Assembly: GCA_011525385.1 (NCBI GenBank)
Contig: WTGF01000094.1
Coordinates: 1 to 64,000, forward strand
Length of the DNA stretch: 64,000 bases
Direction: 5' to 3'
Source of the DNA: Chloroflexota bacterium
GTDB taxonomy: Bacteria > Chloroflexota > Anaerolineae > Aggregatilineales > Phototrophicaceae
The notes below the pieces were generated by a model. The model was not told the DNA's origin. It saw only the letters and a program-made list of their open reading frames with translations, and did not search any database. Both the position numbers and the translations under genes were made by a program. Below are positions 1 through 64,000 of this stretch, piece by piece; the first letter of the stretch is position 1; each line of letters opens with the position of its first letter.

Positions 1-19
1 GGCCCCGGCCCCCCTCGGT

Positions 20-38
20 CCCCCCGCTAAACGGGGGG
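20..38. repeat. GC-rich perfect hairpin in intergenic DNA
   Basis: CCCCCCG, loop CTAAA, CGGGGGG. There is no T-run on either side, so it does not look like a simple intrinsic terminator. It lies downstream of the Wzz-like gene on the minus strand and could help end that transcript. No function can be assigned. Confidence 0.4.
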
Positions 39-117
39 CGGAATTCCCACAGGGGAGGGAAGGGGAGCGCCAGGCGTGTTTCTCACATGAGACTTGAATT
101 GATGATGAATTGAGATA

Positions 118-141
118 GACGACCCAATGGGTCGCCCCTAC
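118..141. repeat. Dispersed GGGCGA-type palindrome, copy 1
   Basis: Contains the palindrome CGACCCAATGGGTCG followed by CCCCTAC. The same design (a GCGA arm, a short variable centre, a TCGC arm and a flanking CCCCTAC) recurs near 5.5, 7.8, 15.4 and 20.0 kb, always between genes. It sits just downstream of the Wzz-like gene. Confidence 0.6.
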
Positions 142-165
142 GTATTCGCGGTCTCGCGGTTTTGT

Positions 166-819
166 TTAATCGGTGGGCGGGACGGAGGCGAGGACGGGCA
201 GGCCAGCGGCGATTTCGACGTCTTCGCGGCGGCGCACGATGGCGCTTTCCAGGTATTCCAGCACGAAGACGACGATGCCGCCGACGAATACCCCGGCGAT
301 GAGACCGACCAGGGTGTTAATCAAGACGTTGGGACGGGCGCGGAAGGGCACAGGGTTGTCTTGCAGGGTGGCGACGATGCGATCTTCGCGGCGCGCTTGT
401 TGATTGAGCCGGTCGCGGTATTCCACCAGCAGGACGCCCCATTCGGCGGCGATGCGGCTGGCTTGGCCGGGGTCGGTGTGGTCGGCGTCGATCTGGATGA
501 GCAAGCTGTTGATATCGGGGGCGATGCGCACGTTGGACCGCAGTTGCTGCGGGACCATGTCCATCTGCAGGCGGTCGATGACCTCGGCGGCGCGCTGCGA
601 GCTATCGAGATAGGCAACATGGTTGTTGAGGGTCTGCTTGGCGGCCTGGGTCAAGCCGAAGTCGCTGCGGCTGGGCACGATCAGCACCTTTTGGGTGGCG
701 CGGTAGACCGGCGTCATGCCGCGGCTGAAGAGGAAGGCGGCGCCGGCGGCGATGATGCCGAGCAGCAGCATGATCCAGCCGCGGCGGATGAGGATGCTTC
801 CGTAGTCGATCAGGTTCAT
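166..819 (-). CDS. Wzz/chain-length-determinant-like membrane protein
   Basis: 217 aa. An N-terminal membrane segment (about residues 15-35) and a second one near residues 170-190 flank a predicted extracytoplasmic region. This is the two-helix layout of polysaccharide co-polymerases of the Wzz/YveK type, which set the length of surface glycan chains together with a polymerase. The region after the first helix (PVYRATQKVLIVPS) matches the usual start of that domain. No tyrosine-kinase domain is fused, and the C-terminus (a GLPVLASVPP-like segment) resembles the stub where a BY-kinase would begin. It is the only glycan gene at this edge of the window, so its operon probably continues to the left. 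Family assignment is from pattern recognition. Confidence 0.65.
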   Translation of the reverse strand: MNLIDYGSILIRRGWIMLLLGIIAAGAAFLFSRGMTPVYRATQKVLIVPSRSDFGLTQAAKQTLNNHVAYLDSSQRAAEVIDRLQMDMVPQQLRSNVRIAPDINSLLIQIDADHTDPGQASRIAAEWGVLLVEYRDRLNQQARREDRIVATLQDNPVPFRARPNVLINTLVGLIAGVFVGGIVVFVLEYLESAIVRRREDVEIAAGLPVLASVPPTD

Positions 820-1242
820 GCGGGTAGTTTACCATAGAGACGGGTAAGCTGAGACGGCAGGATTGTCCGTCTTTGTCCGTTTTGCGGACAAAAAAAACAT
901 TTTTTCGGACAAAACGGCGATTTTCGCCCCCACAAGTTCTCCTTGCGAGCCTCTTTGTATACCCGACGCGGCCCCATTTCTCCCCAAAAAACCGCTATTT
1001 TTTGCCCTGCTGTCATGGCCGAATCCCTTGCTATCACTGGGTTTGCGAGTTTTGCGGTCGGGTTTTTCGCGATGGCAAATTTTTGGGCGATTTGGCGGGG
1101 CTGGTTATGCGGTTGTTAAGGCGCGATGAGTTTAGTTTAGCATAGGTCGGATGTGATTGCTAGATCAAATGTTCTCGTATGGGGAAATTTCATCGCAAGG
1201 GCGCGAAGGCACAGAGATTTTTTCACCGTAGAGGCACGAAGA
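820..1242. other. Intergenic region, no gene seen
   Basis: About 420 bp without a convincing ORF. It holds a repeated GTCCG/CGGAC motif (TTTGTCCG, loop TTTTG, CGGACAAA, near 872-892). Just before the next gene's stop there are degenerate short repeats of the type GCGAAGGCACAGAG / AGGCACGAAGATCACAGAG (about 1200-1245). The latter resemble low-complexity intergenic repeats common in environmental bacteria. Confidence 0.5.
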
Positions 1243-2571
1243 TCACAGAGATAAGTTCTTCATAACATTGTTATATGAACGCCATTGTTCTTCTCGAAAC
1301 TGCTTCATAATCGAGTCATTCACTGACGGTGTTAAATCCTTTATTACGTTAGATATTGATGGCAGTGAATTCTTCATCGCGTCAGACAAAGTGGACTTCA
1401 TCATTGCTTCAGTTCTACGCCGCTGTTGCTCAAAAACGGGTTGAGTAATGTCGGCAAACGCTGTGGTTGCTGAAATTGAGTCAAGCAAGCCTTTGTTGGT
1501 CACGTCGGCTGAAAACGCTGCCATTGTGCTGGGCAAGGGCTTGTAGTCTTCGGTGAAAGCCGTGGCTGCTGAAATTGAGTCAAATATACCTTTGAAGCTT
1601 TCACCAACTGTAAGCCCGGCCAGTGAGCTAAACGAATTAGTGTAGCCATCTAACATACTCACCGCTGCTACTAAGTCCGAAAAATATCCGGTTGCCGCGA
1701 TCCTGCCAAAGTCCGGTGGAAGCACCCGTGTATGGCGGCGAACATAGTCGCCCGCGGCTGCTACGTGGCGCTGCCACCTCAAATACTTATCGGCGAGCCA
1801 CATGAATTTCTCGGATGTATATAAGTAAAAATCTACGCCAGCCTGATCACGCAACTCCTGCACAAGCTCGTGACGAGGACCTCTGGGTTCGCCGTTAGAT
1901 TTATAGAACCAGTCTTCACCGCTACTATCATCAGTAACCATTATGACGGGGCGTTTTGTTTCGTCTGCGTATTCGATAATTTGTTTCCAAGCAACCAGGT
2001 CACCATAGCAATCTGGTTCACCTTTTTTTATATCCTTGAATCCTGGAGGAATCCTGTTGTTGTAGCGAAATCTTCCCTCATTATAGATGCTGTCTAACCG
2101 TGACTGTGGAAACGGGTCTCCAATCTTGCCGTCTATGAGTCGCGCTATTCGATTGTCAGTATCATATTCGAAAAGCCTAGCAATATGTTGTTTTCGACCG
2201 CTTGACACCGCCTCAATGAGTTCTTGGTACAGTTCCTCAATTTTTGGAATGTACGGTGCAATTATTAGGCCGTTTCCGCTGTTCAATTGAAAAAGGCTTT
2301 TCATTGTCTTATCACGATAGCTTTGTAAATTCCCTCCAGCCACTCTGTATTGTCTGCTGACGCGATTCGCAATATTAGGTAAGTGTTTCTTATACTCATC
2401 ATAGAACTGGCGAGGTATAAATATTCTCTCGCTAAGATTCTCCAAAATATCTAACCGTTCTTCACTCGATCCAGCAGAACGCTCATGCAAATTGAGCAAT
2501 TCATTTGCATCAAGAACGATAATGGCAGTGTACCAAGGATCAAACAGAGCCATGAAGTGCGCCCGTAGCAT
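1243..2571 (-). CDS. PIN-like domain protein (PIN_8 type)
   Basis: 442 aa. The N-terminal half has the acidic signature of PIN-fold nucleases: IVLDANELLNL at about residues 18-28, then an IPRQFYDEY segment, GEPDCYGDLVAW (about 185-196), and VTDDSSGEDW with GPRHEL following. These match the large PIN-like family in which four Asp/Glu residues bind metal to cut RNA or DNA. The C-terminal part (about 280-442) is not recognised. It has two similar segments (GESFKGIFDSISAATAFTED and TNKGLLDSISATTAFAD), a short internal repeat. The start could be residue 7 (MALFDP, position 2553); neither start has a clear Shine-Dalgarno sequence. It sits in an accessory patch with restriction-enzyme debris, which suggests defence or toxin biology, but no antitoxin partner is visible. 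Confidence 0.65.
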   Translation of the reverse strand: MLRAHFMALFDPWYTAIIVLDANELLNLHERSAGSSEERLDILENLSERIFIPRQFYDEYKKHLPNIANRVSRQYRVAGGNLQSYRDKTMKSLFQLNSGNGLIIAPYIPKIEELYQELIEAVSSGRKQHIARLFEYDTDNRIARLIDGKIGDPFPQSRLDSIYNEGRFRYNNRIPPGFKDIKKGEPDCYGDLVAWKQIIEYADETKRPVIMVTDDSSGEDWFYKSNGEPRGPRHELVQELRDQAGVDFYLYTSEKFMWLADKYLRWQRHVAAAGDYVRRHTRVLPPDFGRIAATGYFSDLVAAVSMLDGYTNSFSSLAGLTVGESFKGIFDSISAATAFTEDYKPLPSTMAAFSADVTNKGLLDSISATTAFADITQPVFEQQRRRTEAMMKSTLSDAMKNSLPSISNVIKDLTPSVNDSIMKQFREEQWRSYNNVMKNLSL

Positions 2572-2636
2572 ACTTTTTTGTCACAACTCCATGATCATAC
2601 ATGACGAATGTAAGAGAACTATAAGAGACGCAGATG

Positions 2637-2993
2637 TCACCTTCTCTCCACTATCGCGATCTCATCCTCGCTCAGACCATACAGCCGGTACACCAACTCG
2701 TCGATCTTCCAATCCGTCCGCTCAATCCGCATCTCTGCTACCCGTCGTCCTTCCGCGCCCAAGTCCGGTAACTGCTCATGCAATTTCAGTATTTCATCGA
2801 CAAGCTCGACCATCTTGTCGTGCATGGCGACATCTGCTGGGTTGTCGAAGTCGATTGTGCGGATTGGGAGACGATCTGAATCTACCTTTTTGCTTGTGCG
2901 ATGCTTTCTCTGTTTGTCAAGGATTTCATTGGTAGATACTGTCCGACGCGGTAAAAATCTCTTCTTGCAGAACCTGGTGTACTCGGCACTCAT
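2637..2993 (-). pseudogene. C-terminal remnant of an Eco57I-type restriction-modification enzyme
   Basis: 118 aa ORF. From about residue 42 onward (LPIRTIDFDNPADV, MVELVDEILKLHEQL, TDWKIDELVYRLYGL, DEIAIVE) it reads like the extreme C-terminus of long type II RM proteins that fuse methylase, nuclease and specificity domains. Those proteins are usually around 1000 residues, so nearly all the enzyme is missing here. The first 40 residues are basic and do not match the family. It lies in the same direction as the PIN-like gene. I read it as a decayed fragment, though a short expressed protein cannot be excluded. Confidence 0.6.
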
Positions 2994-3002
2994 ACGTTAG
3001 CC

Positions 3003-3115
3003 ATCCGTATCGGTGACGATCTTGACAGCGCCTTCGTCTTGCAAGTGATGCAGTTCGTAGGCTTCCAGCAGTTCTCAAACTTGAAAGTATGGGTGATTAT
3101 GCGGGCAGAATTGAC
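3003..3115 (-). pseudogene. Degenerate copy of the 3' end of the alcohol dehydrogenase gene
   Basis: This stretch aligns by eye with the last ~110 bp of the dehydrogenase gene at 4359-5336. Shared blocks include GCGCCTTCGTCTTGCA, TGATGCA and ACTTGAAAGTATGGGTGAT. A 1-bp length difference in the middle would break the frame, and no upstream part of the gene follows. It therefore marks a second, decayed copy of that 3' end on the far side of the two genes at 3131-4228. Confidence 0.75.
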
Positions 3116-3130
3116 GGTGAGGGGTTGCGG

Positions 3131-3736
3131 TCATTCCGCCATGAGCAGATTATGTTGATGTTCTGCCATACCGACAAGACGCGTCATGATGGCGGCGCCC
3201 ATGTTGAGTTCGCCTTCCGTACGTTTGAGGACATCAGAGGAGTTGGTTGTCGCAACGTCGAGACCCGGCAGCGCGCTGGCGCTTCCCTTGATGGCCGCAG
3301 CCAGATTGGATATTTGAGCGACAAGGCCGGGAATCCTGTCGCGGAGCCGCGTGAGTTCGTCAACCATATCGCGAATCTCAGTCGGATCGGCGTTGTCATT
3401 GTGTCCGGCGTCGAGGAGATAGAAGCTGACGCTCTGTTCCAATTCTGTCCACATTTGGTTCAGGGTTGAATCCGGATCGTGGGTGCTTGCAGCAAATTGA
3501 AGCAAGATATTGGAATAGCGCTGGACAATGTCGCGCTTCTGTTCGTGTATGTCGTCTGGATGGGGCGAAGATAGCAGCAGATCGATTGTTTCCTGCGAGA
3601 TGTCTCGGACTTGGACACGCAACTCGTCTGTCGCGTTTTGGAAGTATTCGACCTGCTCGCCGATGTTGCCCAATACCTTATCGGGCATTCCCCATAGGAT
3701 TACCCATTCCGGGACCTTGGCTTCTCTAGCGACCAT
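3131..3736 (-). CDS. Hypothetical helical protein, partner of the deoxyribosyltransferase-like gene
   Basis: 201 aa, not recognised. The sequence is predominantly helical with heptad-like stretches (about residues 20-60 and 115-165) and has no signal peptide or membrane segment. It starts 12 bp after the stop of the gene at 3749-4228, with an AAGGA box 9 nt ahead of its ATG, so the two almost certainly form one transcript. The pair is bounded on one side by the intact dehydrogenase gene and on the other by a decayed copy of that gene's 3' end, which marks it as inserted or rearranged DNA. A regulatory or effector-binding role next to a nucleotide-processing enzyme is possible but only an inference. 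Confidence 0.6.
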   Translation of the reverse strand: MVAREAKVPEWVILWGMPDKVLGNIGEQVEYFQNATDELRVQVRDISQETIDLLLSSPHPDDIHEQKRDIVQRYSNILLQFAASTHDPDSTLNQMWTELEQSVSFYLLDAGHNDNADPTEIRDMVDELTRLRDRIPGLVAQISNLAAAIKGSASALPGLDVATTNSSDVLKRTEGELNMGAAIMTRLVGMAEHQHNLLMAE

Positions 3737-3748
3737 GTCAGCGTCCTT

Positions 3749-4228
3749 TCATTTTCTCGCGGAAGGTTGGGTGATTATGCGTCTTGTAGTGGCTAGCGCG
3801 AAGCTACTTACCATGTTTGAGAAGACGTAATTGCCTTTTTCAGCACGTTCGATGACGCTCAACAGCTTCATAGATAGGCCAGATCTGTGATCGCCGTCTA
3901 CGATATAGGGAATCACGTTTTGCGACTTGATGTCAAACATGAGGTCGAGAGTCTGTGAGATCTGTATTGTCCTCTTGTTCAGGGTGTGCGCTATTCCCAA
4001 TTCGTATGTCACATTGGGATTACTCCCCGTGAGATCGGCGATGATGTAGTCGGCGTCCCACAGGTTTAGCACGATCTGGTCATAAATATTTTCGTAAAAG
4101 ACGGTGTTTTCGCTGGGATCGTCCGCACGGCTGACCCTGTATCCGGAATTTTCCAACGGATCTTTTATGAGATCACGGTAGACTGCATCGAACTCGCTGT
4201 CAAATGGCATGATTACAAAGACATTCAT
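3749..4228 (-). CDS. Nucleoside 2-deoxyribosyltransferase-like protein
   Basis: 159 aa. It begins with FVIMPFDSEFDAVYRDLI, followed by SGYRVSRADD, DADYIIADLTGSNPNVTYELGIAH and NKRTIQISQ. This order is typical of small Rossmann-like proteins related to nucleoside 2-deoxyribosyltransferases and TIR-like nucleotide hydrolases. The Glu in VTYELGIAH is the likely catalytic residue by analogy. Relatives occur both in nucleotide salvage and as nucleotide-degrading effectors in bacterial defence, and the sequence alone does not decide between these. It is the first gene of a two-gene unit with the helical protein at 3131-3736 and lies in a patch with a PIN-like nuclease and a restriction-enzyme scrap. 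Confidence is good for the fold and low for the exact reaction. Confidence 0.6.
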   Translation of the reverse strand: MNVFVIMPFDSEFDAVYRDLIKDPLENSGYRVSRADDPSENTVFYENIYDQIVLNLWDADYIIADLTGSNPNVTYELGIAHTLNKRTIQISQTLDLMFDIKSQNVIPYIVDGDHRSGLSMKLLSVIERAEKGNYVFSNMVSSFALATTRRIITQPSARK

Positions 4229-4358
4229 GAAGGACCCAGCGCTGCAATGTAAGTGAGAATGAGCATAGAGATATTTTGTTCTATTGTCAAGTTAAATGCT
4301 GAATGTCTCGTTTTTTGAGCGATAGTCCGTTTATGCTTCTTCTGAAAATGCGTAGAAT

Positions 4359-5336
4359 CTATCCCTCCATGTCAATCACGATTTTGACCGCGCCTTCGTC
4401 TTGCAGGTGATGCAACTCGTAAGCCTCCAGCACGTCCTGGAACTTGAAAGTATGGGTGATCATGCGGGCGGTATCGACGGCGCCGCTGTTGATGTAATCC
4501 AGAGCCTGGCGGGTGCAGGCGTGGCCGGGGTCCTTGATGGCGCCGACGCGGGATTTCACCGTGAGCGATTTCCAGAAGCACTCGAAGATGGGGAAGTCCA
4601 TGGTGTCGAAGCGGGGCACGCCGAAGATGAGCAGGAAGCCGTCATGCGGGGCGATGGCGACGGCCAGGCGGATAGCTTCTTCTTCGCCGGCGGCTTCGAC
4701 CAGGACATCGGGGGGGTGGCCGTCATTGAGGTCGCGCAGAGCGTCCCGCAGAGACGCTGGCGACAGGCCAGCGTTGTGTATCGTGTGGGTAGCGCCGTAG
4801 CGCCGGCTGTAGTTGAGGCGGTAATCCTTGAGATCGAGGGCGATGATCTTGGCGGCGCCGCGCTGCTGCAGGGCGAAGTTGAACCACAAGCCGGCCGAAC
4901 CTTGGCCGATGACGGCGACGGTCTTGCCGTGCAGGTCGGGCAGGACTTGCGAAGCGTAGAGCACGGTGCCGAATTGCTGGGCTTGGACTGAGTGCTCCAG
5001 GGGCGTGGCGGGGTCGAGCGGCAGCAGGTGGTTGACAGGCGCCAGGTAGTATTCGCACATGGCGCGGTGATCGGGGGCCAGGCAGAGCACGCGCTGGCCG
5101 ACCTGGAAGCCGTTATGGGCGGGATCGATGGCTTCGATGCGGCCGACCATCTCGTGGCCGGTTTCGCCGATGGGGGAGGGGTAGCGGTCGTCCGGCAGGT
5201 AATGGATATGGCGGACATCGCTGCCGCAGAGGGACAGGCGCAGGGTCTTGATAATGGCGTGGTCGGCGATAAGTTGGGGCTTGGGCGTATCGACGAAGGC
5301 GGGTTTTCCGCGCTCGATAATCTGGACGGCTTTCAT
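4359..5336 (-). CDS. Zinc-dependent alcohol dehydrogenase-like (MDR family) protein
   Basis: 325 aa medium-chain dehydrogenase/reductase. An N-terminal GroES-like domain carries SLCGSDVRH (catalytic Cys near residue 37) and GETGHEMVG (His-Glu zinc ligands near 59-61). The Rossmann domain has VAVIGQGSAGL near residue 145. The four-cysteine structural zinc loop of classical alcohol dehydrogenases is absent; the loop has only a single Cys (RVLCLAP). This resembles threonine- or sugar-alcohol-dehydrogenase relatives acting on an unknown polyol or alcohol with NAD(P). The start is the ATG of MKAVQI. The 3' end is duplicated in decayed form at 3003-3115. Confidence 0.8.
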   Translation of the reverse strand: MKAVQIIERGKPAFVDTPKPQLIADHAIIKTLRLSLCGSDVRHIHYLPDDRYPSPIGETGHEMVGRIEAIDPAHNGFQVGQRVLCLAPDHRAMCEYYLAPVNHLLPLDPATPLEHSVQAQQFGTVLYASQVLPDLHGKTVAVIGQGSAGLWFNFALQQRGAAKIIALDLKDYRLNYSRRYGATHTIHNAGLSPASLRDALRDLNDGHPPDVLVEAAGEEEAIRLAVAIAPHDGFLLIFGVPRFDTMDFPIFECFWKSLTVKSRVGAIKDPGHACTRQALDYINSGAVDTARMITHTFKFQDVLEAYELHHLQDEGAVKIVIDMEG

Positions 5337-5474
5337 GGGCTGGGTTCTCCGGGCGTGTCGGGCACAATGGCAGAGTATAGCAGTATCGATGGGATTGGTC
5401 AGGCTGATTATGCTGGGGCAAAGTGGTACTGTATCGATTTCGGTTGAAAAAGAACAACAACCGCCTAACAGTCG

Positions 5475-5550
5475 GTAGGGGCGATCCGCTGGATCGCCCG
5501 ACGCGTAGAAACTGAATGAGTATCGGGCGACTCACCGAGTCGCCCCTACC
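5475..5550. repeat. Paired GGGCGA palindromes forming a 76-bp inverted element
   Basis: Two palindromes, GGGCGATCCGCTGGATCGCCC (5479-5499) and GGGCGACTCACCGAGTCGCCC (5525-5545), are arranged so that the outer ends GTAGGGGCGA and TCGCCCCTAC are inverted repeats of each other. This looks like a tiny mobile-type (MITE- or REP-like) unit. It lies in the 424-bp gap between the divergent dehydrogenase and htpG genes. Apart from a promoter candidate, nothing else is visible in that gap. Confidence 0.6.
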
Positions 5551-5667
5551 AGATCGTTGGTATTTTGGGTTTAGGATCTCATATCAAGAACTGTAAAAAG
5601 TATTTCATATCGAAAAGGACACACTACCGGCAAAGTGGGTTAGGGAGCGATTCAGGGGAAGTTTTTA

Positions 5668-5695
5668 TTTACATCTTACGCAGCTTTGCTATAAC
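5668..5695 (+). promoter_or_regulatory. Candidate sigma70-type promoter for htpG
   Basis: TTTACA (5668-5673), 16-bp spacer, TATAAC (5690-5695), about 65 bp before the htpG start. No CIRCE-type inverted repeat (TTAGCACTC-N9-GAGTGCTAA) was seen, so there is no sign of HrcA control. Confidence 0.45.
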
Positions 5696-5760
5696 AAGGA
5701 GGTTACTTTTCGGCAACCGCATTCGGATGGCGGTATGCCATGTCATTTTAAGGAAGGAAA

Positions 5761-7788
5761 ATGAGCGAGCAATACATATTTCAAGCGGAGACGCAGGAAC
5801 TGCTGAATATCCTGATCCACTCCTTGTACACGGAAAAGGAGATCTTCCTGCGCGAGTTGATTTCGAACGCGTCGGATGCTTTGAATCGGCTGCAATTCCA
5901 GATGTTGACGGACGACAACGTTCAGGACGCCGGGGCGGACCTGGAGATTCATATTGAAGTCGATGAAGAGAAGAAGACGCTGAAGATCAGCGATACCGGC
6001 ATCGGCATGAATCGCGACGAGATCATCGACGGCTTGGGCACGATCGCCAAGTCGGGCGCCAAAGCCTTCTTGCAGGCGATGAAGGAGAAACCCGACGGCG
6101 GTTCGGCGGCGGACATCATCGGGCAATTCGGCGTGGGCTTTTATTCGGCCTTTATGGTGGCGAAGCAAGTGGATGTGGCGTCGCGCTCTTATCGCCCGGA
6201 GGACGAGGCGGTCAAATGGTCGGCGACCGGCGGCACCAATTACACGCTGGAAGCGGCGGAAAAGGATGTGCGCGGCACCGAGATCACGATTCATCTCAAG
6301 GATGATGAAGAAGAATTCACGCGCGCCTTCCGCATCAAGGACATCATCCGGCGGCATTCCGATTATGTGGCCTTTCCCATTTTTGTCGGCGAAGACGAAG
6401 AGCCGACGAACAAGCAGCAGGCGATCTGGCGGCGTAATCCCTCCGAGGTGGAAGACGAGGAATACGACAGCTTTTACAAGATGCTGACGATGGATTTCGC
6501 CGGGGCCAATCATCACATTCACATGCGCGCCGATGTGCCGATGCAGTTCTACGCCTTGCTCTTTGTGCCGAGCGGCGCGCAGCCCAACATGTTCAATCCG
6601 CGCGCCGAAGTCGGTTTGAAGCTCTATGCGCGCAAGGTGCTGATCGAAGAGTACAATCGCGATCTGCTGCCGGAATATCTGGGCTTCGTGCAGGGCGTGG
6701 TTGATAGTGAGGATCTGCCGCTGAGCGTCAGTCGGGAGAGCATCCAGGCCACGCGGGTGATGGCGAGCTTGAAGAAGTCGATCACGCGCCGGGTGCTTTC
6801 CGAGCTCAAACGGATGGCGAAGAACGACCGGGACAGCTATCTCCAGATATTTGGGGAATTCGGCGCTTATCTGAAGCAGGGCTTGGTGATGGAGAGCGAG
6901 GACCGCGGCGATCTGGAGCCGCTGATGTTCTTCCAGACCACGCATGATGAGGATCCGAATACCTATCACTCGCTGGAGGACTACGCCGAGCGCATGTCGG
7001 AGAATCAGGACGAGATCTATTATGTGGTGGCGGACGATTACAACAGCGGTTCGCGCAGCCCGCACCTGGATGCCTTTCGGCAGCGCGGGATCGAAGTGCT
7101 GTACTTCACGCATCCGGTCGACGCCATGTTGCCGATGGCTATGAACGACTTCCGGGGACACAAACTGGTCAGCGTCGACTCCGGCGATCTGGATTTGGGC
7201 GATGTCGGCGATGCCAGCGAGGCAGAAGAAGCGACTCGTGAAGCGCTCAAAGCGGATTCATTTGTGTCGCTGACCGAGCGCGTCAAGGCGACTTTGGGCG
7301 GTCGCGTCAGCGATGTGCGCGAGAGCAAGACGCTGGTCGATAGTCCGGCGCGCCTGGTGAGCGAAGACGAGAGCGGCAGCCGCTATATGTTCCGCATCAA
7401 TCGCCTGCTGGACAAGGACTACGAATTGCCGGTCAAGGCCTTGGAGCTCAATCCGCGGCATCCGCTCATGCACAACTTGAGCGCGATGATCGCGGATGGC
7501 GGCGAGGACGGGCTGATCGACGCGGTAGTGGAGCAAGTCTTCGAGACGGCGCTGCTGCAAGACGGCATTCATCCCGATCCGTCGAGCATGGCGGAGCGGC
7601 TGACCTTGCTGATGCAAGCCGCGACCGGTTCCGCGAGCGGGGAGTTGGACTTCGCCGACGTCCGGACGGTGATCAGCGAGCCGGCCGCAGATGATCACGA
7701 GGACTTGATCAAGCTGGATGACATCGAGGATGTGGACTTCGAGCCGGTCGAGCAGGAAGACGACGAATCAGCGCCGGAGAAGGAATAA
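5761..7788 (+). CDS. htpG: Molecular chaperone HtpG (Hsp90)
   Basis: 675 aa cytosolic ATP-dependent chaperone. The N-terminal GHKL ATPase domain shows all family motifs: ELISNASDAL (about residue 34), DTGIGM (about 79), GTIAKSG (about 94) and GQFGVGFYSAFMV (about 120). The middle domain (for example SVSRESIQ near 322) and the C-terminal dimerisation domain follow. It is somewhat longer than the usual 610-640 residues because of an acidic C-terminal tail rich in Asp and Glu. An AGGAAGG ribosome-binding site directly precedes the ATG. It stands alone between a divergent dehydrogenase gene and a DUF1801 gene in the same direction. Confidence 0.97.
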   Translation: MSEQYIFQAETQELLNILIHSLYTEKEIFLRELISNASDALNRLQFQMLTDDNVQDAGADLEIHIEVDEEKKTLKISDTGIGMNRDEIIDGLGTIAKSGAKAFLQAMKEKPDGGSAADIIGQFGVGFYSAFMVAKQVDVASRSYRPEDEAVKWSATGGTNYTLEAAEKDVRGTEITIHLKDDEEEFTRAFRIKDIIRRHSDYVAFPIFVGEDEEPTNKQQAIWRRNPSEVEDEEYDSFYKMLTMDFAGANHHIHMRADVPMQFYALLFVPSGAQPNMFNPRAEVGLKLYARKVLIEEYNRDLLPEYLGFVQGVVDSEDLPLSVSRESIQATRVMASLKKSITRRVLSELKRMAKNDRDSYLQIFGEFGAYLKQGLVMESEDRGDLEPLMFFQTTHDEDPNTYHSLEDYAERMSENQDEIYYVVADDYNSGSRSPHLDAFRQRGIEVLYFTHPVDAMLPMAMNDFRGHKLVSVDSGDLDLGDVGDASEAEEATREALKADSFVSLTERVKATLGGRVSDVRESKTLVDSPARLVSEDESGSRYMFRINRLLDKDYELPVKALELNPRHPLMHNLSAMIADGGEDGLIDAVVEQVFETALLQDGIHPDPSSMAERLTLLMQAATGSASGELDFADVRTVISEPAADDHEDLIKLDDIEDVDFEPVEQEDDESAPEKE

Positions 7789-7797
7789 AGGATCTTG

Positions 7798-7821
7798 GGC
7801 GACCCAGCGGGTCGCCCTTAC
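7798..7821. repeat. Dispersed GGGCGA-type palindrome
   Basis: GGGCGACCCAGCGGGTCGCCC followed by TTAC, 10 bp after the htpG stop. It belongs to the same family as the copies at 118, 5475 and 15358. With no T-run it is at best a weak transcript end or processing signal. Confidence 0.6.
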
Positions 7822-7883
7822 CGGGAAATTCACCTGCCGGAAGAGCGCTGTGGCGGGAATAGCGCCACGCGGGAGACAGCCAA

Positions 7884-8309
7884 ATGACCGAATTGAAGAC
7901 GCAGCGCAATGATGGCGATGTGCGCGCCTACCTCGATTCTGTGGAGAACAAGCGCCGCCGCGAGGACGCGCTGGCCTTGCTTGATTTGATGGGCGAGATA
8001 ACGGGCGAGCCGGCGGAGATGTGGGGCGGCAGCATCGTCGGCTTCGGCAGCTATCATTACGTATACGACAGCGGGCGCGAGGGCGACTGGTTCTTGACCG
8101 GTTTCGCGCCGCGCAAGGCTTCGATGACGCTCTACATTATGCCCGGCTTCGAGCATTACGACGATTTGCTGGCGCGGCTGGGCAAGCACAAGATCGGGCG
8201 GTCCTGCCTGTACATCAACAAGTTGGCGGACGTCGATATGGATGTTTTGCGAGACCTGGTTGCGGAGTCGGTGGCGCATATGCGGGGGACGCATGGCGCA
8301 ACCGAATGA
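7884..8309 (+). CDS. DUF1801 domain protein
   Basis: 141 aa. The sequence shows the DUF1801 pattern: VENKRRREDALALLDLM near the N-terminus, then AEMWGGSIVGFGSYHY, FAPRKASMTLYIMPGF, and the end motif GRSCLYINKLADVD. DUF1801 proteins are small soluble proteins with a YdhG-like fold; their biochemical role is not settled. The start is supported by GGGAG 8 nt upstream of the ATG. The next gene lies 108 bp downstream after its own TATAAT-like box (8361-8366), so the two need not be co-transcribed. Confidence 0.85.
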   Translation: MTELKTQRNDGDVRAYLDSVENKRRREDALALLDLMGEITGEPAEMWGGSIVGFGSYHYVYDSGREGDWFLTGFAPRKASMTLYIMPGFEHYDDLLARLGKHKIGRSCLYINKLADVDMDVLRDLVAESVAHMRGTHGATE

Positions 8310-8417
8310 GCGCCCCTTCGTAATTATGAACACAGGGCATCCGCTAGGGGGCGAATCCTGTATAATGAGGGCAAATTGGAAACGCGATTCATTTAATCAG
8401 ACGCGGGATCAGACGCG

Positions 8418-8951
8418 ATGGATGGTCTGAAATTGCTCGGTCAAATTGGCAAGGGCATTGTCAAGACGGTGGAACTCGTCGGCAAGGGTATCGGTTTGAC
8501 GGGCAGAGCGATCAGTGACGGTTCAGTTGCAGTGAGGACAGCCATGCCAGTGACAGAATTGACCTCGGTGTTTAATACGACTGATGAGACGATCAGGTTT
8601 ATCAACCAGGAGTCCCCGCGGGATAGCAAGGAGATCTTGCCGCAGAGCGCAGTGTCGCTGAAAACCGACAAGACAGCGGGCGCCTGGGTGCCCTGGTTTC
8701 ATCCGCCGCGTTTTTCCCCCTTTAGCCGCAAGCGCATGGAGATCGTGGTGGACGATGTGGCGGTGATATACATGTGGCAGCGTGATGATCACATCTACTG
8801 GTGCAACCGGCTGGATAGCCAGGGCAATCCGGCCAAAGCCTACGAGGTGCCTGGCATTTCGCATGTGGGCGGCAAGCGCATGCTGGTGGTGCGCAATGAT
8901 CCGGAAAACGGCTACAGCGCTTTCTTGAGCGAGAGCGTGGAGAATAAGTAG
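8418..8951 (+). CDS. Hypothetical protein, beta-rich
   Basis: 177 aa, not recognised. An amphipathic Gly/Lys-rich N-terminus (about residues 1-35) precedes a mostly beta region with several Trp and Tyr residues (VPWFHPPRFSPF, VIYMWQRDDHIYWCN). There is no clear signal peptide or membrane span. A second ATG at codon 43 (MPVTELTSV) would start just before the beta region and is a possible alternative start. A TATAAT box at 8361-8366 lies about 50 bp upstream. The context (DUF1801 before, VOC proteins after) gives no functional hint. Confidence 0.6.
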   Translation: MDGLKLLGQIGKGIVKTVELVGKGIGLTGRAISDGSVAVRTAMPVTELTSVFNTTDETIRFINQESPRDSKEILPQSAVSLKTDKTAGAWVPWFHPPRFSPFSRKRMEIVVDDVAVIYMWQRDDHIYWCNRLDSQGNPAKAYEVPGISHVGGKRMLVVRNDPENGYSAFLSESVENK

Positions 8952-9061
8952 CGTATCAATTGTGCCCGAGGCGGTCCTGCCGACGAGGGTAGTAAATCAG
9001 ATTTTGCTGTACGCCGCATCCTTTGAAAGCTCAATATAACGCAGGACGTTGGAGTGAGTTA

Positions 9062-9448
9062 ATGATAACCACAATCGCAACCGTTTCCGTATTTGTCGAA
9101 GACCAGGACCGGGCCAAAGCCTTTTACACCGAAAAGCTGGGCATGAAGCTGACAAACGATTCGGAGATGTTCCCGGGATCGGGCATGCGCTGGATCACGG
9201 TCGCGCCGGAGGGCTGCCCGACCGAGCTGACGCTTTTCCCCATGGGCGAGCAATGGGAGCATTACCGCGCGGCCATGGGCAAGCCGCAGTGTTTCACCTT
9301 GCATTGCGATGATATCGACCAAACCTATCGCGAGCTCACAGAACGGGGCGTGCAGTTCCTGGGAGAGCCGCAGAAGCAGCAATGGGGCAGTTTTGCAATC
9401 CTGGTGGATTCCGAGGGCAACCAGATCGTTCTCGGGCAGCGGGGTTGA
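9062..9448 (+). CDS. VOC-family (glyoxalase/bleomycin-resistance-like) protein, copy 1
   Basis: 128 aa from the ATG at 9062, chosen because GGAG lies 7 nt upstream; the longer ORF start at 9023 has none. It has the vicinal-oxygen-chelate pattern: VSVFVEDQDRAKAFYTEKLGM at the N-terminus, a central LHCDDIDQTYRELTERGV, and an FAILVDSEGNQIVL end. VOC proteins bind a metal and act on small molecules, or sequester them; the substrate is unknown here. It is a close tandem paralogue of the next gene. Confidence 0.88.
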   Translation: MITTIATVSVFVEDQDRAKAFYTEKLGMKLTNDSEMFPGSGMRWITVAPEGCPTELTLFPMGEQWEHYRAAMGKPQCFTLHCDDIDQTYRELTERGVQFLGEPQKQQWGSFAILVDSEGNQIVLGQRG

Positions 9449-9587
9449 TCAAATCCCACCTGGCTTGACTGAACGCCTTCAAGACAAGACAAGGCGACGG
9501 CCCCTTGTCCCCCGGTACGACGTCGGCTATTGCCTATCGCCCCCGCTTCCTTATACTTTTTGCAGCAAAGCGCATAGGAGACAAACA

Positions 9588-9977
9588 ATGATCAACAGAG
9601 TTGGAACCGTTTCGATCTTCGTGGAAGACCAAGACCGCGCCAAAGCCTTCTACACGGAAAAGCTGGGTATGGAATGCACGGCGGATAACGAGATGTGGCC
9701 GGGCGCGGATGCGCGCTGGCTCAGTGTCGCGCCTCCCGGCGCCGAGACGCAGATCGTGCTTTACAAGTTTGACGAGAATTGGGAGCACTATCGCGAGACC
9801 TTTGGCAAGTCGCAGTCGCTGACCTTGCAATGCGAGGATATCGACGAGACCTATCGCGTCTACAAGGAACGCGGTGTTCAATTCTTGGGTGAGCCAGAAA
9901 CGCAGTTCTGGGGTCGCTTCGTGATGATGGTAGATTGCGAAGGGAATACGCTGATCTTGGTTCAGGTCGCCCCTTGA
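9588..9977 (+). CDS. VOC-family protein, copy 2
   Basis: 129 aa from the ATG at 9588, with TAGGAG 7 nt upstream. It is very similar to the preceding gene (shared FVEDQDRAKAFYTEKLGM and RGVQFLGEP), so the two arose by tandem duplication and then diverged in the middle (KFDENWEHYRETFGKSQ against PMGEQWEHYRAAMGKPQ). Its stop overlaps the pncC start in TGATG, so the two are translationally coupled. The substrate is unknown. Confidence 0.88.
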   Translation: MINRVGTVSIFVEDQDRAKAFYTEKLGMECTADNEMWPGADARWLSVAPPGAETQIVLYKFDENWEHYRETFGKSQSLTLQCEDIDETYRVYKERGVQFLGEPETQFWGRFVMMVDCEGNTLILVQVAP

Positions 9978-10459
9978 TGGATTTGCTGGGCTTGTCGCGG
10001 CAGGTCGGCGCGGCCTTAAACCAGGCGGGCCTCACCGTTTCTACAGCCGAATCTTGCACGGGCGGGTTAATCCTCAGCAGCTTGACGGATGTTGCCGGCA
10101 GTTCCGCCTACGTTGAAGGCGGCCTGGTCACCTACTCCAACGAAGCAAAGATAAAAATGCTGGGCGTGCGCGAAACGACGCTGGTCGAAGTCGGCGCGGT
10201 CAGCGCGGCGACGGCGGGAGAAATGGCCTGCGGCGTCCGCGAAGTGTTTGATACGGATTATGCCTTGAGCGTGACGGGTATAGCTGGTCCAGGAGGCGGG
10301 ACGGAGGAAAAGCCCCTTGGATTGACCTATATCGGGCTGGCCGGACGCGAAGGACTAATAACCGTCGAGCGGCACATTTGGGATGGCGATCGGATTGCCA
10401 ACAAGACGCTGAGCGTCGATGCAGCGCTGCGACTGCTTTTAAAGCGATTGACCGCCTAG
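9977..10459 (+). CDS. pncC: Nicotinamide-nucleotide amidohydrolase (CinA C-terminal domain)
   Basis: 160 aa, a stand-alone CinA C-terminal domain. Family motifs are clear: STAESCTGGLI at about residues 22-32, GGLVTYSNEAKIKMLGV (about 66-82), ALSVTGIAGPGGGTEEKPLGL (about 113-133). It converts nicotinamide mononucleotide to nicotinate mononucleotide in pyridine-nucleotide recycling. The ATG at 9977 is preferred over the track start at 9935 because it overlaps the previous stop as TGATG. The stop shares the palindrome CTAG with the stop of the convergent Uma2 gene. Confidence 0.92.
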   Translation: MDLLGLSRQVGAALNQAGLTVSTAESCTGGLILSSLTDVAGSSAYVEGGLVTYSNEAKIKMLGVRETTLVEVGAVSAATAGEMACGVREVFDTDYALSVTGIAGPGGGTEEKPLGLTYIGLAGREGLITVERHIWDGDRIANKTLSVDAALRLLLKRLTA

Positions 10460-11037
10460 CCCGGACCCGCTTCTTCAAAACTGATGCCGCGATAGACCTC
10501 GGCCAGCGGCAATTCACAGTTGAGCATATACAGGGGAATCACGTCTTCGGGATCAGTATAGACTTGCAGCAGCCATCCAATGTCGGCGCGGATATACAGT
10601 TCTGCGCAGACGCGATGCTGGTCGATAACGAGATATGCCTGCATGGATGGAACTTCGCGGTAAAAATCGCGATTTGCAACGCGGTCGCGCTCGACTGAGG
10701 ACGGCGAAGTAACCTCGACTACCAGAATTGGATTGAGAAGCGAAGTCTCGCCTTCGTCTTCAAATTGTTCTACCCCGCAGACGGCGCTCAAATCGGGGTA
10801 GACATAGCGGTCTTCAGCCACTTTGACCCGCATGTCGCTTGTATGGACTGCGCAGATCGAATTGTCAAGCTGGCGACCTATTGCAATCATCGCGTTCGCC
10901 GCAACGCGACTATGCTTGCTCGTGCCGCCGGACATGGCGTAGACTTCGCCGTCAATGTACTCGTGTTTGATCTCGTTTTCCGCCTCCCAAGCCAAATACT
11001 CTTGGACAGTCAAGCGTGGTTTTACATTGGTAACCAT
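10456..11037 (-). CDS. Uma2-family restriction-endonuclease-like protein
   Basis: 193 aa from the ATG at 11037 (MVTNVKPRLTV), which has AGGAG 4 nt upstream. It has the Uma2 pattern: LTVQEYLAWE, KHEYIDGEVYAMSGG, HSRVAANAM, VYPDLSAVC, LVVEVTSPSSVERDR and MQAYLVIDQ. The fold is that of PD-(D/E)XK nucleases with the Asp and Glu..Val..Ser motifs present. These proteins are expanded in Cyanobacteria and Chloroflexota and their role is unresolved. The gene is convergent with pncC, and the two stop codons overlap within CTAG. Confidence 0.88.
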   Translation of the reverse strand: MVTNVKPRLTVQEYLAWEAENEIKHEYIDGEVYAMSGGTSKHSRVAANAMIAIGRQLDNSICAVHTSDMRVKVAEDRYVYPDLSAVCGVEQFEDEGETSLLNPILVVEVTSPSSVERDRVANRDFYREVPSMQAYLVIDQHRVCAELYIRADIGWLLQVYTDPEDVIPLYMLNCELPLAEVYRGISFEEAGPG

Positions 11038-11136
11038 GGTGCTCCTCGTCATCAATGTTGTCTCTGACAGTATAGCGGGCGCTAACTGAAAAATCACTCA
11101 TTCGGGTGACGGCTGTACTGGAGACGGTTCCGATGT

Positions 11137-11610
11137 CTACCACAGGCCTAGCGTACCGCGCAGAATGCCGAACTCGCCGATGTGATAGGAATTGTGGGCG
11201 GCGACCACCAGGATCTCGCGCAGGATGGAATGACCCGGCTGTCTATGCGGGATCTGGGCGCAGAGATCGCGCGCCGGGTCGTTTACGATGTTGATAAGGG
11301 ATTGCAGGTCAGCGCGAAACGCGGAGATCGTTTCATTCCAGGTTGTGGCGTCCGCTTCCATATTAAGGTCGGGCCAATAGTCGTCGGGGAAGGAGAGGTA
11401 TTGGTAGTCGGGATTTTCGATGTAGTCGAGGATATCCCATTGGCAGATTCGTATGTGCTCGAGCAAGTGCCAAAACGAATAGGGTATGTTTACCGGGCGG
11501 GTATTGAAGTGCGCTTTGGGAAAGTCACCCACGACTTGGTCGAAGCGCTGATGCGCCTGCCTTTTGACCAAGGCATTGACGAGTTGCTCGCGCAGATGAT
11601 GATCGTTCAT
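11137..11610 (-). CDS. DinB-like (DinB_2) four-helix protein
   Basis: 157 aa. The pattern matches the DinB/YfiT-like metal-binding four-helix bundle: PYSFWHLLEHIRICQWDILDYI near residues 43-62 and VAAHNSYHIGEFGILR near the end, giving His residues at the usual metal positions. Members act as thiol-dependent transferases or have unknown roles. It is divergent from the membrane protein at 11892. Confidence 0.8.
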   Translation of the reverse strand: MNDHHLREQLVNALVKRQAHQRFDQVVGDFPKAHFNTRPVNIPYSFWHLLEHIRICQWDILDYIENPDYQYLSFPDDYWPDLNMEADATTWNETISAFRADLQSLINIVNDPARDLCAQIPHRQPGHSILREILVVAAHNSYHIGEFGILRGTLGLW

Positions 11611-11833
11611 GGCGGTACTTCCTTCATTAGAGCAGGACAGTTCAAAGAGTATAACCGCAAATTGCCGCGAGCTTCTTTGCGCGTCCGTGAGTCAAGCGTG
11701 CGTGTCTGGCGTCAGGTAAAACTGCGGCTGCTGGGAGAAGAAACCCGTTTTTCTGAGGAAACCGCGCCGATCAGCGCTATATGAGGATGTAGCCTCAGCG
11801 CAGGTTAATCGTCGGCTGAGCTAGAGAAGTTTC

Positions 11834-11864
11834 TTGGCAATTCCACTATAAGTTGCGATACAAT
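11834..11864 (+). promoter_or_regulatory. Candidate promoter
   Basis: TTGGCA (11834-11839) and TACAAT (11859-11864) with a long 19-bp spacer, placed 28 bp before the GTG start at 11892. The track start at 11853 (TTG) would lie inside this promoter, which favours the GTG. Confidence 0.35.
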
Positions 11865-11891
11865 ACTTGTAAGTCGCAGGCGAGGATTCTT

Positions 11892-12365
11892 GTGTACGAT
11901 AGTTATCCACAGCACGATGTACCGCAGAACAATGTGATTCAGCGTTTTTTCACTCAACGTTGGAGCGCGATTGTCATTGAGATCCTCATGACGATTGTGA
12001 TCACCGTGGCGGCGGGTCGCGCCTTTGATATCTTCGGTCCCTTTGACAGGCCGGAAGATTCTGCGACCTCTTTCCAAGTAGAGGAAGCACTTCCGCCTGA
12101 ACTCATGCGTCCAGGTGACGGGATTGCGCTTGGGGCAGTGGAGCGAAAAGCCCGGGAGTATATTGAGAACGGGCAGCACGTCGAGGCCGTTGCAATGGTT
12201 GACCTGCTGTCGCTTGCCAAGCCGGAAGGCGCCGATCCCATGCGATATTTGGAGATTGCGCAGTTTTACGATACACTTGGCGAAAGTAGAAAAGCGTCGT
12301 TAAACTATCAGCGATATTTTGAGATTGTTGGCAAAAACGCGGAACTTGTGGCACAATCAGGATGA
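11892..12365 (+). CDS. Membrane-anchored repeat protein, short paralogue
   Basis: 157 aa from the GTG at 11892, which has GAGG 6 nt upstream. A soluble N-terminal stretch (YDSYPQHDVPQNNVI, FFTQRWSAIVIEI) leads into one membrane segment (about residues 27-46) and then a periplasmic or external helical part with a TPR-like repeat (YLEIAQFYDTLGESRKASLNYQRYF). The N-terminal module and membrane segment resemble those of the next gene (YPEYDIPK.., FSQRPSALIIEGLL), so the two share an anchoring unit. Function unknown. Confidence 0.65.
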   Translation: MYDSYPQHDVPQNNVIQRFFTQRWSAIVIEILMTIVITVAAGRAFDIFGPFDRPEDSATSFQVEEALPPELMRPGDGIALGAVERKAREYIENGQHVEAVAMVDLLSLAKPEGADPMRYLEIAQFYDTLGESRKASLNYQRYFEIVGKNAELVAQSG

Positions 12366-12415
12366 GGTGCCATTAGGAGGCGCAGATTAGTACGGCTTTG
12401 AACTGACGAAGTAGC

Positions 12416-12446
12416 TTGACCACTACATAGTCAGATGTGTTATACT
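12416..12446 (+). promoter_or_regulatory. Candidate promoter for the TPR/PPC protein
   Basis: TTGACC (12416-12421) and TATACT (12441-12446), 19-bp spacer, 56 bp upstream of the ATG at 12503. Confidence 0.4.
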
Positions 12447-12502
12447 AAGGTTCAAGCGATTGAACCGCCTTTGTCGGAAGCTGAAAGTGCGAGGTACTTA
12501 TT

Positions 12503-14233
12503 ATGACGAAACAGTATCCGGAATACGACATTCCCAAACGTTCCATAAAAGACCGCATCTTCAGCCAGCGCCCGAGCGCTCTAATCATAGAGGGTTTGTT
12601 GGTGCTGGTGGCCGTTGTTGTAACCATCGGGTTCTTGATGCCCGTAGCCCCGGTCGATGACAACCGTGATGAATTGATTGCGGAGCTTCAAGCGATTGTT
12701 GCCGCTCAAGAAGCTGCGTTGTCGAGTGCCGCCGAAGCAGTGCAAGCTGCGGAAGCCGCTGCCCAGCCGTCTGGCATGTTGAGCGCGTCCGCGTTGAAGA
12801 ATCTGGCTTGGTCGAATTTGTCGAACGAAGAATATCGCGCGGCTATCGCCTTGTACAGTATTCTGATCGCCAAGGGCGAGTACGACTCCAACACCTTTGC
12901 GGCGCGCGGTTATGCCTACAGCATGGTCGATGAACATGCCTTGGCAGCGCAGGACTACAGCGTTGTGCTGGAGATGGAACCAGGCAACCTGATGGCTCTG
13001 AACAATCGCTGCTGGGCATTCAGTGAAATTGATCATTACGAACAGGCGCTTGCGGACTGCAACCAGTTGATGTCGCAAGTACCGGAGGCGGACTATCCCT
13101 TCCTCAATCGTGGCATTGTCTACGAAAAGATGGGAGATATGGACAATGCGCTGCCGGACTATGTAGAGTGGATCAAGCGCATCAAGCAGCAGGTCGTCCG
13201 TAATGACAACCTGGTCTGGCAAGATAGTCTGGAAGTGCCGATGTCGGAGGGCGCCGTCTACTTCTTCCCCTTCACCGCGAGCGCGGGCCAGGATGTAGTC
13301 GTGACCGCCGTCAGCAGTCAACGCGACCTGGACGCCGATCCCTTGGTATTGATCCTGGATCCGCAAGGCCAGGCCTTTACCGCGAATGACGACACTGGCG
13401 AGTGGTGGGACAGTTACGTGAACTTCACCGCGCCGGCAAGCGGCGAATACGCAGTTGTCTTGACCCATGCCGGCGGCAGCACCGAGGGTATGATCGAGGT
13501 ATCGCTGGACGTATCCGGCGAGATCACCTTGGGCAACGAAATCGCTGCCTACAAGAGTTTGGCCTACCGCGCGTTGATGTCCGACGACTATGTGGCAGCT
13601 CTGTCCAACTTCCGCAGCGCCTTGAACCTCAATAGCCAGGATGCGGAAGCCATGAACTGGATGGGCGTAACTTACCGCTACATGGCCGAGTACGAGACGT
13701 CGCTGAATTACATCAGCATGGCCATGCGCCTAGATGACGACTACGCACTGCCGTATCTGTCGCGTGGTATCACCTACGAAATGATGGGCGAATCTTCGGC
13801 TAGCGCCGCGGACTATTACCACTATGCGATGCTCAACCGCAGCCGCAGCTTCTATCACAGCGAGTTGCAGGGCGACAATCAGTTCCAGTTGCCCATGCGT
13901 GAAGGTTGGGTTTACAGCATCCCGTTCACCGCGGAAAAGGGACAGACCGTCGACATAGATGTCGACACGGTTGAGCCGGGCTTTGTCGATCCTTTGATCG
14001 TGCTAGTCGGACCGGGCAACCGCGCCCTGATCGGCGATGACGATATTTCTCGCAACGAATATGACGCGAGCATTGACGGTTTCAGGCTGCCGGCGGATGG
14101 TCAATATGTTTTGATCGTCAGCCACGCCGAAGGCGGAGCCAACGGCAACATCAACATTGACATCGAATTGAACGATCCGGTACCGATGAGCGCTTACGAA
14201 TTTGGTTCCGGATGCTCAGGCGGCGGCTACTAA
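12503..14233 (+). CDS. Membrane-anchored TPR protein with two PPC-like domains
   Basis: 576 aa. A short cytoplasmic N-terminus is followed by a membrane segment (about residues 27-50) and a coiled-coil with Ala/Glu-rich heptads (about 55-90). TPR repeats cover about 95-220 (for example ALAAQDYSVVLEMEPGNLMALNN). A beta-sandwich resembling a bacterial pre-peptidase C-terminal (PPC) domain spans about 235-340. A second TPR block (about 345-450) and a second PPC-like domain (about 460-565) follow; PLIVLVGPGNRALIGDDD is typical. The repeated TPR-PPC arrangement suggests an envelope scaffold. The N-terminal module matches the previous gene. A strong terminator follows 27 bp after the stop. Confidence 0.75.
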   Translation: MTKQYPEYDIPKRSIKDRIFSQRPSALIIEGLLVLVAVVVTIGFLMPVAPVDDNRDELIAELQAIVAAQEAALSSAAEAVQAAEAAAQPSGMLSASALKNLAWSNLSNEEYRAAIALYSILIAKGEYDSNTFAARGYAYSMVDEHALAAQDYSVVLEMEPGNLMALNNRCWAFSEIDHYEQALADCNQLMSQVPEADYPFLNRGIVYEKMGDMDNALPDYVEWIKRIKQQVVRNDNLVWQDSLEVPMSEGAVYFFPFTASAGQDVVVTAVSSQRDLDADPLVLILDPQGQAFTANDDTGEWWDSYVNFTAPASGEYAVVLTHAGGSTEGMIEVSLDVSGEITLGNEIAAYKSLAYRALMSDDYVAALSNFRSALNLNSQDAEAMNWMGVTYRYMAEYETSLNYISMAMRLDDDYALPYLSRGITYEMMGESSASAADYYHYAMLNRSRSFYHSELQGDNQFQLPMREGWVYSIPFTAEKGQTVDIDVDTVEPGFVDPLIVLVGPGNRALIGDDDISRNEYDASIDGFRLPADGQYVLIVSHAEGGANGNINIDIELNDPVPMSAYEFGSGCSGGGY

Positions 14234-14260
14234 CCCCGAAGAAACATTAGCATCCGAAAA

Positions 14261-14288
14261 GGGCAGGTCAGGCGACCTGCCCTTTTTT
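14261..14288. terminator. Bidirectional intrinsic terminator
   Basis: GGGCAGGTC, loop AGGC, GACCTGCCC, then TTTTTT. On the minus strand the same hairpin is followed by TTTTC. It lies exactly between two convergent genes, and the T-run overlaps the stop codon of the aldo/keto reductase gene. Confidence 0.92.
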
Positions 14289-15225
14289 ATCCTCCAGTCG
14301 CGGAAACGACGTTGCGGAAGATGTGCTGCAGTCTTGCGATGTGCTGCGGTGGTAGGGGCGGTCGCGCGAATGAGGCGATGTTAGCCGCGAGGTGACTTGG
14401 ATTGCTGGTGCCGGACAGGACAACATGTACGCCGGGCTCATCACGACAGAAGCGATAGGCGGCATCGGTTGTATCGGGAGCTGCGCCGTCGGTCCGTAAA
14501 AACCCCAAGGGAGCATCCAGGTCGATTTCGCGCGCGTCGAGTTCGCCACTTTCAATTAGCGATTCAAGTGTGCGGCGCAGTTGCTCCGGACGGCTAAGCG
14601 CCAGCCGAACAGCGAACATGATGAGCACGCCGATTTGTTTTTCGATCGCTTGTTTCAGCACAGTTTCCCGCGCGGTTTGATTGAGCAGATTGAAGCCGAC
14701 CATAAGCACGTCCCAGATGTCGTCTTGCAGCGCGCGCTGCAGCATGTTGTGTCCGAGATCGCGGCCCCAGGACTCGGTCACCCCTAGAAAGCGAATCATT
14801 CCCCGCCCTTGCAGGTCTTGCATAAGCGGAGCGATTTCGTTGGCGTAATAGTCATAGTGCTCGGGTCGCAAGCCGTGCAAGTGATAGATATCGACATAAT
14901 CAGTCCGCAATCTGCGCAGGCTATTTTCAAGTCCGGCGCGGACTTCGGCTCTGGTGATGGTGGTCCCGCCAAGGCGCTTCTTGGTGGAAATGATGATCGA
15001 AGCGCGATCGCGCTGGGCGACCGCCTTGCCGATGATGTCTTCGGTACGGTACGCTTCCGCCGTGTCGATGAAGTTGATACCGGCATCCAGGGCTTGCAGT
15101 ACGAGGGAGACTGATTCGGCTTCACTTTTGACCTCGTCCCTTTGACCGAGGCGACTGGGTCCGCCGGCGCCGAGCCCCATGACGGATACTTTCAATCCGG
15201 TGCGTCCCAAGATGCGAGTTTCCAT
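14287..15225 (-). CDS. Aldo/keto reductase
   Basis: 312 aa from METRILGRTGLKVSVMGLG at 15225, preferred over the longer ORF start because the family begins here and GAGGG lies upstream. Motifs: INFIDTAEAYRTEDIIGKA (catalytic Asp and Tyr), IIISTKKRLGG (catalytic Lys), DYVDIYHLHGL (catalytic His), and a C-terminal VVLSGTSNPSHLAAN cofactor-binding segment. It reduces aldehydes or ketones with NADPH as a cytosolic TIM-barrel enzyme; the substrate is unknown. The gene runs convergent to the TPR/PPC gene and shares its terminator. Confidence 0.9.
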   Translation of the reverse strand: METRILGRTGLKVSVMGLGAGGPSRLGQRDEVKSEAESVSLVLQALDAGINFIDTAEAYRTEDIIGKAVAQRDRASIIISTKKRLGGTTITRAEVRAGLENSLRRLRTDYVDIYHLHGLRPEHYDYYANEIAPLMQDLQGRGMIRFLGVTESWGRDLGHNMLQRALQDDIWDVLMVGFNLLNQTARETVLKQAIEKQIGVLIMFAVRLALSRPEQLRRTLESLIESGELDAREIDLDAPLGFLRTDGAAPDTTDAAYRFCRDEPGVHVVLSGTSNPSHLAANIASFARPPLPPQHIARLQHIFRNVVSATGG

Positions 15226-15357
15226 GAGTATCCCTCGTATCGTGATTGCTACAAAAGTTGAATAAAGGTATTGTGCCGCAAAAGACAAGTTTTTTCGATG
15301 TTGCGAAAGATCCGGAGTGGGTATCGGGGCAACCTGGATTCAGTTCAGTGATTCTCG

Positions 15358-15402
15358 GGCGACCTGATAGGTCGCGTAGACACTGACCGCCGGTCGCCCC
15401 TA
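15358..15402. repeat. Dispersed GGGCGA palindromes, nested pair
   Basis: GGGCGACCTGATAGGTCGC, then GACCGCCGGTCGCCCCTAC. The outer GGGCGACC/GGTCGCCC can also pair across the whole 45 bp. It belongs to the same family as the copies at 118, 5475 and 7798 and lies in the gap between the divergent aldo/keto reductase and DUF1028 genes. Confidence 0.6.
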
Positions 15403-15636
15403 CATTTTCACCATAAGTGAACCTGATAGGGGGCAGCTATTAGCTGACCCGTCACTATCTGCGAATTGATGAGGGCTGGCAGGTATTTCATATCCTCGAA
15501 ATTCACATTTCCTTATCACGGCCGCTCGGCGCGAAACCGGCGAATTTAGACTACCATGCTCACACAGAAGAACTAGCCTTCTCGTCGCATGAGCGACGCG
15601 GTTTGTTAAAAAAGTGATTTGCTCGATTTTCGTCAG

Positions 15637-15667
15637 TTGCCAATAGCGGGACAAAGTGCGCTATAAT
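15637..15667 (+). promoter_or_regulatory. Candidate promoter for the DUF1028 gene
   Basis: TTGCCA (15637-15642) and a consensus TATAAT (15662-15667) with a 19-bp spacer, 29 bp upstream of the ATG. A GAGG box lies 5 nt before the start. Confidence 0.5.
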
Positions 15668-15696
15668 GCGAATCTCAGCGGAGATCTGAGGTTGCG

Positions 15697-16569
15697 ATGA
15701 ATATCAGTACCTTCTCCATAGTCGCATATGCGGAAGACGAAGAAGCCTGGGGCGTTGCGGTGGCTAGCAAGTTCCCGGCTGTGGGAGCGGTGGTCCCTTG
15801 GGCGCGGGCAGGGGCCGGAGCGGTGGCGACTCAGTCCTACGCCAAAATCGGCTATGGTCCTGATGGCTTGGATTTGCTGGAAAAAGGGGCTTCTGCGTCG
15901 GAGGCATTGGAGTCGCTTCTGGCGAGTGATGAGCAAGGGAAGGTTCGACAGGTAGCAATGGTTGACGCACAGGGGCAGGTCGCGGCGCATACCGGCAGCG
16001 ACTGTCACGACTGGGCCGGGCACAAGACCGGCAATGGCTTTAGTGTACAGGGCAATCTGCTGGCGGGCGAAGCTGTTATCGAAGCGATGGCAAGTGGCTT
16101 TCTCACGTCGGAAGGTGAATTGGCGGATCGCCTGGTGAGAGCGCTGCGCGCTGGCGAAGTCGCCGGTGGCGACCGCCGAGGCAAACAGTCGGCGGCAATG
16201 CACGTGGTACGCGCGAATGGCGGCTATGGTGCCGATAACGATCGCTATTTGGACTTGCGCGTTGATGACGCGCCGGAACCGGTTTTGGCGCTGATGGATC
16301 TCGTGCAATTGCATCATCTCTATTATCAATCGGCGAAGGCGGAGGATCTCTTGCCGATTGATGACGCGATCGCCCGCGAATTACAAACGATTATGATCGC
16401 GGAGGGATATATGACGGGCGAGATCAATGGCCTGTGGGATGAGGTTTGTCAGCAGGTCTTCTGGATGCTGATCGGTAACGAGAACCTGGAGATGCGTTGG
16501 ACGCTGGAGGAGAATCGACGCTCCATTGATCGCGTCGTGCTGGAATACCTGCGAAAGCGCTACGGCTGA
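15697..16569 (+). CDS. DUF1028 domain protein
   Basis: 290 aa. The first ~210 residues match DUF1028: NISTFSIVAYAEDEEAWGVAVASKFPAVG, ATQSYAKIGYGPDGLDLL, DCHDWAGHKTG and SVQGNLLAG, MLHVVRANGG-like (here AAMHVVRANGG) and DLRVDDAPEPV. The fold is Ntn-hydrolase-like and activity is presumed hydrolytic. The C-terminal ~80 residues (LLPIDDAIARELQTIMIAEGYMTG..) resemble a small peptidoglycan-binding-like extension seen in some members. No signal peptide. The GT39 gene follows by 35 bp, so they may be co-transcribed. Confidence 0.85.
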   Translation: MNISTFSIVAYAEDEEAWGVAVASKFPAVGAVVPWARAGAGAVATQSYAKIGYGPDGLDLLEKGASASEALESLLASDEQGKVRQVAMVDAQGQVAAHTGSDCHDWAGHKTGNGFSVQGNLLAGEAVIEAMASGFLTSEGELADRLVRALRAGEVAGGDRRGKQSAAMHVVRANGGYGADNDRYLDLRVDDAPEPVLALMDLVQLHHLYYQSAKAEDLLPIDDAIARELQTIMIAEGYMTGEINGLWDEVCQQVFWMLIGNENLEMRWTLEENRRSIDRVVLEYLRKRYG

Positions 16570-16604
16570 GCGCTATCCCGCGGAAATGATTGACCATCGG
16601 AGCT

Positions 16605-18044
16605 ATGAATAGCGTTTTTGCTCGACTATTGATTGTTCTCCTGGCGAGCGTACTGCAATTTCATCAACTGGGACGCGATATCCGCTTCCATCCCGATGAA
16701 GCCAGCTTCATGACCTACGCGCGCGGCGCCGCGGTCAACGGCGACTGGCTGCTGCCGGGCGCGCTGGACAAACCGCCGCTTGCCATTTATCTGGGCGCGG
16801 TCAGCATGGTCGCGACAGGCGTGGTTGCCGATGACAAGGGTGTATTGCACCTGGACCCGCTGGTGGGCGAGTTTGCCGCGCGCCTGCCCAATGTCATGAT
16901 GGCGATCTTGCTCGCAGGACTGATGATGCGGCTGTCGTGGGCCGCGTTTAACGATGAAGCTGCCGCGCTGGTAGCGGGGCTGTTAACAGCGTTGTCACCC
17001 TATGTCCTGGCGTTTGGCGCCACCGCTTTCACGGATGTGGGCTTGCTGTTTTTCTCGGTGCTGGCTTTGTACTGCTTGGAATGTCAAGGCTATAGAAAGG
17101 CTGGATTGGCGCTGGGTCTGGCGTTCTGGTGCAAACAGCAGGCGCTGTTGCTTCTGCCTTTGGTCGTATTGCTGCTCTGGGCCAAGGGTGCGAGACGCGC
17201 TTCGATTATTCGCCTGGCGCAACCACTGGCGCTGCTAGCGCTGCTGCTCTTTGTATGGGATGCGGCGCGCCCGGAAACCAGCCTGTTCCTGCTGGGATCA
17301 GTCAATAATATGCCGATGCAATGGATTGTCGATCCCGCGGAGTGGCCGGGACGACTGATGGAATGGGTGCGCTTGGGCGTCTGGCTGCTCGGTCCGCCGG
17401 TCGTGACAGCGTCGTTGCTGGGGCTGGCGGCATTGAGTCCTTTCGTCGTCAGGGCTGCGCGCCCGAAGGGGAGCCACGCGTCAATCTATGTGATTTATTC
17501 CGTCGCCTACATTGCACTACACAGCGCGCTCGAGTTCAATCAGTATGATCGCTACTTGTTGCCCCTCTTGCCGCCCTTGATCCTGGTCGCGAGCAGTCAT
17601 TTGCCAGCGCTGCTGCTGCGCGGCCGCTTGTGGAAAGGACTGTCGCTTTCTTTGGCAATTGTACTCGTATTAGCCGCCTTTTGGTCCTTAGGCAATGGAC
17701 TGCCGATAGGAGGAGATCGCGGTCGGCATGATGGCATTGACGACCTGGCGCGCTATCTCAACAGCAAACCGGTGGCAACGGTGATTTATGATCCCTGGCT
17801 GGGATGGGAATTGGGATATTACTTGGGGCAGTGGAACAACAAACGCCGGGTACATTTTCCGACCGCGGAAGCGCTGGCCGAAGGCGCTTTGGCGCTGAAT
17901 GAGTTCGGCGATCGTTATCTGGTTGCGCTCGTCGATCGCGGGCATGAGGATTGGATTGCGGCTTTGGAAGCCGCTGGCTTCATATTGACCGTTGATTATG
18001 AGCAAAATCGCTACATAGTATATCGTATCTCGCGCGCTGGATAG
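16605..18044 (+). CDS. GT39-like glycosyltransferase (ArnT/PMT superfamily) membrane protein
   Basis: 479 aa from the ATG at 16605; a TTG at 16590 would add five residues. It is a multi-pass membrane protein with about ten hydrophobic segments. The first extracytoplasmic loop carries the acidic pair expected for lipid-linked sugar transferases (RFHPDEASFMTYARG, then ALDKPPLAIYLGAVS), typical of GT-C enzymes using polyprenyl-phosphate sugars. The C-terminal soluble part (about 380-479) is short. Likely role: transfer of a sugar from a polyprenyl carrier to a cell-surface acceptor. A polyprenol-phosphate mannosyltransferase that could supply donor lies at 60.3 kb. Confidence 0.8.
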   Translation: MNSVFARLLIVLLASVLQFHQLGRDIRFHPDEASFMTYARGAAVNGDWLLPGALDKPPLAIYLGAVSMVATGVVADDKGVLHLDPLVGEFAARLPNVMMAILLAGLMMRLSWAAFNDEAAALVAGLLTALSPYVLAFGATAFTDVGLLFFSVLALYCLECQGYRKAGLALGLAFWCKQQALLLLPLVVLLLWAKGARRASIIRLAQPLALLALLLFVWDAARPETSLFLLGSVNNMPMQWIVDPAEWPGRLMEWVRLGVWLLGPPVVTASLLGLAALSPFVVRAARPKGSHASIYVIYSVAYIALHSALEFNQYDRYLLPLLPPLILVASSHLPALLLRGRLWKGLSLSLAIVLVLAAFWSLGNGLPIGGDRGRHDGIDDLARYLNSKPVATVIYDPWLGWELGYYLGQWNNKRRVHFPTAEALAEGALALNEFGDRYLVALVDRGHEDWIAALEAAGFILTVDYEQNRYIVYRISRAG

Positions 18045-18114
18045 TTGGTAATCGGTTGAGCCCCTCATTAATTGGGGGCAGCAAGCGCCATTTTCCGTTT
18101 TATACTGAATACAG

Positions 18115-18288
18115 ATGTATGTTGCGGAGCCAGTGGTGGGTTGTTTGGCGCTCTTGATTCTGGCGTTTCTTTTCCGCGGGCTGATCTTTGCGGTGCTATC
18201 CGCGTTGCTTTCGCTGACCCTTAAACTAGGTGTATTCGGTTTTATTTTCTTCGCGATAATCTTGATTAGCGCCGCCATGGCGGACTAA
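18115..18288 (+). CDS. Small membrane protein upstream of NfeD/SPFH
   Basis: 57 aa, too short for the ORF track. It starts at ATG TAT GTT GCG, stops at TAA 10 bp before the NfeD-like ATG, and is almost entirely hydrophobic (two likely membrane segments, about residues 8-30 and 34-54). The short spacing indicates an operon with the NfeD-like and SPFH genes. TATACT at 18101-18106 lies just upstream of the start. I do not recognise a family; small membrane subunits of this kind could belong to the SPFH assembly, but that is inference. Confidence 0.6.
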   Translation: MYVAEPVVGCLALLILAFLFRGLIFAVLSALLSLTLKLGVFGFIFFAIILISAAMAD

Positions 18289-18298
18289 AGGACGCATT

Positions 18299-18910
18299 AT
18301 GGAAATGCTTCAAGATCCCAACCTGATTTATTTGTTGTTGATGGCCGGGCTATGGGTTAGCGCTACCGGCACCTATATTCCCGGCACGGGACTTGCAGAA
18401 TTTGTGGGCGCCGCTTTGATCCTGGGCACGCTGTATTTGTTGAGCGCCCTTGCCGTGAATTGGATTGCCGTCATCGCGATTATTGTTGGCGCGGCGCTAT
18501 TTTTCTTGCTGCCGCTGTTAAAGTCGGAGTGGGAGTCTTTTGCCATCGGCGGGCTGGCAGTCCAGGTTGTCGCGAGCTTTTTTCTTTTTGCCGACGTGTC
18601 GGTTTCGCCAGTGCTCATCGTCTTGGGCGTGGTCTTGGCTTGGCTGTATCACCGGGGTATATTGCGGGCGATACTGCGGCAGCAGCGCGAGCTCTCGTCG
18701 ACGCAGAAGGATGAATTCCTTGTTGGCGCTCGGGGGCGCGTGATGGGTACGATGGAGGATCGGCTTACGGTGCATGTCAACGGCGAATTGTGGACGGCGC
18801 GCAGCCGGTCGCGGTTGGAGAGCGGAACGGAGGTAGTGGTGACACAACGAGATGGGCTGGAACTGCAAGTAGAAAAAGCCAAACGGAGCGCTTCTGATGA
18901 AGGCGCGTGA
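18299..18910 (+). CDS. NfeD-like membrane protein
   Basis: 203 aa. Four to five hydrophobic segments (about residues 10-120) are followed by a soluble C-terminal OB-fold-like domain (about 135-195: EFLVGARGRVMGTMEDRLTVHVNGELWTARS, GTEVVVTQRDGLELQVEK). This is the NfeD layout. NfeD proteins partner with SPFH/stomatin-like proteins in membrane microdomains, and here the SPFH gene follows by 48 bp in the same direction, as expected. No N-terminal ClpP-like protease part is present, so it is the short form. Confidence 0.88.
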   Translation: MEMLQDPNLIYLLLMAGLWVSATGTYIPGTGLAEFVGAALILGTLYLLSALAVNWIAVIAIIVGAALFFLLPLLKSEWESFAIGGLAVQVVASFFLFADVSVSPVLIVLGVVLAWLYHRGILRAILRQQRELSSTQKDEFLVGARGRVMGTMEDRLTVHVNGELWTARSRSRLESGTEVVVTQRDGLELQVEKAKRSASDEGA

Positions 18911-18958
18911 ATCAATGTTAGCAAGTTTAGACAAGAAGATAGTCTAAGGAGATAAGTG

Positions 18959-19954
18959 ATGAATATCGACGGTTTAACACAAGCGTTGCAGTCGGGCGGG
19001 CAAGCGGTCATTCTGGTTGTCCTGCTGCTGGTCATATTTGGGATATTGCGCAGCGCCATCCGCGCGGTCAAGGAATACGAACGGCTGGTGATCTTTTTTA
19101 TTGGTCGCTTCCGCACGGTCCGCGGTCCCGGCTTGACCTTTGTCATACCTTTCGTCGAGCAGGCGCTGAAAGTGGATATGCGCGAGCGGTTTTTCGATAT
19201 CGAGAAACAGACCGCCATTACCAAGGACAATGCGTCGATCGGCATCGACTTCCTGGTTTACTTCCGGATTACTGATCCGGAGTTGTCGACCACCAAGGTC
19301 AAGGATGTCGTTGAGGCGACGACCAATATCGCCATTACCACCTTGCGCGCGGTCATCGGCGACATCGTTCTCGACGATGTCTTGTCGCGCCGCGAACAGA
19401 TCAACGATGTGCTGCGCGTCAAACTGGACGAGACCACTGAGCGCTGGGGCATCAAGATCACCACGGTGGAAATCCGCGAGATTGACCCGCCCAGGGCGAT
19501 TCAGGAATCGATGAACCGCCAGATGAGCGCCGAGCGCGACCGCCGCGCCGAGGTAATCCTGGCGGAGGGCGAGCGGCAGGCGGCCATTGAGCGCGCCGAG
19601 GGCAGCAAGCAGTCGGCGATTTTGGAAGCGGAGGGCCAGCAGAAGTCGCAGATTCTGCGCGCGGAGGGCGAGCGGCAGGCGCAGCTTTTGCGGGCGGAGG
19701 GTTATGCCGCGGCCTTGCATGCCATTTACGAGCAGGCGCGCGATATCGATAACAAGACGATGGCGCTGCAATATATGGAGATGTTGCAAAATGTCGGCAG
19801 CAGCCCGTCTACCAAGTTCGTGCTGCCGATGGAACTAACCGGCATGGTCCAGAATATGATGGCGACGATGAGCGGGATGGCGATCGCCGCCGACGGCGCG
19901 AACGGGTCCGACGGGGCATTGACGGAAAGCAAGGTGGAAACTGTAGAAGCCTGA
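18959..19954 (+). CDS. SPFH/Band 7 (slipin/stomatin-like) protein
   Basis: 331 aa from the ATG at 18959 with AGGAG 7 nt upstream. One N-terminal membrane segment (about residues 15-37) is followed by a Band 7 domain (KEYERLVIFFIGRFRTVRGPGLTFVIPF, then TAITKDNASIGIDFLVYFRI, and ERWGIKITTVEIREIDPP). A long coiled-coil with repeating AEGERQAxxxRAEG units (about 195-250) completes the protein. It forms oligomeric scaffolds on the inner face of the membrane. It is the last gene of a three-gene operon with a small membrane protein and an NfeD-like protein. The accessory minus-strand block begins right after it. Confidence 0.93.
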   Translation: MNIDGLTQALQSGGQAVILVVLLLVIFGILRSAIRAVKEYERLVIFFIGRFRTVRGPGLTFVIPFVEQALKVDMRERFFDIEKQTAITKDNASIGIDFLVYFRITDPELSTTKVKDVVEATTNIAITTLRAVIGDIVLDDVLSRREQINDVLRVKLDETTERWGIKITTVEIREIDPPRAIQESMNRQMSAERDRRAEVILAEGERQAAIERAEGSKQSAILEAEGQQKSQILRAEGERQAQLLRAEGYAAALHAIYEQARDIDNKTMALQYMEMLQNVGSSPSTKFVLPMELTGMVQNMMATMSGMAIAADGANGSDGALTESKVETVEA

Positions 19955-19973
19955 TGCGCGACATGGCTAAAGA

Positions 19974-20000
19974 GGGGCGATTCCAGTGAATCGCTCCTTA
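19974..20000. repeat. Dispersed GGGCGA-type palindrome, diverged copy
   Basis: GGGGCGATTCCAGTGAATCGCTCCTTA: arms GCGATTC/GAATCGC, centre CAGT, flank related to CCCCTAC. It lies 19 bp after the SPFH stop and 7 bp before the broken leader hairpin that ends the cassette array. Confidence 0.5.
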
Positions 20001-20006
20001 TTGGGC

Positions 20007-20038
20007 TCGCCATGTCGCAAGCCGCCGCGCATTCCCCC
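20007..20038 (-). repeat. Leader hairpin, broken copy at the left end of the array
   Basis: On the minus strand: arm GGGGGAATGCGCGGC and loop GGCTTGCGACATGGCGA are present. The expected complementary arm is replaced by GCCCAATAAGGAG, which leads into the flanking chromosome. The array therefore ends inside this element. It lies downstream of the last propeller gene and precedes no gene. Confidence 0.75.
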
Positions 20039-20115
20039 AGCCGGAATACAGTGAAGCGATGGTCCCGCTTCTTGTCAGAGCTTTTGCTCCTTGTCTCATG
20101 TATATGTTTTGTAAA

Positions 20116-21285
20116 CTAATGCTGAGGCACCGGCAGAGTTACTAGCAACTGTTTCGATTCAAGGTTCCATATCCACAGTCTGCCATCTGGACCGATTGAC
20201 ACCATTAACTCGCCATTTGGGTAGATTGCTGCCGCCCGGCCGGGATATTCGGTGATTTCAAAGTTGCTTTTGATATTCCATACGGCGATTCCAGATTCTC
20301 CGCTCCCAATCATGAACCCACCATTCAAAGTAAATGACGCTGGAGTATAGGCATAATTCAAGGCCTCAATTACGGGCTCGTCGGTCGCCATATTCCAAAC
20401 CCATGTCCATTCCTCGAACAGACACTTGTAGACTAACAAGAGAAGGGAATTATTGTAGCTAAATCGCAATCTATTCCGGGCTCCGCAGTCGGGCTCGCTA
20501 GTCAGCTTGCTGGTTTTCAATGCCCATGTATCGGTCTCGTAAACCAGTACCTTTACTTTACCTGTCATGAACAAATCCGCTGTTACGACGGCAAACAAGG
20601 TGCCATCTGGGCTGAAGGCACCTGTTCTGCCATGCTCTGTCAAGTTTGCCAGCGACTGCCCGAGACCGTTTTCAATATCAAACTCGTAAATGTGTGCGTT
20701 GTCGCTTGGTCCCGACCATCTCGCCAACTGGCTCCAATCGGGGCTTAGCCAAGTATAGTAAACCCGCTCTCTCCCACGTTGGGCATCAATTGCGTGGATT
20801 TGTTGGCCCGTATGTATATTCCATATCGACATCTTGCTGTCCCTAAACCACCAGTCACTAAAGGTCATGACATAGTTACTGTCAGGGCTGAAAGAAGTCC
20901 GCCCAAAGTCAGTCGGCGGCTCTGTCGATGTTCTTTGGAGATCGAGGATGCTAAGGCCCTCCTCTATGTCGAAGATAGCCAACTCGGGCAAACTTGCCAC
21001 GGCAAGATAGCGATTATTCGGGCTAAAGATCATCCTTGCGCTACTCGCGATGCCTCCTCCCAGAAACCGAGGTGGCAGCAGGAGATTTTCCAGATCGTAA
21101 ACCCAGATTTCATGAGCCGCATTCGGATATTCGGTCCCCTTGACACCAGACTGTATAGCCAAGTACCGTCCGTTTTCGGACATGGCAATGGCTATGACTT
21201 GCCATGATGGAGCTTGTTCTTGCGCTTGACTTATGTGAAGACAACAGGCAAGCGACAGAAAAAAACACCGATCGCTAGAATCCAT
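20116..21285 (-). CDS. Secreted WD40-like beta-propeller, class A (cassette 7), signal peptide frameshifted
   Basis: 389 aa as drawn. Repeated blade motifs are visible (SENGRYLAIQ, FSPNNRYLAVA, SIWNIHTGQQIHAID, LSPDWSQLARW, FSPDGTLFAVV, GPDGRLWIWNLESKQLLVTLPV). The N-terminus as drawn (MDSSDRCFFLSLACCLH) is a poor signal peptide. An upstream ATG at 21299, with a GAGG box, reads MHIQKWILAIGVFF and would join LSLACCLHISQAQEQ perfectly if the T7 run (21259-21265 on the + strand as A7) had one more base. So either a slippage mutation, a phase-variable tract or a sequencing error has broken the secretion signal. The C-terminal segment is shared with the other class A propellers. Confidence 0.75.
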   Translation of the reverse strand: MDSSDRCFFLSLACCLHISQAQEQAPSWQVIAIAMSENGRYLAIQSGVKGTEYPNAAHEIWVYDLENLLLPPRFLGGGIASSARMIFSPNNRYLAVASLPELAIFDIEEGLSILDLQRTSTEPPTDFGRTSFSPDSNYVMTFSDWWFRDSKMSIWNIHTGQQIHAIDAQRGRERVYYTWLSPDWSQLARWSGPSDNAHIYEFDIENGLGQSLANLTEHGRTGAFSPDGTLFAVVTADLFMTGKVKVLVYETDTWALKTSKLTSEPDCGARNRLRFSYNNSLLLLVYKCLFEEWTWVWNMATDEPVIEALNYAYTPASFTLNGGFMIGSGESGIAVWNIKSNFEITEYPGRAAAIYPNGELMVSIGPDGRLWIWNLESKQLLVTLPVPQH

Positions 21286-21312
21286 TTTTGTATGTGCATA
21301 GATACATCCTCT

Positions 21313-22806
21313 CTACGTACTCGATTCCGTACTTACGTAAAAGAGACCAGGGATTCTCTCCGGATCTATGTTTTCGCCGTATAGGCGCTCATCATTATTC
21401 TGAGACAGAGTGCTGCGTTCGGCATACCCAAAAAAGAAATGGACGAAATCGGGATCGCTTCGATAAGTTTGCAGCGCATCTGCCATCTCCCCTGGCTTTT
21501 TCGAGCCATAGTACACAATTGCTAAATCCAGGTGCTGATTATTGTGGTAGTCCTTGGTGTTCACGTACGGGAGCTTCTCCCCTGTTTCAGGGTGTATGTT
21601 ATTGGGGTCTGTCAGTCCTGTGTTCCCGGTTTTTCCTATGATGGCTTCGTCCTGAGTATCGATAATCTTGCCGGGATAGATGTGCTCGGTATTGATTTCG
21701 GATAGGTGACCATAGGCAATGAATATCCTTCCATCTTCCCGCCATTGTCCCGGACTATGGTTGGTGTCACTTGACAAACTTCGCATAATTGTTTCGTCTT
21801 CCAAGTATACTGACGCTGGAAAACTGATGACAACATAGTTTCCTAATGCTGTATCGTTGGATGCCGCTGGGACAACAAATTCCACTCTGACATCCGGACC
21901 AACTACAGGTGACTGCACTTGAAATGGTCTATATATATCGGTTATCTTGTTATAATCCTGTGAAATCACACCCGCTCCGCTTGCGTCGTACGGCGCGAAA
22001 GACATTTTGACCGGCACTTCTTCATCATCGGCTACGATCGATTGCAGTATATACTCCGTTGGAGTGGCAGTAAGATCTGGAGCATCAGTGGCGATGATTT
22101 GCGCAGATGTTTGTGTAGGATAGTTCTCACGCTCTACAAATGGAACGAGGTCAAATTCAGCGTCTGGATCTAAAGTGTAAATCCAGTATTCTTCGTTGTC
22201 TATTTCAATCAGATACGCTGCGTTACCCGAATCCGATGTTCGCAGATACCTAAATTGCGCTGGCGTGCCGGAGATTTCATAAGTCATGTGAGGTGAATCC
22301 ACACCTGGCACAAATGTTTCTTGCTTGTAGGCCCTCAGAATCCCTAAAACTTCTATCCCAATACTAGGCTGTTCCCTCGTGTTGTCCGCCAGGTCTTGCG
22401 CCGTCGTCTCGACCGGCGCCGAATCCGCTTGCGCCAACCTCTTATCCCAATCCGAGTGTCTGACTTCGTCAAGCAATTCCAACGCACGTCGATCAGATTC
22501 ATCGTCCAAGCCCGATCCCGCGAACTGGGACATATACTCAGCATATTGTTCCTTGGACGGCAAGCCATACTCTTTGACAACCACCAGGGCAACCCATGCC
22601 AGGTCATCATCCACTATGCTCAAGAGATAATCGATATGCTGTCTTTGCCCTTCGCTTACAGCTGTGTAGCCAGTCAAAGACGTCGATTCTTCCGGCTCGA
22701 AGTCCAGTAGTCCCGCTTCGCTGATATCGCGTATTCCTTCGTGCTCCGAGAAGCCGGCAATAGCTTGCCCGCCTGAATTTGCGGCGAGGGCGTAGCACTT
22801 ACTCAA
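21313..22806 (-). CDS. Type I modular cassette protein, 5'-truncated copy (cassette 7)
   Basis: 497 aa from a TTG. Residues ~10-215 are nearly identical to the other type I copies (AIAGFSEHEG, GLPSKEQYAEYMSQFAGSGLDDESDRRALELLDEVRHSD region), followed by an SH3-like beta stretch. The C-terminal half is variable and carries a degenerate M23/LytM-like domain: GNYVVISFPASV, IAYGHLSEI, IGKTGNTG, NQHLDLAIVYYGS. The catalytic HLH is HLD, and no upstream HxxxD motif is seen, so peptidase activity is doubtful. The Pro-rich N-terminus of the full-length copy is absent. The leader's AAAAGG box instead faces GTG ATC ACG ATT CCT AGG CTT GAG TAA, a 9-codon mini-ORF that overlaps the TTG. There is no signal peptide. 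Confidence 0.7.
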   Translation of the reverse strand: MSKCYALAANSGGQAIAGFSEHEGIRDISEAGLLDFEPEESTSLTGYTAVSEGQRQHIDYLLSIVDDDLAWVALVVVKEYGLPSKEQYAEYMSQFAGSGLDDESDRRALELLDEVRHSDWDKRLAQADSAPVETTAQDLADNTREQPSIGIEVLGILRAYKQETFVPGVDSPHMTYEISGTPAQFRYLRTSDSGNAAYLIEIDNEEYWIYTLDPDAEFDLVPFVERENYPTQTSAQIIATDAPDLTATPTEYILQSIVADDEEVPVKMSFAPYDASGAGVISQDYNKITDIYRPFQVQSPVVGPDVRVEFVVPAASNDTALGNYVVISFPASVYLEDETIMRSLSSDTNHSPGQWREDGRIFIAYGHLSEINTEHIYPGKIIDTQDEAIIGKTGNTGLTDPNNIHPETGEKLPYVNTKDYHNNQHLDLAIVYYGSKKPGEMADALQTYRSDPDFVHFFFGYAERSTLSQNNDERLYGENIDPERIPGLFYVSTESST

Positions 22807-22860
22807 GCCTAGGAATCGTGATCACCTTTTGTCTAAACATCCAGTTGATTTGTGAATCAG

Positions 22861-22902
22861 CGAGATGAGGCTCGCCCTGTCGCAAGCCGCCGCGCGTCTC
22901 CC
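22861..22902 (-). repeat. Leader hairpin of cassette 7, chimeric arms
   Basis: Loop GGCTTGCGACAGGGCGA intact. The 5' arm (minus strand) is GGGAGACGCGCGGC, of the type II/III leader class. The 3' arm is GCCTCATCTCG, identical to the type I leader of cassette 4. The arms no longer pair well beyond GGC/GCC. This is what a crossover inside the loop would leave. Confidence 0.8.
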
Positions 22903-22959
22903 TGCCGGATTACGGTAAAGCGGATGGTCCCGCCTCAAATGAATGAACCAGCGTTTGTA

Positions 22960-24156
22960 CTAGGCTGAGTGGTAGACGAAATACAAGCCCCAACCCAATG
23001 TTTTACTGCCCTCTACAAGAAAACGTCCATCGGGACTGAATTGCATTACTGTCCCTTGATTATCTTCATCCCTATAGTCCAATTGCGGGATGAATATTTC
23101 TGTATCGGCGGTCAGATCCCAAGCCCGGATTTGGCCACATTCATCGACCGTCATCAGCAGACTCCGGTCAGGGCTTATATCACCATCAGTGATACGGCAG
23201 GGGCGCTTGTCCGGATGTGATTGCAATTCTCGTAGCAGATTCAAAGTATTGCCGGAGCGCGACCAACGGCTGACAGTTGCATCTTCTAGGACAATCAGTT
23301 GGGAATCATCATCTGTAAACAACAATTCCGCAAGCGATTCGGCGCCTAAATCGGCTGAGGCTTCGGGCGTCCAGGAAACCGTGTCCCAGATCTGGATGAC
23401 CCCGTTTCCAGCAGTGGCCAAGAGCCGGCCGCCATCCGAAAAGGCCAAAGCATCCAGCATTAGATCGTCGTCCGTTTGCAGGTCGATTTCGGAGACCGAG
23501 TGCGATGCGAGGTCAAATCGGAACAGCCTCTCATGATCAATCGCGACCAGCAGCCATTCTTCCGAGGGGTGCAGCAATAGTTCGCTGACATTCCCTTCAG
23601 CAATGTGAATGTCATAAGAGAACTTTTCTTTTACCTGTTCCCATTTGCCGGAGTTCCATATATCGTCGTCCCGAGCGTAGCGTTCCCATTCGTCGGTGTC
23701 CCAATTGCCGATGCCCCAATTGCCGATGTCCAGAAAGTAAAGGCTGCCGGCATTCGTCCCGAGGATAATTTTGTGGTTTACAAGTTCCAGTTGATCGACG
23801 GGCATGTTGACCGCGATATACTTGCCCCTAATTTCAATTGGCTGAAAATAGCGCACGTCGACTACATCAGCATGAAAGACCCTCGAGACGGACAGATCAC
23901 CATCCCCATCTATGGGACATGGCGGGTATAGGTGTTCAAGACAATAGTAACCCAACAGAATGATGATGGGTTCGGTCTTGTGCCACCTCGCTTCCTTTAA
24001 TGACGGAACATCTCCGCCGAAGGTGCGAATTCGGTGAACATTGTCGGCGGAGAACTCTCCGTGGAGAGTACAGGCATCCTGGCACAGTATATTTTGACCG
24101 TGCGCGTCACTGACAGCAAATGCGAATATTAAAGCGACGATTGTTTTCCACAACAT
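22960..24156 (-). CDS. Secreted WD40-like beta-propeller, class B (cassette 6)
   Basis: 398 aa from the ATG at 24156 (MLWKTIVALIFAFAVSDAHG, a signal peptide with cleavage near residue 20). The track start at 24294 is inside the upstream gene. Blade motifs: LLHPSEEWLLVAIDHERLFRFDL, FSDGGRLLATAGNGVIQIWDTVSW, ISPDRSLLMTVDECGQIRAWDL, FSPDGRFLVEGSKTLGWGL. It pairs with the type III front gene and is a separate subfamily from the class A propellers: it lacks their conserved C-terminal segment. Its closest relative in the window is the class B gene of cassette 3. Partner or ligand unknown. Confidence 0.8.
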   Translation of the reverse strand: MLWKTIVALIFAFAVSDAHGQNILCQDACTLHGEFSADNVHRIRTFGGDVPSLKEARWHKTEPIIILLGYYCLEHLYPPCPIDGDGDLSVSRVFHADVVDVRYFQPIEIRGKYIAVNMPVDQLELVNHKIILGTNAGSLYFLDIGNWGIGNWDTDEWERYARDDDIWNSGKWEQVKEKFSYDIHIAEGNVSELLLHPSEEWLLVAIDHERLFRFDLASHSVSEIDLQTDDDLMLDALAFSDGGRLLATAGNGVIQIWDTVSWTPEASADLGAESLAELLFTDDDSQLIVLEDATVSRWSRSGNTLNLLRELQSHPDKRPCRITDGDISPDRSLLMTVDECGQIRAWDLTADTEIFIPQLDYRDEDNQGTVMQFSPDGRFLVEGSKTLGWGLYFVYHSA

Positions 24157-24166
24157 CAATTGCTTC

Positions 24167-24685
24167 CTACCTGAGCATTGCCGCCAACTGCAAGAACCAA
24201 CGCTCAGTCTCTTCAAATGGGCTATTGGGATCAAAATCGAAGCTCGCCTCCTGCTTTGTGATGGAACGATCGTCGGCAAACCAGGTTTCGTCAACCAGAT
24301 CGTAGCGCACCCAGTTTACGCCGTTTATGCCAACAGCGTTCCAGAGATGAACGGCATCATCATTGTCATCTTTAGTGCGTCCATACAGGATGACCTCTGT
24401 GCCTTTCTGCAGGTAAGCGATTTTCTTCCCTTTGTCCGAAGGAATTGATCGGACGACAGCACCCCTCTTGGGTTCAATCGTTCCAATCCCGATGACCGGC
24501 GGCAGCATATCTTCTTCGGCGAAGAATCTCATCACATTGGGATCATCAAGCGCATTATGGACAATCGCATTTCGGATCGCCACATCCATATTCTGGTCCA
24601 TAAACTGCTGCCAGTTCAGACCTGCCTGGTCCGGCGTGAAGCCATACAGTCCCCCGGTGCTTTGATGGTAAAACCAGTTTAGCAC
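24167..24685 (-). CDS. Type III modular cassette protein with SH3-like domain, start lost (cassette 6)
   Basis: 172 aa from GTG (MLNWFYHQSTGGLYGF). The open frame continues ~60 codons upstream to the leader, reading LPQIYQQIGAPSPDHFIFDKAPHI.., identical to cassette 3. However, at the position expected for a start after the AAAGGAA box the codon is ATA, and no ATG/GTG/TTG occurs in that stretch. The N-terminal ~75 residues of this ORF match cassette 3 closely. The C-terminal part is a variable bacterial SH3-like region (RGAVVRSIPSDKGKKIAYLQKGTEVILYG, then NWVRYDLV). No signal peptide. It ends just upstream of the class B propeller. Confidence 0.65.
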   Translation of the reverse strand: MLNWFYHQSTGGLYGFTPDQAGLNWQQFMDQNMDVAIRNAIVHNALDDPNVMRFFAEEDMLPPVIGIGTIEPKRGAVVRSIPSDKGKKIAYLQKGTEVILYGRTKDDNDDAVHLWNAVGINGVNWVRYDLVDETWFADDRSITKQEASFDFDPNSPFEETERWFLQLAAMLR

Positions 24686-24904
24686 AGCATCGGCTGTGAT
24701 TTCATTTCTGCCAACCAGCCTATCATACGGAACGTCGTCCGGGTCATATACTTCCAGACTTTGTTGCAGTGATTGAATCTGCGTCGCGATATGCGGCGCC
24801 TTGTCAAAGATGAAATGATCTGGCGACGGCGCTCCGATCTGTTGATAGATCTGAGGCAGGGGTATAGCTCTTTCCTTTCTAAAGCATCAAAAGGATCTGT
24901 GAAT

Positions 24905-24949
24905 GGGAGCCGCGCAGCTCGCCCTGTCGCAAGCCGCCGCGCATCTCCC
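24905..24949 (-). repeat. Leader hairpin of cassette 6
   Basis: Minus strand: GGGAGATGCGCGGC, loop GGCTTGCGACAGGGCGA, GCTGCGCGGCTCCC. Two of the non-Watson-Crick positions are U-G and G-U in the minus-strand RNA but A/C clashes on the other strand, which favours a transcribed structure. It is followed by TTCACAGATCCTTTTGATGCTTTAGAAAGGAA. Confidence 0.85.
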
Positions 24950-25027
24950 TGCCGGAATACGGTAAAGCGGATGGTCCCGCTTGTTGTCAGTGCTTTTGCT
25001 TCTTATCTTATGTATATGTTTTGTAAA

Positions 25028-26200
25028 CTAATGGCGAGGCACCGGCAGAGTTACTAACAACTGCTTCGATTTGATATTCCATATCGATACCCTGCCATCT
25101 GGAGCGATAGTCGCCATCAACTCGCTGTTGGGGTGGAGTTTAGGATCTTTACCCGGGTAGATAGTCAACTCAAAATCTCGTGGCACGTTCCAGACATGAA
25201 TCGATGAATTCTCTGGCGACAGACCAATGGTACTGGCAATTAAATGCTCATCGTCCAACGTAAATACAGGGTCAGCACTGAAAGTTTCAGCCAGGAAAAT
25301 CACTTCATTGGTCTCAAAATTCCAAACCGACACTGCTTTATCGGGACGACAACTGGCAGCAAGTAATGGTTTGCTGTGACTGAATCCAAAACGCACACCG
25401 AGATCGCCGCAGGGAGTTTTATGGTGCTGTATCTTGTTTTTCAAGGTCCATGTATAGGTCTCATATACTTGGACTTCACCTTCCCATGTTGCAAAAGCAA
25501 ATAATGAACCATCCGGGCTGAAGGCCGCTCCTGCATCTACCGCGGAGATGCCAACTAAAAGCTGACCCAGTCCCTGTTCAATATCAAATTCGTATATTAC
25601 GGCTAGTTCATGCCTTGACCAATCTACAAATTGAGTCCAGTCGGGACTTAGCCACGGACGCTGCACCCACTGCTGGGAGCGGAGAGCCGCAACAGCATGG
25701 ACTCGCTGACCGGTATGGACATTCCATATCGACATCTCATGATCATATGTCCACCAGTCGCTATAGGACATGATATAGTTACTATCTGGACTAAATGTAA
25801 TCCATTTGAAGTCAGTACGTAGCGCAGTGACTGAGTTCGGAAGGCCGAGGACCGTGACTTTGCTATCCGCGTTAAAGACCAATAATCTGTAATACCCACC
25901 GAGGGCAACGTACCGACTGTCTGGGCTAAAGACCATTCTAGCCTCAGGATCCAGCATTTCTCCCAGATATTGAGGCGGCAGCAGCAAATCCTCAAGATCA
26001 TAAATCCATATTCCATGATGGAACTCTCGGTGCCCTGGGATGTTCTCGCCATATTTCACGGCGAGATATCGCCCATTGTTTGACATCGAAATGGATATAG
26101 CCCGCCATGCAGCATCTTCTTGCGCCTGCAAGACATAGTGAAAGCAAGTTAGATAGAAAAGCAGGGCTGTGATGATTTGTACAGGTTTATTCCTGAGCAT
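25028..26200 (-). CDS. Secreted WD40-like beta-propeller, class A (cassette 5)
   Basis: 390 aa from the ATG at 26200 (MLRNKPVQIITALLFYLTCFHYVLQAQ, signal peptide). The ATG overlaps the stop of the type II gene (ATGCTCAGGAATAA), implying translational coupling. Blades: MSNNGRYLAVKYG, FSPDSRYVALGGYYRLLVFN, MSIWNVHTGQRVHAVA, LSPDWTQFVDW, FSPDGSLFAFATWEGEVQVYET, APDGRVSIWNIKSKQLLVTLP. The C-terminal ~40 residues and the 3' flank are almost identical to the other class A genes, whereas the first ~300 residues differ substantially. Confidence 0.82.
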   Translation of the reverse strand: MLRNKPVQIITALLFYLTCFHYVLQAQEDAAWRAISISMSNNGRYLAVKYGENIPGHREFHHGIWIYDLEDLLLPPQYLGEMLDPEARMVFSPDSRYVALGGYYRLLVFNADSKVTVLGLPNSVTALRTDFKWITFSPDSNYIMSYSDWWTYDHEMSIWNVHTGQRVHAVAALRSQQWVQRPWLSPDWTQFVDWSRHELAVIYEFDIEQGLGQLLVGISAVDAGAAFSPDGSLFAFATWEGEVQVYETYTWTLKNKIQHHKTPCGDLGVRFGFSHSKPLLAASCRPDKAVSVWNFETNEVIFLAETFSADPVFTLDDEHLIASTIGLSPENSSIHVWNVPRDFELTIYPGKDPKLHPNSELMATIAPDGRVSIWNIKSKQLLVTLPVPRH

Positions 26201-27554
26201 AGAGACTCCTCCCTCTTGCGTCTTTAGCGAATTCTGATTCGTCAAGATGGGTCCAAACTCTTACCGGATCAATGTTTTCGGCATATAGCGTACGGTTCGG
26301 ATGAGGATCTGGATAGACAAAGTTGCTGCGTTGCGCGAATCCGAAGAGAGAGTTGGCATCTCTAGAAGGAGACAGTATTGCCATTGCAGTTTCCATTTGG
26401 TCTGTACCACTATCTTGTGACCCAACGTACACAATGGCCAGATCCAAATGATTAATCTGTGTTCCAGTGTTTCCAGTCACTCCTATTAGAGCGTTACTCT
26501 CAATTGACGCGCCTGGTTGAATATGGTCCTCAATTTTTGACAAGTGAGCAAATCCCATGAATATCCTGCCGTCCTCTTGCCAATTCCCAATCTTATGGTC
26601 GGGGTCTTCTGCCAACCTTTGCATAACGCCCTTGTGTGCTCGGAGGACGCTGGCGGGAAAGCTAATGACAACATAATTGCCTAGATCCTTGTGTCCTTCG
26701 GCGCGAATTTCAACTCTTACATCCGGTCCCACTGTAGGTGACTGAAGTTGAAATTCAAAAGTATCGTTGTGAGGATTTAGGTCGCGCGTGAGTATTCCTT
26801 TTCCACCGCTATCGACCCACAGTGAATGAGATAACTCGATATCCAAGGTTCCGCCCTCAGCTTCGTCGTTAACTACAAATGATTGTAGCAGAGGTGGAAT
26901 TGTTGCCGCTATCAGTGCGTTTTGAAAGTCGAATGAAGTGTTATCATAGCTTTGTCCAGATACTTGTACACGTCGTGAAGTGAATGGACTAGACGCTAAG
27001 TCAACTCGACGAAACTCTAGTTCAGCGTCGGAGTCTCTTAGATCAATCCAGAACTCACTTCCACCGAATTCGATCTTGACGGCGTAGGGATCTGAGTGGG
27101 ATTGGTCCAATACCCTTAATCTGGTTTCGTCAAATGAAAAAGACCAGTCAGGAATCGCCTCACTGCGAAGAACAGCTTCTTCATTTCCGTACAAGTTTAA
27201 ATTTCCTTTTACGTGCACCGCTACATATTGCTCTTCCTGCAGCATCATCCACTCCGGCGGATTGAGCCGGTCCATCCGCGTCTGCGCCCACGACCTGGCT
27301 TCCAACAGCGCATGTTCCTCCGCCGTCCCCGGAGCCACTTCATAACTGGCTTCCTCGGCGCGTATACGAATCATTCCGCGCGCGCCACGAACGTAGACAT
27401 ATTCGTAGCCTTGTGGCGTCACGACCATCAGCATCTCCGCGCCCGCCGCGAAAGCCGCGCGCAAGTCCGCCTCCGAGGCATCGCTGCCATTGGGATGATT
27501 ATGTATGAAGATCAGGTCGAGTCCCTTAAAGGCTTCGACCTCGTAATCCTGCAA
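26187..27554 (-). CDS. Type II modular cassette protein: JAMM-like N-terminus plus degenerate M23-like domain (cassette 5)
   Basis: 455 aa from a TTG. The N-terminal ~115 residues, nearly identical to cassette 2, include IFIHNHPNGSDASEADLRAAF, the HxHP..SxxD motif of JAB/MPN (JAMM) metalloproteases as in RadC or phage tail-tip proteins. The ORF is open further upstream to the leader, but the ATG ATG placed after the leader's GAGG box reads MMAF-stop in another frame, so the natural start is lost. The variable C-terminal part carries GNYVVISFPASVL, MGFAHLSKI, IGVTGNTG and INHLDLAIVYVGS, a M23-like fold with HLD in place of HLH. No signal peptide. Confidence 0.72.
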   Translation of the reverse strand: MQDYEVEAFKGLDLIFIHNHPNGSDASEADLRAAFAAGAEMLMVVTPQGYEYVYVRGARGMIRIRAEEASYEVAPGTAEEHALLEARSWAQTRMDRLNPPEWMMLQEEQYVAVHVKGNLNLYGNEEAVLRSEAIPDWSFSFDETRLRVLDQSHSDPYAVKIEFGGSEFWIDLRDSDAELEFRRVDLASSPFTSRRVQVSGQSYDNTSFDFQNALIAATIPPLLQSFVVNDEAEGGTLDIELSHSLWVDSGGKGILTRDLNPHNDTFEFQLQSPTVGPDVRVEIRAEGHKDLGNYVVISFPASVLRAHKGVMQRLAEDPDHKIGNWQEDGRIFMGFAHLSKIEDHIQPGASIESNALIGVTGNTGTQINHLDLAIVYVGSQDSGTDQMETAMAILSPSRDANSLFGFAQRSNFVYPDPHPNRTLYAENIDPVRVWTHLDESEFAKDARGRSLYAQE

Positions 27555-27630
27555 GCCTACATACTGCAGACCGTCAGCGCCTAGAACGCCATCATCTATC
27601 CTCGCTAAAGCATCAAGTCGATCTGTGAAT

Positions 27631-27675
27631 GGGAGCCGCGCAGCTCGCCCTGTCGCAAGCCGCGGCGCATCTCCC
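27631..27675 (-). repeat. Leader hairpin of cassette 5
   Basis: Minus strand: GGGAGATGCGCCGC, loop GGCTTGCGACAGGGCGA, GCTGCGCGGCTCCC. It is followed by TTCACAGATCGACTTGATGCTTTAGCGAGG and an out-of-frame ATGATG. Confidence 0.85.
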
Positions 27676-27754
27676 CCAGCCGGAATACAGTGAAGCGATG
27701 GTCCCGCTTCTTGTCAGTGCTTTTGCTTCTTATCTTATGTATATGTTTTGTAAA

Positions 27755-28936
27755 CTAATGGCGAGGCACCGGCAGAGTTACTAGCAACTGTTTCGATTTG
27801 ATATTCCATATCCATACCTTGCCATCTGGACCGATAGTCGCCATTAGTTCTCCATTAGGATGAACTTGCGGATTGGTTCCCGGATAGACCGACGTTTCAA
27901 AATTGTCTTTCGCATCCCAGACAATGATCTCAGAATATGCAGATACTCGGCCAAGCAATCCAGCTACCAAAACACCATCATCTTGAGTGATATATCTGAA
28001 TTGTCCTGATCTTTCGGTTTGAAGCAGCAGTGCGCCAGTTTCGATATCCCAAACGAGCAACCGATTACATTCGTAAATCAACCATGGATTAATATGTCCA
28101 AAAGCCAGGGTTACATCCGCTCCGCCACAGGAATGTTCGCCGAGGACTTGTATGAACGACAATTCCCAAGTGTCTGTCCGATACACCTTTATCTCGCCAT
28201 CCGGAATCACCAGCCCAAACAGGGAACTATCCGGGCTGAAAGCGATGCCTCGTACATCGATTGTGTCGATCGGAACGACGCCAAGAGGTGAGCCAAGCCC
28301 CTGTTGGACATCAAACGCGCGCAATTGTACGCCCTCAGGATGCCACCAATCCAGAAACTGTCGCCAATCAGGACTTAGCTTGGGGAGTTGCCAGGACTGC
28401 CCGACTCGTTCAGCGGGAATAGACAGGATTCGCGACCCCGTGTCAATATCCCATATCGACAATTCATGATCCCTTGTTGCCCACCAGTCGCTCAAGAACA
28501 TGATGGACAAACCATCAGCGCTAAAAGAGATCGTACTTAGGTCTAATGGTTTTTCGGTTGCAGTTCGCTGCATGTCGAGTATTAGAGAGTTATCTCCTAA
28601 ATTGAAAATCTCTAATCGTTCGTATTCAGCAAGCGAGATATATCGACTGTCAGGGCTAATAGCTATATAGGTGTCGGAAAAGCTTGTTCCCCGAAGGTAG
28701 CGCGGCGGGGACAAAAGGTCGTCAAGATCGTATATCCATACTCCGCTATCGTAGCCCGATTCGTCTCTGTCTTCTTTCTTCACATAAGCGCCATACTTGA
28801 CGGCCATATGCTGACCAGCGTTGGACATTAAGATCTTGACGGCTTCCCAAGGGACCCGTTCTTGCGCCTGTACCAGATAGGGCAGGCATGCGAGGAAACA
28901 GACTAGAATCGCTATGGTGTATGCTCGATTATTCAT
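27755..28936 (-). CDS. Secreted WD40-like beta-propeller, class A (cassette 4)
   Basis: 393 aa from the ATG at 28936 (MNNRAYTIAILVCFLACLPYLVQAQ, signal peptide). The ATG overlaps the type I stop as ATGAATAA. Blades: MSNAGQHMAVKYG, ISPDSRYISLAEYERLEIFN, LSIWDIDTGSRILSIP, LSPDWRQFLDWW, FSPDSSLFGLVIPDGEIKVYRT, GPDGKVWIWNIKSKQLLVTLP. It is closest to the cassette 1 propeller (shared signal peptide and SGYDSGVWIYDL region), so these two type I partners are near copies, unlike the cassette 7 partner. Confidence 0.83.
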   Translation of the reverse strand: MNNRAYTIAILVCFLACLPYLVQAQERVPWEAVKILMSNAGQHMAVKYGAYVKKEDRDESGYDSGVWIYDLDDLLSPPRYLRGTSFSDTYIAISPDSRYISLAEYERLEIFNLGDNSLILDMQRTATEKPLDLSTISFSADGLSIMFLSDWWATRDHELSIWDIDTGSRILSIPAERVGQSWQLPKLSPDWRQFLDWWHPEGVQLRAFDVQQGLGSPLGVVPIDTIDVRGIAFSPDSSLFGLVIPDGEIKVYRTDTWELSFIQVLGEHSCGGADVTLAFGHINPWLIYECNRLLVWDIETGALLLQTERSGQFRYITQDDGVLVAGLLGRVSAYSEIIVWDAKDNFETSVYPGTNPQVHPNGELMATIGPDGKVWIWNIKSKQLLVTLPVPRH

Positions 28937-30509
28937 CTTCAAAGTAAATACTGTCATTCGGATCTCCGTCTTTGTTAAAGTATTGAGCGAGTCTAAAAGT
29001 GTCAAGTTCGGGGTGAGTCCTCGCGGTGTCGAGATTTTCAATGTACAAGATAGAATTGCCGTTTGGGAAAAGCTGGCTCGCTGCAGCTAAACTGAAAAAG
29101 TGCTCGACAGATTGGGAGTTTTCATCTACATACTTTCCCCTTAGCCAATCCAGTTTGCTGTCTAACGCACCGCTACCTGGTTCACTTGAACCAACGTACA
29201 GCTCAAGCAAATCCAAGTGATGGTATTTTATGTACTTTCCTGTATTGCCAGTTTTACCGATGAGTGATTTGTCTGCATCATTAATGACTTGCCCGGGAAC
29301 AATATGGGGTTCGATACGGGATAAGTGCGCGTACGCTATCATTATCCTGCCGCCTTCCTGCCAACGTTCAGGATTATGTTCTGTTAAGCGCGACATACGC
29401 CGCATTCTCGCACGCTCATCTTCCGTCAGATGATTCGCCAGACTTCGGTTCCACAAACGCTGCGACGCCAAATTCTGCATCTCTAATTGGTGCATGATCT
29501 CCGGGTCTGATAGGTATACCGACGCCGGAAAACTTATCACAACATAATTGCCTAAACTTGATTCAGGATTCGATTCAGCTCGAATAACCAGTTCGACTCT
29601 CACATCAGGTCCAATTACGGGTGACTGCACCTCAAATTCAGTATTCGTCCTGGTATTGTAATCACGTGTTAGCGTACCTAATTGGCTTAGGGTCCTATCT
29701 GCATAGACTCTATACGATATTTCGACATCTTCCGTTTCGGTATCTTCACCAGGAACAATAGACTGTCTTTCGTAGTCTGTAGAATAACCGCTGGCGACGA
29801 CTTGCTTGGTGGTATGTGGATACTGATCCTCATTCTCTACAAATGGAACGAGGACAATTTCAGCGTCTGGATCAAAAGTGTCTATCCAGTATTCTTCGTT
29901 GTCTATTTCAATCAGATACGCTGCGTTACCCGAATCCGATGTTCGCAGATACCTAAATTGCGCTGGCGTGCCGGAGATTTCATAAGTCATGTGAGGTGAA
30001 TCCACACCTGGCACAAATGTTTCTTGCTTGTAGGCCCTCAGAATCCCTAAAACTTCTATCCCAATACTAGGCTGTTCCCTCGTGTTGTCCGCCAGGTCTT
30101 GCGCCGTCGTCTCGACCGGCGCCGAATCCGCTTGCGCCAACCTCTTATCCCAATCCGAGTGTCTGACTTCGTCAAGCAATTCCAACGCACGTCGATCAGA
30201 TTCATCGTCCAAGCCCGATCCCGCGAACTGGGACATATACTCAGCGTACTGTTCCTTGGACGGCAGGCCATACTCTTTGATAACCACCAGGGCAACCCAT
30301 GCCAAGTCATCATCCACTGTGCTCAAGAGATAATCGATATGCTGCCTTTGTCCTTCGCTTACAGCTGTGTAGCCGGTCAAAGAAGTCGCTTCCTCCGGCT
30401 CGAAGTCTATCAGTCCCGCTTCGCTGATATCGCGTATTCCTTCGTGTTCCGAGAAGCCGGCAATAGCTTGCCCGCCTGAATTTGCGGCGAGGGCGTAGCA
30501 CTTACTCAA
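28929..30509 (-). CDS. Type I modular cassette protein, 5'-truncated copy (cassette 4)
   Basis: 526 aa from a TTG. The conserved type I region (about residues 10-215) is nearly identical to cassettes 1 and 7. The variable half contains LGNYVVISFPASVYL, a long helical insert (MHQLEMQNLASQRLWNRSL..), MIAYAHLSRI, IGKTGNTG and HHLDLLELYVGS, again a M23-like fold with HxD. The helical insert and the C-terminal FEDE end resemble cassettes 1 and 2, a mosaic pattern. The leader's ribosome-binding site faces a 9-codon mini-ORF (GTG..TAA, 30528-30502) that overlaps the TTG. No signal peptide. Confidence 0.72.
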   Translation of the reverse strand: MSKCYALAANSGGQAIAGFSEHEGIRDISEAGLIDFEPEEATSLTGYTAVSEGQRQHIDYLLSTVDDDLAWVALVVIKEYGLPSKEQYAEYMSQFAGSGLDDESDRRALELLDEVRHSDWDKRLAQADSAPVETTAQDLADNTREQPSIGIEVLGILRAYKQETFVPGVDSPHMTYEISGTPAQFRYLRTSDSGNAAYLIEIDNEEYWIDTFDPDAEIVLVPFVENEDQYPHTTKQVVASGYSTDYERQSIVPGEDTETEDVEISYRVYADRTLSQLGTLTRDYNTRTNTEFEVQSPVIGPDVRVELVIRAESNPESSLGNYVVISFPASVYLSDPEIMHQLEMQNLASQRLWNRSLANHLTEDERARMRRMSRLTEHNPERWQEGGRIMIAYAHLSRIEPHIVPGQVINDADKSLIGKTGNTGKYIKYHHLDLLELYVGSSEPGSGALDSKLDWLRGKYVDENSQSVEHFFSLAAASQLFPNGNSILYIENLDTARTHPELDTFRLAQYFNKDGDPNDSIYFEDE

Positions 30510-30560
30510 GCCTAGGAATCGTGATCACCTTTTGTCTAAACATCCAGTTGATTTGTGAAT

Positions 30561-30605
30561 CAGCGAGATGAGGCTCGCCCTGTCGCAAGCCGCCTCATCT
30601 CGTTG
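30561..30605 (-). repeat. Leader hairpin of cassette 4
   Basis: Minus strand: CGAGATGAGGC, loop GGCTTGCGACAGGGCGA, GCCTCATCTCG. This is a perfect 11-bp stem whose sequence is unrelated to the GGGAG-type stems of other cassettes, while the loop is identical. It is followed by TTCACAAATCAACTGGATGTTTAGACAAAAGG. Confidence 0.88.
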
Positions 30606-30704
30606 AAGCATTTCGGATTATTGAATTTGCTGCGGATCTTGGTCAATCGTAACTGCTGATACTGTTACCAATTCTGTTTCTCCTATGTTGATCGGCTATC
30701 CAAC

Positions 30705-31796
30705 TTACTGGGGTTGGTGAATGATCCACAAACCCCAGCCAAAGCTGCCGCCGGTAAACAGGAGACGCCCATCTGGATTGAACCGAATGATTTCTCCCCG
30801 AACAGGGGGCTCTGTAAAATCCAATTGCGGGATGTATATTTCCGCGTCCGCAGCCAAGTCCCAAGCGCGAATTTGACCGCAATCATCTGTTGTCATCAGC
30901 AGGCTCCCATCCGGGCTGATATCGCCATCGTTGATGAAACAATAACGCCTGCCAGCATTGGGTTCCAGCTTGCGAAGGAAATCCAGGCGCTTGTCAACAA
31001 GCGACCAGCGGTTGACAGAGGCATAGGAAATGACAAGCAAATGCGAGTCGTCGTCTGTAAAGCGCAGCACTTGGGCCGAGTCCGCAGATAAGGGACGCGG
31101 CTCCCAGGCTTCCCACGTGTCTGTATGCCAAATGCCGAGCATCCCGCTCCCGGCCGCGGCCAGGAGCTGACCGTCGCTGGAAAAAGCCAGGGCGTTGAAA
31201 TCCTGAAGTTCGTTCGCCTGCAACTGTATTTCTGCAACAGTCTGCGATTCTAGATCAACTCGAATCAGCTTCCGATGATCCGTGACGACAAGCAGCCACT
31301 CGTGGCTTGGATGAAGCAAGACCTCAGTGACCCATCCGCCGTTGACCCAATCGTCGCTGATCTGAAGATCAAGCAGGAACTTATCTTGCTCCAAGTCCCA
31401 AAACTCAAGCTTGCCAATTGTTGTCCCAATGACGGCTTTATCCGATGTGACAGCCAGTTTTGTATAGGTGTGGTTGAACCTGAGCGGTTCCTTCTTTCCG
31501 GTGAATGTAGCATACCCATTAACGTATTCCAGTCGCCAGATATCCACGTAGTCTGGTATCGCCCTACGGCCTGAAATCAGCGCGAGCAATGGTTCGGTTT
31601 TATGCCAGCTCGCCTCGAGATAGCCTTCGCCATCTATGCCTACCGTGTTATGGGTATGATGGACGTTATCGGCGGAAAAGGCCGGACCCGGCACACAAGT
31701 CTCATAATCCCAGCGAAAGCACATCAATTCATCGTGCGCGGAGCTGATGCAGTGGAGAAACAGAAACACGAGCATGGCTGCCATCTTATTGAGCAT
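30705..31796 (-). CDS. Secreted WD40-like beta-propeller, class B (cassette 3)
   Basis: 363 aa from the ATG at 31796 (MLNKMAAMLVFLFLHCISSAH, signal peptide), overlapping the type III stop as ATGCTCAATAA. Blades: LLHPSHEWLLVVTDHRKLIRVDL, FSSDGQLLAAAGSGMLGIWHTDTW, ISPDGSLLMTTDDCGQIRAWDL, FNPDGRLLFTGGSFGWGLW. It is clearly a sister of the cassette 6 propeller, with about half of the visible positions shared. The conserved class A C-terminal segment is absent. The track start at 31916 lies inside the upstream gene. Confidence 0.8.
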   Translation of the reverse strand: MLNKMAAMLVFLFLHCISSAHDELMCFRWDYETCVPGPAFSADNVHHTHNTVGIDGEGYLEASWHKTEPLLALISGRRAIPDYVDIWRLEYVNGYATFTGKKEPLRFNHTYTKLAVTSDKAVIGTTIGKLEFWDLEQDKFLLDLQISDDWVNGGWVTEVLLHPSHEWLLVVTDHRKLIRVDLESQTVAEIQLQANELQDFNALAFSSDGQLLAAAGSGMLGIWHTDTWEAWEPRPLSADSAQVLRFTDDDSHLLVISYASVNRWSLVDKRLDFLRKLEPNAGRRYCFINDGDISPDGSLLMTTDDCGQIRAWDLAADAEIYIPQLDFTEPPVRGEIIRFNPDGRLLFTGGSFGWGLWIIHQPQ

Positions 31797-32322
31797 TTGC
31801 CACTCCTTCGCCAAGATATCGCGCCAAATCGAAGAAGAGATCCCATTCTTCTTCAGCGGAGCTGCCGGGATCAAAGTCGAAAAACGGATCGTCTTGACCC
31901 ACTTGCGCGGGTTCATTTTCCATTGGGATCAAAAGATATGAAGCCACCCAACGTTTTCTGCCATTCCAGATGATCGCTGTCCAATTGTTGTCTTTTCCAT
32001 TGAATTCGCCCACGGTTTGCCCAATTACAGCGACCTGTTCGTCCAGCTTCAAGGAATGAATCGCGGGGTTGTCCGTCGAAGGCCCGGTCCGAACGTTAAT
32101 CCAATTATCTTTGCCAGATGTAAATCCAGCAAAATGCGGCAATGTCTTCTCTTCCACGAAGAAAGGTATATGGCTATTATCTCGCAGCGCATTGTAGACA
32201 ACCGCATTTCGGATCGCCTCGTCCATAGTATCGTCCATAAACTGCTGCCAGTTCAGACCTGCCTGGTCCGGCGTGAAGCCATATAGTCCCCCGGTGCTTT
32301 GATGGTAAAACCAGTTTAGCAC
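31786..32322 (-). CDS. Type III modular cassette protein with SH3-like domain, start lost (cassette 3)
   Basis: 178 aa from GTG. The first ~50 residues (MLNWFYHQSTGGLYGFTPDQAG..) are nearly identical to cassette 6, as is the upstream open frame to the leader, where ATA occupies the expected start position. The variable part is a bacterial SH3-like domain (DNWINVRTGPSTDNPAIHSLKLDEQVAVIG, then RWVASYLL), the fold used for cell-wall or peptide binding. The tail is acidic (FFDFDPGSSAEEEWDLFFDLARYL), a segment also seen in cassette 6 (ASFDFDPNSPFEETERWFLQLAAML). No signal peptide. Confidence 0.65.
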   Translation of the reverse strand: MLNWFYHQSTGGLYGFTPDQAGLNWQQFMDDTMDEAIRNAVVYNALRDNSHIPFFVEEKTLPHFAGFTSGKDNWINVRTGPSTDNPAIHSLKLDEQVAVIGQTVGEFNGKDNNWTAIIWNGRKRWVASYLLIPMENEPAQVGQDDPFFDFDPGSSAEEEWDLFFDLARYLGEGVANAQ

Positions 32323-32541
32323 GGCATCGGCTGTGATTTCATTTCTGCCAACCAGTCTATCATACGGAACGTCGTCCGGGTCATATACTTCCAGACTTTG
32401 TTGCAGTGATTGAATCTGCGTCGCGATATGCGGCGCCTTGTCAAAGATGAAATGATCTGGCGACGGCGCTCCGATCTGTTGATAGATCTGAGGCAGGGGT
32501 ATAGCTCTTTCCTTTCTAAAGCATCAAAAGGATCTGTGAAT

Positions 32542-32586
32542 GGGAGCCGCGCAGCTCGCCCTGTCGCAAGCCGCCGCGCATCTCCC
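32542..32586 (-). repeat. Leader hairpin of cassette 3
   Basis: Same arms and loop as the cassette 6 leader (GGGAGATGCGCGGC / GCTGCGCGGCTCCC, loop GGCTTGCGACAGGGCGA), within a several-hundred-bp stretch that is virtually identical between the two positions. Confidence 0.85.
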
Positions 32587-32664
32587 TGCCGGAATACGGT
32601 AAAGCGGATGGTCCCGCTTGTTGTCAGTGCTTTTGCTTCTTATCTTATGTATATGTTTTGTAAA

Positions 32665-33831
32665 CTAATGGCGAGGCACCGGCAGAGTTACTAGCAACTG
32701 CTGCGATTTGATATTCCATATCGATACCCTCTGATCAGGATTTATTGCTGCCATTAGCTCGCCATTCGGATGCAACTGCGGAATTAATCCTGGATAGGTG
32801 GACTTTTCAAACCCGTTGTTCGCATCCCAGACTGATATCTTGTACTCGACAGGTATATGAATGATATGGTCTGCAAACAGCACTCCATCGTCTAACGAGA
32901 TATGGCTGAAGGTCCCGTCTGGTTTATCTCTGAGCAGCAATTCGCCGGTCTCGATATCCCAAACATGTAACCATCCTTCCCCGTAACATACGAACCACGG
33001 CTTGACATGTCCGAAAGCGAGAGTCACTAAACTGTCGCCGCACTTGTGTACATCTTTTGCTTGTATAAATGTCAGGTCCCAAGTGTCAGTCCGAAACACC
33101 TTTATGTCGCCTTCGGTCGTAGCGAGCGCAAAGAGCGAGCTATCTGGGCTGAAAGCCGCGCCGCTCGCCGCATCCGAAAAAGTTGCTAGACGTGAACCAA
33201 GCCCTTTTTCGATATCGAAATCATATATTCTTACGCCGTCGGAATGCGACCAATGCAAAAACTGACGCCAATCAGGACTTAGCCAAGGGCGTTCCACAAT
33301 CTCCTGGGATTGGTGAACAGGAACCGCGAAAATACGAGCGCCCGTTTCGATATCCCATATCGACATCTCACTATAGTGAGTGCGCCAAACGTAGCTGAAG
33401 GCCATAATGTTTTCGCCGTCAGGGCTAAATGACTGTAGTCTAAAGACTGCAGATCCTTCGGTTAAAGGATTCGAGATTTTGATAATATGTGAGTTGCCTT
33501 CTGTTCTGAAAATCCTCAATCGTTTCCTGTCGGCGACTGCGATCTTCGTACTGTCAGGACTAAATGACAAGTTGGCTCTATCGTCGTCTAACTGCGCAAG
33601 AAACTGAGGCGGGGACGAACGATCAGCGAGATTGTATGTCCATACTTCTCTTACGAAATTGTAGCCATCCCATTCATCAGTGGCGTATATGACGGCCAAG
33701 TGCCGTCCGTTGGTCGACATGGCAATGGATTCGGCCAACCAAGGCGCATTCTCTTGCGCTTGGGCCGTAATGTCGAAACGCGCGAGACAACAGACCAGAA
33801 GAACAGCCATTAGGATCCGGTTATTGCGCAT
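32665..33831 (-). CDS. Secreted WD40-like beta-propeller, class A (cassette 2)
   Basis: 388 aa (MRNNRILMAVLLVCCLARFDITAQAQ, signal peptide). The ATG overlaps the type II stop as ATGCGCAATAA. Blades: MSTNGRHLAVIYA, FSPDSTKIAVADRKRLRIFR, MSIWDIETGARIFAVP, LSPDWRQFLHWSHSDGVRIYDFDIEKG, FSPDSSLFALATTEGDIKVFRT, NPDQRVSIWNIKSQQLLVTLP. The last ~20 residues and the 3' flank match the other class A genes; the front differs from all of them, including the type II partner in cassette 5. Confidence 0.83.
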   Translation of the reverse strand: MRNNRILMAVLLVCCLARFDITAQAQENAPWLAESIAMSTNGRHLAVIYATDEWDGYNFVREVWTYNLADRSSPPQFLAQLDDDRANLSFSPDSTKIAVADRKRLRIFRTEGNSHIIKISNPLTEGSAVFRLQSFSPDGENIMAFSYVWRTHYSEMSIWDIETGARIFAVPVHQSQEIVERPWLSPDWRQFLHWSHSDGVRIYDFDIEKGLGSRLATFSDAASGAAFSPDSSLFALATTEGDIKVFRTDTWDLTFIQAKDVHKCGDSLVTLAFGHVKPWFVCYGEGWLHVWDIETGELLLRDKPDGTFSHISLDDGVLFADHIIHIPVEYKISVWDANNGFEKSTYPGLIPQLHPNGELMAAINPDQRVSIWNIKSQQLLVTLPVPRH

Positions 33832-35305
33832 AAATGCTATAGCCCTTCATATACTCAGCGATGCCTGATTCGTCAAGTTCAGGATGAAGTCTTGCTGAGT
33901 CCATGTTCTCAGCGTATAGAATGAAACGATTATTTGTCGGGTAAAGTTGGCTCCGTTCCACCAAGCCGAAGAAGTAGGAGACTGAATTAGATCCCTTCCT
34001 TTTGTATTCCGATCGCAGGATATTCAGTTCTGTCTCCATCGCGCCGCTACCTGGATTGCTAGAACCAACATACAGTATAGCTAAATCCAAATGATGTTGG
34101 TTTGTTCCAGATTTGCCTGTCAAGCCTATTATCGCCCGATCTCGACTATTAATCGTTTCTTCAGCATTTACATAGATTTTGGATAGGTGAGCAAATGCAT
34201 AGAATATCCTCCCGTCTTCGTGCCAACGATCAGGATTGTGATCAGCTATGCTCGCCATGCGCTCCATTTTCGAACGCTCTTCCTCCGTCAGATGCGGCGC
34301 CAGACTTTGATTATTCAAATGCGCGGCTGCCTGCCCTTGCATCGCCAATTGCTGCATGATCTCTTCGTCCGATTGATAAACAGACGCCGGGAAACTGATC
34401 ACGACGTAATTCCCCAGCGTTTCATGACCGCGAACTACAAACTCAACTCTCACATCTGGCCCAATTACCGGCGACTGTAATTGAAATGATTCATGGATTT
34501 TCTCTGGGTCATCTTCATCGGGAACATGATTATAGTCACGTGACAGCAATCCTCGCTTGGTCTTAGGATCATTGTCGCGTCCCGTTCTATCTGCCCACTC
34601 TTCATCGGATGTTTCGATATTCGACGATCCGCCATGTGCTCTCTCATCAGGAACGATAGGCAGTATCTCATAGCCCGATGGAGCGCCAGTGGCGACGACT
34701 TCCTCCATCGTTTTCGTAGAACTGTCGCCATGCTCCATAAGTGGAACAAAGGTCATTTCAGCGTCCGGGTCTGAGATGTCTACCCAGAATTTCCAGTCCC
34801 CTAATTCAATCCATACGGCATGAGGATTCAACTGAGAATACCCAAATACCCTCAACGGCGGTGAATTGTCAGCAGCTATAACTGGCAGGAAGGGTGTGTC
34901 AACTCGGTCAAACAGCTCATCAGGGTAGAGTCTCAGGGTCCCAGAAACCTTTAGCCCAATAGTCGGAACGTATGGTTCTCGTTCCTCTTGCAGCATCATC
35001 CACTCCGGCGGATTAAGCCGATCCGCCTGCGTCTGCGCCCACGACCTGGCTTCCAACAGCGCATGTTCCTCCGCCGTCCCCGGAGCCACTTCATAACTGG
35101 CTTCCTCGGCGCGTATACGAATCATTCCGCGCGCGCCACGAACGTAGACATATTCGTAGCCTTGTGGCGTCACGACCATCAGCATCTCCGCGCCCGCCGC
35201 GAAAGCCGCGCGCAAGTCCGCCTCCGAGGCATCGCTGCCATTGGGATGATTATGTATGAAGATCAGGTCGAGTCCCTTAAAGGCTTCGACCTCGTAATCC
35301 TGCAA
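33821..35305 (-). CDS. Type II modular cassette protein: JAMM-like N-terminus plus degenerate M23-like domain (cassette 2)
   Basis: 494 aa from a TTG. Residues 1-~110 repeat cassette 5 almost exactly, including HNHPNGSDASEADL. An SH3-like stretch follows (GTLRLYPDELF, AVWIELGDWKFWVDISDPDAE). The variable part has FQLQSPVIGPDVRVEFVVRGHETLGNYVVISFPASVYQSD, a helical insert, FAFAHLSKI, IGLTGKSG and HHLDLAILYVGSSNPGSGAME. Parts of this variable region (PSGYEILPI.PDE.AHGG) match cassette 1, although cassette 1 is type I. That shows exchange between types. As in cassette 5, the leader ATGATG is out of frame (stop after four codons). Confidence 0.72.
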   Translation of the reverse strand: MQDYEVEAFKGLDLIFIHNHPNGSDASEADLRAAFAAGAEMLMVVTPQGYEYVYVRGARGMIRIRAEEASYEVAPGTAEEHALLEARSWAQTQADRLNPPEWMMLQEEREPYVPTIGLKVSGTLRLYPDELFDRVDTPFLPVIAADNSPPLRVFGYSQLNPHAVWIELGDWKFWVDISDPDAEMTFVPLMEHGDSSTKTMEEVVATGAPSGYEILPIVPDERAHGGSSNIETSDEEWADRTGRDNDPKTKRGLLSRDYNHVPDEDDPEKIHESFQLQSPVIGPDVRVEFVVRGHETLGNYVVISFPASVYQSDEEIMQQLAMQGQAAAHLNNQSLAPHLTEEERSKMERMASIADHNPDRWHEDGRIFYAFAHLSKIYVNAEETINSRDRAIIGLTGKSGTNQHHLDLAILYVGSSNPGSGAMETELNILRSEYKRKGSNSVSYFFGLVERSQLYPTNNRFILYAENMDSARLHPELDESGIAEYMKGYSIYAQ

Positions 35306-35381
35306 GCCTACATACTGCAGACCGTCAGCGCCTAGAACGCCATCATCTATCCTCGCTAAAGCATCAAGTCGATCTGTGAAT

Positions 35382-35426
35382 GGGAGCCGCGCAGCTCGCC
35401 CTGTCGCAAGCCGCGGCGCATCTCCC
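35382..35426 (-). repeat. Leader hairpin of cassette 2
   Basis: Minus strand: GGGAGATGCGCCGC, loop GGCTTGCGACAGGGCGA, GCTGCGCGGCTCCC, the same as the cassette 5 leader. Confidence 0.85.
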
Positions 35427-35505
35427 CCAGCCGGAATACAGTGAAGCGATGGTCCCGCTTCTTGTCAGTGCTTTTGCTTCTTATCTTATGTATATGTTTT
35501 GTAAA

Positions 35506-36696
35506 CTAATGGCGAGGCACCGGCAGAGTTACTAGCAACTGTTTCGATTTGATATTCCATATCCATACCTTGCCATCAGGACCGATAGCAACCATTAACT
35601 CGCTGTTGGGGTGGATTTGCGGATTTATTCCCGGATAGACCGACATCTCAAAATCGTTTTTTGCATCCCAGACTTCAATCGTAGAACCTCCAGGTAAATT
35701 GCCACTTTGAGTTACCAAAACTCTATCGTCTAGGGTGATGAATCTGATTCGCCCTGCTTCTTCGGATTGAAGCAGCAATGCGCCGGTTTCGATATCCCAA
35801 ACGAGTAATCGTCCGTACCAATCGCACTTGAAAATCAGCCAGGGATTAATATGTCCGAAAGCCAGGGTCACATCCGCATTGCCGCAGGAATGTGCGCCGA
35901 GCATCTGTACGTACGTCAATTCCCAAGTGTCTGTCCGAAAGATCCTTATCTCGTCATCCGGTGTCACGAGCGCAAACAGCGAACTATCCGGGCTGAAAGC
36001 GACGCCTCTTTCATCACGAATATCGACTGAAACAGAACCGAGAGTTGAGCCAAGCCCCTGTTGAATATCAAATTCATGTATCTGGATCCCGTCAGGATGC
36101 CACCAATCCAAAAACTGTCGCCAATCAGGACTTAACCGGGGGAGAGGTAACCTCGACTGCGCAGCTCGTGCTGAGGGAATAGTCAGTATTCGCGCCCCCG
36201 CGCCAATATCCCATATCGACATTTCATGATCGTCCGTTGCCCACCAGTCGCTTAAGGACATGATGAACTTACCATCCGCGCTATAAGAGACCGTACTGAA
36301 GTCCGAAGCTATTTCGGTAGCAGTACTCGGCAGGTCAAGTATTGGGGTGTTTTCTGCTATGTTGAAAATCTGCAATCGGTGATGTTCGGCGAGTGAGATA
36401 TGCCGGCTGTCAGGACTGAAAGCTATTAAGGTTCCGTAAAATTCTGCCCCCCGAAGATGACGCGGTGGGGATAAAAGATCGTTAAGATTGTATATCCATA
36501 CGCCGCTATCGTAACCCGACTCATTCCTATCTTCTTTCTCCACATGAGCACCATATTTTACGGCTAAACGCCGTCCATCGTTGGATATTGAGATTGAGAC
36601 AGCTTCCCAAGGATCCTGTTCTTGCGTCTGTATCCGATAGGGCAAACATGCAAGGAAACAGACTAAAAGCGCAAAAATGTATGCTCGATTATTCAT
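35506..36696 (-). CDS. Secreted WD40-like beta-propeller, class A (cassette 1)
   Basis: 396 aa from the ATG at 36696 (MNNRAYIFALLVCFLACLPYRIQTQ, signal peptide). The ATG overlaps the type I stop as ATGAATAA. The track start at 36822 lies inside the upstream gene. Blades: ISNDGRRLAVKYG, FSPDSRHISLAEHHRLQIFN, MSIWDIGAGARILTIP, LSPDWRQFLDWW, FSPDSSLFALVTPDDEIRIFRT, GPDGKVWIWNIKSKQLLVTLP. It is the partner of the only front gene with an intact start, so it is the propeller most likely to be translated by coupling. Predicted to act outside the cytoplasm; ligand unknown. Confidence 0.85.
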   Translation of the reverse strand: MNNRAYIFALLVCFLACLPYRIQTQEQDPWEAVSISISNDGRRLAVKYGAHVEKEDRNESGYDSGVWIYNLNDLLSPPRHLRGAEFYGTLIAFSPDSRHISLAEHHRLQIFNIAENTPILDLPSTATEIASDFSTVSYSADGKFIMSLSDWWATDDHEMSIWDIGAGARILTIPSARAAQSRLPLPRLSPDWRQFLDWWHPDGIQIHEFDIQQGLGSTLGSVSVDIRDERGVAFSPDSSLFALVTPDDEIRIFRTDTWELTYVQMLGAHSCGNADVTLAFGHINPWLIFKCDWYGRLLVWDIETGALLLQSEEAGRIRFITLDDRVLVTQSGNLPGGSTIEVWDAKNDFEMSVYPGINPQIHPNSELMVAIGPDGKVWIWNIKSKQLLVTLPVPRH

Positions 36697-38575
36697 CTTC
36701 AAAGTAGATGCTGGCATTCGGATCTCCTCCGCTGGTAGGAAACTCAGCAATTCTGAATTCGTCAAGTTCTGGGTGGATCCTTGCGGATTCAAGGTTTTCA
36801 GCGTATAGGACAGAAACACCATTCGGGTAAAGCTGGCTCATTTGAGCTAAATCGAAAAAGTATTCTACAGACCGGGAACCCGTATCTTCAAATCTCTTCC
36901 GTTTGTCATTCAGAATTTCTTCCATTGCGCCGCTACCGGGTTGGCTTGAGCCAATGTAAAGGATTGCCAAATCTAAATGATGCGTTATTCCTTCCTTGCC
37001 TGTGTTACCTGTCTTGCCGATTATAGCCTTGCTCTCACTATCAATGATTTCTCCGGCATTCACATAGATTTCGGATAGGTGAGCAAACGCATAGAATATC
37101 CGCCCGTCTTCGTGCCAGCGATCAGGATTGTGATCAACTGAATTTACAAGGCGCTCTTGGTCCGGCCGCTCAGCCCTTAAACGCTGCGCCGCTAGTCCCT
37201 GCCATTCCAATTGCCGCATAATCTCGTCGTTTGATTGGTAAACAAACGACGGGAAACTAATTACGACATAATTGCCCAAGTCCTTGTGACCAGTGACAAC
37301 AAACTCTACTCTTACATCTGGACCAATTACCGGCGACTGAAGTCTGAACGAGTTATAAATATCTCTTCTGCGGTTGTAATCACGCGTACGCACCCCCAAT
37401 TTACTGGTGGTTCTATCCGCCCAAGGTCTATCCGATATTTCAATATCCAACGGTCCGCCATGAGCTTTCTCATCAGGAATAATGGGCAGTATCTCATAGC
37501 CCGATGGAGCATCAGTGGCGATGATTTCCGCAGATGTTTGTGTAGGATAGTTCTCATTCTCTACAAATGGAACGAGGACAAATTCGGCGTCTGGATCAAA
37601 AGTGTCTATCCAGTATTCTTCGTTGTCTATTTCAATCAGATACGCTGCGTTACCCGAATCCGATGTTCGCAGATACCTAAATTGCGCTGGCGTGCCGGAG
37701 ATTTCATAAGTCATGTGAGGTGAATCCACACCTGGCACAAATGTTTCTTGCTTGTAGGCCCTCAGAATCCCTAAAACTTCTATCCCAATACTAGGCTGTT
37801 CCCTCGTGTTGTCCGCCAGGTCTTGCGCCGTCGTCTCGACCGGCGCCGAATCCGCTTGCGCCAACCTCTTATCCCAATCCGAGTGTCTGACTTCGTCAAG
37901 CAATTCCAACGCACGTCGATCAGATTCATCGTCCAAGCCCGATCCCGCGAACTGGGACATATACTCAGCGTACTGTTCTTTGGACGGCAGGCCATACTCT
38001 TTGATAACCGCCAAGGCAACCCATGCCAAGTCATCATCCACTATGTTCAAGAGATAATCGATATGCTGTCTTTGCCCTTCGCTTACAGCTGTGTAGCCGG
38101 TCAAAGAAGTCGCTTCCTCCGGCTCGAAATCTATCAGTCCCGCTTCGCTGATATCGCGTGTTCCTTCGTGCTCCGAGAAGCCGGCAATAGCTTGCTCGCC
38201 TGTACCGGCGGCGAGGGCGTCTCTCTTCTTCTTCTTCTTTTTGTCCTTGGGCTCACCAACTCCCGCCACCACATAATTGAAATCCTGGTTCAGCATGTTG
38301 TTCTGCTGGTGAGTCGTTGCAGGCGCCGGTTGGCTGTTTGGCGTCGTCGACGCTGGCGGTTTCGGCGCTGGTGGCGGACTATAACCCGGCGTTGGCGTGT
38401 AACCGGATATATCTATCCCTGGCGGCGGCGCCGGAAGATGCTCTGCTGGCGGCGCTGGCGGACTATAACCCGGCGTTGGTGTATAACCGGGTATATCTAT
38501 CCCCGGCGGCGGAGTTGGAGTTGGTTCTGGCTTTGGTTTTGGTGGCCTGTAACCGCCACCACCTTGCATTGGCAT
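36689..38575 (-). CDS. Type I modular cassette protein, full length (cassette 1, expression-ready copy)
   Basis: 628 aa, starting ATG CCA ATG with an AAAGGAA box upstream in the leader. It has a Pro-rich N-terminus with two near-identical units (GIDIPGYTPTPGYSPP), a second low-complexity part, and a Lys run (DKKKKKKRDALAAG, about residues 110-122). The type I conserved region covers about 128-340. SH3-like and degenerate M23-like regions follow (LGNYVVISFPSFVY, FAFAHLSEI, IGKTGNTG, HHLDLAILYIGSSQPGSG). Only this copy has the Pro-rich head. The metal-ligand pattern HLH is HLD, and no first HxxxD is visible, so it may be a binding rather than a cutting domain. No signal peptide is seen; if exported, it would need another route. 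It is the first cassette after the tail-like genes. Confidence 0.8.
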   Translation of the reverse strand: MPMQGGGGYRPPKPKPEPTPTPPPGIDIPGYTPTPGYSPPAPPAEHLPAPPPGIDISGYTPTPGYSPPPAPKPPASTTPNSQPAPATTHQQNNMLNQDFNYVVAGVGEPKDKKKKKKRDALAAGTGEQAIAGFSEHEGTRDISEAGLIDFEPEEATSLTGYTAVSEGQRQHIDYLLNIVDDDLAWVALAVIKEYGLPSKEQYAEYMSQFAGSGLDDESDRRALELLDEVRHSDWDKRLAQADSAPVETTAQDLADNTREQPSIGIEVLGILRAYKQETFVPGVDSPHMTYEISGTPAQFRYLRTSDSGNAAYLIEIDNEEYWIDTFDPDAEFVLVPFVENENYPTQTSAEIIATDAPSGYEILPIIPDEKAHGGPLDIEISDRPWADRTTSKLGVRTRDYNRRRDIYNSFRLQSPVIGPDVRVEFVVTGHKDLGNYVVISFPSFVYQSNDEIMRQLEWQGLAAQRLRAERPDQERLVNSVDHNPDRWHEDGRIFYAFAHLSEIYVNAGEIIDSESKAIIGKTGNTGKEGITHHLDLAILYIGSSQPGSGAMEEILNDKRKRFEDTGSRSVEYFFDLAQMSQLYPNGVSVLYAENLESARIHPELDEFRIAEFPTSGGDPNASIYFEDE

Positions 38576-38614
38576 CGTCTGTTCCTTTCTAAAACATCAA
38601 ATGGATCTGTGAAT

Positions 38615-38661
38615 GGGGGGATGCGCAGCCTGCCCTGTCACAAGCCGCTGCGCATGCCCCC
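38615..38661 (-). repeat. Leader hairpin of cassette 1
   Basis: Minus strand: GGGGGCATGCGCAGC, loop GGCTTGTGACAGGGCAG, GCTGCGCATCCCCCC: 14 of 15 positions pair. The stem sequence differs from the other cassettes on both sides while pairing is kept. It is followed by TTCACAGATCCATTTGATGTTTTAGAAAGGAACAG and an in-frame ATG. Confidence 0.88.
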
Positions 38662-38685
38662 AACCGAATTACGGTGAAGCGCTGA

Positions 38686-39123
38686 CTAGACCGCGCCCCA
38701 GGTCGGCGCTGTGCCCGTCGCCGGCTGCAAGGTCGCCGTGAACATCACCGCCCCGCCGGTCGTGATCTGCGGACGGTAGCTCGACACCAGGAACTCCCCG
38801 CTGTACTTGGGATCGTTCGTGGTCGGCGCCGCGTTGTTGCCCACCTGCACCTCCAGCGAGACCTGGCTCCCGGCCGCGAAGGCGCCCTGGATGACCGTGT
38901 GCGTGCCGGTGTCTGCGGTGGTCGTCAGATAACCCTGAATCGTCACCGGCGCCCGCAACTGCCCGTTGATATACTGGTGCACTTCGTCGCCGAAGCCGGT
39001 GACATCGAACTGGTCGTAGGTCAGTCCCAGGTCGATGCTGCGGATGTCCCCATCCGCGAAGGTACGCAAGGTACCGCTGCTGTCGTCCATCTTTACGATG
39101 ACGTGATCTCCTGACAATGCCAT
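38686..39123 (-). CDS. Phage tail-tube-like protein
   Basis: 145 aa. It has the pattern of small siphophage tail-tube or major tail proteins: VIVKMDDSSGTLRTFADGDIRSID, a central FDVTGFGDEVHQYINGQLRAPVTIQGYL, and a closing VMFTATLQPATGTAPTW. AAGGAG lies 8 nt before the ATG. Its N-terminal two-thirds resemble the start of the next upstream gene (DHVQVLVDGYDITG.., FDITAFKDEVRKFIPGQ), so the two share a fold. No sheath, baseplate, capsid, portal, terminase or tape-measure gene is visible nearby, so this is an isolated structural gene, possibly domesticated. Confidence 0.65.
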   Translation of the reverse strand: MALSGDHVIVKMDDSSGTLRTFADGDIRSIDLGLTYDQFDVTGFGDEVHQYINGQLRAPVTIQGYLTTTADTGTHTVIQGAFAAGSQVSLEVQVGNNAAPTTNDPKYSGEFLVSSYRPQITTGGAVMFTATLQPATGTAPTWGAV

Positions 39124-39165
39124 GATATGTTTCTCCTTTTTGTGCGTTGGTTTTTGTACTGATTG

Positions 39166-41415
39166 CTAGATGTTAAATTGCGAACTCTGCGCTGTGGCGG
39201 TAGCGTAATCGGACCAAGGTCCCCTGCCGCCCCGATTGATAGCCGCTACTCTGAATCTGTAGTCGCCGGAAGTCGCGCCCGTCACAGTGTGAGATAGCGA
39301 GTTGATGTTCGGCAGATGAAGTTGCTCGTTTACACCGTGGCGAACGTCAAGTTCATAGGTTGTGATCGGCGCCCCGCCTTGCGCGGGCGGGGTGATGGCG
39401 GCAGTAATTTCCCCGCTGCGAACAGTCAGGGCCGGCGGCTGCGGTTTGCCGGGCGGCTCTATGACCTCCGGCCGGTTGCCCGCGACAATCCAATCCTTGG
39501 CTCGATTCGCCTGCCCGCTGTCGGCCACCAGAACACGGATCGACGAAGCATACGCGATGCTTGTCGGGCGCGCTGTCGAAGCAAATCTCAAGCTCTCGTC
39601 ATTGCTAAGGGTGTTGGCTGAAACGGGAAACTCATAGATCTGGTTGTCGCCGTACAAGTAGATATAGAACGAGGCGCTGGACAACAATGAAGGAATGAGC
39701 TGCCACTCCTGCACGGACATCCCGCTGAACTCAAGCAACGACTCCGTTTTCCAATCCACTATTTGTACTTCGATGTCCGTGTTCTTGCTGTTCGTCTTTG
39801 TCAAATTCAACCAGCGACTACCGGTGACTTGGTCGAAATTGCCCAACAACGTGTTACAGCTTGGATCACGCGATGTGAACTCAAAGTCAGTCAGCAGCCC
39901 TTGTGGCGGGGGTGGCAACATGATGTTGCCGTAGTCGGACCAAGTTCCCCTGCCAGCCCGATTGATGGCCACCACCCGGAACTCGTAGGACGTGCCGTTG
40001 GTCAAACCCATCACTGTGTGAGACAGCGCGTTGAGGTTTGGCACATGCATATGTGATCCGGTTGACCCGGTCTCGCGATAGCTCAGTTCATAGGTTGTGA
40101 TAGGCGATCCTCCTCGCGCAGGCGGGGTGATCGTCACGGTGGCCCGCTCGGCGCCGGCGACCAGGCTCGGTGGCTGTGGCTTGTCAGGCGGCGCTACAGT
40201 CTCGGGCTGGTTGCCCGCCGCGATCCAGTTCTTGATTCGACTCGCCTGACTGCTATTCGCAACCAATAGGCGAATCTGCGAGCCAGTCACGATGCTTGCC
40301 GGACGCGGAGTTGAACTAAAACCCATGGACCGACCACCAAGCGCTGAATTGGCGTTCATAGCAAACTCAAAGATTTCATTGCTATTGGGCAGATGGATGT
40401 AGAATGAAGAGTTTGGTAGAAGCGAGGGCAGTAGCTCCCATTCATGCTCTTCCCAACCCTCGAATTCAGGTTGGCGGTGGGGAAGAGGCGAGGCATCTGT
40501 ACCCCAAACCAGCGCCTCTAAGGAAATGTCTGTCCTCAGACCACCCGTTTTTGTCAAATTTAACCAACGAGTGCCGGTATGGTTGCTACTACCATTCAAC
40601 AGGTAGGGCGGCTCTCCTTCATTCGGATCGCGCGAGGCGAACTTAAAGTCAGCCAGCAATCCCTGGGGGAAGGGAACTGGCTTATGAATCCGAATCAGCG
40701 AAATTGCGATTTTGATGCGATCCCGCGCGGCTGGGTCGGCTGTGGTCACCCAGCGCACATAGCGAGGGATTATCTTGTTGATCTTGACCTGCTCGGAGCC
40801 GAGGGCCCGCCCATCCAGCGCGAAGGTCGCCAAAACGCTTTCTTCGCCGGCGAAGGCGCCGCTGTCCGAACCTTCAATGCTGAATGTATAGGCATCGCTG
40901 GCGGCGGCGTCAAGCACATGCAGACAAGCCAAGCCGCCCCCATCCGTAGAAGCGCCGTTGTCCAATGCGCTCCCGCTGGATGACCCGATCACATGACGCG
41001 GATTCGCCAGCGCAATGCCCCAGCCGCCGTCGTCGCCTCGATTGGCGAAGACTGCCCGGAATGGAATCACCTGATTGACTTGGGGCAAGGCGCCATAACG
41101 CCCCTGTCGCGTCAGCATACTGAAGACCGGATCGCCCACCGCCGGTTCCGCGTTCTCCCGCACATAGATCGAGAAGAGCCCAGCAAGATCCGCCCCTTTA
41201 AGCACTGGATGCGAGCCCGCTTCACCGCTGTTCATGAAGCCGGCGTGCTGCACCGCCATCATGCGCTGCCCGGGGATGAATTTGCGCACCTCGTCTTTAA
41301 AGGCGGTGATATCAAAGACATCGCGGTCCTCATTGATGCTGACGTGATTGCTGTCGCCGGTGATGTCATAGCCATCAACCAGGACTTGTACATGATCGCT
41401 TGAAAGTTTCGACAT
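39166..41415 (-). CDS. Tail-tube-like protein with two repeated modules and Fn3 domains
   Basis: 749 aa from the second ATG (41415; AGGAGG 5 nt upstream). The N-terminal ~240 residues resemble a phage tail-tube-like fold (FDITAFKDEVRKFIPGQRMMAVQHAGFMNSGEAGSHPVL). Two copies of a ~150-residue module follow (QGLLADFKFASRDP.. and QGLLTDFEFTSRDP..), each followed by a fibronectin type III domain (PDKPQPPSLVAGAE.., ITTYELSYRE, FRVVAINRAGRGTWSDY; PGKPQPPALTV.., ITTYELDVRH, FRVAAINRGGRGPWSDY). Such decorated tail proteins display Fn3 domains on the virion surface and can bind cell-surface sugars. It is unusually long for a tail-tube protein because of the duplicated C-terminal modules. Confidence 0.65.
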   Translation of the reverse strand: MSKLSSDHVQVLVDGYDITGDSNHVSINEDRDVFDITAFKDEVRKFIPGQRMMAVQHAGFMNSGEAGSHPVLKGADLAGLFSIYVRENAEPAVGDPVFSMLTRQGRYGALPQVNQVIPFRAVFANRGDDGGWGIALANPRHVIGSSSGSALDNGASTDGGGLACLHVLDAAASDAYTFSIEGSDSGAFAGEESVLATFALDGRALGSEQVKINKIIPRYVRWVTTADPAARDRIKIAISLIRIHKPVPFPQGLLADFKFASRDPNEGEPPYLLNGSSNHTGTRWLNLTKTGGLRTDISLEALVWGTDASPLPHRQPEFEGWEEHEWELLPSLLPNSSFYIHLPNSNEIFEFAMNANSALGGRSMGFSSTPRPASIVTGSQIRLLVANSSQASRIKNWIAAGNQPETVAPPDKPQPPSLVAGAERATVTITPPARGGSPITTYELSYRETGSTGSHMHVPNLNALSHTVMGLTNGTSYEFRVVAINRAGRGTWSDYGNIMLPPPPQGLLTDFEFTSRDPSCNTLLGNFDQVTGSRWLNLTKTNSKNTDIEVQIVDWKTESLLEFSGMSVQEWQLIPSLLSSASFYIYLYGDNQIYEFPVSANTLSNDESLRFASTARPTSIAYASSIRVLVADSGQANRAKDWIVAGNRPEVIEPPGKPQPPALTVRSGEITAAITPPAQGGAPITTYELDVRHGVNEQLHLPNINSLSHTVTGATSGDYRFRVAAINRGGRGPWSDYATATAQSSQFNI

Positions 41416-41424
41416 CATCGCCTC

Positions 41425-41808
41425 CTAGATATGTTGATAACGGTTGACATAACCGTGCAGGACGATGGCGTTGGCCGCGGTGGCGAAGGCGCGGACAAGC
41501 GCGCCATTCTGCAGCACATGGCCCGGGATGACTTCCGTGAAGCCGTTCTCCGCCGGAATCGTGACTTCGATGAGATCATCCGGGGCGCTCGTCCCGCCCC
41601 ATTCCACCGTCAATTTGACCGGGGCAGCCGACGTGTTCACCGCCTGAATAAAGATCTCATCCCATTCATTGGCCGCGATACTGCTCAGCGCCGTGTGGAC
41701 CAGGGTGCCGGGGCTGCTGCCCGCCGCTACTTTGATGCCGCGTCCGTCAGTGCTGCCGCTCAGCTTGCGTTTCTGGTAATCGCGATAGTCGCGCATGTCA
41801 TGTGGCAT
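41425..41808 (-). CDS. Phage-structural-like small protein
   Basis: 127 aa from the ATG at 41808 (MPHDMRDYRDYQK), with AAAGGAGA 7 nt upstream; the track start at 41907 overlaps the neighbouring gene. A short charged N-terminus leads into a beta-sandwich (LVHTALSSIAANEWDEIFIQAVNTSAAPVKLTVEWGG, then EVIPGHVLQNGALVRAFA). The pattern resembles small virion or neck proteins. It lies 9 bp upstream of the Fn3 gene, so the three genes 41808-38686 form one run. Unlike their neighbours on both sides, they lack individual leader hairpins. Confidence 0.55.
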   Translation of the reverse strand: MPHDMRDYRDYQKRKLSGSTDGRGIKVAAGSSPGTLVHTALSSIAANEWDEIFIQAVNTSAAPVKLTVEWGGTSAPDDLIEVTIPAENGFTEVIPGHVLQNGALVRAFATAANAIVLHGYVNRYQHI

Positions 41809-41854
41809 ATTGTTTCTCCTTTCTTGCTCCTTGAGCATGCTAATGGAAGGATGC

Positions 41855-42331
41855 CTAAATCTCCCGCACCCAGAATTGGGCGCCGCCAAGCAGACGTATT
41901 CCATCACGCTGAGTCTTGTATTGAAGTTTGAAGGTATGGTTGCCAGCGCTCAGGTTCTGAATCAAGTGGGTAAAACTCAAATCATGATAGTAGCTGTATA
42001 GCCGGGTTGATAAAATGCCTTTATCGCCGCCTTGGCGATTTCCATCGACATCAATATCAAAATCGCAATCTGTGTCTCCACTTCTACGTCTCCCTGTGCC
42101 GTGAAGATGAACCAAAACATCTCCACCAGCTGTCGTAATCGACAGGTTCAGGTTATCGCCGTCTACATCGGTAAACTCAGGAGCGTGTAGAACAGTAATC
42201 TCCTCCGTCGTCGTGTAGACGGCGGTCGCCGGATTCTTAAGCGTCGCCAGGTTCTCGCCGACCTCGTTCATATCGCTGGCGGCAATCAGCGCTCCGGTCT
42301 CCCAATCCGTTTTGGGTGTTGTCCAAGCCAT
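41855..42331 (-). CDS. Tail-fibre-like paralogue 6
   Basis: 158 aa from the ATG at 42331 (AGGAGG 7 nt upstream). It starts WTTPKTDWETGALIAASDMNEVGENLATL, the N-terminal signature of many small phage tail/appendage proteins. A jelly-roll-like beta domain follows (VDGDNLNLSITTAGGDVLVHLHG, FDIDVDGNRQGGD, LSFTHLIQNLSAGNHTFKLQ, GGAQFWVREI). Among the six tandem paralogues the first ~30 and last ~10 residues are conserved and the middle loops vary (here TGRRRSGDTDCD). It is the last of the series, with the 41808 gene next. Confidence 0.75.
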   Translation of the reverse strand: MAWTTPKTDWETGALIAASDMNEVGENLATLKNPATAVYTTTEEITVLHAPEFTDVDGDNLNLSITTAGGDVLVHLHGTGRRRSGDTDCDFDIDVDGNRQGGDKGILSTRLYSYYHDLSFTHLIQNLSAGNHTFKLQYKTQRDGIRLLGGAQFWVREI

Positions 42332-42414
42332 TGTATGTCCTCCTGTTTTCAACTTTTGTCATTTCTCGTGTATAGTGGATTTGCCCTGCCAAACATCAAG
42401 CAGGTTTGTGAAAT

Positions 42415-42457
42415 TGTCGTGTGAACTTCGCCCTGCCACAAACCAGTCCACAGGACA
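42415..42457 (-). repeat. Leader hairpin of tail-fibre-like gene 6
   Basis: Minus strand: TGTCCTGTGGACT, loop GGTTTGTGGCAGGGCGA, AGTTCACACGACA: 12 of 13 positions pair, including one G-U. The loop differs at two positions from the commonest form. It is followed by TTCACAAACCTGCTTGATGTTTGGCAGG. Confidence 0.85.
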
Positions 42458-42539
42458 CCCTCTCTCTGCTAGGTACTCTGTAATCTCCCATTTCTTATTG
42501 TCTCACCTGCACCTCCTCCTTTTTATATTTGCTGATCTC

Positions 42540-42998
42540 TTAGATCTCCCGCACCCAGAATTGGGCGTGGGAGCGCAGAGTCGTTGCATGGTTTCTGCCT
42601 TGGAGCTTGAAAGTATGAGATCCGGCGCTCAAATTCTGAACCAGGTGAGTAAAACTCACAAGCTCATGATTTACGTCCCCACGTCTCAAACCATACTCGT
42701 CTTGACCCAGTCGGGTCCCATCAACTTCAACATCAATCCTGAATTGCTTGTTTACCACCACGCCATGAAAATGAACCATGACATCTCCACCTGCGGTGGT
42801 AATCGTCAGATTGAGGTTGCTATGGATATCGACGAACGTTCTGCTGTTCGCAATAGCTATATCCGCCGTCGTCGTGTGGGCTGCAACCGCATTTCGTACT
42901 CTGCCGAGTTCTACCAAATTTTCGCCGACCGCGTTCATAGCGCCGGACCTCATCAGCTCTCCGACCTCCCAATCCGTTTTGGGTGTTGTCCAAGCCAT
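42540..42998 (-). CDS. Tail-fibre-like paralogue 5
   Basis: 152 aa. Conserved start WTTPKTDWEVGELMRSGAMNAVGENLVEL, an IHSNLNLTITTAGGDVMVHFHG strand pair, a variable centre (VVVNKQFRIDVEVDGTRLGQDEYGLRR), then VSFTHLVQNLSAGSHTFKLQ and SHAQFWVREI. AAAGGAGAA precedes the ATG. It has its own leader hairpin and ribosome-binding site. Confidence 0.75.
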   Translation of the reverse strand: MAWTTPKTDWEVGELMRSGAMNAVGENLVELGRVRNAVAAHTTTADIAIANSRTFVDIHSNLNLTITTAGGDVMVHFHGVVVNKQFRIDVEVDGTRLGQDEYGLRRGDVNHELVSFTHLVQNLSAGSHTFKLQGRNHATTLRSHAQFWVREI

Positions 42999-43081
42999 TG
43001 TATGTTCTCCTTTTATCGACTTTTGTCATTTCTCATGTATACCGGATTTGTCCTGCGAAACATCAAGCAGGTTCGTGAAAT

Positions 43082-43124
43082 TGTCCTGTGGACTTCGCCC
43101 TGTCGCAAGCCGGCCTACAAGACA
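43082..43124 (-). repeat. Leader hairpin of tail-fibre-like gene 5
   Basis: Minus strand: TGTCTTGTAGGCC, loop GGCTTGCGACAGGGCGA, AGTCCACAGGACA. The stem is kept by two wobble pairs (U-G and G-U) where other copies have C-G or other pairs. Confidence 0.82.
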
Positions 43125-43204
43125 CAAGCGTGTGCTGCGTACTCTGTAATCTCCTAGTTCTTATTGTCTCATCTACGCCTCCTCTCTTCGTACTTGCTGA
43201 TCCT

Positions 43205-43669
43205 TTAGATCTCCCTCACCCAGAATTGGGCGCCGGCGCGCAGAGTCGTTCCTCTCTTTGTCTGAAGTTTGAAGGTGTGTGAGCCAGCGTTCAAACCCTG
43301 TATCAGACGGGTAAAGCTCACAAAATGCCACTGGCTATTGTCTGTAGTCATCATGCCATTGTTGGTATCACCTCGTCGGGTTCCATCTACTTCAACATCA
43401 ATGATAACGACCCCACGAGTGAACGGACCGTGGAAATGAATCAGTACATCTCCACCGGTGGTGGTAATCGTCAGATTCAGGTTGTCGCTATCGATGTCGT
43501 CAAATGTGTTATTGGTGTTTGGCGTTACAATATCTGCCGTCGTCGTGTGCGCTGCTACCGTCTTTCGTACTCTGTCGAGTTCTGCCAGGTTCTCGCTGAC
43601 TGCGTTCAGATCGCCGGGGCTCACCAGCTCTCCGACCTCCCAATCCGTTTTGGGTGTTGTCCAAGCCAT
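43205..43669 (-). CDS. Tail-fibre-like paralogue 4
   Basis: 154 aa. Start WTTPKTDWEVGELVSPGDLNAVSENLAEL; beta domain DSDNLNLTITTTGGDVLIHFHG; variable centre (PFTRGVVIIDVEVDGTRRGDTNNGMMTTD); end FVSFTRLIQGLNAGSHTFKLQ, AGAQFWVREI. Its N-terminal segment (ELDRVRKTVAAHTTTADI) is closest to paralogue 5, suggesting these two split most recently. Confidence 0.75.
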   Translation of the reverse strand: MAWTTPKTDWEVGELVSPGDLNAVSENLAELDRVRKTVAAHTTTADIVTPNTNNTFDDIDSDNLNLTITTTGGDVLIHFHGPFTRGVVIIDVEVDGTRRGDTNNGMMTTDNSQWHFVSFTRLIQGLNAGSHTFKLQTKRGTTLRAGAQFWVREI

Positions 43670-43751
43670 TGTATGTTCTCCTTTTATCGACTTTTGTCAT
43701 TTCTCATGTATACCGGATTTGTCCTGCGAAACATCAAGCACTTCGTGAAAT

Positions 43752-43793
43752 TGTCCTGTGGACTTGGCCCTGTCACAAACCAGCCACAGGACA
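43752..43793 (-). repeat. Leader hairpin of tail-fibre-like gene 4
   Basis: Minus strand: TGTCCTGTGG perfectly paired with CCACAGGACA, loop region GGTTTGTGACAGGGCCA, with a 1-nt length difference at the base of the loop. Confidence 0.82.
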
Positions 43794-43874
43794 CAAGTGT
43801 GTGCTGCGTACTCTGTAATCTTCCTAGTTCTTATTGTCTCATCTGCACCTCCTCTCTTCGTACTTGCTGAACCT

Positions 43875-44360
43875 TTAGATCTCCCGTACCCAGAATTGGG
43901 CGTCAGGATATAGTATGAGTCCACGACCAGCGTGATTCCCTTTCCACTGTATTTTGAAGGTATGGGATCCAGCGCTTAAGCCCTGAATCAATCGGTCAAA
44001 AGACAGGGAATGACGGCGATCGCCGTGGTGAAGATCGATATGTGTAAGTCCATCGTCACCGCCTTGGCGAGTTCCGTCGACATCAATGTCGAAATGACAG
44101 CGGCTGACGCTAACATTACGTGTCATTGCACCGTCAAAATGAACCAGCACGTCTCCGCCTGTTGTCGTAATCGTCAGATTCAAGTTGGTGCTGTCAAGAT
44201 CGGAAAATTCATTACCGATTACTCTGATCTCCTCGGTCGTCGTGTAGATGGCGGTCGCCGGATTCTTAAGCGTCGCCAGGTTCTCGCCGACCTCGTTCAT
44301 ATCGCTGGCGGCAATCAGTTCTCCGGTCTCCCAATCCGTTTTGGGTGTCGTCCAAGCCAT
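43875..44360 (-). CDS. Tail-fibre-like paralogue 3
   Basis: 161 aa. Start WTTPKTDWETGELIAASDMNEVGENLATLKN, almost identical to paralogue 6. The centre is different (GAMTRNVSVSRCHFDIDVDGTRQGGDDGLTHIDLHHGD) and the end is SFDRLIQGLSAGSHTFKIQ, DAQFWVREI. The close N-terminal match to paralogue 6, two genes away, with a different middle, fits shuffling of variable blocks or repeated duplication. Confidence 0.75.
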   Translation of the reverse strand: MAWTTPKTDWETGELIAASDMNEVGENLATLKNPATAIYTTTEEIRVIGNEFSDLDSTNLNLTITTTGGDVLVHFDGAMTRNVSVSRCHFDIDVDGTRQGGDDGLTHIDLHHGDRRHSLSFDRLIQGLSAGSHTFKIQWKGNHAGRGLILYPDAQFWVREI

Positions 44361-44444
44361 TGTATGTTCTCCTTTTTTACGATTTTGTTACTTTCTCGCG
44401 TATACTGGATTTGCCCTGCTAAACATCAAGCAGGTTTGTGAAAT

Positions 44445-44487
44445 TGTCGCGTGGGCCTCGCCCTGTCACAAGCCGGTCCACAAGACA
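44445..44487 (-). repeat. Leader hairpin of tail-fibre-like gene 3
   Basis: Minus strand: TGTCTTGTGGACC, loop GGCTTGTGACAGGGCGA, GGCCCACGCGACA; 11 of 13 positions pair with one U-G wobble. Confidence 0.82.
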
Positions 44488-44567
44488 CAAGTGTGTGCTG
44501 CGTACTCTGTAATCTCCCAGTTCTTATTGTCTCTTGCGCGCTGCCTCCTTTCGTATTCGCTGATCCC

Positions 44568-45026
44568 TTAGATCTCCCGCACCCAGAATTGGGCGCCAAT
44601 TCGCAATGTAGTTCCATACCTTGCTTGGAGTTTGAAAGTATGTGATCCGGCGCTAAGGTTTTGAATCAGGCGAGTAAAGCTCACAATGGGATTACGGTTC
44701 CAGCCGGTGCGCAAAATGCCATCGTCGGTACCACCATGTCGGACACCATCAACTTCGATATCAAAAGTACAATGCCCATCTGTCTGCGAACCATGAAAAT
44801 GAACCAGAACATCCCTACCTGTAGTGGTTATTGTCAAGTTCAGATTGTTGCTATCCACATCTTCAAACGTGCCATCATTTGGAAGACTTATCGCCTCTGT
44901 CGTGGTGTAGGCCGCTGCCGCAAGACCCTCCTTAAGCGCCACCAGATTTTCCCCGACCGCGTTCAGATCGCCGGGGCTCACCAGCTCCCCGACCTCCCAA
45001 TCCGTTTTGGGTGTTGTCCAAGCCAT
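44568..45026 (-). CDS. Tail-fibre-like paralogue 2
   Basis: 152 aa. Start WTTPKTDWEVGELVSPGDLNAVGENLVALK; beta domain DSNNLNLTITTTGRDVLVHFHG; variable centre (SQTDGHCTFDIEVDGVRHGGTDDGILRTG); end VSFTRLIQNLSAGSHTFKLQ, GAQFWVREI. The ATG is preceded by AAAAAGGAGG. Own leader hairpin. Confidence 0.75.
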   Translation of the reverse strand: MAWTTPKTDWEVGELVSPGDLNAVGENLVALKEGLAAAAYTTTEAISLPNDGTFEDVDSNNLNLTITTTGRDVLVHFHGSQTDGHCTFDIEVDGVRHGGTDDGILRTGWNRNPIVSFTRLIQNLSAGSHTFKLQARYGTTLRIGAQFWVREI

Positions 45027-45108
45027 TGTATGACCTCCTTTTTCCGACTTTTGTCATTTCTCGTGTGTACTGGATTTGTCCTGCTCAACATCAAGCACTT
45101 TGTGAAAT

Positions 45109-45151
45109 TGTCGCGCGGGCCTCGCCCTGTCACAAGCCGGTCCACAAGACA
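45109..45151 (-). repeat. Leader hairpin of tail-fibre-like gene 2
   Basis: Minus strand: TGTCTTGTGGACC, loop GGCTTGTGACAGGGCGA, GGCCCGCGCGACA. Almost the same as the gene 3 leader; one extra difference in the 3' arm converts a U-A pair to U-G. Confidence 0.82.
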
Positions 45152-45221
45152 CAAGTGTGTGCTGCGTACTCTGTAATCTCCCAGTTCTCATTGTCTCTTG
45201 CGCGCTTCCTCCGCTGATCCC

Positions 45222-45710
45222 TTAAACCTCCTGTACACCGAATTGGGCGCCGGCACGAAACCTTACTCTCCCGCCCCCTTTCATCTGAAGCTTAAAAATA
45301 TGGGAGCCAGCGCTTAGATTCTGAATCAGGTAGGTAAAACTCACATTATGCGAATAGTTACGGTCAATTGTGAATCGTATGATTTCACCAACATCGCCAC
45401 CTTGCAGAACGCCATCGACATCAATATCAAAGTGGAGGTGCATACCTTTATTAGTATCATCGCGATATGCTGAGCTAGAAAAGTGTGCCAGTACATCCCT
45501 ACCAGAGGTCTCAATTGTCAGGTTGAAATTCTCGCTATCAACATCGGTAAATGTGCTTGAATTCCTAAGAATATCTTCTGTCGATCTACCAGCTGCTGCT
45601 GCTGGCGCCTGATTTCTCAACATCGCTAGATTCTCGCCAATCGCATTCAAATGAGCGGCGGTAATTAGTTCGCCGTCGGCCCAATCGGTCTTAGGTGTTG
45701 TCCTAGCCAT
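45222..45710 (-). CDS. Tail-fibre-like paralogue 1 (most diverged)
   Basis: 162 aa, first gene of the minus-strand block. Start ARTTPKTDWADGELITAAHLNAIGENLAML; beta domain DSENFNLTIETSGRDVLAHFS; variable centre (SAYRDDTNKGMHLHFDIDVDGVLQGGD); end VSFTYLIQNLSAGSHIFKLQ, GAQFGVQEV, where the others have AQFWVREI. Its divergence and position suggest it is the oldest or least homogenised member. GAAAGGAGAA precedes the ATG. Confidence 0.72.
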   Translation of the reverse strand: MARTTPKTDWADGELITAAHLNAIGENLAMLRNQAPAAAAGRSTEDILRNSSTFTDVDSENFNLTIETSGRDVLAHFSSSAYRDDTNKGMHLHFDIDVDGVLQGGDVGEIIRFTIDRNYSHNVSFTYLIQNLSAGSHIFKLQMKGGGRVRFRAGAQFGVQEV

Positions 45711-45791
45711 ACTTTTCTCCTTTCTTCAATCTTTGTTACTTTCTTGCATATAATGGACTTGCCCTGCTAAACATCAAGCACTTTGTGAAAC

Positions 45792-45833
45792 TGTCCTGTG
45801 GATTTGCCCTGTCGCAAGCCAGCCCACAGGACA
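45792..45833 (-). repeat. Leader hairpin of tail-fibre-like gene 1
   Basis: Minus strand: TGTCCTGTGG paired with CCACAGGACA (10 bp perfect), loop region GGCTTGCGACAGGGCAA. It is followed by TTTCACAAAGTGCTTGATGTTTAGCAGGGCAAGTCCATTATATGC. TTGATG and TATATG could act as a promoter with a long (19-bp) spacer, as in the neighbouring copies, where the second box is TATACA. Confidence 0.82.
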
Positions 45834-46302
45834 CAAACGCGTCCTTCCGCAATTGAAATCAGTCCTCAGCGATCCTTTGATGATCTTCTCCTTTATCACT
45901 TCTAGTTTGATGATATGCACCAATAATAGCACGTTTGTGCTAATAAGCGCGACTGTTTAGTCGCTTTTTATAAATCGAACCGAGTTCTTTCTATTTTCAC
46001 ACCGTTTATGAATGATTTAAGCCAGTCCTGCGTAACTGCCGACGCACTGCCTCGGAATGCGTACCACGAAGGCTGTCAAGCGCTAGGCGGGATCGACGTA
46101 TCCACTATGTTTGCTGACCATGAGCCGCCCACATCACCTCTTTCGTTGGCGAGCGCGTAACAGGGTATTCCATACAGTTGCCGTTGAATGGCTTGACCCC
46201 GGTATCGGACAAGCCTTTTTGCTTTCGAGTTTAGAATCGGTTCTTTGTACTCTGGAATACAAACAACACTTGGTAGCGCGTTTTTTGTTTCTCGGGGGAT
46301 TC
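45834..46302. other. Intergenic gap at the right edge of the accessory block
   Basis: About 470 bp with no convincing gene. Apart from tandem hairpins near 45.93-45.97 kb I see nothing recognisable: no tRNA, integrase scrap or attachment-site-like direct repeat. Confidence 0.5.
45928..45969 (+). terminator. Tandem hairpins with GTTT loops; second one terminator-like on + strand
   Basis: AGCAC-GTTT-GTGCT (45928-45941), spacer AATAAGC, then GCGACT-GTTT-AGTCGC-TTTTT (45949-45969). The second is a classical intrinsic terminator shape on the + strand, although no + strand gene lies directly before it. On the minus strand the first hairpin is followed by ATTATT and could weakly end the kinase transcript. 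Confidence 0.5.
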
Positions 46303-49300
46303 CTAGGCCAGGGTGATGCTCCAGGAAGATACGCCAACGACGACGCCGCCGTCTTTGACGAAGATGACCGGCACCACTTCCGCGTCGGGCGCGACAAAGG
46401 GAATGCCCGCTCCAATCTGCGAATCATTGAAATAAGCGAAGATGATACCCGTGAGGGGATCGCGGTCCAGGCGCAAGCGCGCGATGACGGCGTTGACCGA
46501 GCGTTGGCTGACGAAATCCGCTTGGTTATTGGCATAGAGCGCGAGGTTGATCACATTGGGGCCGATGGCCTGCACTTGAATCCCGGCGTTTTCTCCCCCG
46601 CTCGTGCTTTGGAATAGGATGCCAAAGTAGACGTCTTCGCCGCTGACTACGGCCGGGTTGAAACTGCGCAGCGTTAGATCGGCTTCTATGCGGCTGATCC
46701 GTCGCGGCGCTCGGTTGCCGTACTGGCTGTCGAGCAGATCCGGCGGCGGGAAATGGAAGGCGGTTTCGCCGTCAGTCTGGCTGGCAATGCCGAGCCGCCA
46801 GGACCCGTCTTGCGATGAGAAGCGTTCTTCGTTCCAGAAGGGCGAGGCGAGCGAGCTGTGGTATAGATCGAGCAGGTTTTGAGCGCCACGAAGTCCTTCA
46901 GGCGGCAAGGGGGGCGTGGGAGTCGAGGTAGGCAAGGGCGTCTGCGTGGGCACAGCTGTGGCGGTCGGCAGATCCGTCGCCGTGGGCTCCGGTATGTCGG
47001 TGGGCTCCGGCGCCTCAGTATTGGCAGGCGCGACATCCTTCTGCTTCTCAACGTCGTCGTCGCTACCCGACGCGTCCGAAACCGCCTGCGCTGCCCCGGA
47101 ATCAGCGTTCGCTTCGTCTGATTCGCTTTTGTCTTTCTCTGAGCCAGTTGTATCCATCGCCTCTTGAGCGACGATGGTAACCGCCGGCACGGTTTTGGTT
47201 GGCAAAGCGGTCTCGCTGGGGTTCGGGGCTATGTCTGCCAGGAGACTTTCGAGATTGCCATCGGCGGACAGCGAAATCAAGCCGCCAACAACGAGGACGA
47301 CGCCGACAACAGCGGCCATGTTGAAGAGCAGTCGGCTCATGCCGGCGCGCTTGCCATTGGTTATGGTGGCGGGCAGATCCGCGACAGCCGGTTCTACCTC
47401 GGCGACGGCCTCCGTCGTAGCTCCATCATCCGCGTCCAGCAAGGACTCGGTCTCGGTTTCGGGCTCTTCGGGCGAGCTTTCGACCAGGCGATACCAATGG
47501 CGGAAGAGAGCATAAGCCGGATTGCGTTCGATAAACAGCGCTTTGAACAGTTCGTTCATGTCGTCGAGCTTTTGGCTGCGGCGCATGTTGCTGGTGTAGA
47601 TGTCCAGAAATTGCTCGTAGGTATCGCGCCAGGACAGCATGGCTTGCGCATGTGGCTGCCCCAGCAACTCGTCTGTCAATTTTGCCTGGGTGTGGATGGC
47701 CTCTCGTATCGACGCTTGTGGTTCGTCGGATTGGCGGTCTATATCTTGCAGCAAGCCGCGTCGTTTGACGCTCAACTCCGCTAGCGCCTTCTGCAATTCC
47801 ATCATCCAGTCGCGATAGCCAGTTAGTGCAATGTTCGCGTTGGCCTCGGTTTCGGTGATCGCGCGCAGCACTTGTTCAATCTTGCTGCCAGCCGCGCGGA
47901 ACTCGGCGCTTGCCCAATCCTGTACCGCCGCTTCCAGCGTTCGCAGACTGTGAACACCGGGCGCCAGCAAACGCTCCTGCGGATTTTCTTCAAGTTGTTT
48001 AACGATCTCGTCGATTTGCTCCAGCGCTTGCTTGTTGTTTACGGAATCAAGCAGGCTCTGCGCCGCCGACAATGCTTGGCGCCGCTCTATGAATTCATCC
48101 AATTTGCGTATGGCAGGTTGACGATCTTCTGACTCGGGCAAGGCGCGGTCTGCCGCCGCCCGCCAGAATCGCGCGTCTTCAATGATGCCATCATGGGCGT
48201 CCAAGACGCCACAAAGCACATATTGGGCGAAGAGTATGCGCAGCGACGCGGTATTGCTATTGCCGAAGGCTTGTACGAGACCCTGGCCCATCGCTTTGAG
48301 ATAGGTGTCTGTACTGGGCATTTGGCTGGCGAAGTCGCCAATGGCTTGGTCTTCTTCTTCTGTGTAGAGGTGTTCGATATCCAGCAGCGTCTTTTGCGTA
48401 CGGCTTTCGCTTTCGACGCCGTTGCGTTCGACCCATTCACGCAGGATATGGGAGAGTCTAAAGAGACGATCGGCGATCGCTTGCTCGTTGTCGCTGCGCG
48501 CGATTTCTATCGCTTGCTGGCCGAGGCGCTCCGCATCCGCCAACTGTCCATTGTCAAAGGCTGTCCACCCATCGGCCAGCGTCCGTCCCAGATGGCCTGG
48601 AACGGAATGGCGTTCCACATAACTGGCGCCTTCTATCACGCTATAAAGCTGGTCAAACCAACTGGAGAGCGTCGGGCTGATGGTAGAGACCGATTTCGCG
48701 GCTGTGGCCAAGACATTGAGCGCTTCGTTCTTATTGCCAGCGACAATGACGTCTTGATAGCGTTGCCAAGCTACTTGGGCAGCTTGGATATTTTCCAGCA
48801 TTTCGCTCAGCATTTTGTCAAAGAGATGTTCGGAGAATGGCGCGAGTTCGTCGTGCTTTTCCCCCAACCATCTGGACAAATCGGAACCATCAACTGCCGG
48901 TACGAAGGTTTGACTGCTTTGAAGGATCTCATAAAGGTGGCTGAGTGAATCCTCGATCTGGTCCCAGACCGGATTAGGCGGGTCAATGGCGCGGCTGGCA
49001 TCGAGAGCAGTGAGCGCATCGCGCGGGTTGTTCGCGGCTTGCTTGCCGATGACGTGCATATTGTCCGCCAGCGCCATAGCGGCGTTGAGCGCGCGCGTCA
49101 GCGCATTAAGCGGCAGACGGCGTTCGGAGAATTCGTGCTGCAGGCTGAGCGTTTGCAGCTTCGAGCTAAGCGAACTTATGCTCTCGACCACCTCACCATA
49201 GATATCGCGCAATTCAGCAGCGCCGGGTTTGTCCATTTCCTCGGTCTGATCCAGGATGCGAACGATGCCTTGTAGTATGGCCCTTAACTCCTCTACGGGG

Positions 49301-50655
49301 ATACCCTCGGCGCCCAGTTGACGAACAGCATTGTCCAGCCGTCTGATATTGGGCCGTAACAGTAAGATTTCGGAAAAGCGCGCGGAAATGCGCTCTGCCA
49401 ATTGCCACTGCAACTCGCGCGTGCTGATAGCGTCCGGGCGGTCGACCATCAGTACATTAGCTGCTTTATCGGGTTTGTACTCGAAGAGCAACATCGTGCT
49501 TTCCGGGATGGCGGCTGGAATCTCGTCCAGTTGTGTATCGATCAAAAGCATGCACCAGTCCAGCAGAAGGTGCACAATGCCGGAGGTCTTGGTTCCAGTG
49601 CGCTCGCGCATGTCGTTGAGCAACTCCGCCGCCCGGGACCAGTTGCCATTGCCCATGTATATTTTTACGGCATCCAGATCGGCAGAGACCTCCAGATCGC
49701 GCAGGCGGTCAACAATGTCCGAGTGGGTGGAGCGGGCGACCGGATAGGCGGGGTTTTGACGAATCGCCGATTCAAGTTGGTTTTGCAGCGTAAGCAATTC
49801 GTTGCGGCTGAGATTGGGGTTCTTGAGCCTGGTAATGGTACGGGATACGATCGCGTTGCGAACGTGTTCCAAGGGAGTGCGATAACGTGACAGGTCGGCG
49901 TTTAGCGCTTTCAAAGACGTATAGCGAAAGCGCGCGTTGGGATGTACGGCTTTGCTGACGATTTCTTGCAGGCGGTGGTTGACATTCTGGGCATCTTGAT
50001 GAAAGTCCAGCCTGAAATCGTGCCCGGCATCGCGCGGGACATCTACCCGGTGTCCACCAGACAAGATGAAATACAGTAACTCTCCGACTTGGTAAATGTC
50101 GGTCTGGCGGCTGATACCTTGCGAAGTTGCTTCGTCGCCCTCAAGGAAAACCGCATTACCCCAATCAATTACCTTGAGCGTATAGTTTTCTCGATTCCAA
50201 AAGAGATGCTTGGCATCTACATCGTTATAGACGATGTCTTTATCATGCGCGGCTTGCAACAGATGGATGAGTCGGTCGACAATTTCCATCATTTCCAGTT
50301 CTGGCAGGCGTTCGTTTTGCGCGGCAAGCCGGACGACTTCATCGGCGACGATAATGCCTTCCGCGCGTTCCATCACGATGTATTGGTGCGGGATGCCGCC
50401 AACGAAGAATTGCCCGCTGCCGACCAGTTCAGTTAAAGTTGGATGACCGGCGAGGCGGGATAGCGCTTCGCGTTCGTTGACGATGCTGACTTCTTGGCCG
50501 GCGCGGATGGGTGGCGCGTCGTTGGGCGCGGGGCGCTTAATCACTACGGGACGGTCGTCAGCCGCTGTGTCCACCGCGCGTAATGTTTCACCGGAGCGCC
50601 CGCGCGGATAAATGAAATTGTACCGGTAGCGGTTATCGAATAGGCTGTCCGCCAT
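46303..50655 (-). CDS. Giant Ser/Thr kinase-like membrane protein with external domain
   Basis: 1450 aa. The N-terminal kinase-like domain (about residues 10-265) has the catalytic Lys (RPVVIKRP, K40). The HRD loop reads IVYNDVDAKHLFW (D145 kept; His-Arg replaced by Tyr-Asn; the usual Lys at D+2 is Asp, and His takes the Asn place). DFG reads DWG (164-166), and the Gly-rich loop is degenerate. A long helical coiled region (about 270-1100) is followed by one membrane segment (MAAVVGVVLVVGGLISL, about 1110-1127). A Pro/Thr-rich linker (PTDIPEPTATDLPTAT..) and a C-terminal beta domain (about 1260-1450), probably outside the cell, complete the protein. It may transduce a signal across the membrane or be a pseudokinase. 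It stands alone, convergent with nothing. Confidence 0.82.
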   Translation of the reverse strand: MADSLFDNRYRYNFIYPRGRSGETLRAVDTAADDRPVVIKRPAPNDAPPIRAGQEVSIVNEREALSRLAGHPTLTELVGSGQFFVGGIPHQYIVMERAEGIIVADEVVRLAAQNERLPELEMMEIVDRLIHLLQAAHDKDIVYNDVDAKHLFWNRENYTLKVIDWGNAVFLEGDEATSQGISRQTDIYQVGELLYFILSGGHRVDVPRDAGHDFRLDFHQDAQNVNHRLQEIVSKAVHPNARFRYTSLKALNADLSRYRTPLEHVRNAIVSRTITRLKNPNLSRNELLTLQNQLESAIRQNPAYPVARSTHSDIVDRLRDLEVSADLDAVKIYMGNGNWSRAAELLNDMRERTGTKTSGIVHLLLDWCMLLIDTQLDEIPAAIPESTMLLFEYKPDKAANVLMVDRPDAISTRELQWQLAERISARFSEILLLRPNIRRLDNAVRQLGAEGIPVEELRAILQGIVRILDQTEEMDKPGAAELRDIYGEVVESISSLSSKLQTLSLQHEFSERRLPLNALTRALNAAMALADNMHVIGKQAANNPRDALTALDASRAIDPPNPVWDQIEDSLSHLYEILQSSQTFVPAVDGSDLSRWLGEKHDELAPFSEHLFDKMLSEMLENIQAAQVAWQRYQDVIVAGNKNEALNVLATAAKSVSTISPTLSSWFDQLYSVIEGASYVERHSVPGHLGRTLADGWTAFDNGQLADAERLGQQAIEIARSDNEQAIADRLFRLSHILREWVERNGVESESRTQKTLLDIEHLYTEEEDQAIGDFASQMPSTDTYLKAMGQGLVQAFGNSNTASLRILFAQYVLCGVLDAHDGIIEDARFWRAAADRALPESEDRQPAIRKLDEFIERRQALSAAQSLLDSVNNKQALEQIDEIVKQLEENPQERLLAPGVHSLRTLEAAVQDWASAEFRAAGSKIEQVLRAITETEANANIALTGYRDWMMELQKALAELSVKRRGLLQDIDRQSDEPQASIREAIHTQAKLTDELLGQPHAQAMLSWRDTYEQFLDIYTSNMRRSQKLDDMNELFKALFIERNPAYALFRHWYRLVESSPEEPETETESLLDADDGATTEAVAEVEPAVADLPATITNGKRAGMSRLLFNMAAVVGVVLVVGGLISLSADGNLESLLADIAPNPSETALPTKTVPAVTIVAQEAMDTTGSEKDKSESDEANADSGAAQAVSDASGSDDDVEKQKDVAPANTEAPEPTDIPEPTATDLPTATAVPTQTPLPTSTPTPPLPPEGLRGAQNLLDLYHSSLASPFWNEERFSSQDGSWRLGIASQTDGETAFHFPPPDLLDSQYGNRAPRRISRIEADLTLRSFNPAVVSGEDVYFGILFQSTSGGENAGIQVQAIGPNVINLALYANNQADFVSQRSVNAVIARLRLDRDPLTGIIFAYFNDSQIGAGIPFVAPDAEVVPVIFVKDGGVVVGVSSWSITLA

Positions 50656-51000
50656 GGGTCTGTTCCAAACAGTCGGACTAATTCAGCCAGAAATTCGCTC
50701 CATGACTTGGCTCTCGTTGCTGGATGGTGAGATTGGCATGTCGAGAAAAAACGGATTCCTGGGACGCGTTTCGCTGCAAAATCGCTTGTCGCAGCAGGTC
50801 GAACGTCTTTCATTGTATGCTGATTCTGAAGGCGCGCAAGGGATATAGGCCCTGTTTTTTGGGATATAATGACAGAAACTTGGGATATCCATGTGGCAAT
50901 TCCTCTGGCTGGCGCATATTAACGCGCCTGTGTATAACAAACAGTCGTTGCTTCAATTGGAGCAGCGTAGCAGTTGAAGACGGAGTTCCGAATCTATCCG
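50656..51000. other. Divergent intergenic region
   Basis: About 345 bp between the kinase and the YfhO-flippase fusion, which are transcribed away from each other. No gene is convincing. It should hold both promoters, but no box pair stands out clearly. Confidence 0.4.
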
Positions 51001-54000
51001 ATGACAAGGGACCTGTGGCGCCGCATCCTTCCGGATCTGAGCCTGATCGTATTATTGTTGATATTTCCACTGTTGATGTTCCATCAGCAAACTTTGGGCG
51101 ACCGTACGCTGCTGCCAACCGAGAATCTCTATCAGTTTCTGCCGCATGCCGCCTACCGCGAAGTCGTCGGCGCGCCCGCCGTACCGCAGAACCACTTGAT
51201 CTCGGACATGGTGCTGCAGAATTACCAGTGGAAGTCATTCATCCGGGAGCAGATCTCTCAAGGGGAAATCCCCCTTTGGAACCCGCATCTCTTTGCCGGT
51301 GTACCTTTCTGGGCGGCGGGGCAGCATTCCGCTTTGTATCCACTCAGCATTATTTATTATGTGCTGCCCTTGAGCAGCGCTTACGGCTGGTTCATCGTGC
51401 TCAGCCTCTGGATGGCTGGGGTATTCATGGCCGGTTATTTGCGGAGTTTGGGCAGCAATCGCTTCGGCGCGGCGCTGGCGGGCTTGGTCTATCAGTTGTC
51501 GGGATTCTTGATCGCGAGCGCGCTCTTCCCCATGGTGGCCGCCGCCGCCGTCTGGTTGCCACTGGCTCTTTGGATGGTCGAGAACATCCTGCATGGCCGC
51601 ACGTTGTGGATCTTCCGCGGCACCGCCATTCCCTGGGTTGTGATTGGGGCGGCTGCGATTGCCTGTAATATCTTCGCCGGGCACATTGAAGTTTCCATAT
51701 ATACGATGATGACCACCTTGGTCTATGCGGGCTTGCGTCTGCTCTATGAGCTTGCTAGACGTTGGAAAACCGATGGGGCCGTTCCCTTTCGCTGGGCGGT
51801 GAAGAATGCGATCTGGTTGTTATTGATCCTGCTGTTGGGGACCGGTTTGGCCGGGCTGCAGTTAGCGCCCTTGGTCGAATTCGCGGGGACTAATTGGCGG
51901 GCCGAGCGCGACAACATTGAGGCGGTGTTGGATTATGCGCTTAAGCCGCGCGACATATTGCAGTTTCTGCTGCCGAACTTCTACGGCAACCCCACCCACC
52001 ATAGTTATGTCGACGTATTCACGATGGAACGCGTCAGCGATTTAAGGAACGCCGCCGGGCAATCCATTGATTACATCAATTGGAGCATCAAGAACTATGT
52101 GGAAAGCGCGCTTTACCTGGGCGTATTGCCCTTGATCTTTGCGGCTTACGCGTTTTTTGCCGGCATTAGACGCTGGCAATTCGCCGGGGTCGTGATCGCG
52201 TTGACGCTGATCGCCCTGTCGGCGCTCTCTTTCATGTTCGGCGCGCCAACTTATGCTTTTGTATTTAGCCTGCCGGGCATGAATCAGTTGAATTCGCCTT
52301 TTCGTTGGGTGTATGTGTTAACCATGGCGGTTGCGGCCATGTCGGGACTTGGGCTTCATCTTTTGGTTGAGCGGCGCCGCAGCTTCTTCCCGATTGGTGT
52401 CTTGGGGCTGCTGATCTTGGCGCTTGGCGGCGCTCTTTTGGGTGGAGCGGTCTACAGTTACAACAACTTCGAACAATTGCAGCCGCTCTTTGACAGGATC
52501 GTCGCGGAATTGGCTGGCGCTGACAGGGCTTTTGCTGATGGACGCATGTTTTTCAGCTATCAGTTTCCGCAGTTCGTCGTGCTGGCGGCAGTCTTGCTCG
52601 CCAGTGGGGTGATTTTTCTCTGGGCGGCACGATGGCGATCACGCGTATGGATGGCTCTCGCCTTGCTGATAAGCGCCATCGATTTGTTCATCGCGAGTTA
52701 CGGTTTCAATCCTGCCAGCGATCCGCTGCTCCTGGAGTTCACGCCGCCGGCGATAGAGTACTTACAGGGCCAAGATGGGCATTTTCGAATAACGAGCCTG
52801 GAAGCCGATCCGGAGCAGCCGCCCATCCTTAGTCCCAATGTGAGCATGGGCTATGGACTGGATGATATCCGCGGTTACGAAAGCATCATACCCGCCAGGT
52901 ATGTGGCGACCATGCGCGCCCTGCAGCCGCAGCGTTTTCTGGACCACAATCAGATATCACCGGTCTACACCTTGCCGGACTGGAATCACGCCGGCGGATA
53001 TGAAGCTGTGCTCGCTGCCGATCTCTTCAATTTGCTTAATATCCGCTATATTTTGACCCCGCGCGACTGGCAAAGCCCCCCGGCTGGTTGGAAGACCGTT
53101 TACGACGACGAAGCAGTAACTATTTGGGAGAACCAGTCTTTTATGCCACGGGCTTTCGCAGTTGCCAAAGACGATTGGGATCCGCGCTGGCTTGCCGAAC
53201 CGGGCGGGGGCTTCAGATTTGGCGAATTCGCCAATACCGCTTCTACCTTGCATATCCCCAGATATCAGCCGGCGTCAATCTCCCGCGATACCGCGCGTGA
53301 AAAATTCGTTGACGTAAGCCTGGACGAAGCGAGCTGGCTGGTGATCAGCGAGAGCTATGCCCCGGGCTGGCGCGCCTTCGCCCGTCCCTGGGGAAGCGGA
53401 GAATCGGCGGAGTATGGATTGGCGGTGCGTCTGGTGCTGGCGAACCTCCAGGGAGTGGAATTGTCGCCGGGGCATTGGACGGTGAGGCTGGTATACAGCC
53501 CGGCAAGCGTGCATCTGGGTATGTTTGCCTCGACGATCTGCGTCGTTTTGACCGTGCTATTATTTGGCGCCTGGTTTTGGCGGGCTTATATTGGCATGAA
53601 TACCGAGGGTTCGTCGAGCGTGGCCAAAGTCGCGCGGAATAGCCTGGCGCCAATTATTCTCAACTTGTTCAACCGCGGTATTGATATGGCTTTTGCCATA
53701 GTGATGTACAGACTGCTGCAACCGTTTGAAATTGGCATTTACAGTTTTGCGGTGGTCTTGTTCGTCTGGTTCGACATTTTTACGAATTTTGGCCTGGATC
53801 TGTTTCTGATCCGCGAAGCATCTCAGCGCAAGAGTCGCGCCGGACATTATTTCTACAATACATCCTTCTTTCGTCTGTTTTTGAGTCTTGTCGGCGCGCC
53901 GATGCTAGCCGGGGCGCTGCTGCTGTGGCAAAGCTCCGGAGTGGAAGCCATTAGCGCGGAGGGTCTGAACGCGATTGGCTTGCTCTACCTGGGATTGTTC

Positions 54001-55095
54001 CCTGCCAGCTTGTCCAAGGGCATGACATCGCTCTTTTATGCGAACGAACAGGCGGAAAAACCGGCGGCCATCGCCACCATTACAACCGTCAACAAGGCGA
54101 TCTTTGGGGTTATCGCGCTCTTGCTGGGGCATGGCATCGTTGGCTTGGCGACAGTCAGCATCTTCAACAATATCTTGACGCTACTGGTTCTTGTGTGGGC
54201 GGGACGGCGCTTGATCGGCAAGATCGCTCAGCGGCTGCCCGATCGCAAATTGATCGGCGAAATGGTGGGCGAGAGCTTCCCCTTGATGCTCAATCACTTC
54301 CTGGCCACTATTTTTTTCCAGATCGATATCGTCATATTGCAAGCGATCAAAGGCGCGGAAACCGTCGCCCAATACAGCACAGCCTATAAGTGGCTCTTGG
54401 CTATCAACATCGTTCCGGCTTTTTTCACACAGGCGCTCTTCCCGGTGATGTCGCGTCAGGCAAAAGAAAACCTCTCGGCATTAACGCGCAGTTGCACATT
54501 TGGCATCAAATTGCTATTCGCCATTACCTTGCCCCTGGCTATGATATTCACTGCATTGGCTGAACCATTGACGCTGATCTTGGGCGGCGCCAGGTATGTG
54601 CCGGACGGCGCGATCGCATTGCAATTGATGATCTGGAGCATTCCTTTCGGCTGGATGAACAGTTTGATGCAGTACGTGCTGGTCGCGCTGGGGCGGCAGC
54701 GGCTGATCACGCGCGCCTTTGGGGTCGCGGTCATATTCAACATCGCCGCCAATCTGATATTCATCCCGCAATACGGCTTTCAGGCAGCGGCGATCGCTAC
54801 CATCGCTTCCGAAGTGGTTCTGTTCCTGCCATTTATTTATCTGCTGCGCCGATCGCTGCGGGGGGTGGGGGTGGTCAGTTTGCTGTGGCGTCCCCTAGCC
54901 GCATTCGCGGCCATGTTCTTGGTGATGATGGTATTCGGTCAAAGCCTACTTGCCCTGGCGATTGCAACGCTTTTGTACGCCTTGATACTCATCGTCTTGC
55001 GCCCTTTGGATGCCGCAGAAGGCGCGGCGCTGCTTGCGCTGATGCCCGAGGGCATGCGCAGGTTCCGGTTGGCGCGATGGCTTGGCGGGGCATAA
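51001..55095 (+). CDS. YfhO-like glycosyltransferase fused to a polysaccharide flippase-like domain
   Basis: 1364 aa from the ATG at 51001; a TTG at 50974 is an alternative. Residues ~1-860 form a YfhO-type GT-C membrane protein: PTENLYQFLPHAAYRE, IPLWNPHLFAGVPFWAAGQHSALYPLS, then about ten membrane segments and a soluble beta part (FVDVSLDEASWLVISESYAPGWRAF) typical of that family. From about residue 870 a second unit begins (LAPIILNLFNRGIDMAFAIVMYRLLQPFEIGIYSFAVVLF), with 12-14 membrane segments matching Wzx/MATE-like polysaccharide exporters. One polypeptide would therefore glycosylate and flip, or couple, lipid-linked glycans. The two units are normally separate proteins. No stop or frameshift is seen at the junction. 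Confidence 0.82.
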   Translation: MTRDLWRRILPDLSLIVLLLIFPLLMFHQQTLGDRTLLPTENLYQFLPHAAYREVVGAPAVPQNHLISDMVLQNYQWKSFIREQISQGEIPLWNPHLFAGVPFWAAGQHSALYPLSIIYYVLPLSSAYGWFIVLSLWMAGVFMAGYLRSLGSNRFGAALAGLVYQLSGFLIASALFPMVAAAAVWLPLALWMVENILHGRTLWIFRGTAIPWVVIGAAAIACNIFAGHIEVSIYTMMTTLVYAGLRLLYELARRWKTDGAVPFRWAVKNAIWLLLILLLGTGLAGLQLAPLVEFAGTNWRAERDNIEAVLDYALKPRDILQFLLPNFYGNPTHHSYVDVFTMERVSDLRNAAGQSIDYINWSIKNYVESALYLGVLPLIFAAYAFFAGIRRWQFAGVVIALTLIALSALSFMFGAPTYAFVFSLPGMNQLNSPFRWVYVLTMAVAAMSGLGLHLLVERRRSFFPIGVLGLLILALGGALLGGAVYSYNNFEQLQPLFDRIVAELAGADRAFADGRMFFSYQFPQFVVLAAVLLASGVIFLWAARWRSRVWMALALLISAIDLFIASYGFNPASDPLLLEFTPPAIEYLQGQDGHFRITSLEADPEQPPILSPNVSMGYGLDDIRGYESIIPARYVATMRALQPQRFLDHNQISPVYTLPDWNHAGGYEAVLAADLFNLLNIRYILTPRDWQSPPAGWKTVYDDEAVTIWENQSFMPRAFAVAKDDWDPRWLAEPGGGFRFGEFANTASTLHIPRYQPASISRDTAREKFVDVSLDEASWLVISESYAPGWRAFARPWGSGESAEYGLAVRLVLANLQGVELSPGHWTVRLVYSPASVHLGMFASTICVVLTVLLFGAWFWRAYIGMNTEGSSSVAKVARNSLAPIILNLFNRGIDMAFAIVMYRLLQPFEIGIYSFAVVLFVWFDIFTNFGLDLFLIREASQRKSRAGHYFYNTSFFRLFLSLVGAPMLAGALLLWQSSGVEAISAEGLNAIGLLYLGLFPASLSKGMTSLFYANEQAEKPAAIATITTVNKAIFGVIALLLGHGIVGLATVSIFNNILTLLVLVWAGRRLIGKIAQRLPDRKLIGEMVGESFPLMLNHFLATIFFQIDIVILQAIKGAETVAQYSTAYKWLLAINIVPAFFTQALFPVMSRQAKENLSALTRSCTFGIKLLFAITLPLAMIFTALAEPLTLILGGARYVPDGAIALQLMIWSIPFGWMNSLMQYVLVALGRQRLITRAFGVAVIFNIAANLIFIPQYGFQAAAIATIASEVVLFLPFIYLLRRSLRGVGVVSLLWRPLAAFAAMFLVMMVFGQSLLALAIATLLYALILIVLRPLDAAEGAALLALMPEGMRRFRLARWLGGA

Positions 55096-55143
55096 GCCCG
55101 GTCAGAAGACTCGGGCTATCGAAATTCATTCGCTGGTGGCGCC

Positions 55144-56055
55144 TCATCTTGAACTGGCGGACTCGTCAGAACTGCTATCATTGTGATCCGTAACGCCGGC
55201 GCTCGCCGGGCGGGCCCAGAGTTTGCTAAAGACCAGGTCGCCAACCGCAGTTGGCGCCGAGTCTTCGTCCATGAGCATGTTCAAGATTGGAATAGACAGT
55301 TGGATCATCTCGCCTGATGCCAACTCCAGGTGTAGACCGATGCTGGAGCCGGGTTTCAAGTCGGTCTTCAGTTGCCGCAACATGATGTGCAAGCCCCCCG
55401 GGCGGAGCTCGAGCCTCTCGCCAGCCGGAATGACCAGGCTCTCGACAGCTTCCATGCGCGCAATGTCATCGTCGACGACGCTGCGGTGAAACTCGACCTG
55501 ATGGGCAGCGGCGCTGTTGGCCGCGGCAATGACGACGGCTGAGGCGCCGCTGTTTTCGATTTGCATGTAGACAGCGCTGGATTCGCCTGGCGTACCGTTG
55601 CGCTCTGCGTCGTCCATCCGCTGGCTTTCCCGACCGTTGTGATCCATCGTCGGCATCTCGTGATCCCCGGCTTGCGAGAGGATCTCGTAGCGGAAACTCT
55701 CCGTAACCTGTTCGCCCGAATCCATGGTCAGGTTGGCTTCCAGGATCCAGGTGCCGGCCATGGTCCATTCAAATGGCAAGGTGAAAACGCCTTTGATCGC
55801 TTGGCTCGATTCGGCGAAGACCGGCGCCATGCCGGCGTGATCCATATCGCCACGCAGGGCAATAGTGCCCGGGTTTTCAATCGCATTGCCATTTTTGTCG
55901 CGAATGCTGACGCTGATTTGGGACTGGCCCACCAGCAGTCCGTTGACGGAGATATCAAGACTAATGTCGCTGGAAGACAAGTGTTGCTGTCGGCAGGCTG
56001 TCAAGAGCAGAACGAAGGTGAGGATGCAGCTAATTTGTCGCAGGGTTGCAATCAA
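55144..56055 (-). CDS. Lipoprotein with YtkA/FixH-like and PCuAC-like copper-binding domains
   Basis: 303 aa. Lipobox FVLLLTAC at residues 14-21. A first beta domain (about 30-125, GLLVGQSQISVSIRDKNGNAIENPGTIALRGDMDHAGMAPV) resembles YtkA/FixH-like domains. A His/Met/Asp linker (HEMPTMDHNGRE) leads to a PCuAC domain (about 158-270): AVYMQIENSG, AAAHQVEFHRS, ARMEAVESLVIPAGERLELRPGGLHIMLRQLK. These contain the H..M..HxM ligands for Cu(I). PCuAC proteins deliver copper to cytochrome oxidase outside the membrane. The 10-bp gap to the upstream membrane protein shows an operon. Confidence 0.85.
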   Translation of the reverse strand: MIATLRQISCILTFVLLLTACRQQHLSSSDISLDISVNGLLVGQSQISVSIRDKNGNAIENPGTIALRGDMDHAGMAPVFAESSQAIKGVFTLPFEWTMAGTWILEANLTMDSGEQVTESFRYEILSQAGDHEMPTMDHNGRESQRMDDAERNGTPGESSAVYMQIENSGASAVVIAAANSAAAHQVEFHRSVVDDDIARMEAVESLVIPAGERLELRPGGLHIMLRQLKTDLKPGSSIGLHLELASGEMIQLSIPILNMLMDEDSAPTAVGDLVFSKLWARPASAGVTDHNDSSSDESASSR

Positions 56056-56064
56056 CGCGATGGC

Positions 56065-57153
56065 CTACGCTGGCATTTCAACTGGCGAGGCGGGTGGGTG
56101 GACGAGCAAACTCAGTCCGTAGCCAAATGCGCCAGCCAGCACCGGCGCGCCCAGCCACATGTGTACTTCCCACCAGAGGCCGCCTTTTCCCCAGGCGCCG
56201 ACGCCCAGGATGTGAATCACAAGCAGTGCGCCCATACTGAATACGAAAGGGACCAGACAAGAAAACAGACGCAAGCCCTTAGTCGTTTCGATGATCTTGC
56301 GGCTGAGCAGCCAATCGCAGAGCAGACCGACGATAGCGGCGTTAATGACCAGTATAAACTCGGCGTTCGCGCCCAGGTGCATCCAGGTCATCAACAGGGC
56401 ATTGACCGCGTACATCAGCGTGAAGACGCCAAAGGGCAAGCGCCAGCGCCGGCTGCTGAAAAGAACGACGCCGAGCAGGATGTTGCTATGCACCACCAGC
56501 GCCAGCACGCCATAGACGTCGTACAAGCTGTGAGCATCGGGTCTGGGACCGGTTAGTTCGTGCATCCTGCCGGTGACAGCGGCGAAGGACATAAAAAAGG
56601 TGAAGACCGAGGCGGTCATGATCAGCGCGAGGATGGCCGGCAGCAGGCTGCGCCAGTTGTCCTCGCTTTGGCGCTGCCACATCGCGCGGATGGGACCGGT
56701 GATAATCAGCAGGCCGGATGCGGCCAGCAGGAGATGCGTCGGGCTCAGCAGCGCCTCAATGCTTTCTTCAATGCCGAATAAGCCGTGCCAGACCATATCG
56801 CCCAGGCCGCCCATGGCGAAAAGCAGGGCGCCCCCTAGCGCGGGCATATAGCCGGCGGGCAAGGCCCGCCTCCAGTGAAAGCCCTTGCCGACATTGCGGA
56901 AGTGAACGGCGATCAAGGTGATCGCGGAAACGCCGTAAGCGCTATACAAAATCGCGTGCCAGGGCGTGAAAAAGCTGTCATCGACGCGATCATGATTGTG
57001 CGCCCAGCCATCAATGAAGAGGCCGAAGATCATGACACAGGCTACAATCGCCATCCAGCAGTCCAACCTCGGGTTATCCGCGGGCTGTCCACTTCGCGCG
57101 GTCGGCAATCCACTTTCCATTGCGCGCGTCTTAACTGCCGGGATTGATGACAT
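56065..57153 (-). CDS. Multi-pass membrane protein in operon with the copper lipoprotein
   Basis: 362 aa from the ATG at 57153 (AAGGGA 9 nt upstream; a GTG 18 bp earlier is the track start). It has about nine hydrophobic segments after a soluble N-terminal tail of ~30 residues. His-containing segments lie at the membrane faces (FIDGWAHNHDRVDDSFFTPWHAILYS; GDMVWHGLFGIEESIEALLSPTHLLL; LVIHILGVGAWG). I do not recognise a named family. The His pattern and the partnership with a PCuAC lipoprotein suggest copper handling or oxidase assembly. That is inference from context. Confidence 0.6.
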   Translation of the reverse strand: MSSIPAVKTRAMESGLPTARSGQPADNPRLDCWMAIVACVMIFGLFIDGWAHNHDRVDDSFFTPWHAILYSAYGVSAITLIAVHFRNVGKGFHWRRALPAGYMPALGGALLFAMGGLGDMVWHGLFGIEESIEALLSPTHLLLAASGLLIITGPIRAMWQRQSEDNWRSLLPAILALIMTASVFTFFMSFAAVTGRMHELTGPRPDAHSLYDVYGVLALVVHSNILLGVVLFSSRRWRLPFGVFTLMYAVNALLMTWMHLGANAEFILVINAAIVGLLCDWLLSRKIIETTKGLRLFSCLVPFVFSMGALLVIHILGVGAWGKGGLWWEVHMWLGAPVLAGAFGYGLSLLVHPPASPVEMPA

Positions 57154-57423
57154 GGCTCTTGATCCCTTCACAACCCTAATCGAAGAAGGGCGCTATGAAG
57201 TCTCTATGCGAAACCGAGTAGGACCATCAAAGTCATGCAACACCAAAATAATAGCCGCCCCTATGGCTCGACGTCGGAAATTGCATGACTTACCTGATTT
57301 TACTACTATGCAGCTATTATAGCACTGGAAGGCGCAGTTTGTCAGTCCAACGGCAGTCGCGTAGCGCGATTCACATCTTGATGTAAAATCAGTTTAGTTG
57401 TTCGCTCGCGCGATGATTCTCGT

Positions 57424-59532
57424 ATGGCATTTGAATTGGAAGCTTTGGTCGGCCACCTTTATATTATCGGGGGCCGACCGATCAATGTTAACCCGCCCGG
57501 CGCGCTGGTCGTGGTAGCGCCGCAGGACGCCGCCCGAGGCCGTGAGGGCGATACTTTTTTCACGTTGATTGTCCCCTCGGGAACGATTGCGCCAACCACG
57601 TTTTATGAGCAATTGGCGGTATTGGCGGCGGAACGCTATTTCAATACCGGCGGCAGCGTCACGATTGCCATGCGAACGATGTTTCAAGTGCTTAACCGCA
57701 ACCTTTACGAACACAATCAAGCGCATAGCGAGTATGAGCAGCAGCAATTTGAGGCCAGCGCCATCGTTGCCGTCCTGCATGGGGACGATATGTACGTCGC
57801 GCGCGTTGGTCCGGTCGTCTCGGTATTGCAGACAGTTGGCTTGACCCTAACTTTCCCCGATGATTTTACCCAGGAAGAATCGCTCTACAGCGCGCCTTTG
57901 GGCATCTCGCCGGAACCGGAAGTTGCTATGGTGCGTTATGGCGTCGATGCGGGCAGCCGTCTGGTGCTCGCTGATGCCAACCTGTGTGAGATCCCTGTCG
58001 ATCAGCTAACCAGCATATTGTTGGAAAACGACATTAAACAAGTCTTGGACAGTCTGCGCAATACGATCAGGGTACAGGGACAATTGATGCTGGTGGAATT
58101 GGTTCCGCCGAACATCGAAAGCCCGGTACCGGCAGCGCCAGGCGAATCTTCGCTTGAGGTAAGCGCGAAGTTGAACGAAGCTCGGCTGCAATTGGAAAGC
58201 GACGGGTCGAGCGGACCGGTTCAGCGCAAGCGCGGATTGAGCGCCGTTTTGCGTTGGGGATTGGCGCGGTTGGCAGGGCGCGCGGCAGCCGTCGTTGGTG
58301 GCCTAAGCCGCTTGTTTCAGCGCTTTCTACCCTTGCCGCAACCTGGCAGTGACCGCAATCCCGCTGCGGGTTCGATGGCTTTGGCTGTCCTGCTGATACC
58401 CTTGTTCATTGTTGCTGTTGTCGTATTCTCCTGGGTCTCCAATACCGGGGAATCCGAATTTGAACAGTGCCTGCAACGATTGCAGGAGACAGCGAGCCTG
58501 GCGCGCTCTATGGACAACAGTAATCGCAGGAGTATCACCTCTGCCTGGAATGCGGCGCTGCAAGTCGTCGATGTTTGCGACAATATGCGACCTGACGATC
58601 CCGTGATCGAAGCGATGCGTCAAGAAGCGCAGGATGTTGTTGATACGCTCAACAATGTGCAGCGTCGCGTCGCTAATCCGTTGACGAATTTCCAGAATGC
58701 CAGCATCGCGCGTCTCCGGCTCAAGGGCACCGACATGTATGCGCTGGATACCAAGAATCACCTGGTATATCGTATAAAGATCTCGGACGATGGCACGGAG
58801 GCGGAGCGACAGGAGCCGGTGCCCAACATGCGGCGCGGAGCCACGGTAGACGGATTCAGCATCGGGCAAATCGTCGATATCGCCTTTGACGATGTTTCCA
58901 ACGAACTGGCGATGATCGACGAAAATGGCACGCTGGTTCGTTGCCGGCCACAGTTTATCATGATCTGCAACGCGCAGCGCATTCTGGGCGTCGAGCAGTG
59001 GGAAAACCCGTCGGCGCTGACGGTTTGGGGACGCCGACTGTACATACTGGATAGCGAAGGTGGGCAAATCTGGAAGTACGATCCCTCCGGCGCCAGTTAT
59101 CCCAGCGCGCCTCGGGAATATTTCACCAAGGACGCGCGTCCAAATCTGCGCAACGTCGTCGATTTCACCATCAGCCAGGCTGGCGATGTTTACGTCTTGT
59201 ACGATGACGGGGTCATGAAGAAATACAATGCCGGTGAAGAGAGGGCCTTCGCTTTTAGCGGATTCAACGAGGGCAGTGAACTTTACACGACCATGACCGA
59301 GGGCTTTTATCTCAATGACAGTCCCTTTGCGCCAGCATTTTTTGTGATTAGTCGCGGCGCCCGCGCGGTATACGAGACAACGCTTGCGGGTACTTTTATG
59401 GACAGCTATCAAGCGGTGGAGCAAGACAAATTTGAATTGCTCTCTGCCATAGTAGCCTATCCGATCCACGATATCATCTATGTGGCTTCTGGAAACAGCA
59501 TATTCCGCTTGCACAAGAGTCCCAATACCTAG
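57424..59532 (+). CDS. PP2C-like domain, membrane segment and external beta-propeller
   Basis: 702 aa. The N-terminal ~230 residues have the general pattern of a PP2C-like domain (GDTFFTLIVPSGTIA.., AIVAVLHGDDMYVARVGPVVSVLQ, GSRLVLADANLCEI), but the paired metal-binding Asp residues are not obvious, so it may be inactive. A linker leads to one membrane segment (SMALAVLLIPLFIVAVVVFSW, about 318-338) and then repeated NHL/beta-propeller-like strands (KGTDMYALDTKNHLVYRI, WGRRLYILDSEGGQIWKYD, QAGDVYVLYDDGVMKKYN). It may be a counterpart of the giant kinase at 46.3 kb: both combine a cytoplasmic signalling domain with an external domain. Start ATG at 57424 without a strong ribosome-binding site. 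Confidence 0.7.
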   Translation: MAFELEALVGHLYIIGGRPINVNPPGALVVVAPQDAARGREGDTFFTLIVPSGTIAPTTFYEQLAVLAAERYFNTGGSVTIAMRTMFQVLNRNLYEHNQAHSEYEQQQFEASAIVAVLHGDDMYVARVGPVVSVLQTVGLTLTFPDDFTQEESLYSAPLGISPEPEVAMVRYGVDAGSRLVLADANLCEIPVDQLTSILLENDIKQVLDSLRNTIRVQGQLMLVELVPPNIESPVPAAPGESSLEVSAKLNEARLQLESDGSSGPVQRKRGLSAVLRWGLARLAGRAAAVVGGLSRLFQRFLPLPQPGSDRNPAAGSMALAVLLIPLFIVAVVVFSWVSNTGESEFEQCLQRLQETASLARSMDNSNRRSITSAWNAALQVVDVCDNMRPDDPVIEAMRQEAQDVVDTLNNVQRRVANPLTNFQNASIARLRLKGTDMYALDTKNHLVYRIKISDDGTEAERQEPVPNMRRGATVDGFSIGQIVDIAFDDVSNELAMIDENGTLVRCRPQFIMICNAQRILGVEQWENPSALTVWGRRLYILDSEGGQIWKYDPSGASYPSAPREYFTKDARPNLRNVVDFTISQAGDVYVLYDDGVMKKYNAGEERAFAFSGFNEGSELYTTMTEGFYLNDSPFAPAFFVISRGARAVYETTLAGTFMDSYQAVEQDKFELLSAIVAYPIHDIIYVASGNSIFRLHKSPNT

Positions 59533-59656
59533 CGACGCTCGTCAGGCGCGGCTCACGTTCCCGATCCCAGCGGCGCGCCCAGCGAAGAACATGTAAAATC
59601 CAGCCACGGGCGTCTATACTGTGGCAAATTAGCTAGCGATTGAAGGTGGAGCGAAC

Positions 59657-60313
59657 ATGAGCAAGAGAGTACTGATCGTTTATGGCGGCTGGGACGGTCA
59701 CGATCCCAATGAGACCTCACATTTATTCGCGGGACTGATGAAAGACGCGGGGGTGGACGTGACGCTCTCGAAATCATTGGATAGCTTCCTTGACGCCGAT
59801 CTGATGGGATCTGTCGATATGGTCGTGCCGGTGTACACCATGAGCACAATTACAGCCGAGCAAGAAGCGGGTTTGCTGAATGCGGTCCGCGAAGGTGGCG
59901 TTCATGTCGCGGGATGGCATGGCGGCATGGCGGATGCTTTCCGCCAGAATACCGAGTATCAGTTCATGGTTGGCGGGCAGTGGGTGGCGCATCCGGGCAA
60001 TATCATCGATTATCGCGTCAACATTCGCGATCAGACGCATCCGATCACGGCGGGCATCGCCGATTTTGATATGCATTCGGAGCAGTACTATATGCATACC
60101 GACCCATCAAACCAGGTCCTCGCAACAACGACGTTCAGCGGTGATCACGCCGACTGGGTCGATGGCACAGTGATGCCTGTGGTTTGGACGCGGCGGTATG
60201 GAAAGGGCAAGGTATTCTATTGCTCGCTGGGGCATGTCATAGGCGATTTCGATGTCCCGGAAGCCCGCGAAATTGTGCGCCGCGGTCTACTATGGACGAT
60301 TGATTGCCTGTAG
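59657..60313 (+). CDS. ThuA-like protein
   Basis: 218 aa. [21 protein letters not shown] at the start, then [40 protein letters not shown], a central [14 protein letters not shown], and the late [21 protein letters not shown] match the ThuA family (a class I glutamine-amidotransferase-like fold). Members are linked to trehalose or other sugar use, with no firmly established reaction. GGTGGAG lies before the ATG. It is convergent with the next gene, 14 bp apart. Confidence 0.88.
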
Positions 60314-60327
60314 AAGCGGGGCTTGCT

Positions 60328-61107
60328 TTATTCTGTGTCGCAGGGCGCCATGCGCCGCCGAATTGGGGAGAGATCGCGGTGGCGGAACATGATCTGTAGG
60401 ACGCGCAGCGCCGCCTCCCCGGCGATAGAGGGCGACATCTTGGACACGCCGCGCTCGCGGTCCGGAAAATGTATCGGGATCTCCTTGATCCTGTAACCGA
60501 GTCTGTACATCACATAGATGACTTCTACTTGAAAGACGTACCCGTTTGCCTTGATCCGGTCCAGGTCCAGGCCGATGAGGCAATTGCGATGGAACAGCCG
60601 GAACCCGCCCGTGGTATCACGGACAGGAATCCCCAGGATGCTCGGCGTATAAAGCCGATTCGCCCACCAGCTGAGCAGCTTGCGGATGGGACCCCAGCGC
60701 TCGTCTACGCTGCCGCCGGCGACATAACGCGACCCTAGTACGACATCGTGTGTTCGCGCTTCTTCCAGCAATTGCGGGATGTATTTGGGCTGATGTGAGA
60801 AATCGGCATCCATCTGAATGATCAGTTGAGCGTCGAGGACCAACGCGCGTTTGTAGCCCGCTATGTACGCCGGTCCCAAGCCTTGCTTTTGCGGTCGATG
60901 CAGGACGTTGACCTTGCCCCGGTATGCTTGGCTTTGGGCGATTTGATCGGCGATTTTGCCCGTGCCGTCCGGGGAATTGTCGTCGACGATCAGCAGATGG
61001 AAGTTCCTAATATCTAGCCTGAAAAGAGCGTCGACAAGTTCAGGTATGTTTTCCCGCTCATTGTAGGTCGGCAGGATGACCATCACTTTAGGGAACTCGG
61101 CAGACAT
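60328..61107 (-). CDS. Polyprenol-phosphate mannosyltransferase-like GT2 enzyme
   Basis: 259 aa from MSAEFPKVMVILPTYNERENIPEL (61107). The longer ORF start at 61170 adds 21 residues not expected in the family. GT2 motifs: VDDNSPDGTGKIAD (Asp pair for UDP/GDP-sugar), QMDADFSHQPKYIP (DxD-like DAD), SRYVAGG, DTTGGFRLFHR. It matches DPM1-like enzymes that make polyprenyl-phosphate mannose from GDP-mannose. There is no C-terminal membrane domain, so it is the soluble type. It could feed GT-C enzymes such as those at 16.6 and 51 kb. Confidence 0.88.
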   Translation of the reverse strand: MSAEFPKVMVILPTYNERENIPELVDALFRLDIRNFHLLIVDDNSPDGTGKIADQIAQSQAYRGKVNVLHRPQKQGLGPAYIAGYKRALVLDAQLIIQMDADFSHQPKYIPQLLEEARTHDVVLGSRYVAGGSVDERWGPIRKLLSWWANRLYTPSILGIPVRDTTGGFRLFHRNCLIGLDLDRIKANGYVFQVEVIYVMYRLGYRIKEIPIHFPDRERGVSKMSPSIAGEAALRVLQIMFRHRDLSPIRRRMAPCDTE

Positions 61108-61272
61108 ATCATTCTCGCCCTGGGTTCGCTCAAGCGCCTCGCCAGGTGAAGTGGTCTCTTCCAAAATCATCCGTCACTGTCCATGCCGAGAGACTGAGCG
61201 CGATGGTACCCCGCCGTGAATATCCATTGTATATTCGTCTCAGTTAGATCTGGATGGAAATCAGGAGGCTTT

Positions 61273-63276
61273 CTAGTCGTCGAGAAGCGAATTGACGGCT
61301 TCGGCAACATGCCCCGGTGTAAGACCGAGTTCTTCGTAGATTCTCGTGTAGGGCGAGCTGGCCCCGAAGCGGTCGATCCCCAGCGCGATCCCTTCGTCGC
61401 CGATGTAGCGTTCCCAACCGAGCGTGGCCCCTGCTTCAATGCTGACGCGGCGACTTATGTCGGCGGGCAAGACGCTCTCGCGATAGTCGTCGTCCTGCTC
61501 TTCAAAACGCTTCCAACAGGGCATCGAAACTACCCGCACGCGGATATCCGACTCTTCGAGCAGTTCTGCGGCTGCCAGCGCGATGCTTACTTCGCTGCCG
61601 GTCGCCATAATGATCGCGTCAATATCGCCTGACGCATGTTCGGAAAGGACGTATGCGCCGCGGGTAACGCCTTCATGTATGCCTCGGTCGTTGCCGGCGA
61701 GCACCGGCAGATCCTGCCGACTGAGCACGATAGCCGCCGGATGATCAAGCTCGGCAATAGTCGCCCAGGCGCCGACGGTCTCCGTGGCGTCTGCCGGCCG
61801 GAATACATAAAGATTGGGCATGGCGCGCAGCGCCATCAAATGTTCAATGGGTTGATGGGTCGGTCCGTCTTCGCCAAGGCCGATACTGTCGTGCGTGAAG
61901 ACGTAGACAGTTGGGATGTCCATCAGCGCGCCCAGGCGCAGCGCCGGACGCATGTAGTCGCTGAAAGTAAAGAATGTGGCGCTATATGGCTTGACGATTC
62001 CCCCGTGCAGAGCCAGACCGTTGACGATAGCTCCCATCCCGTGTTCCCGGACGCCGAAGCGCAAGTTTCGTTCGGCCGCCCGTCCGGGACCCGTATCATT
62101 GGCGCCTTTGATCAAGGTCTTGGTACTGCCAGCCAAGTCGGCATCGCCGCCGATCATGGTCGGCGCATGGCGGGCTAGCGCATTCAGCGCGTCACCGCCG
62201 GCGTTGCGCGTGGCGACCTGTTGACCGGCTTGCCAACTAGGCAATTGGTCGCGCCAACCCTCGTTGAATTGCCCGGCTTGGGCGCGATCCCATTCGCTTG
62301 CCAAATCGGAATATGCGCCGCGCCAAGCGTCAAACGCGAGATTCCATTCCGCTTCGGCAGCCGCGCCCGCATCAAGGGCGCTGCGGAAGTGCTGCAAAGC
62401 CTCTGTCGGAATGAAGAATTTGGCATCCGGATCCCAGCCGAGAGCTTCTTTCGCCAGTCTTACTTCGTCGGCGCCGAGCGGACTGCCATGCGCGTCACTG
62501 GTTCCCTGCTTGTTGGGGCTGCCGTGACCGATGATGGTGCGTACCGCGATCAGGCTCGGTTTGTCCGTGACGGACTTCGCCGCTGTTATTGCTTGATCAA
62601 TTGCTGCGACGTCCGTACCGTCAGGTACACGGCTATAATGCCATCCCATCGCCCGGAAGCGCATGGCGATATCTTCGGTGAGAATCATGTCGGCATCACC
62701 GTCCAATGTGATTTGATTGTCGTCGTACAGGAATATCAGCTTGCCTAAGCCCCAATGACCGGCCAAGGCCGTTGCTTCTATACAGACGCCTTCCATTAGG
62801 TCGCCGTCGCTGACTAAGGCATAGGTGTAGTGATCAACAATCGTTCGACCGTCCCGGTTGAAGTGTTTGGCGAGATACGCTTCCGCCAGCGCCAAGCCTA
62901 CGGCCGTGGCCGCGCCTTGCCCCAGCGGGCCCGTTGTAGTCTCTACGCCTGGCGTATCGCCGTATTCCGGATGTCCCGGGGTGCTGCTGCCGAATTGCCG
63001 GAAATTCTTTATTTCCTCAAGTGACAGGTCGTAACCAGTAAGATGCAAAAGCGAATAAAGCAGCATCGAACCATGCCCGGCGCTCAATACGAAGCGATCG
63101 CGATTTGCCCAGTTCGGGTTTTTCGGGTTATGGCGGAGGTGCTTCGTCCACAGCGCGTACGCTAGTGGCGCCGCGCCCATCGGCAAGCCCGGATGGCCAC
63201 TGTTTGCCTTTTGCACCGCATCCATTGACAGGGTCCGGATCGTATTGATCGCCAAAGTCGCTAATTCTGCCACCAC
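61273..63276 (-). CDS. tkt: Transketolase
   Basis: 667 aa, full length. The thiamine-diphosphate region includes [27 protein letters not shown] and the [10 protein letters not shown] motif (about 155-188, with the NQITLDG loop). The central domain has [18 protein letters not shown], and the C-terminal part [14 protein letters not shown] and [15 protein letters not shown]. It transfers two-carbon ketol units in the pentose-phosphate pathway. The start is GTG at 63276, with GGAG 4 nt upstream. SpoVS lies upstream in the same direction but is separated by a terminator. Confidence 0.97.
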
Positions 63277-63594
63277 ATCGCTCCAATCTTGTGTCCACTC
63301 GCGTTGCCCTGTGCATTATAACACCGGTTAATGGATGATGGTTGAGCAGGTTTTGCTGAAACGCCAGGAGGCCGTATCAACCAGAAGTGGCGTCAAGCGC
63401 CAAGTTTACTTTGTCAGGGATACCGCAAGAGTGAAGGCGGATCACTGCGGTTCGGTCAATATTATGGAGGCTCGGCTGGTCGAGAGGATTCGTTCAGGTA
63501 TCGCCGAAAACAAAAAGGTGAATACTGGTATTCACCTTCTCGTCGACATTTGCTGATTGCTTGGCGATCGCCAACCAGGATGATCAACTGCTCT
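63277..63594. other. Intergenic region between spoVS and tkt
   Basis: About 320 bp without a gene. It holds the spoVS terminator and presumably the tkt promoter; no strong promoter boxes are evident on the minus strand. Confidence 0.45.
63505..63538 (-). terminator. Intrinsic terminator downstream of spoVS
   Basis: Minus strand: AAGGTGAATAC, loop CA, GTATTCACCTT, then TTTGTTTTC. The stem is a perfect 11 bp. It ends 57 bp after the spoVS stop. Confidence 0.85.
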
Positions 63595-63933
63595 TTAGGG
63601 ACGCGGTTCAACGCGGAAGCGAACCGCCGTGCGCTCTTGACCGTCGATATCGACCTCTGTGAAGTAGGGCGTGCTGACGATGTCGATTTCATCCCGTTCC
63701 AGGTATCCCCTGGCAATTGCCAACGCTTTCACGGCTTGGTTAACCGCGCCCGCGCCAATGGCTTGAACCTCGGCAAGATGATGCTGTCGCATAACACCGG
63801 CAATGGCGCCTGCCACCGCGGTCGATCGCGAACGAGCCGAGACCTTGATTATATCCGGTTTATCTTCCGAGTATGGTCCAACGTCTTCTAGGTAAGAATC
63901 GGTCAGGGGTACGTGGCTTTCGTATTCGGACAT
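63595..63933 (-). CDS. spoVS: Stage V sporulation protein S-like (SpoVS/Alba-like) protein
   Basis: 112 aa. After a ~25-residue acidic extension the rest matches SpoVS: IIKVSARSRSTAVAGAIAGVMRQ, VQAIGAGAVNQAVKALAIARGYL, DIVSTPYFTEVDIDGQERTAVRFRVEP. SpoVS has an Alba-like nucleic-acid-binding fold and is found in many non-sporulating bacteria, including Chloroflexota; its role there is unclear. It is longer than the common ~86-residue form only because of the N-terminal tail. The window ends 67 bp beyond its start. Confidence 0.92.
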   Translation of the reverse strand: MSEYESHVPLTDSYLEDVGPYSEDKPDIIKVSARSRSTAVAGAIAGVMRQHHLAEVQAIGAGAVNQAVKALAIARGYLERDEIDIVSTPYFTEVDIDGQERTAVRFRVEPRP

Positions 63934-64000
63934 TCATCCCCCCTCTTGTCGGGAACAACCTTCGCAATACATAGAATAGCGTTAACGCAATTTTACAACT

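What the first reader, a model, noticed from the sequence alone, without database searches (positions are those of the whole stretch)
22861..22902. Chimeric leader hairpin: arms from two classes joined at the conserved loop
The cassette 7 leader has the GGGAG-class 5' arm and the cassette 4-class 3' arm, which no longer pair. The change-over is within the identical loop. This implies that crossovers between cassettes occur in the loop, either by ordinary homologous recombination across the short conserved core or by a dedicated mechanism.
Basis: partly seen in the sequence, partly recalled or inferred. Interest (0 to 1): 0.72.

Follow-up and report, generated by a model that had tools for sequence, protein, structure and literature searches.

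The report
Mosaic copy of a repeated leader hairpin
One copy of a repeated RNA hairpin, which sits in front of effector-like and phage-tail-like genes in one genus of Chloroflexota, is a recombinant of two versions of that hairpin; ordinary recombination among near-identical gene copies explains it, and the more notable result is the hairpin family itself, which appears undescribed.

Summary
The leader at 22821-22913 (- strand) has the 5' arm of the GGGAG class and the 3' arm of the class found at 30575. Its left 61 bp are 96.7% identical to the 24919/32556 copies; its right 117 bp are 100% identical to the 30575 copy. The switch lies in a 22-bp stretch shared by both parents. Among 131 distinct leaders only two combine arms of different classes: this one and one in a sister genome with other neighbours. 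Both keep 9 of 14 stem pairs, have no significant fold, and precede ORFs without an ATG start.
The leader is a covarying structured RNA: 13 of 14 pairs show two-sided changes. It precedes an ATG gene on the same strand in 101 of 125 cases, occurs in 18 of 34 genomes of the genus, was not found elsewhere in the sampled class, and matches nothing in Rfam.
The claim that crossovers occur in the loop is only partly supported. Tract ends are spread from 260 bp before to about 400 bp after leader cores; 13 of 262 fall in a core. No integron integrase was found. Best explanation: intragenomic recombination or gene conversion in a decaying array of displaced effector/WD40 cassettes, resembling orphan Rhs modules.

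The parts
22821..22913 (-). Chimeric leader (whole element as scored by the covariance model)
   Evidence: 63.9 bits against 81.7-83.4 for its parents
22889..22932 (-). GGGAG-class left part: 44 bp of spacer and 5' arm
   Evidence: with the core, 96.7% identical to the copies at 24919 and 32556
22870..22891 (-). 22-bp stretch common to both parent classes; the switch lies somewhere inside it
   Evidence: sequence comparison
22858..22871 (-). c4-class 3' arm GCCTCATCTCGCTG
   Evidence: class assignment
22132..22888 (-). c4-type tract shared with the 30575 cassette
   Evidence: first 117 bp 100% identical; about 97.2% over 760 bp
21313..22806 (-). Orphan effector-like ORF (497 aa, module A), no ATG start and no Shine-Dalgarno-like sequence
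20116..21285 (-). WD40-type partner ORF of cassette 7
   Evidence: position and paralogy to the WD40 genes of the array
30524..30616 (-). Parent c4-class leader, arms paired
24868..24960 (-). Parent GGGAG-class leader
32505..32597 (-). Second GGGAG-class leader, equally close as a donor
27594..27686 (-). Leader of cassette 5 (module B); first 317 bp from the core 100% identical to the 35396 copy
35345..35437 (-). Leader of cassette 2 (module B)
38578..38672 (-). Leader of the main full-length effector-like gene (36689-38575)
42377..45845 (-). Six further leaders, each in front of a paralogue of about 160 aa (MAWTTPKTDW...)
19988..20067 (-). Half leader at the array end: GGGAG 5' arm and core joined to a terminator-like inverted repeat
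   Evidence: same structure in G009, G017 and G032

Best explanation
Shown: the element is a copy of a structured RNA leader that stands directly upstream of genes of a phage-tail-like operon and of effector-like genes. Shown: it lies in an array of displaced ('orphan') effector-module/WD40 cassettes; its two halves match two other copies in the same array; and the same WD40 gene in a sister genome is followed by a c4-type 5' flank. Inferred: RecA-type recombination or gene conversion between near-identical cassettes replaced the c4 5' half of cassette 7's leader by a GGGAG 5' half. One end of the replaced tract lies in the shared core and the other 44 bp upstream. Inferred: the damaged stem persisted because the orphan ORF behind it has no proper start, so the leader is under little selection. 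Inferred, function of the intact leader: a cis-acting hairpin at or near the 5' end of the message, read through its invariant loop by some protein or RNA, that sets expression of the tail-like operon and its effectors.
For: Own-genome donors for both halves: left 96.7%, right 100% over 117 bp and about 97.2% over 760 bp. Other long near-identical tracts between cassettes, 545-760 bp at 96-98%, show frequent exchange. In G009 the same C1-WD40 gene is followed by a c4-like 5' flank homologous to that of 30575 (alignment score 30, maximum of 500 shuffles 2), so c4 is probably the older state. RNA nature: 13 of 14 stem pairs with two-sided changes over 131 distinct sequences, 86.1% of cells paired against 61.4% shuffled, and slid controls at 31-44%. 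An ATG gene on the same strand follows in 101 of 125 cases, 94 of them with a Shine-Dalgarno-like sequence. In L029 a perfect TTGACA-16-TATAAT promoter ends 16 bp before the leader. Orphan Rhs modules lack translation starts and are proposed to recombine with the main gene in Salmonella (PMC3967940).
Against: Core-window junctions are more frequent than a uniform expectation (13 against 2.7). The second chimera joins the same two classes at the same place. All four arrays end in a half leader cut at or just after the core, which repeated cutting at the core would also explain. No expression data exist. The role of the leader is inferred from position and covariation only.
Confidence: 0.72

Rival explanations
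1. Dedicated, integron-like exchange: a recombinase acts on the hairpin as folded single-stranded DNA and swaps cassettes from core to core, so arms of different origin are joined.
For: All cassettes have one orientation and one core each; array ends are cut at or just after a core in four genomes; the two chimeras have the same junction; core junctions are above uniform expectation.
Against: No integron integrase above the cut-off in the genome (best 42 bits, cut-off 265). Most tract ends lie outside cores. Stem covariation and position in front of start codons fit an RNA. Several units hold two genes, and solitary leaders occur far from any array. No empty site was seen.
Confidence: 0.06
2. 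Deletion rather than conversion: cassette 7 once had a GGGAG leader, a further cassette and then a c4 leader in tandem; slippage or annealing between the two cores removed what lay between.
For: The 22-bp identical core is a direct repeat; deletions inside cassettes are seen in G009 (truncated WD40 gene and a lost core).
Against: In G009 the same C1-WD40 gene is followed directly by a c4-like flank, so a replacement needs fewer steps. The GGGAG patch is only 44 bp beyond the core.
Confidence: 0.13
3. Assembly artefact: the metagenome assembler joined two repeat copies.
For: The genome has 131 contigs and the array holds repeats that are up to 100% identical over 317 bp.
Against: The two parents share only 22 bp at the junction, which is short for a false join; the left half carries two private substitutions; a sister genome has an analogous chimera with different outer neighbours.
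Confidence: 0.05
4. The leader is not an RNA element but a DNA site, for example an operator or a replication or recombination hairpin.
For: Invariant TTGTGA and TCACAA motifs form a dyad.
Against: Strand-specific position upstream of genes, placement just after a promoter, and covariation in which G-U pairs are common.
Confidence: 0.08

Closest known systems
Orphan rhs-CT/rhsI modules of Enterobacteriaceae (PMC3967940)
   Same: A full-length main gene followed by downstream truncated module/partner pairs without translation starts; near-identical stretches serve recombination and give chimeras.
   Different: No Rhs core was identified. Partners are WD40-type proteins, immunity is untested, and most orphans here keep a copy of a structured leader, which the passages read from that paper do not describe for Rhs orphans.
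Repeated cis-acting RNA leaders shared by a set of operons (the kind catalogued in PMC2864571, such as JUMPstart)
   Same: A conserved structured element upstream of functionally related genes, with covariation in the stem and an invariant core.
   Different: No Rfam family matches. The element recurs up to six times inside one operon and is confined to one genus in the samples searched.
Integron attC sites
   Same: Hairpins with variable arms between same-strand cassettes (general knowledge).
   Different: Conservation is in the loop and not in outer boxes; sites stand 5' of genes; no integron integrase above the cut-off.

Membership tests
Structured cis-regulatory leader RNA | Stem kept by compensatory changes | tested here: met
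   13 of 14 pairs with two-sided changes, 535 cells against 206 in shuffles
Structured cis-regulatory leader RNA | Located upstream of genes on the same strand | tested here: met
   101 of 125 followed by an ATG ORF, median 44 nt from the model end
Structured cis-regulatory leader RNA | Changes expression in response to a factor | not testable with these tools
   no expression data
Known Rfam family | Match to a curated covariance model | tested here: not met
   no match up to E = 1 over 19800-46400 and none at gathering score over the window
Polymorphic toxin locus with orphan modules | Main gene followed by displaced modules that lack start signals | tested here: met
   definition from PMC3967940
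Polymorphic toxin locus with orphan modules | Recognisable toxin domain at the C terminus | tested here: inconclusive
   Only a sub-threshold Peptidase_M23 match, 17.2 bits against 28.7; a JAB-like HNHPNG motif was read by eye
Polymorphic toxin locus with orphan modules | Partner gene gives immunity | not testable with these tools
   WD40-type partner, function unknown
Integron attC array | Integron integrase in the genome | tested here: not met
   best match 42 bits, cut-off 265; the genome is about 94% complete
Integron attC array | Conserved outer R boxes, variable loop | tested here: not met
   the loop is the invariant part and the outer arms vary

The most novel reading that the evidence does not exclude
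The hairpin has two roles: a regulatory leader RNA, and a folded single-strand site where an unknown recombinase swaps effector cassettes from core to core.
Probability: 0.05. Interest if true: 0.8.

Novelty: new member of a known kind. Interest (0 to 1): 0.42.

Why it matters
The chimera is a natural record of how effector cassettes are reshuffled in this Chloroflexota genus, and a ready-made broken mutant of the leader. The leader family is a candidate new regulatory RNA: it marks tail-like operons and scattered effector-like genes as one probable regulon and gives a simple sequence handle for finding more of them.

Tried and rejected
Pseudoknot between the loop TTGTGA and the downstream TCACAA: complementarity is near universal (95.8% of cells), but there is no covariation beyond shuffles (282 of 500 reach it), and with a 14-bp stem the short linker could not span it, so it is at most an alternative pairing. 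Rfam search: nothing. Exact core-plus-TTCACA pattern in viral contigs: none. Integron integrase: none above the cut-off. Empty array site (5' arm and core joined directly to the terminator beside the tail gene): none found. Internal promoters in the array: no excess over shuffles (15 against 21.9). Literature searches found no description of such a leader, but the library is limited. A comparison of the array with phage records was not completed (query too long) and not repeated.

Full report
Observation. The window carries 14 copies of the core GGCTTGYGACAGGGCRA, all on the - strand: 13 full leaders and one half leader at the array end. The copy at 22872-22888 has a GGGAG-class left side and a c4-class right side (c4 = the class of the leader at 30575, in front of cassette 4). 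Its left 61 bp, core included, differ from the copies at 24919 and 32556 by two bases; its right 117 bp are identical to the copy at 30575, and similarity continues at about 97.2% over 760 bp. The two parent classes share 22 bp (22870-22891), so the switch cannot be placed more finely.

How unusual it is. I aligned 150 leaders (131 distinct) from the window and from same-genus genomes with a covariance model. Clustering of 5' and 3' arms flags only two discordant leaders: this one and L060:12014-12106 in genome G017. Both keep 9 of 14 pairs, near the 8.0 expected for a random GGGAG x c4 combination and below the 13.0-13.1 within classes. Their folds are not better than shuffles (z -1.15 and 0.30), while the parents score -3.56 and -4.89. 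A few other leaders pair as poorly (6-9 of 14, counts partly lowered by gaps) without being cross-class chimeras. Recombination within a class would not be seen by this test.

What the leader is. The stem covaries strongly: 13 of 14 pairs have changes on both sides, 86.1% of cells pair against 61.4% in shuffles, and slid controls fall to 31-44%. The alignment was fitted to the model's structure and so leans towards it, but the first alignment, made by MAFFT without structure, gave the same picture (12 of 14 pairs). The loop, a following TTCACARA and CTTGATGTTT are near invariant. An ATG ORF on the same strand follows in 101 of 125 cases, 94 with a Shine-Dalgarno-like sequence. In a solitary copy (L029) a perfect sigma-70-type promoter ends 16 bp before the leader. 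This fits a 5' leader RNA. It occurs in 18 of 34 genomes of the genus and in none of the sampled genomes outside it among 298 of the class (stricter filters). Exact-pattern hits in named genomes are all Chloroflexota metagenome-assembled genomes; I believe, from the isolate names, that many come from sponges, but that is not verified here. No Rfam family matches.

Genes behind it. The operon is conserved in four genomes: a large protein with a kinase domain; four to six paralogues of about 160 aa, nearly all with a leader; a 752-aa open frame (Fn3 domains, matches to phage tail proteins); a small protein matching major tail proteins; then a leader and a long main gene, proline-rich at its start in the window, with a WD40-type or similar partner. 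Downstream follow truncated modules with WD40 partners, most with their own leader copy. In the window the module order is A B C A B C A. Modules 4 and 7 have no ATG start. This resembles orphan Rhs modules, which are described as displaced fragments usually lacking translation starts and as partners for homologous recombination (PMC3967940). Toxin activity and immunity are not shown here.

Where breakpoints lie. In G009 the C1-WD40 gene that precedes the chimera is followed by a flank homologous to the c4 flank of 30575 (score 30, shuffled maximum 2). So the c4 left half is probably older, and the GGGAG half replaced it. The replaced tract ends in the core on one side and 44 bp upstream on the other. 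The chimera in G017 has different outer neighbours on both sides, and its right half is closer to its own genome's c4 copy (94.0%) than to the window's chimera (85.6%). That suggests separate events, although one old event followed by homogenisation is not excluded. Over four arrays, 262 collapsed tract ends scatter from -260 to about +400 around leaders; 13 fall in cores against 2.7 expected if uniform. BLAST tract ends are rough proxies for breakpoints, and the core is the most conserved part, so this excess is not evidence of a special mechanism.

Mechanism. The simplest account is homologous recombination or gene conversion between near-identical cassettes, with the shared core as one end of a short tract, and loss of selection on the leader of an orphan cassette. 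A dedicated integron-like system is unlikely: no integron integrase passes its cut-off, most junctions are elsewhere, and the conserved part is the loop. It is not excluded, because all four arrays end in a half leader cut at or just after the core and both chimeras share one junction. Assembly error is possible in a metagenome-assembled genome but needs a false join at 22 bp and a parallel case in a second genome.

Limits. No reads, transcripts or experiments were available. Functions of the effector-like and WD40-type proteins rest on weak domain matches. The regulatory role of the leader is inference from position, covariation and gene association.

Noticed in passing
window 19988-20067: The array ends in a half leader: GGGAG 5' arm and core, then a terminator-like inverted repeat in place of the 3' arm. 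The same structure closes the orthologous arrays of G009, G017 and G032.
   Followed up: partly
window 42377-45845: In the leaders of the paralogues of about 160 aa, the conserved CTTGATGTTT opens a short frame with similar codons across copies (such as ATG TTT AGC AGG ACA AAT CCA GTA TAC ACG AGA AA.), possibly a leader peptide; read by eye, not tested.
   Followed up: no
all leaders, loop TTGTGA and downstream TCACAA: Near-universal complementarity between loop and downstream motif, without covariation support; it may be an alternative pairing or two separate binding motifs.
   Followed up: partly
L026, L027, L028, L029, L076: Solitary leaders away from the arrays precede long genes, several with proline-rich N termini; the gene in L111 (same locus as L028) also has a JAB-like HNHPN motif. 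They probably form one regulon with the tail-like operons.
   Followed up: partly
window 22889-22932 and equivalent places: The 44-60 bp before GGGAG-class leaders contain a second small hairpin (AAGCGGGACCATCCGCTT) whose position coincides with several tract ends at about -44 to -35.
   Followed up: no
L064 (G009) 14145-16330: In G009 the array tail is decaying: a c4 leader has lost its core and a WD40 gene has an internal deletion.
   Followed up: partly
L071, L072 (G000 contig C15): Further tail-like operon genes in the same genome with the same leaders, including additional proteins that resemble tail-fibre or effector proteins.
   Followed up: no
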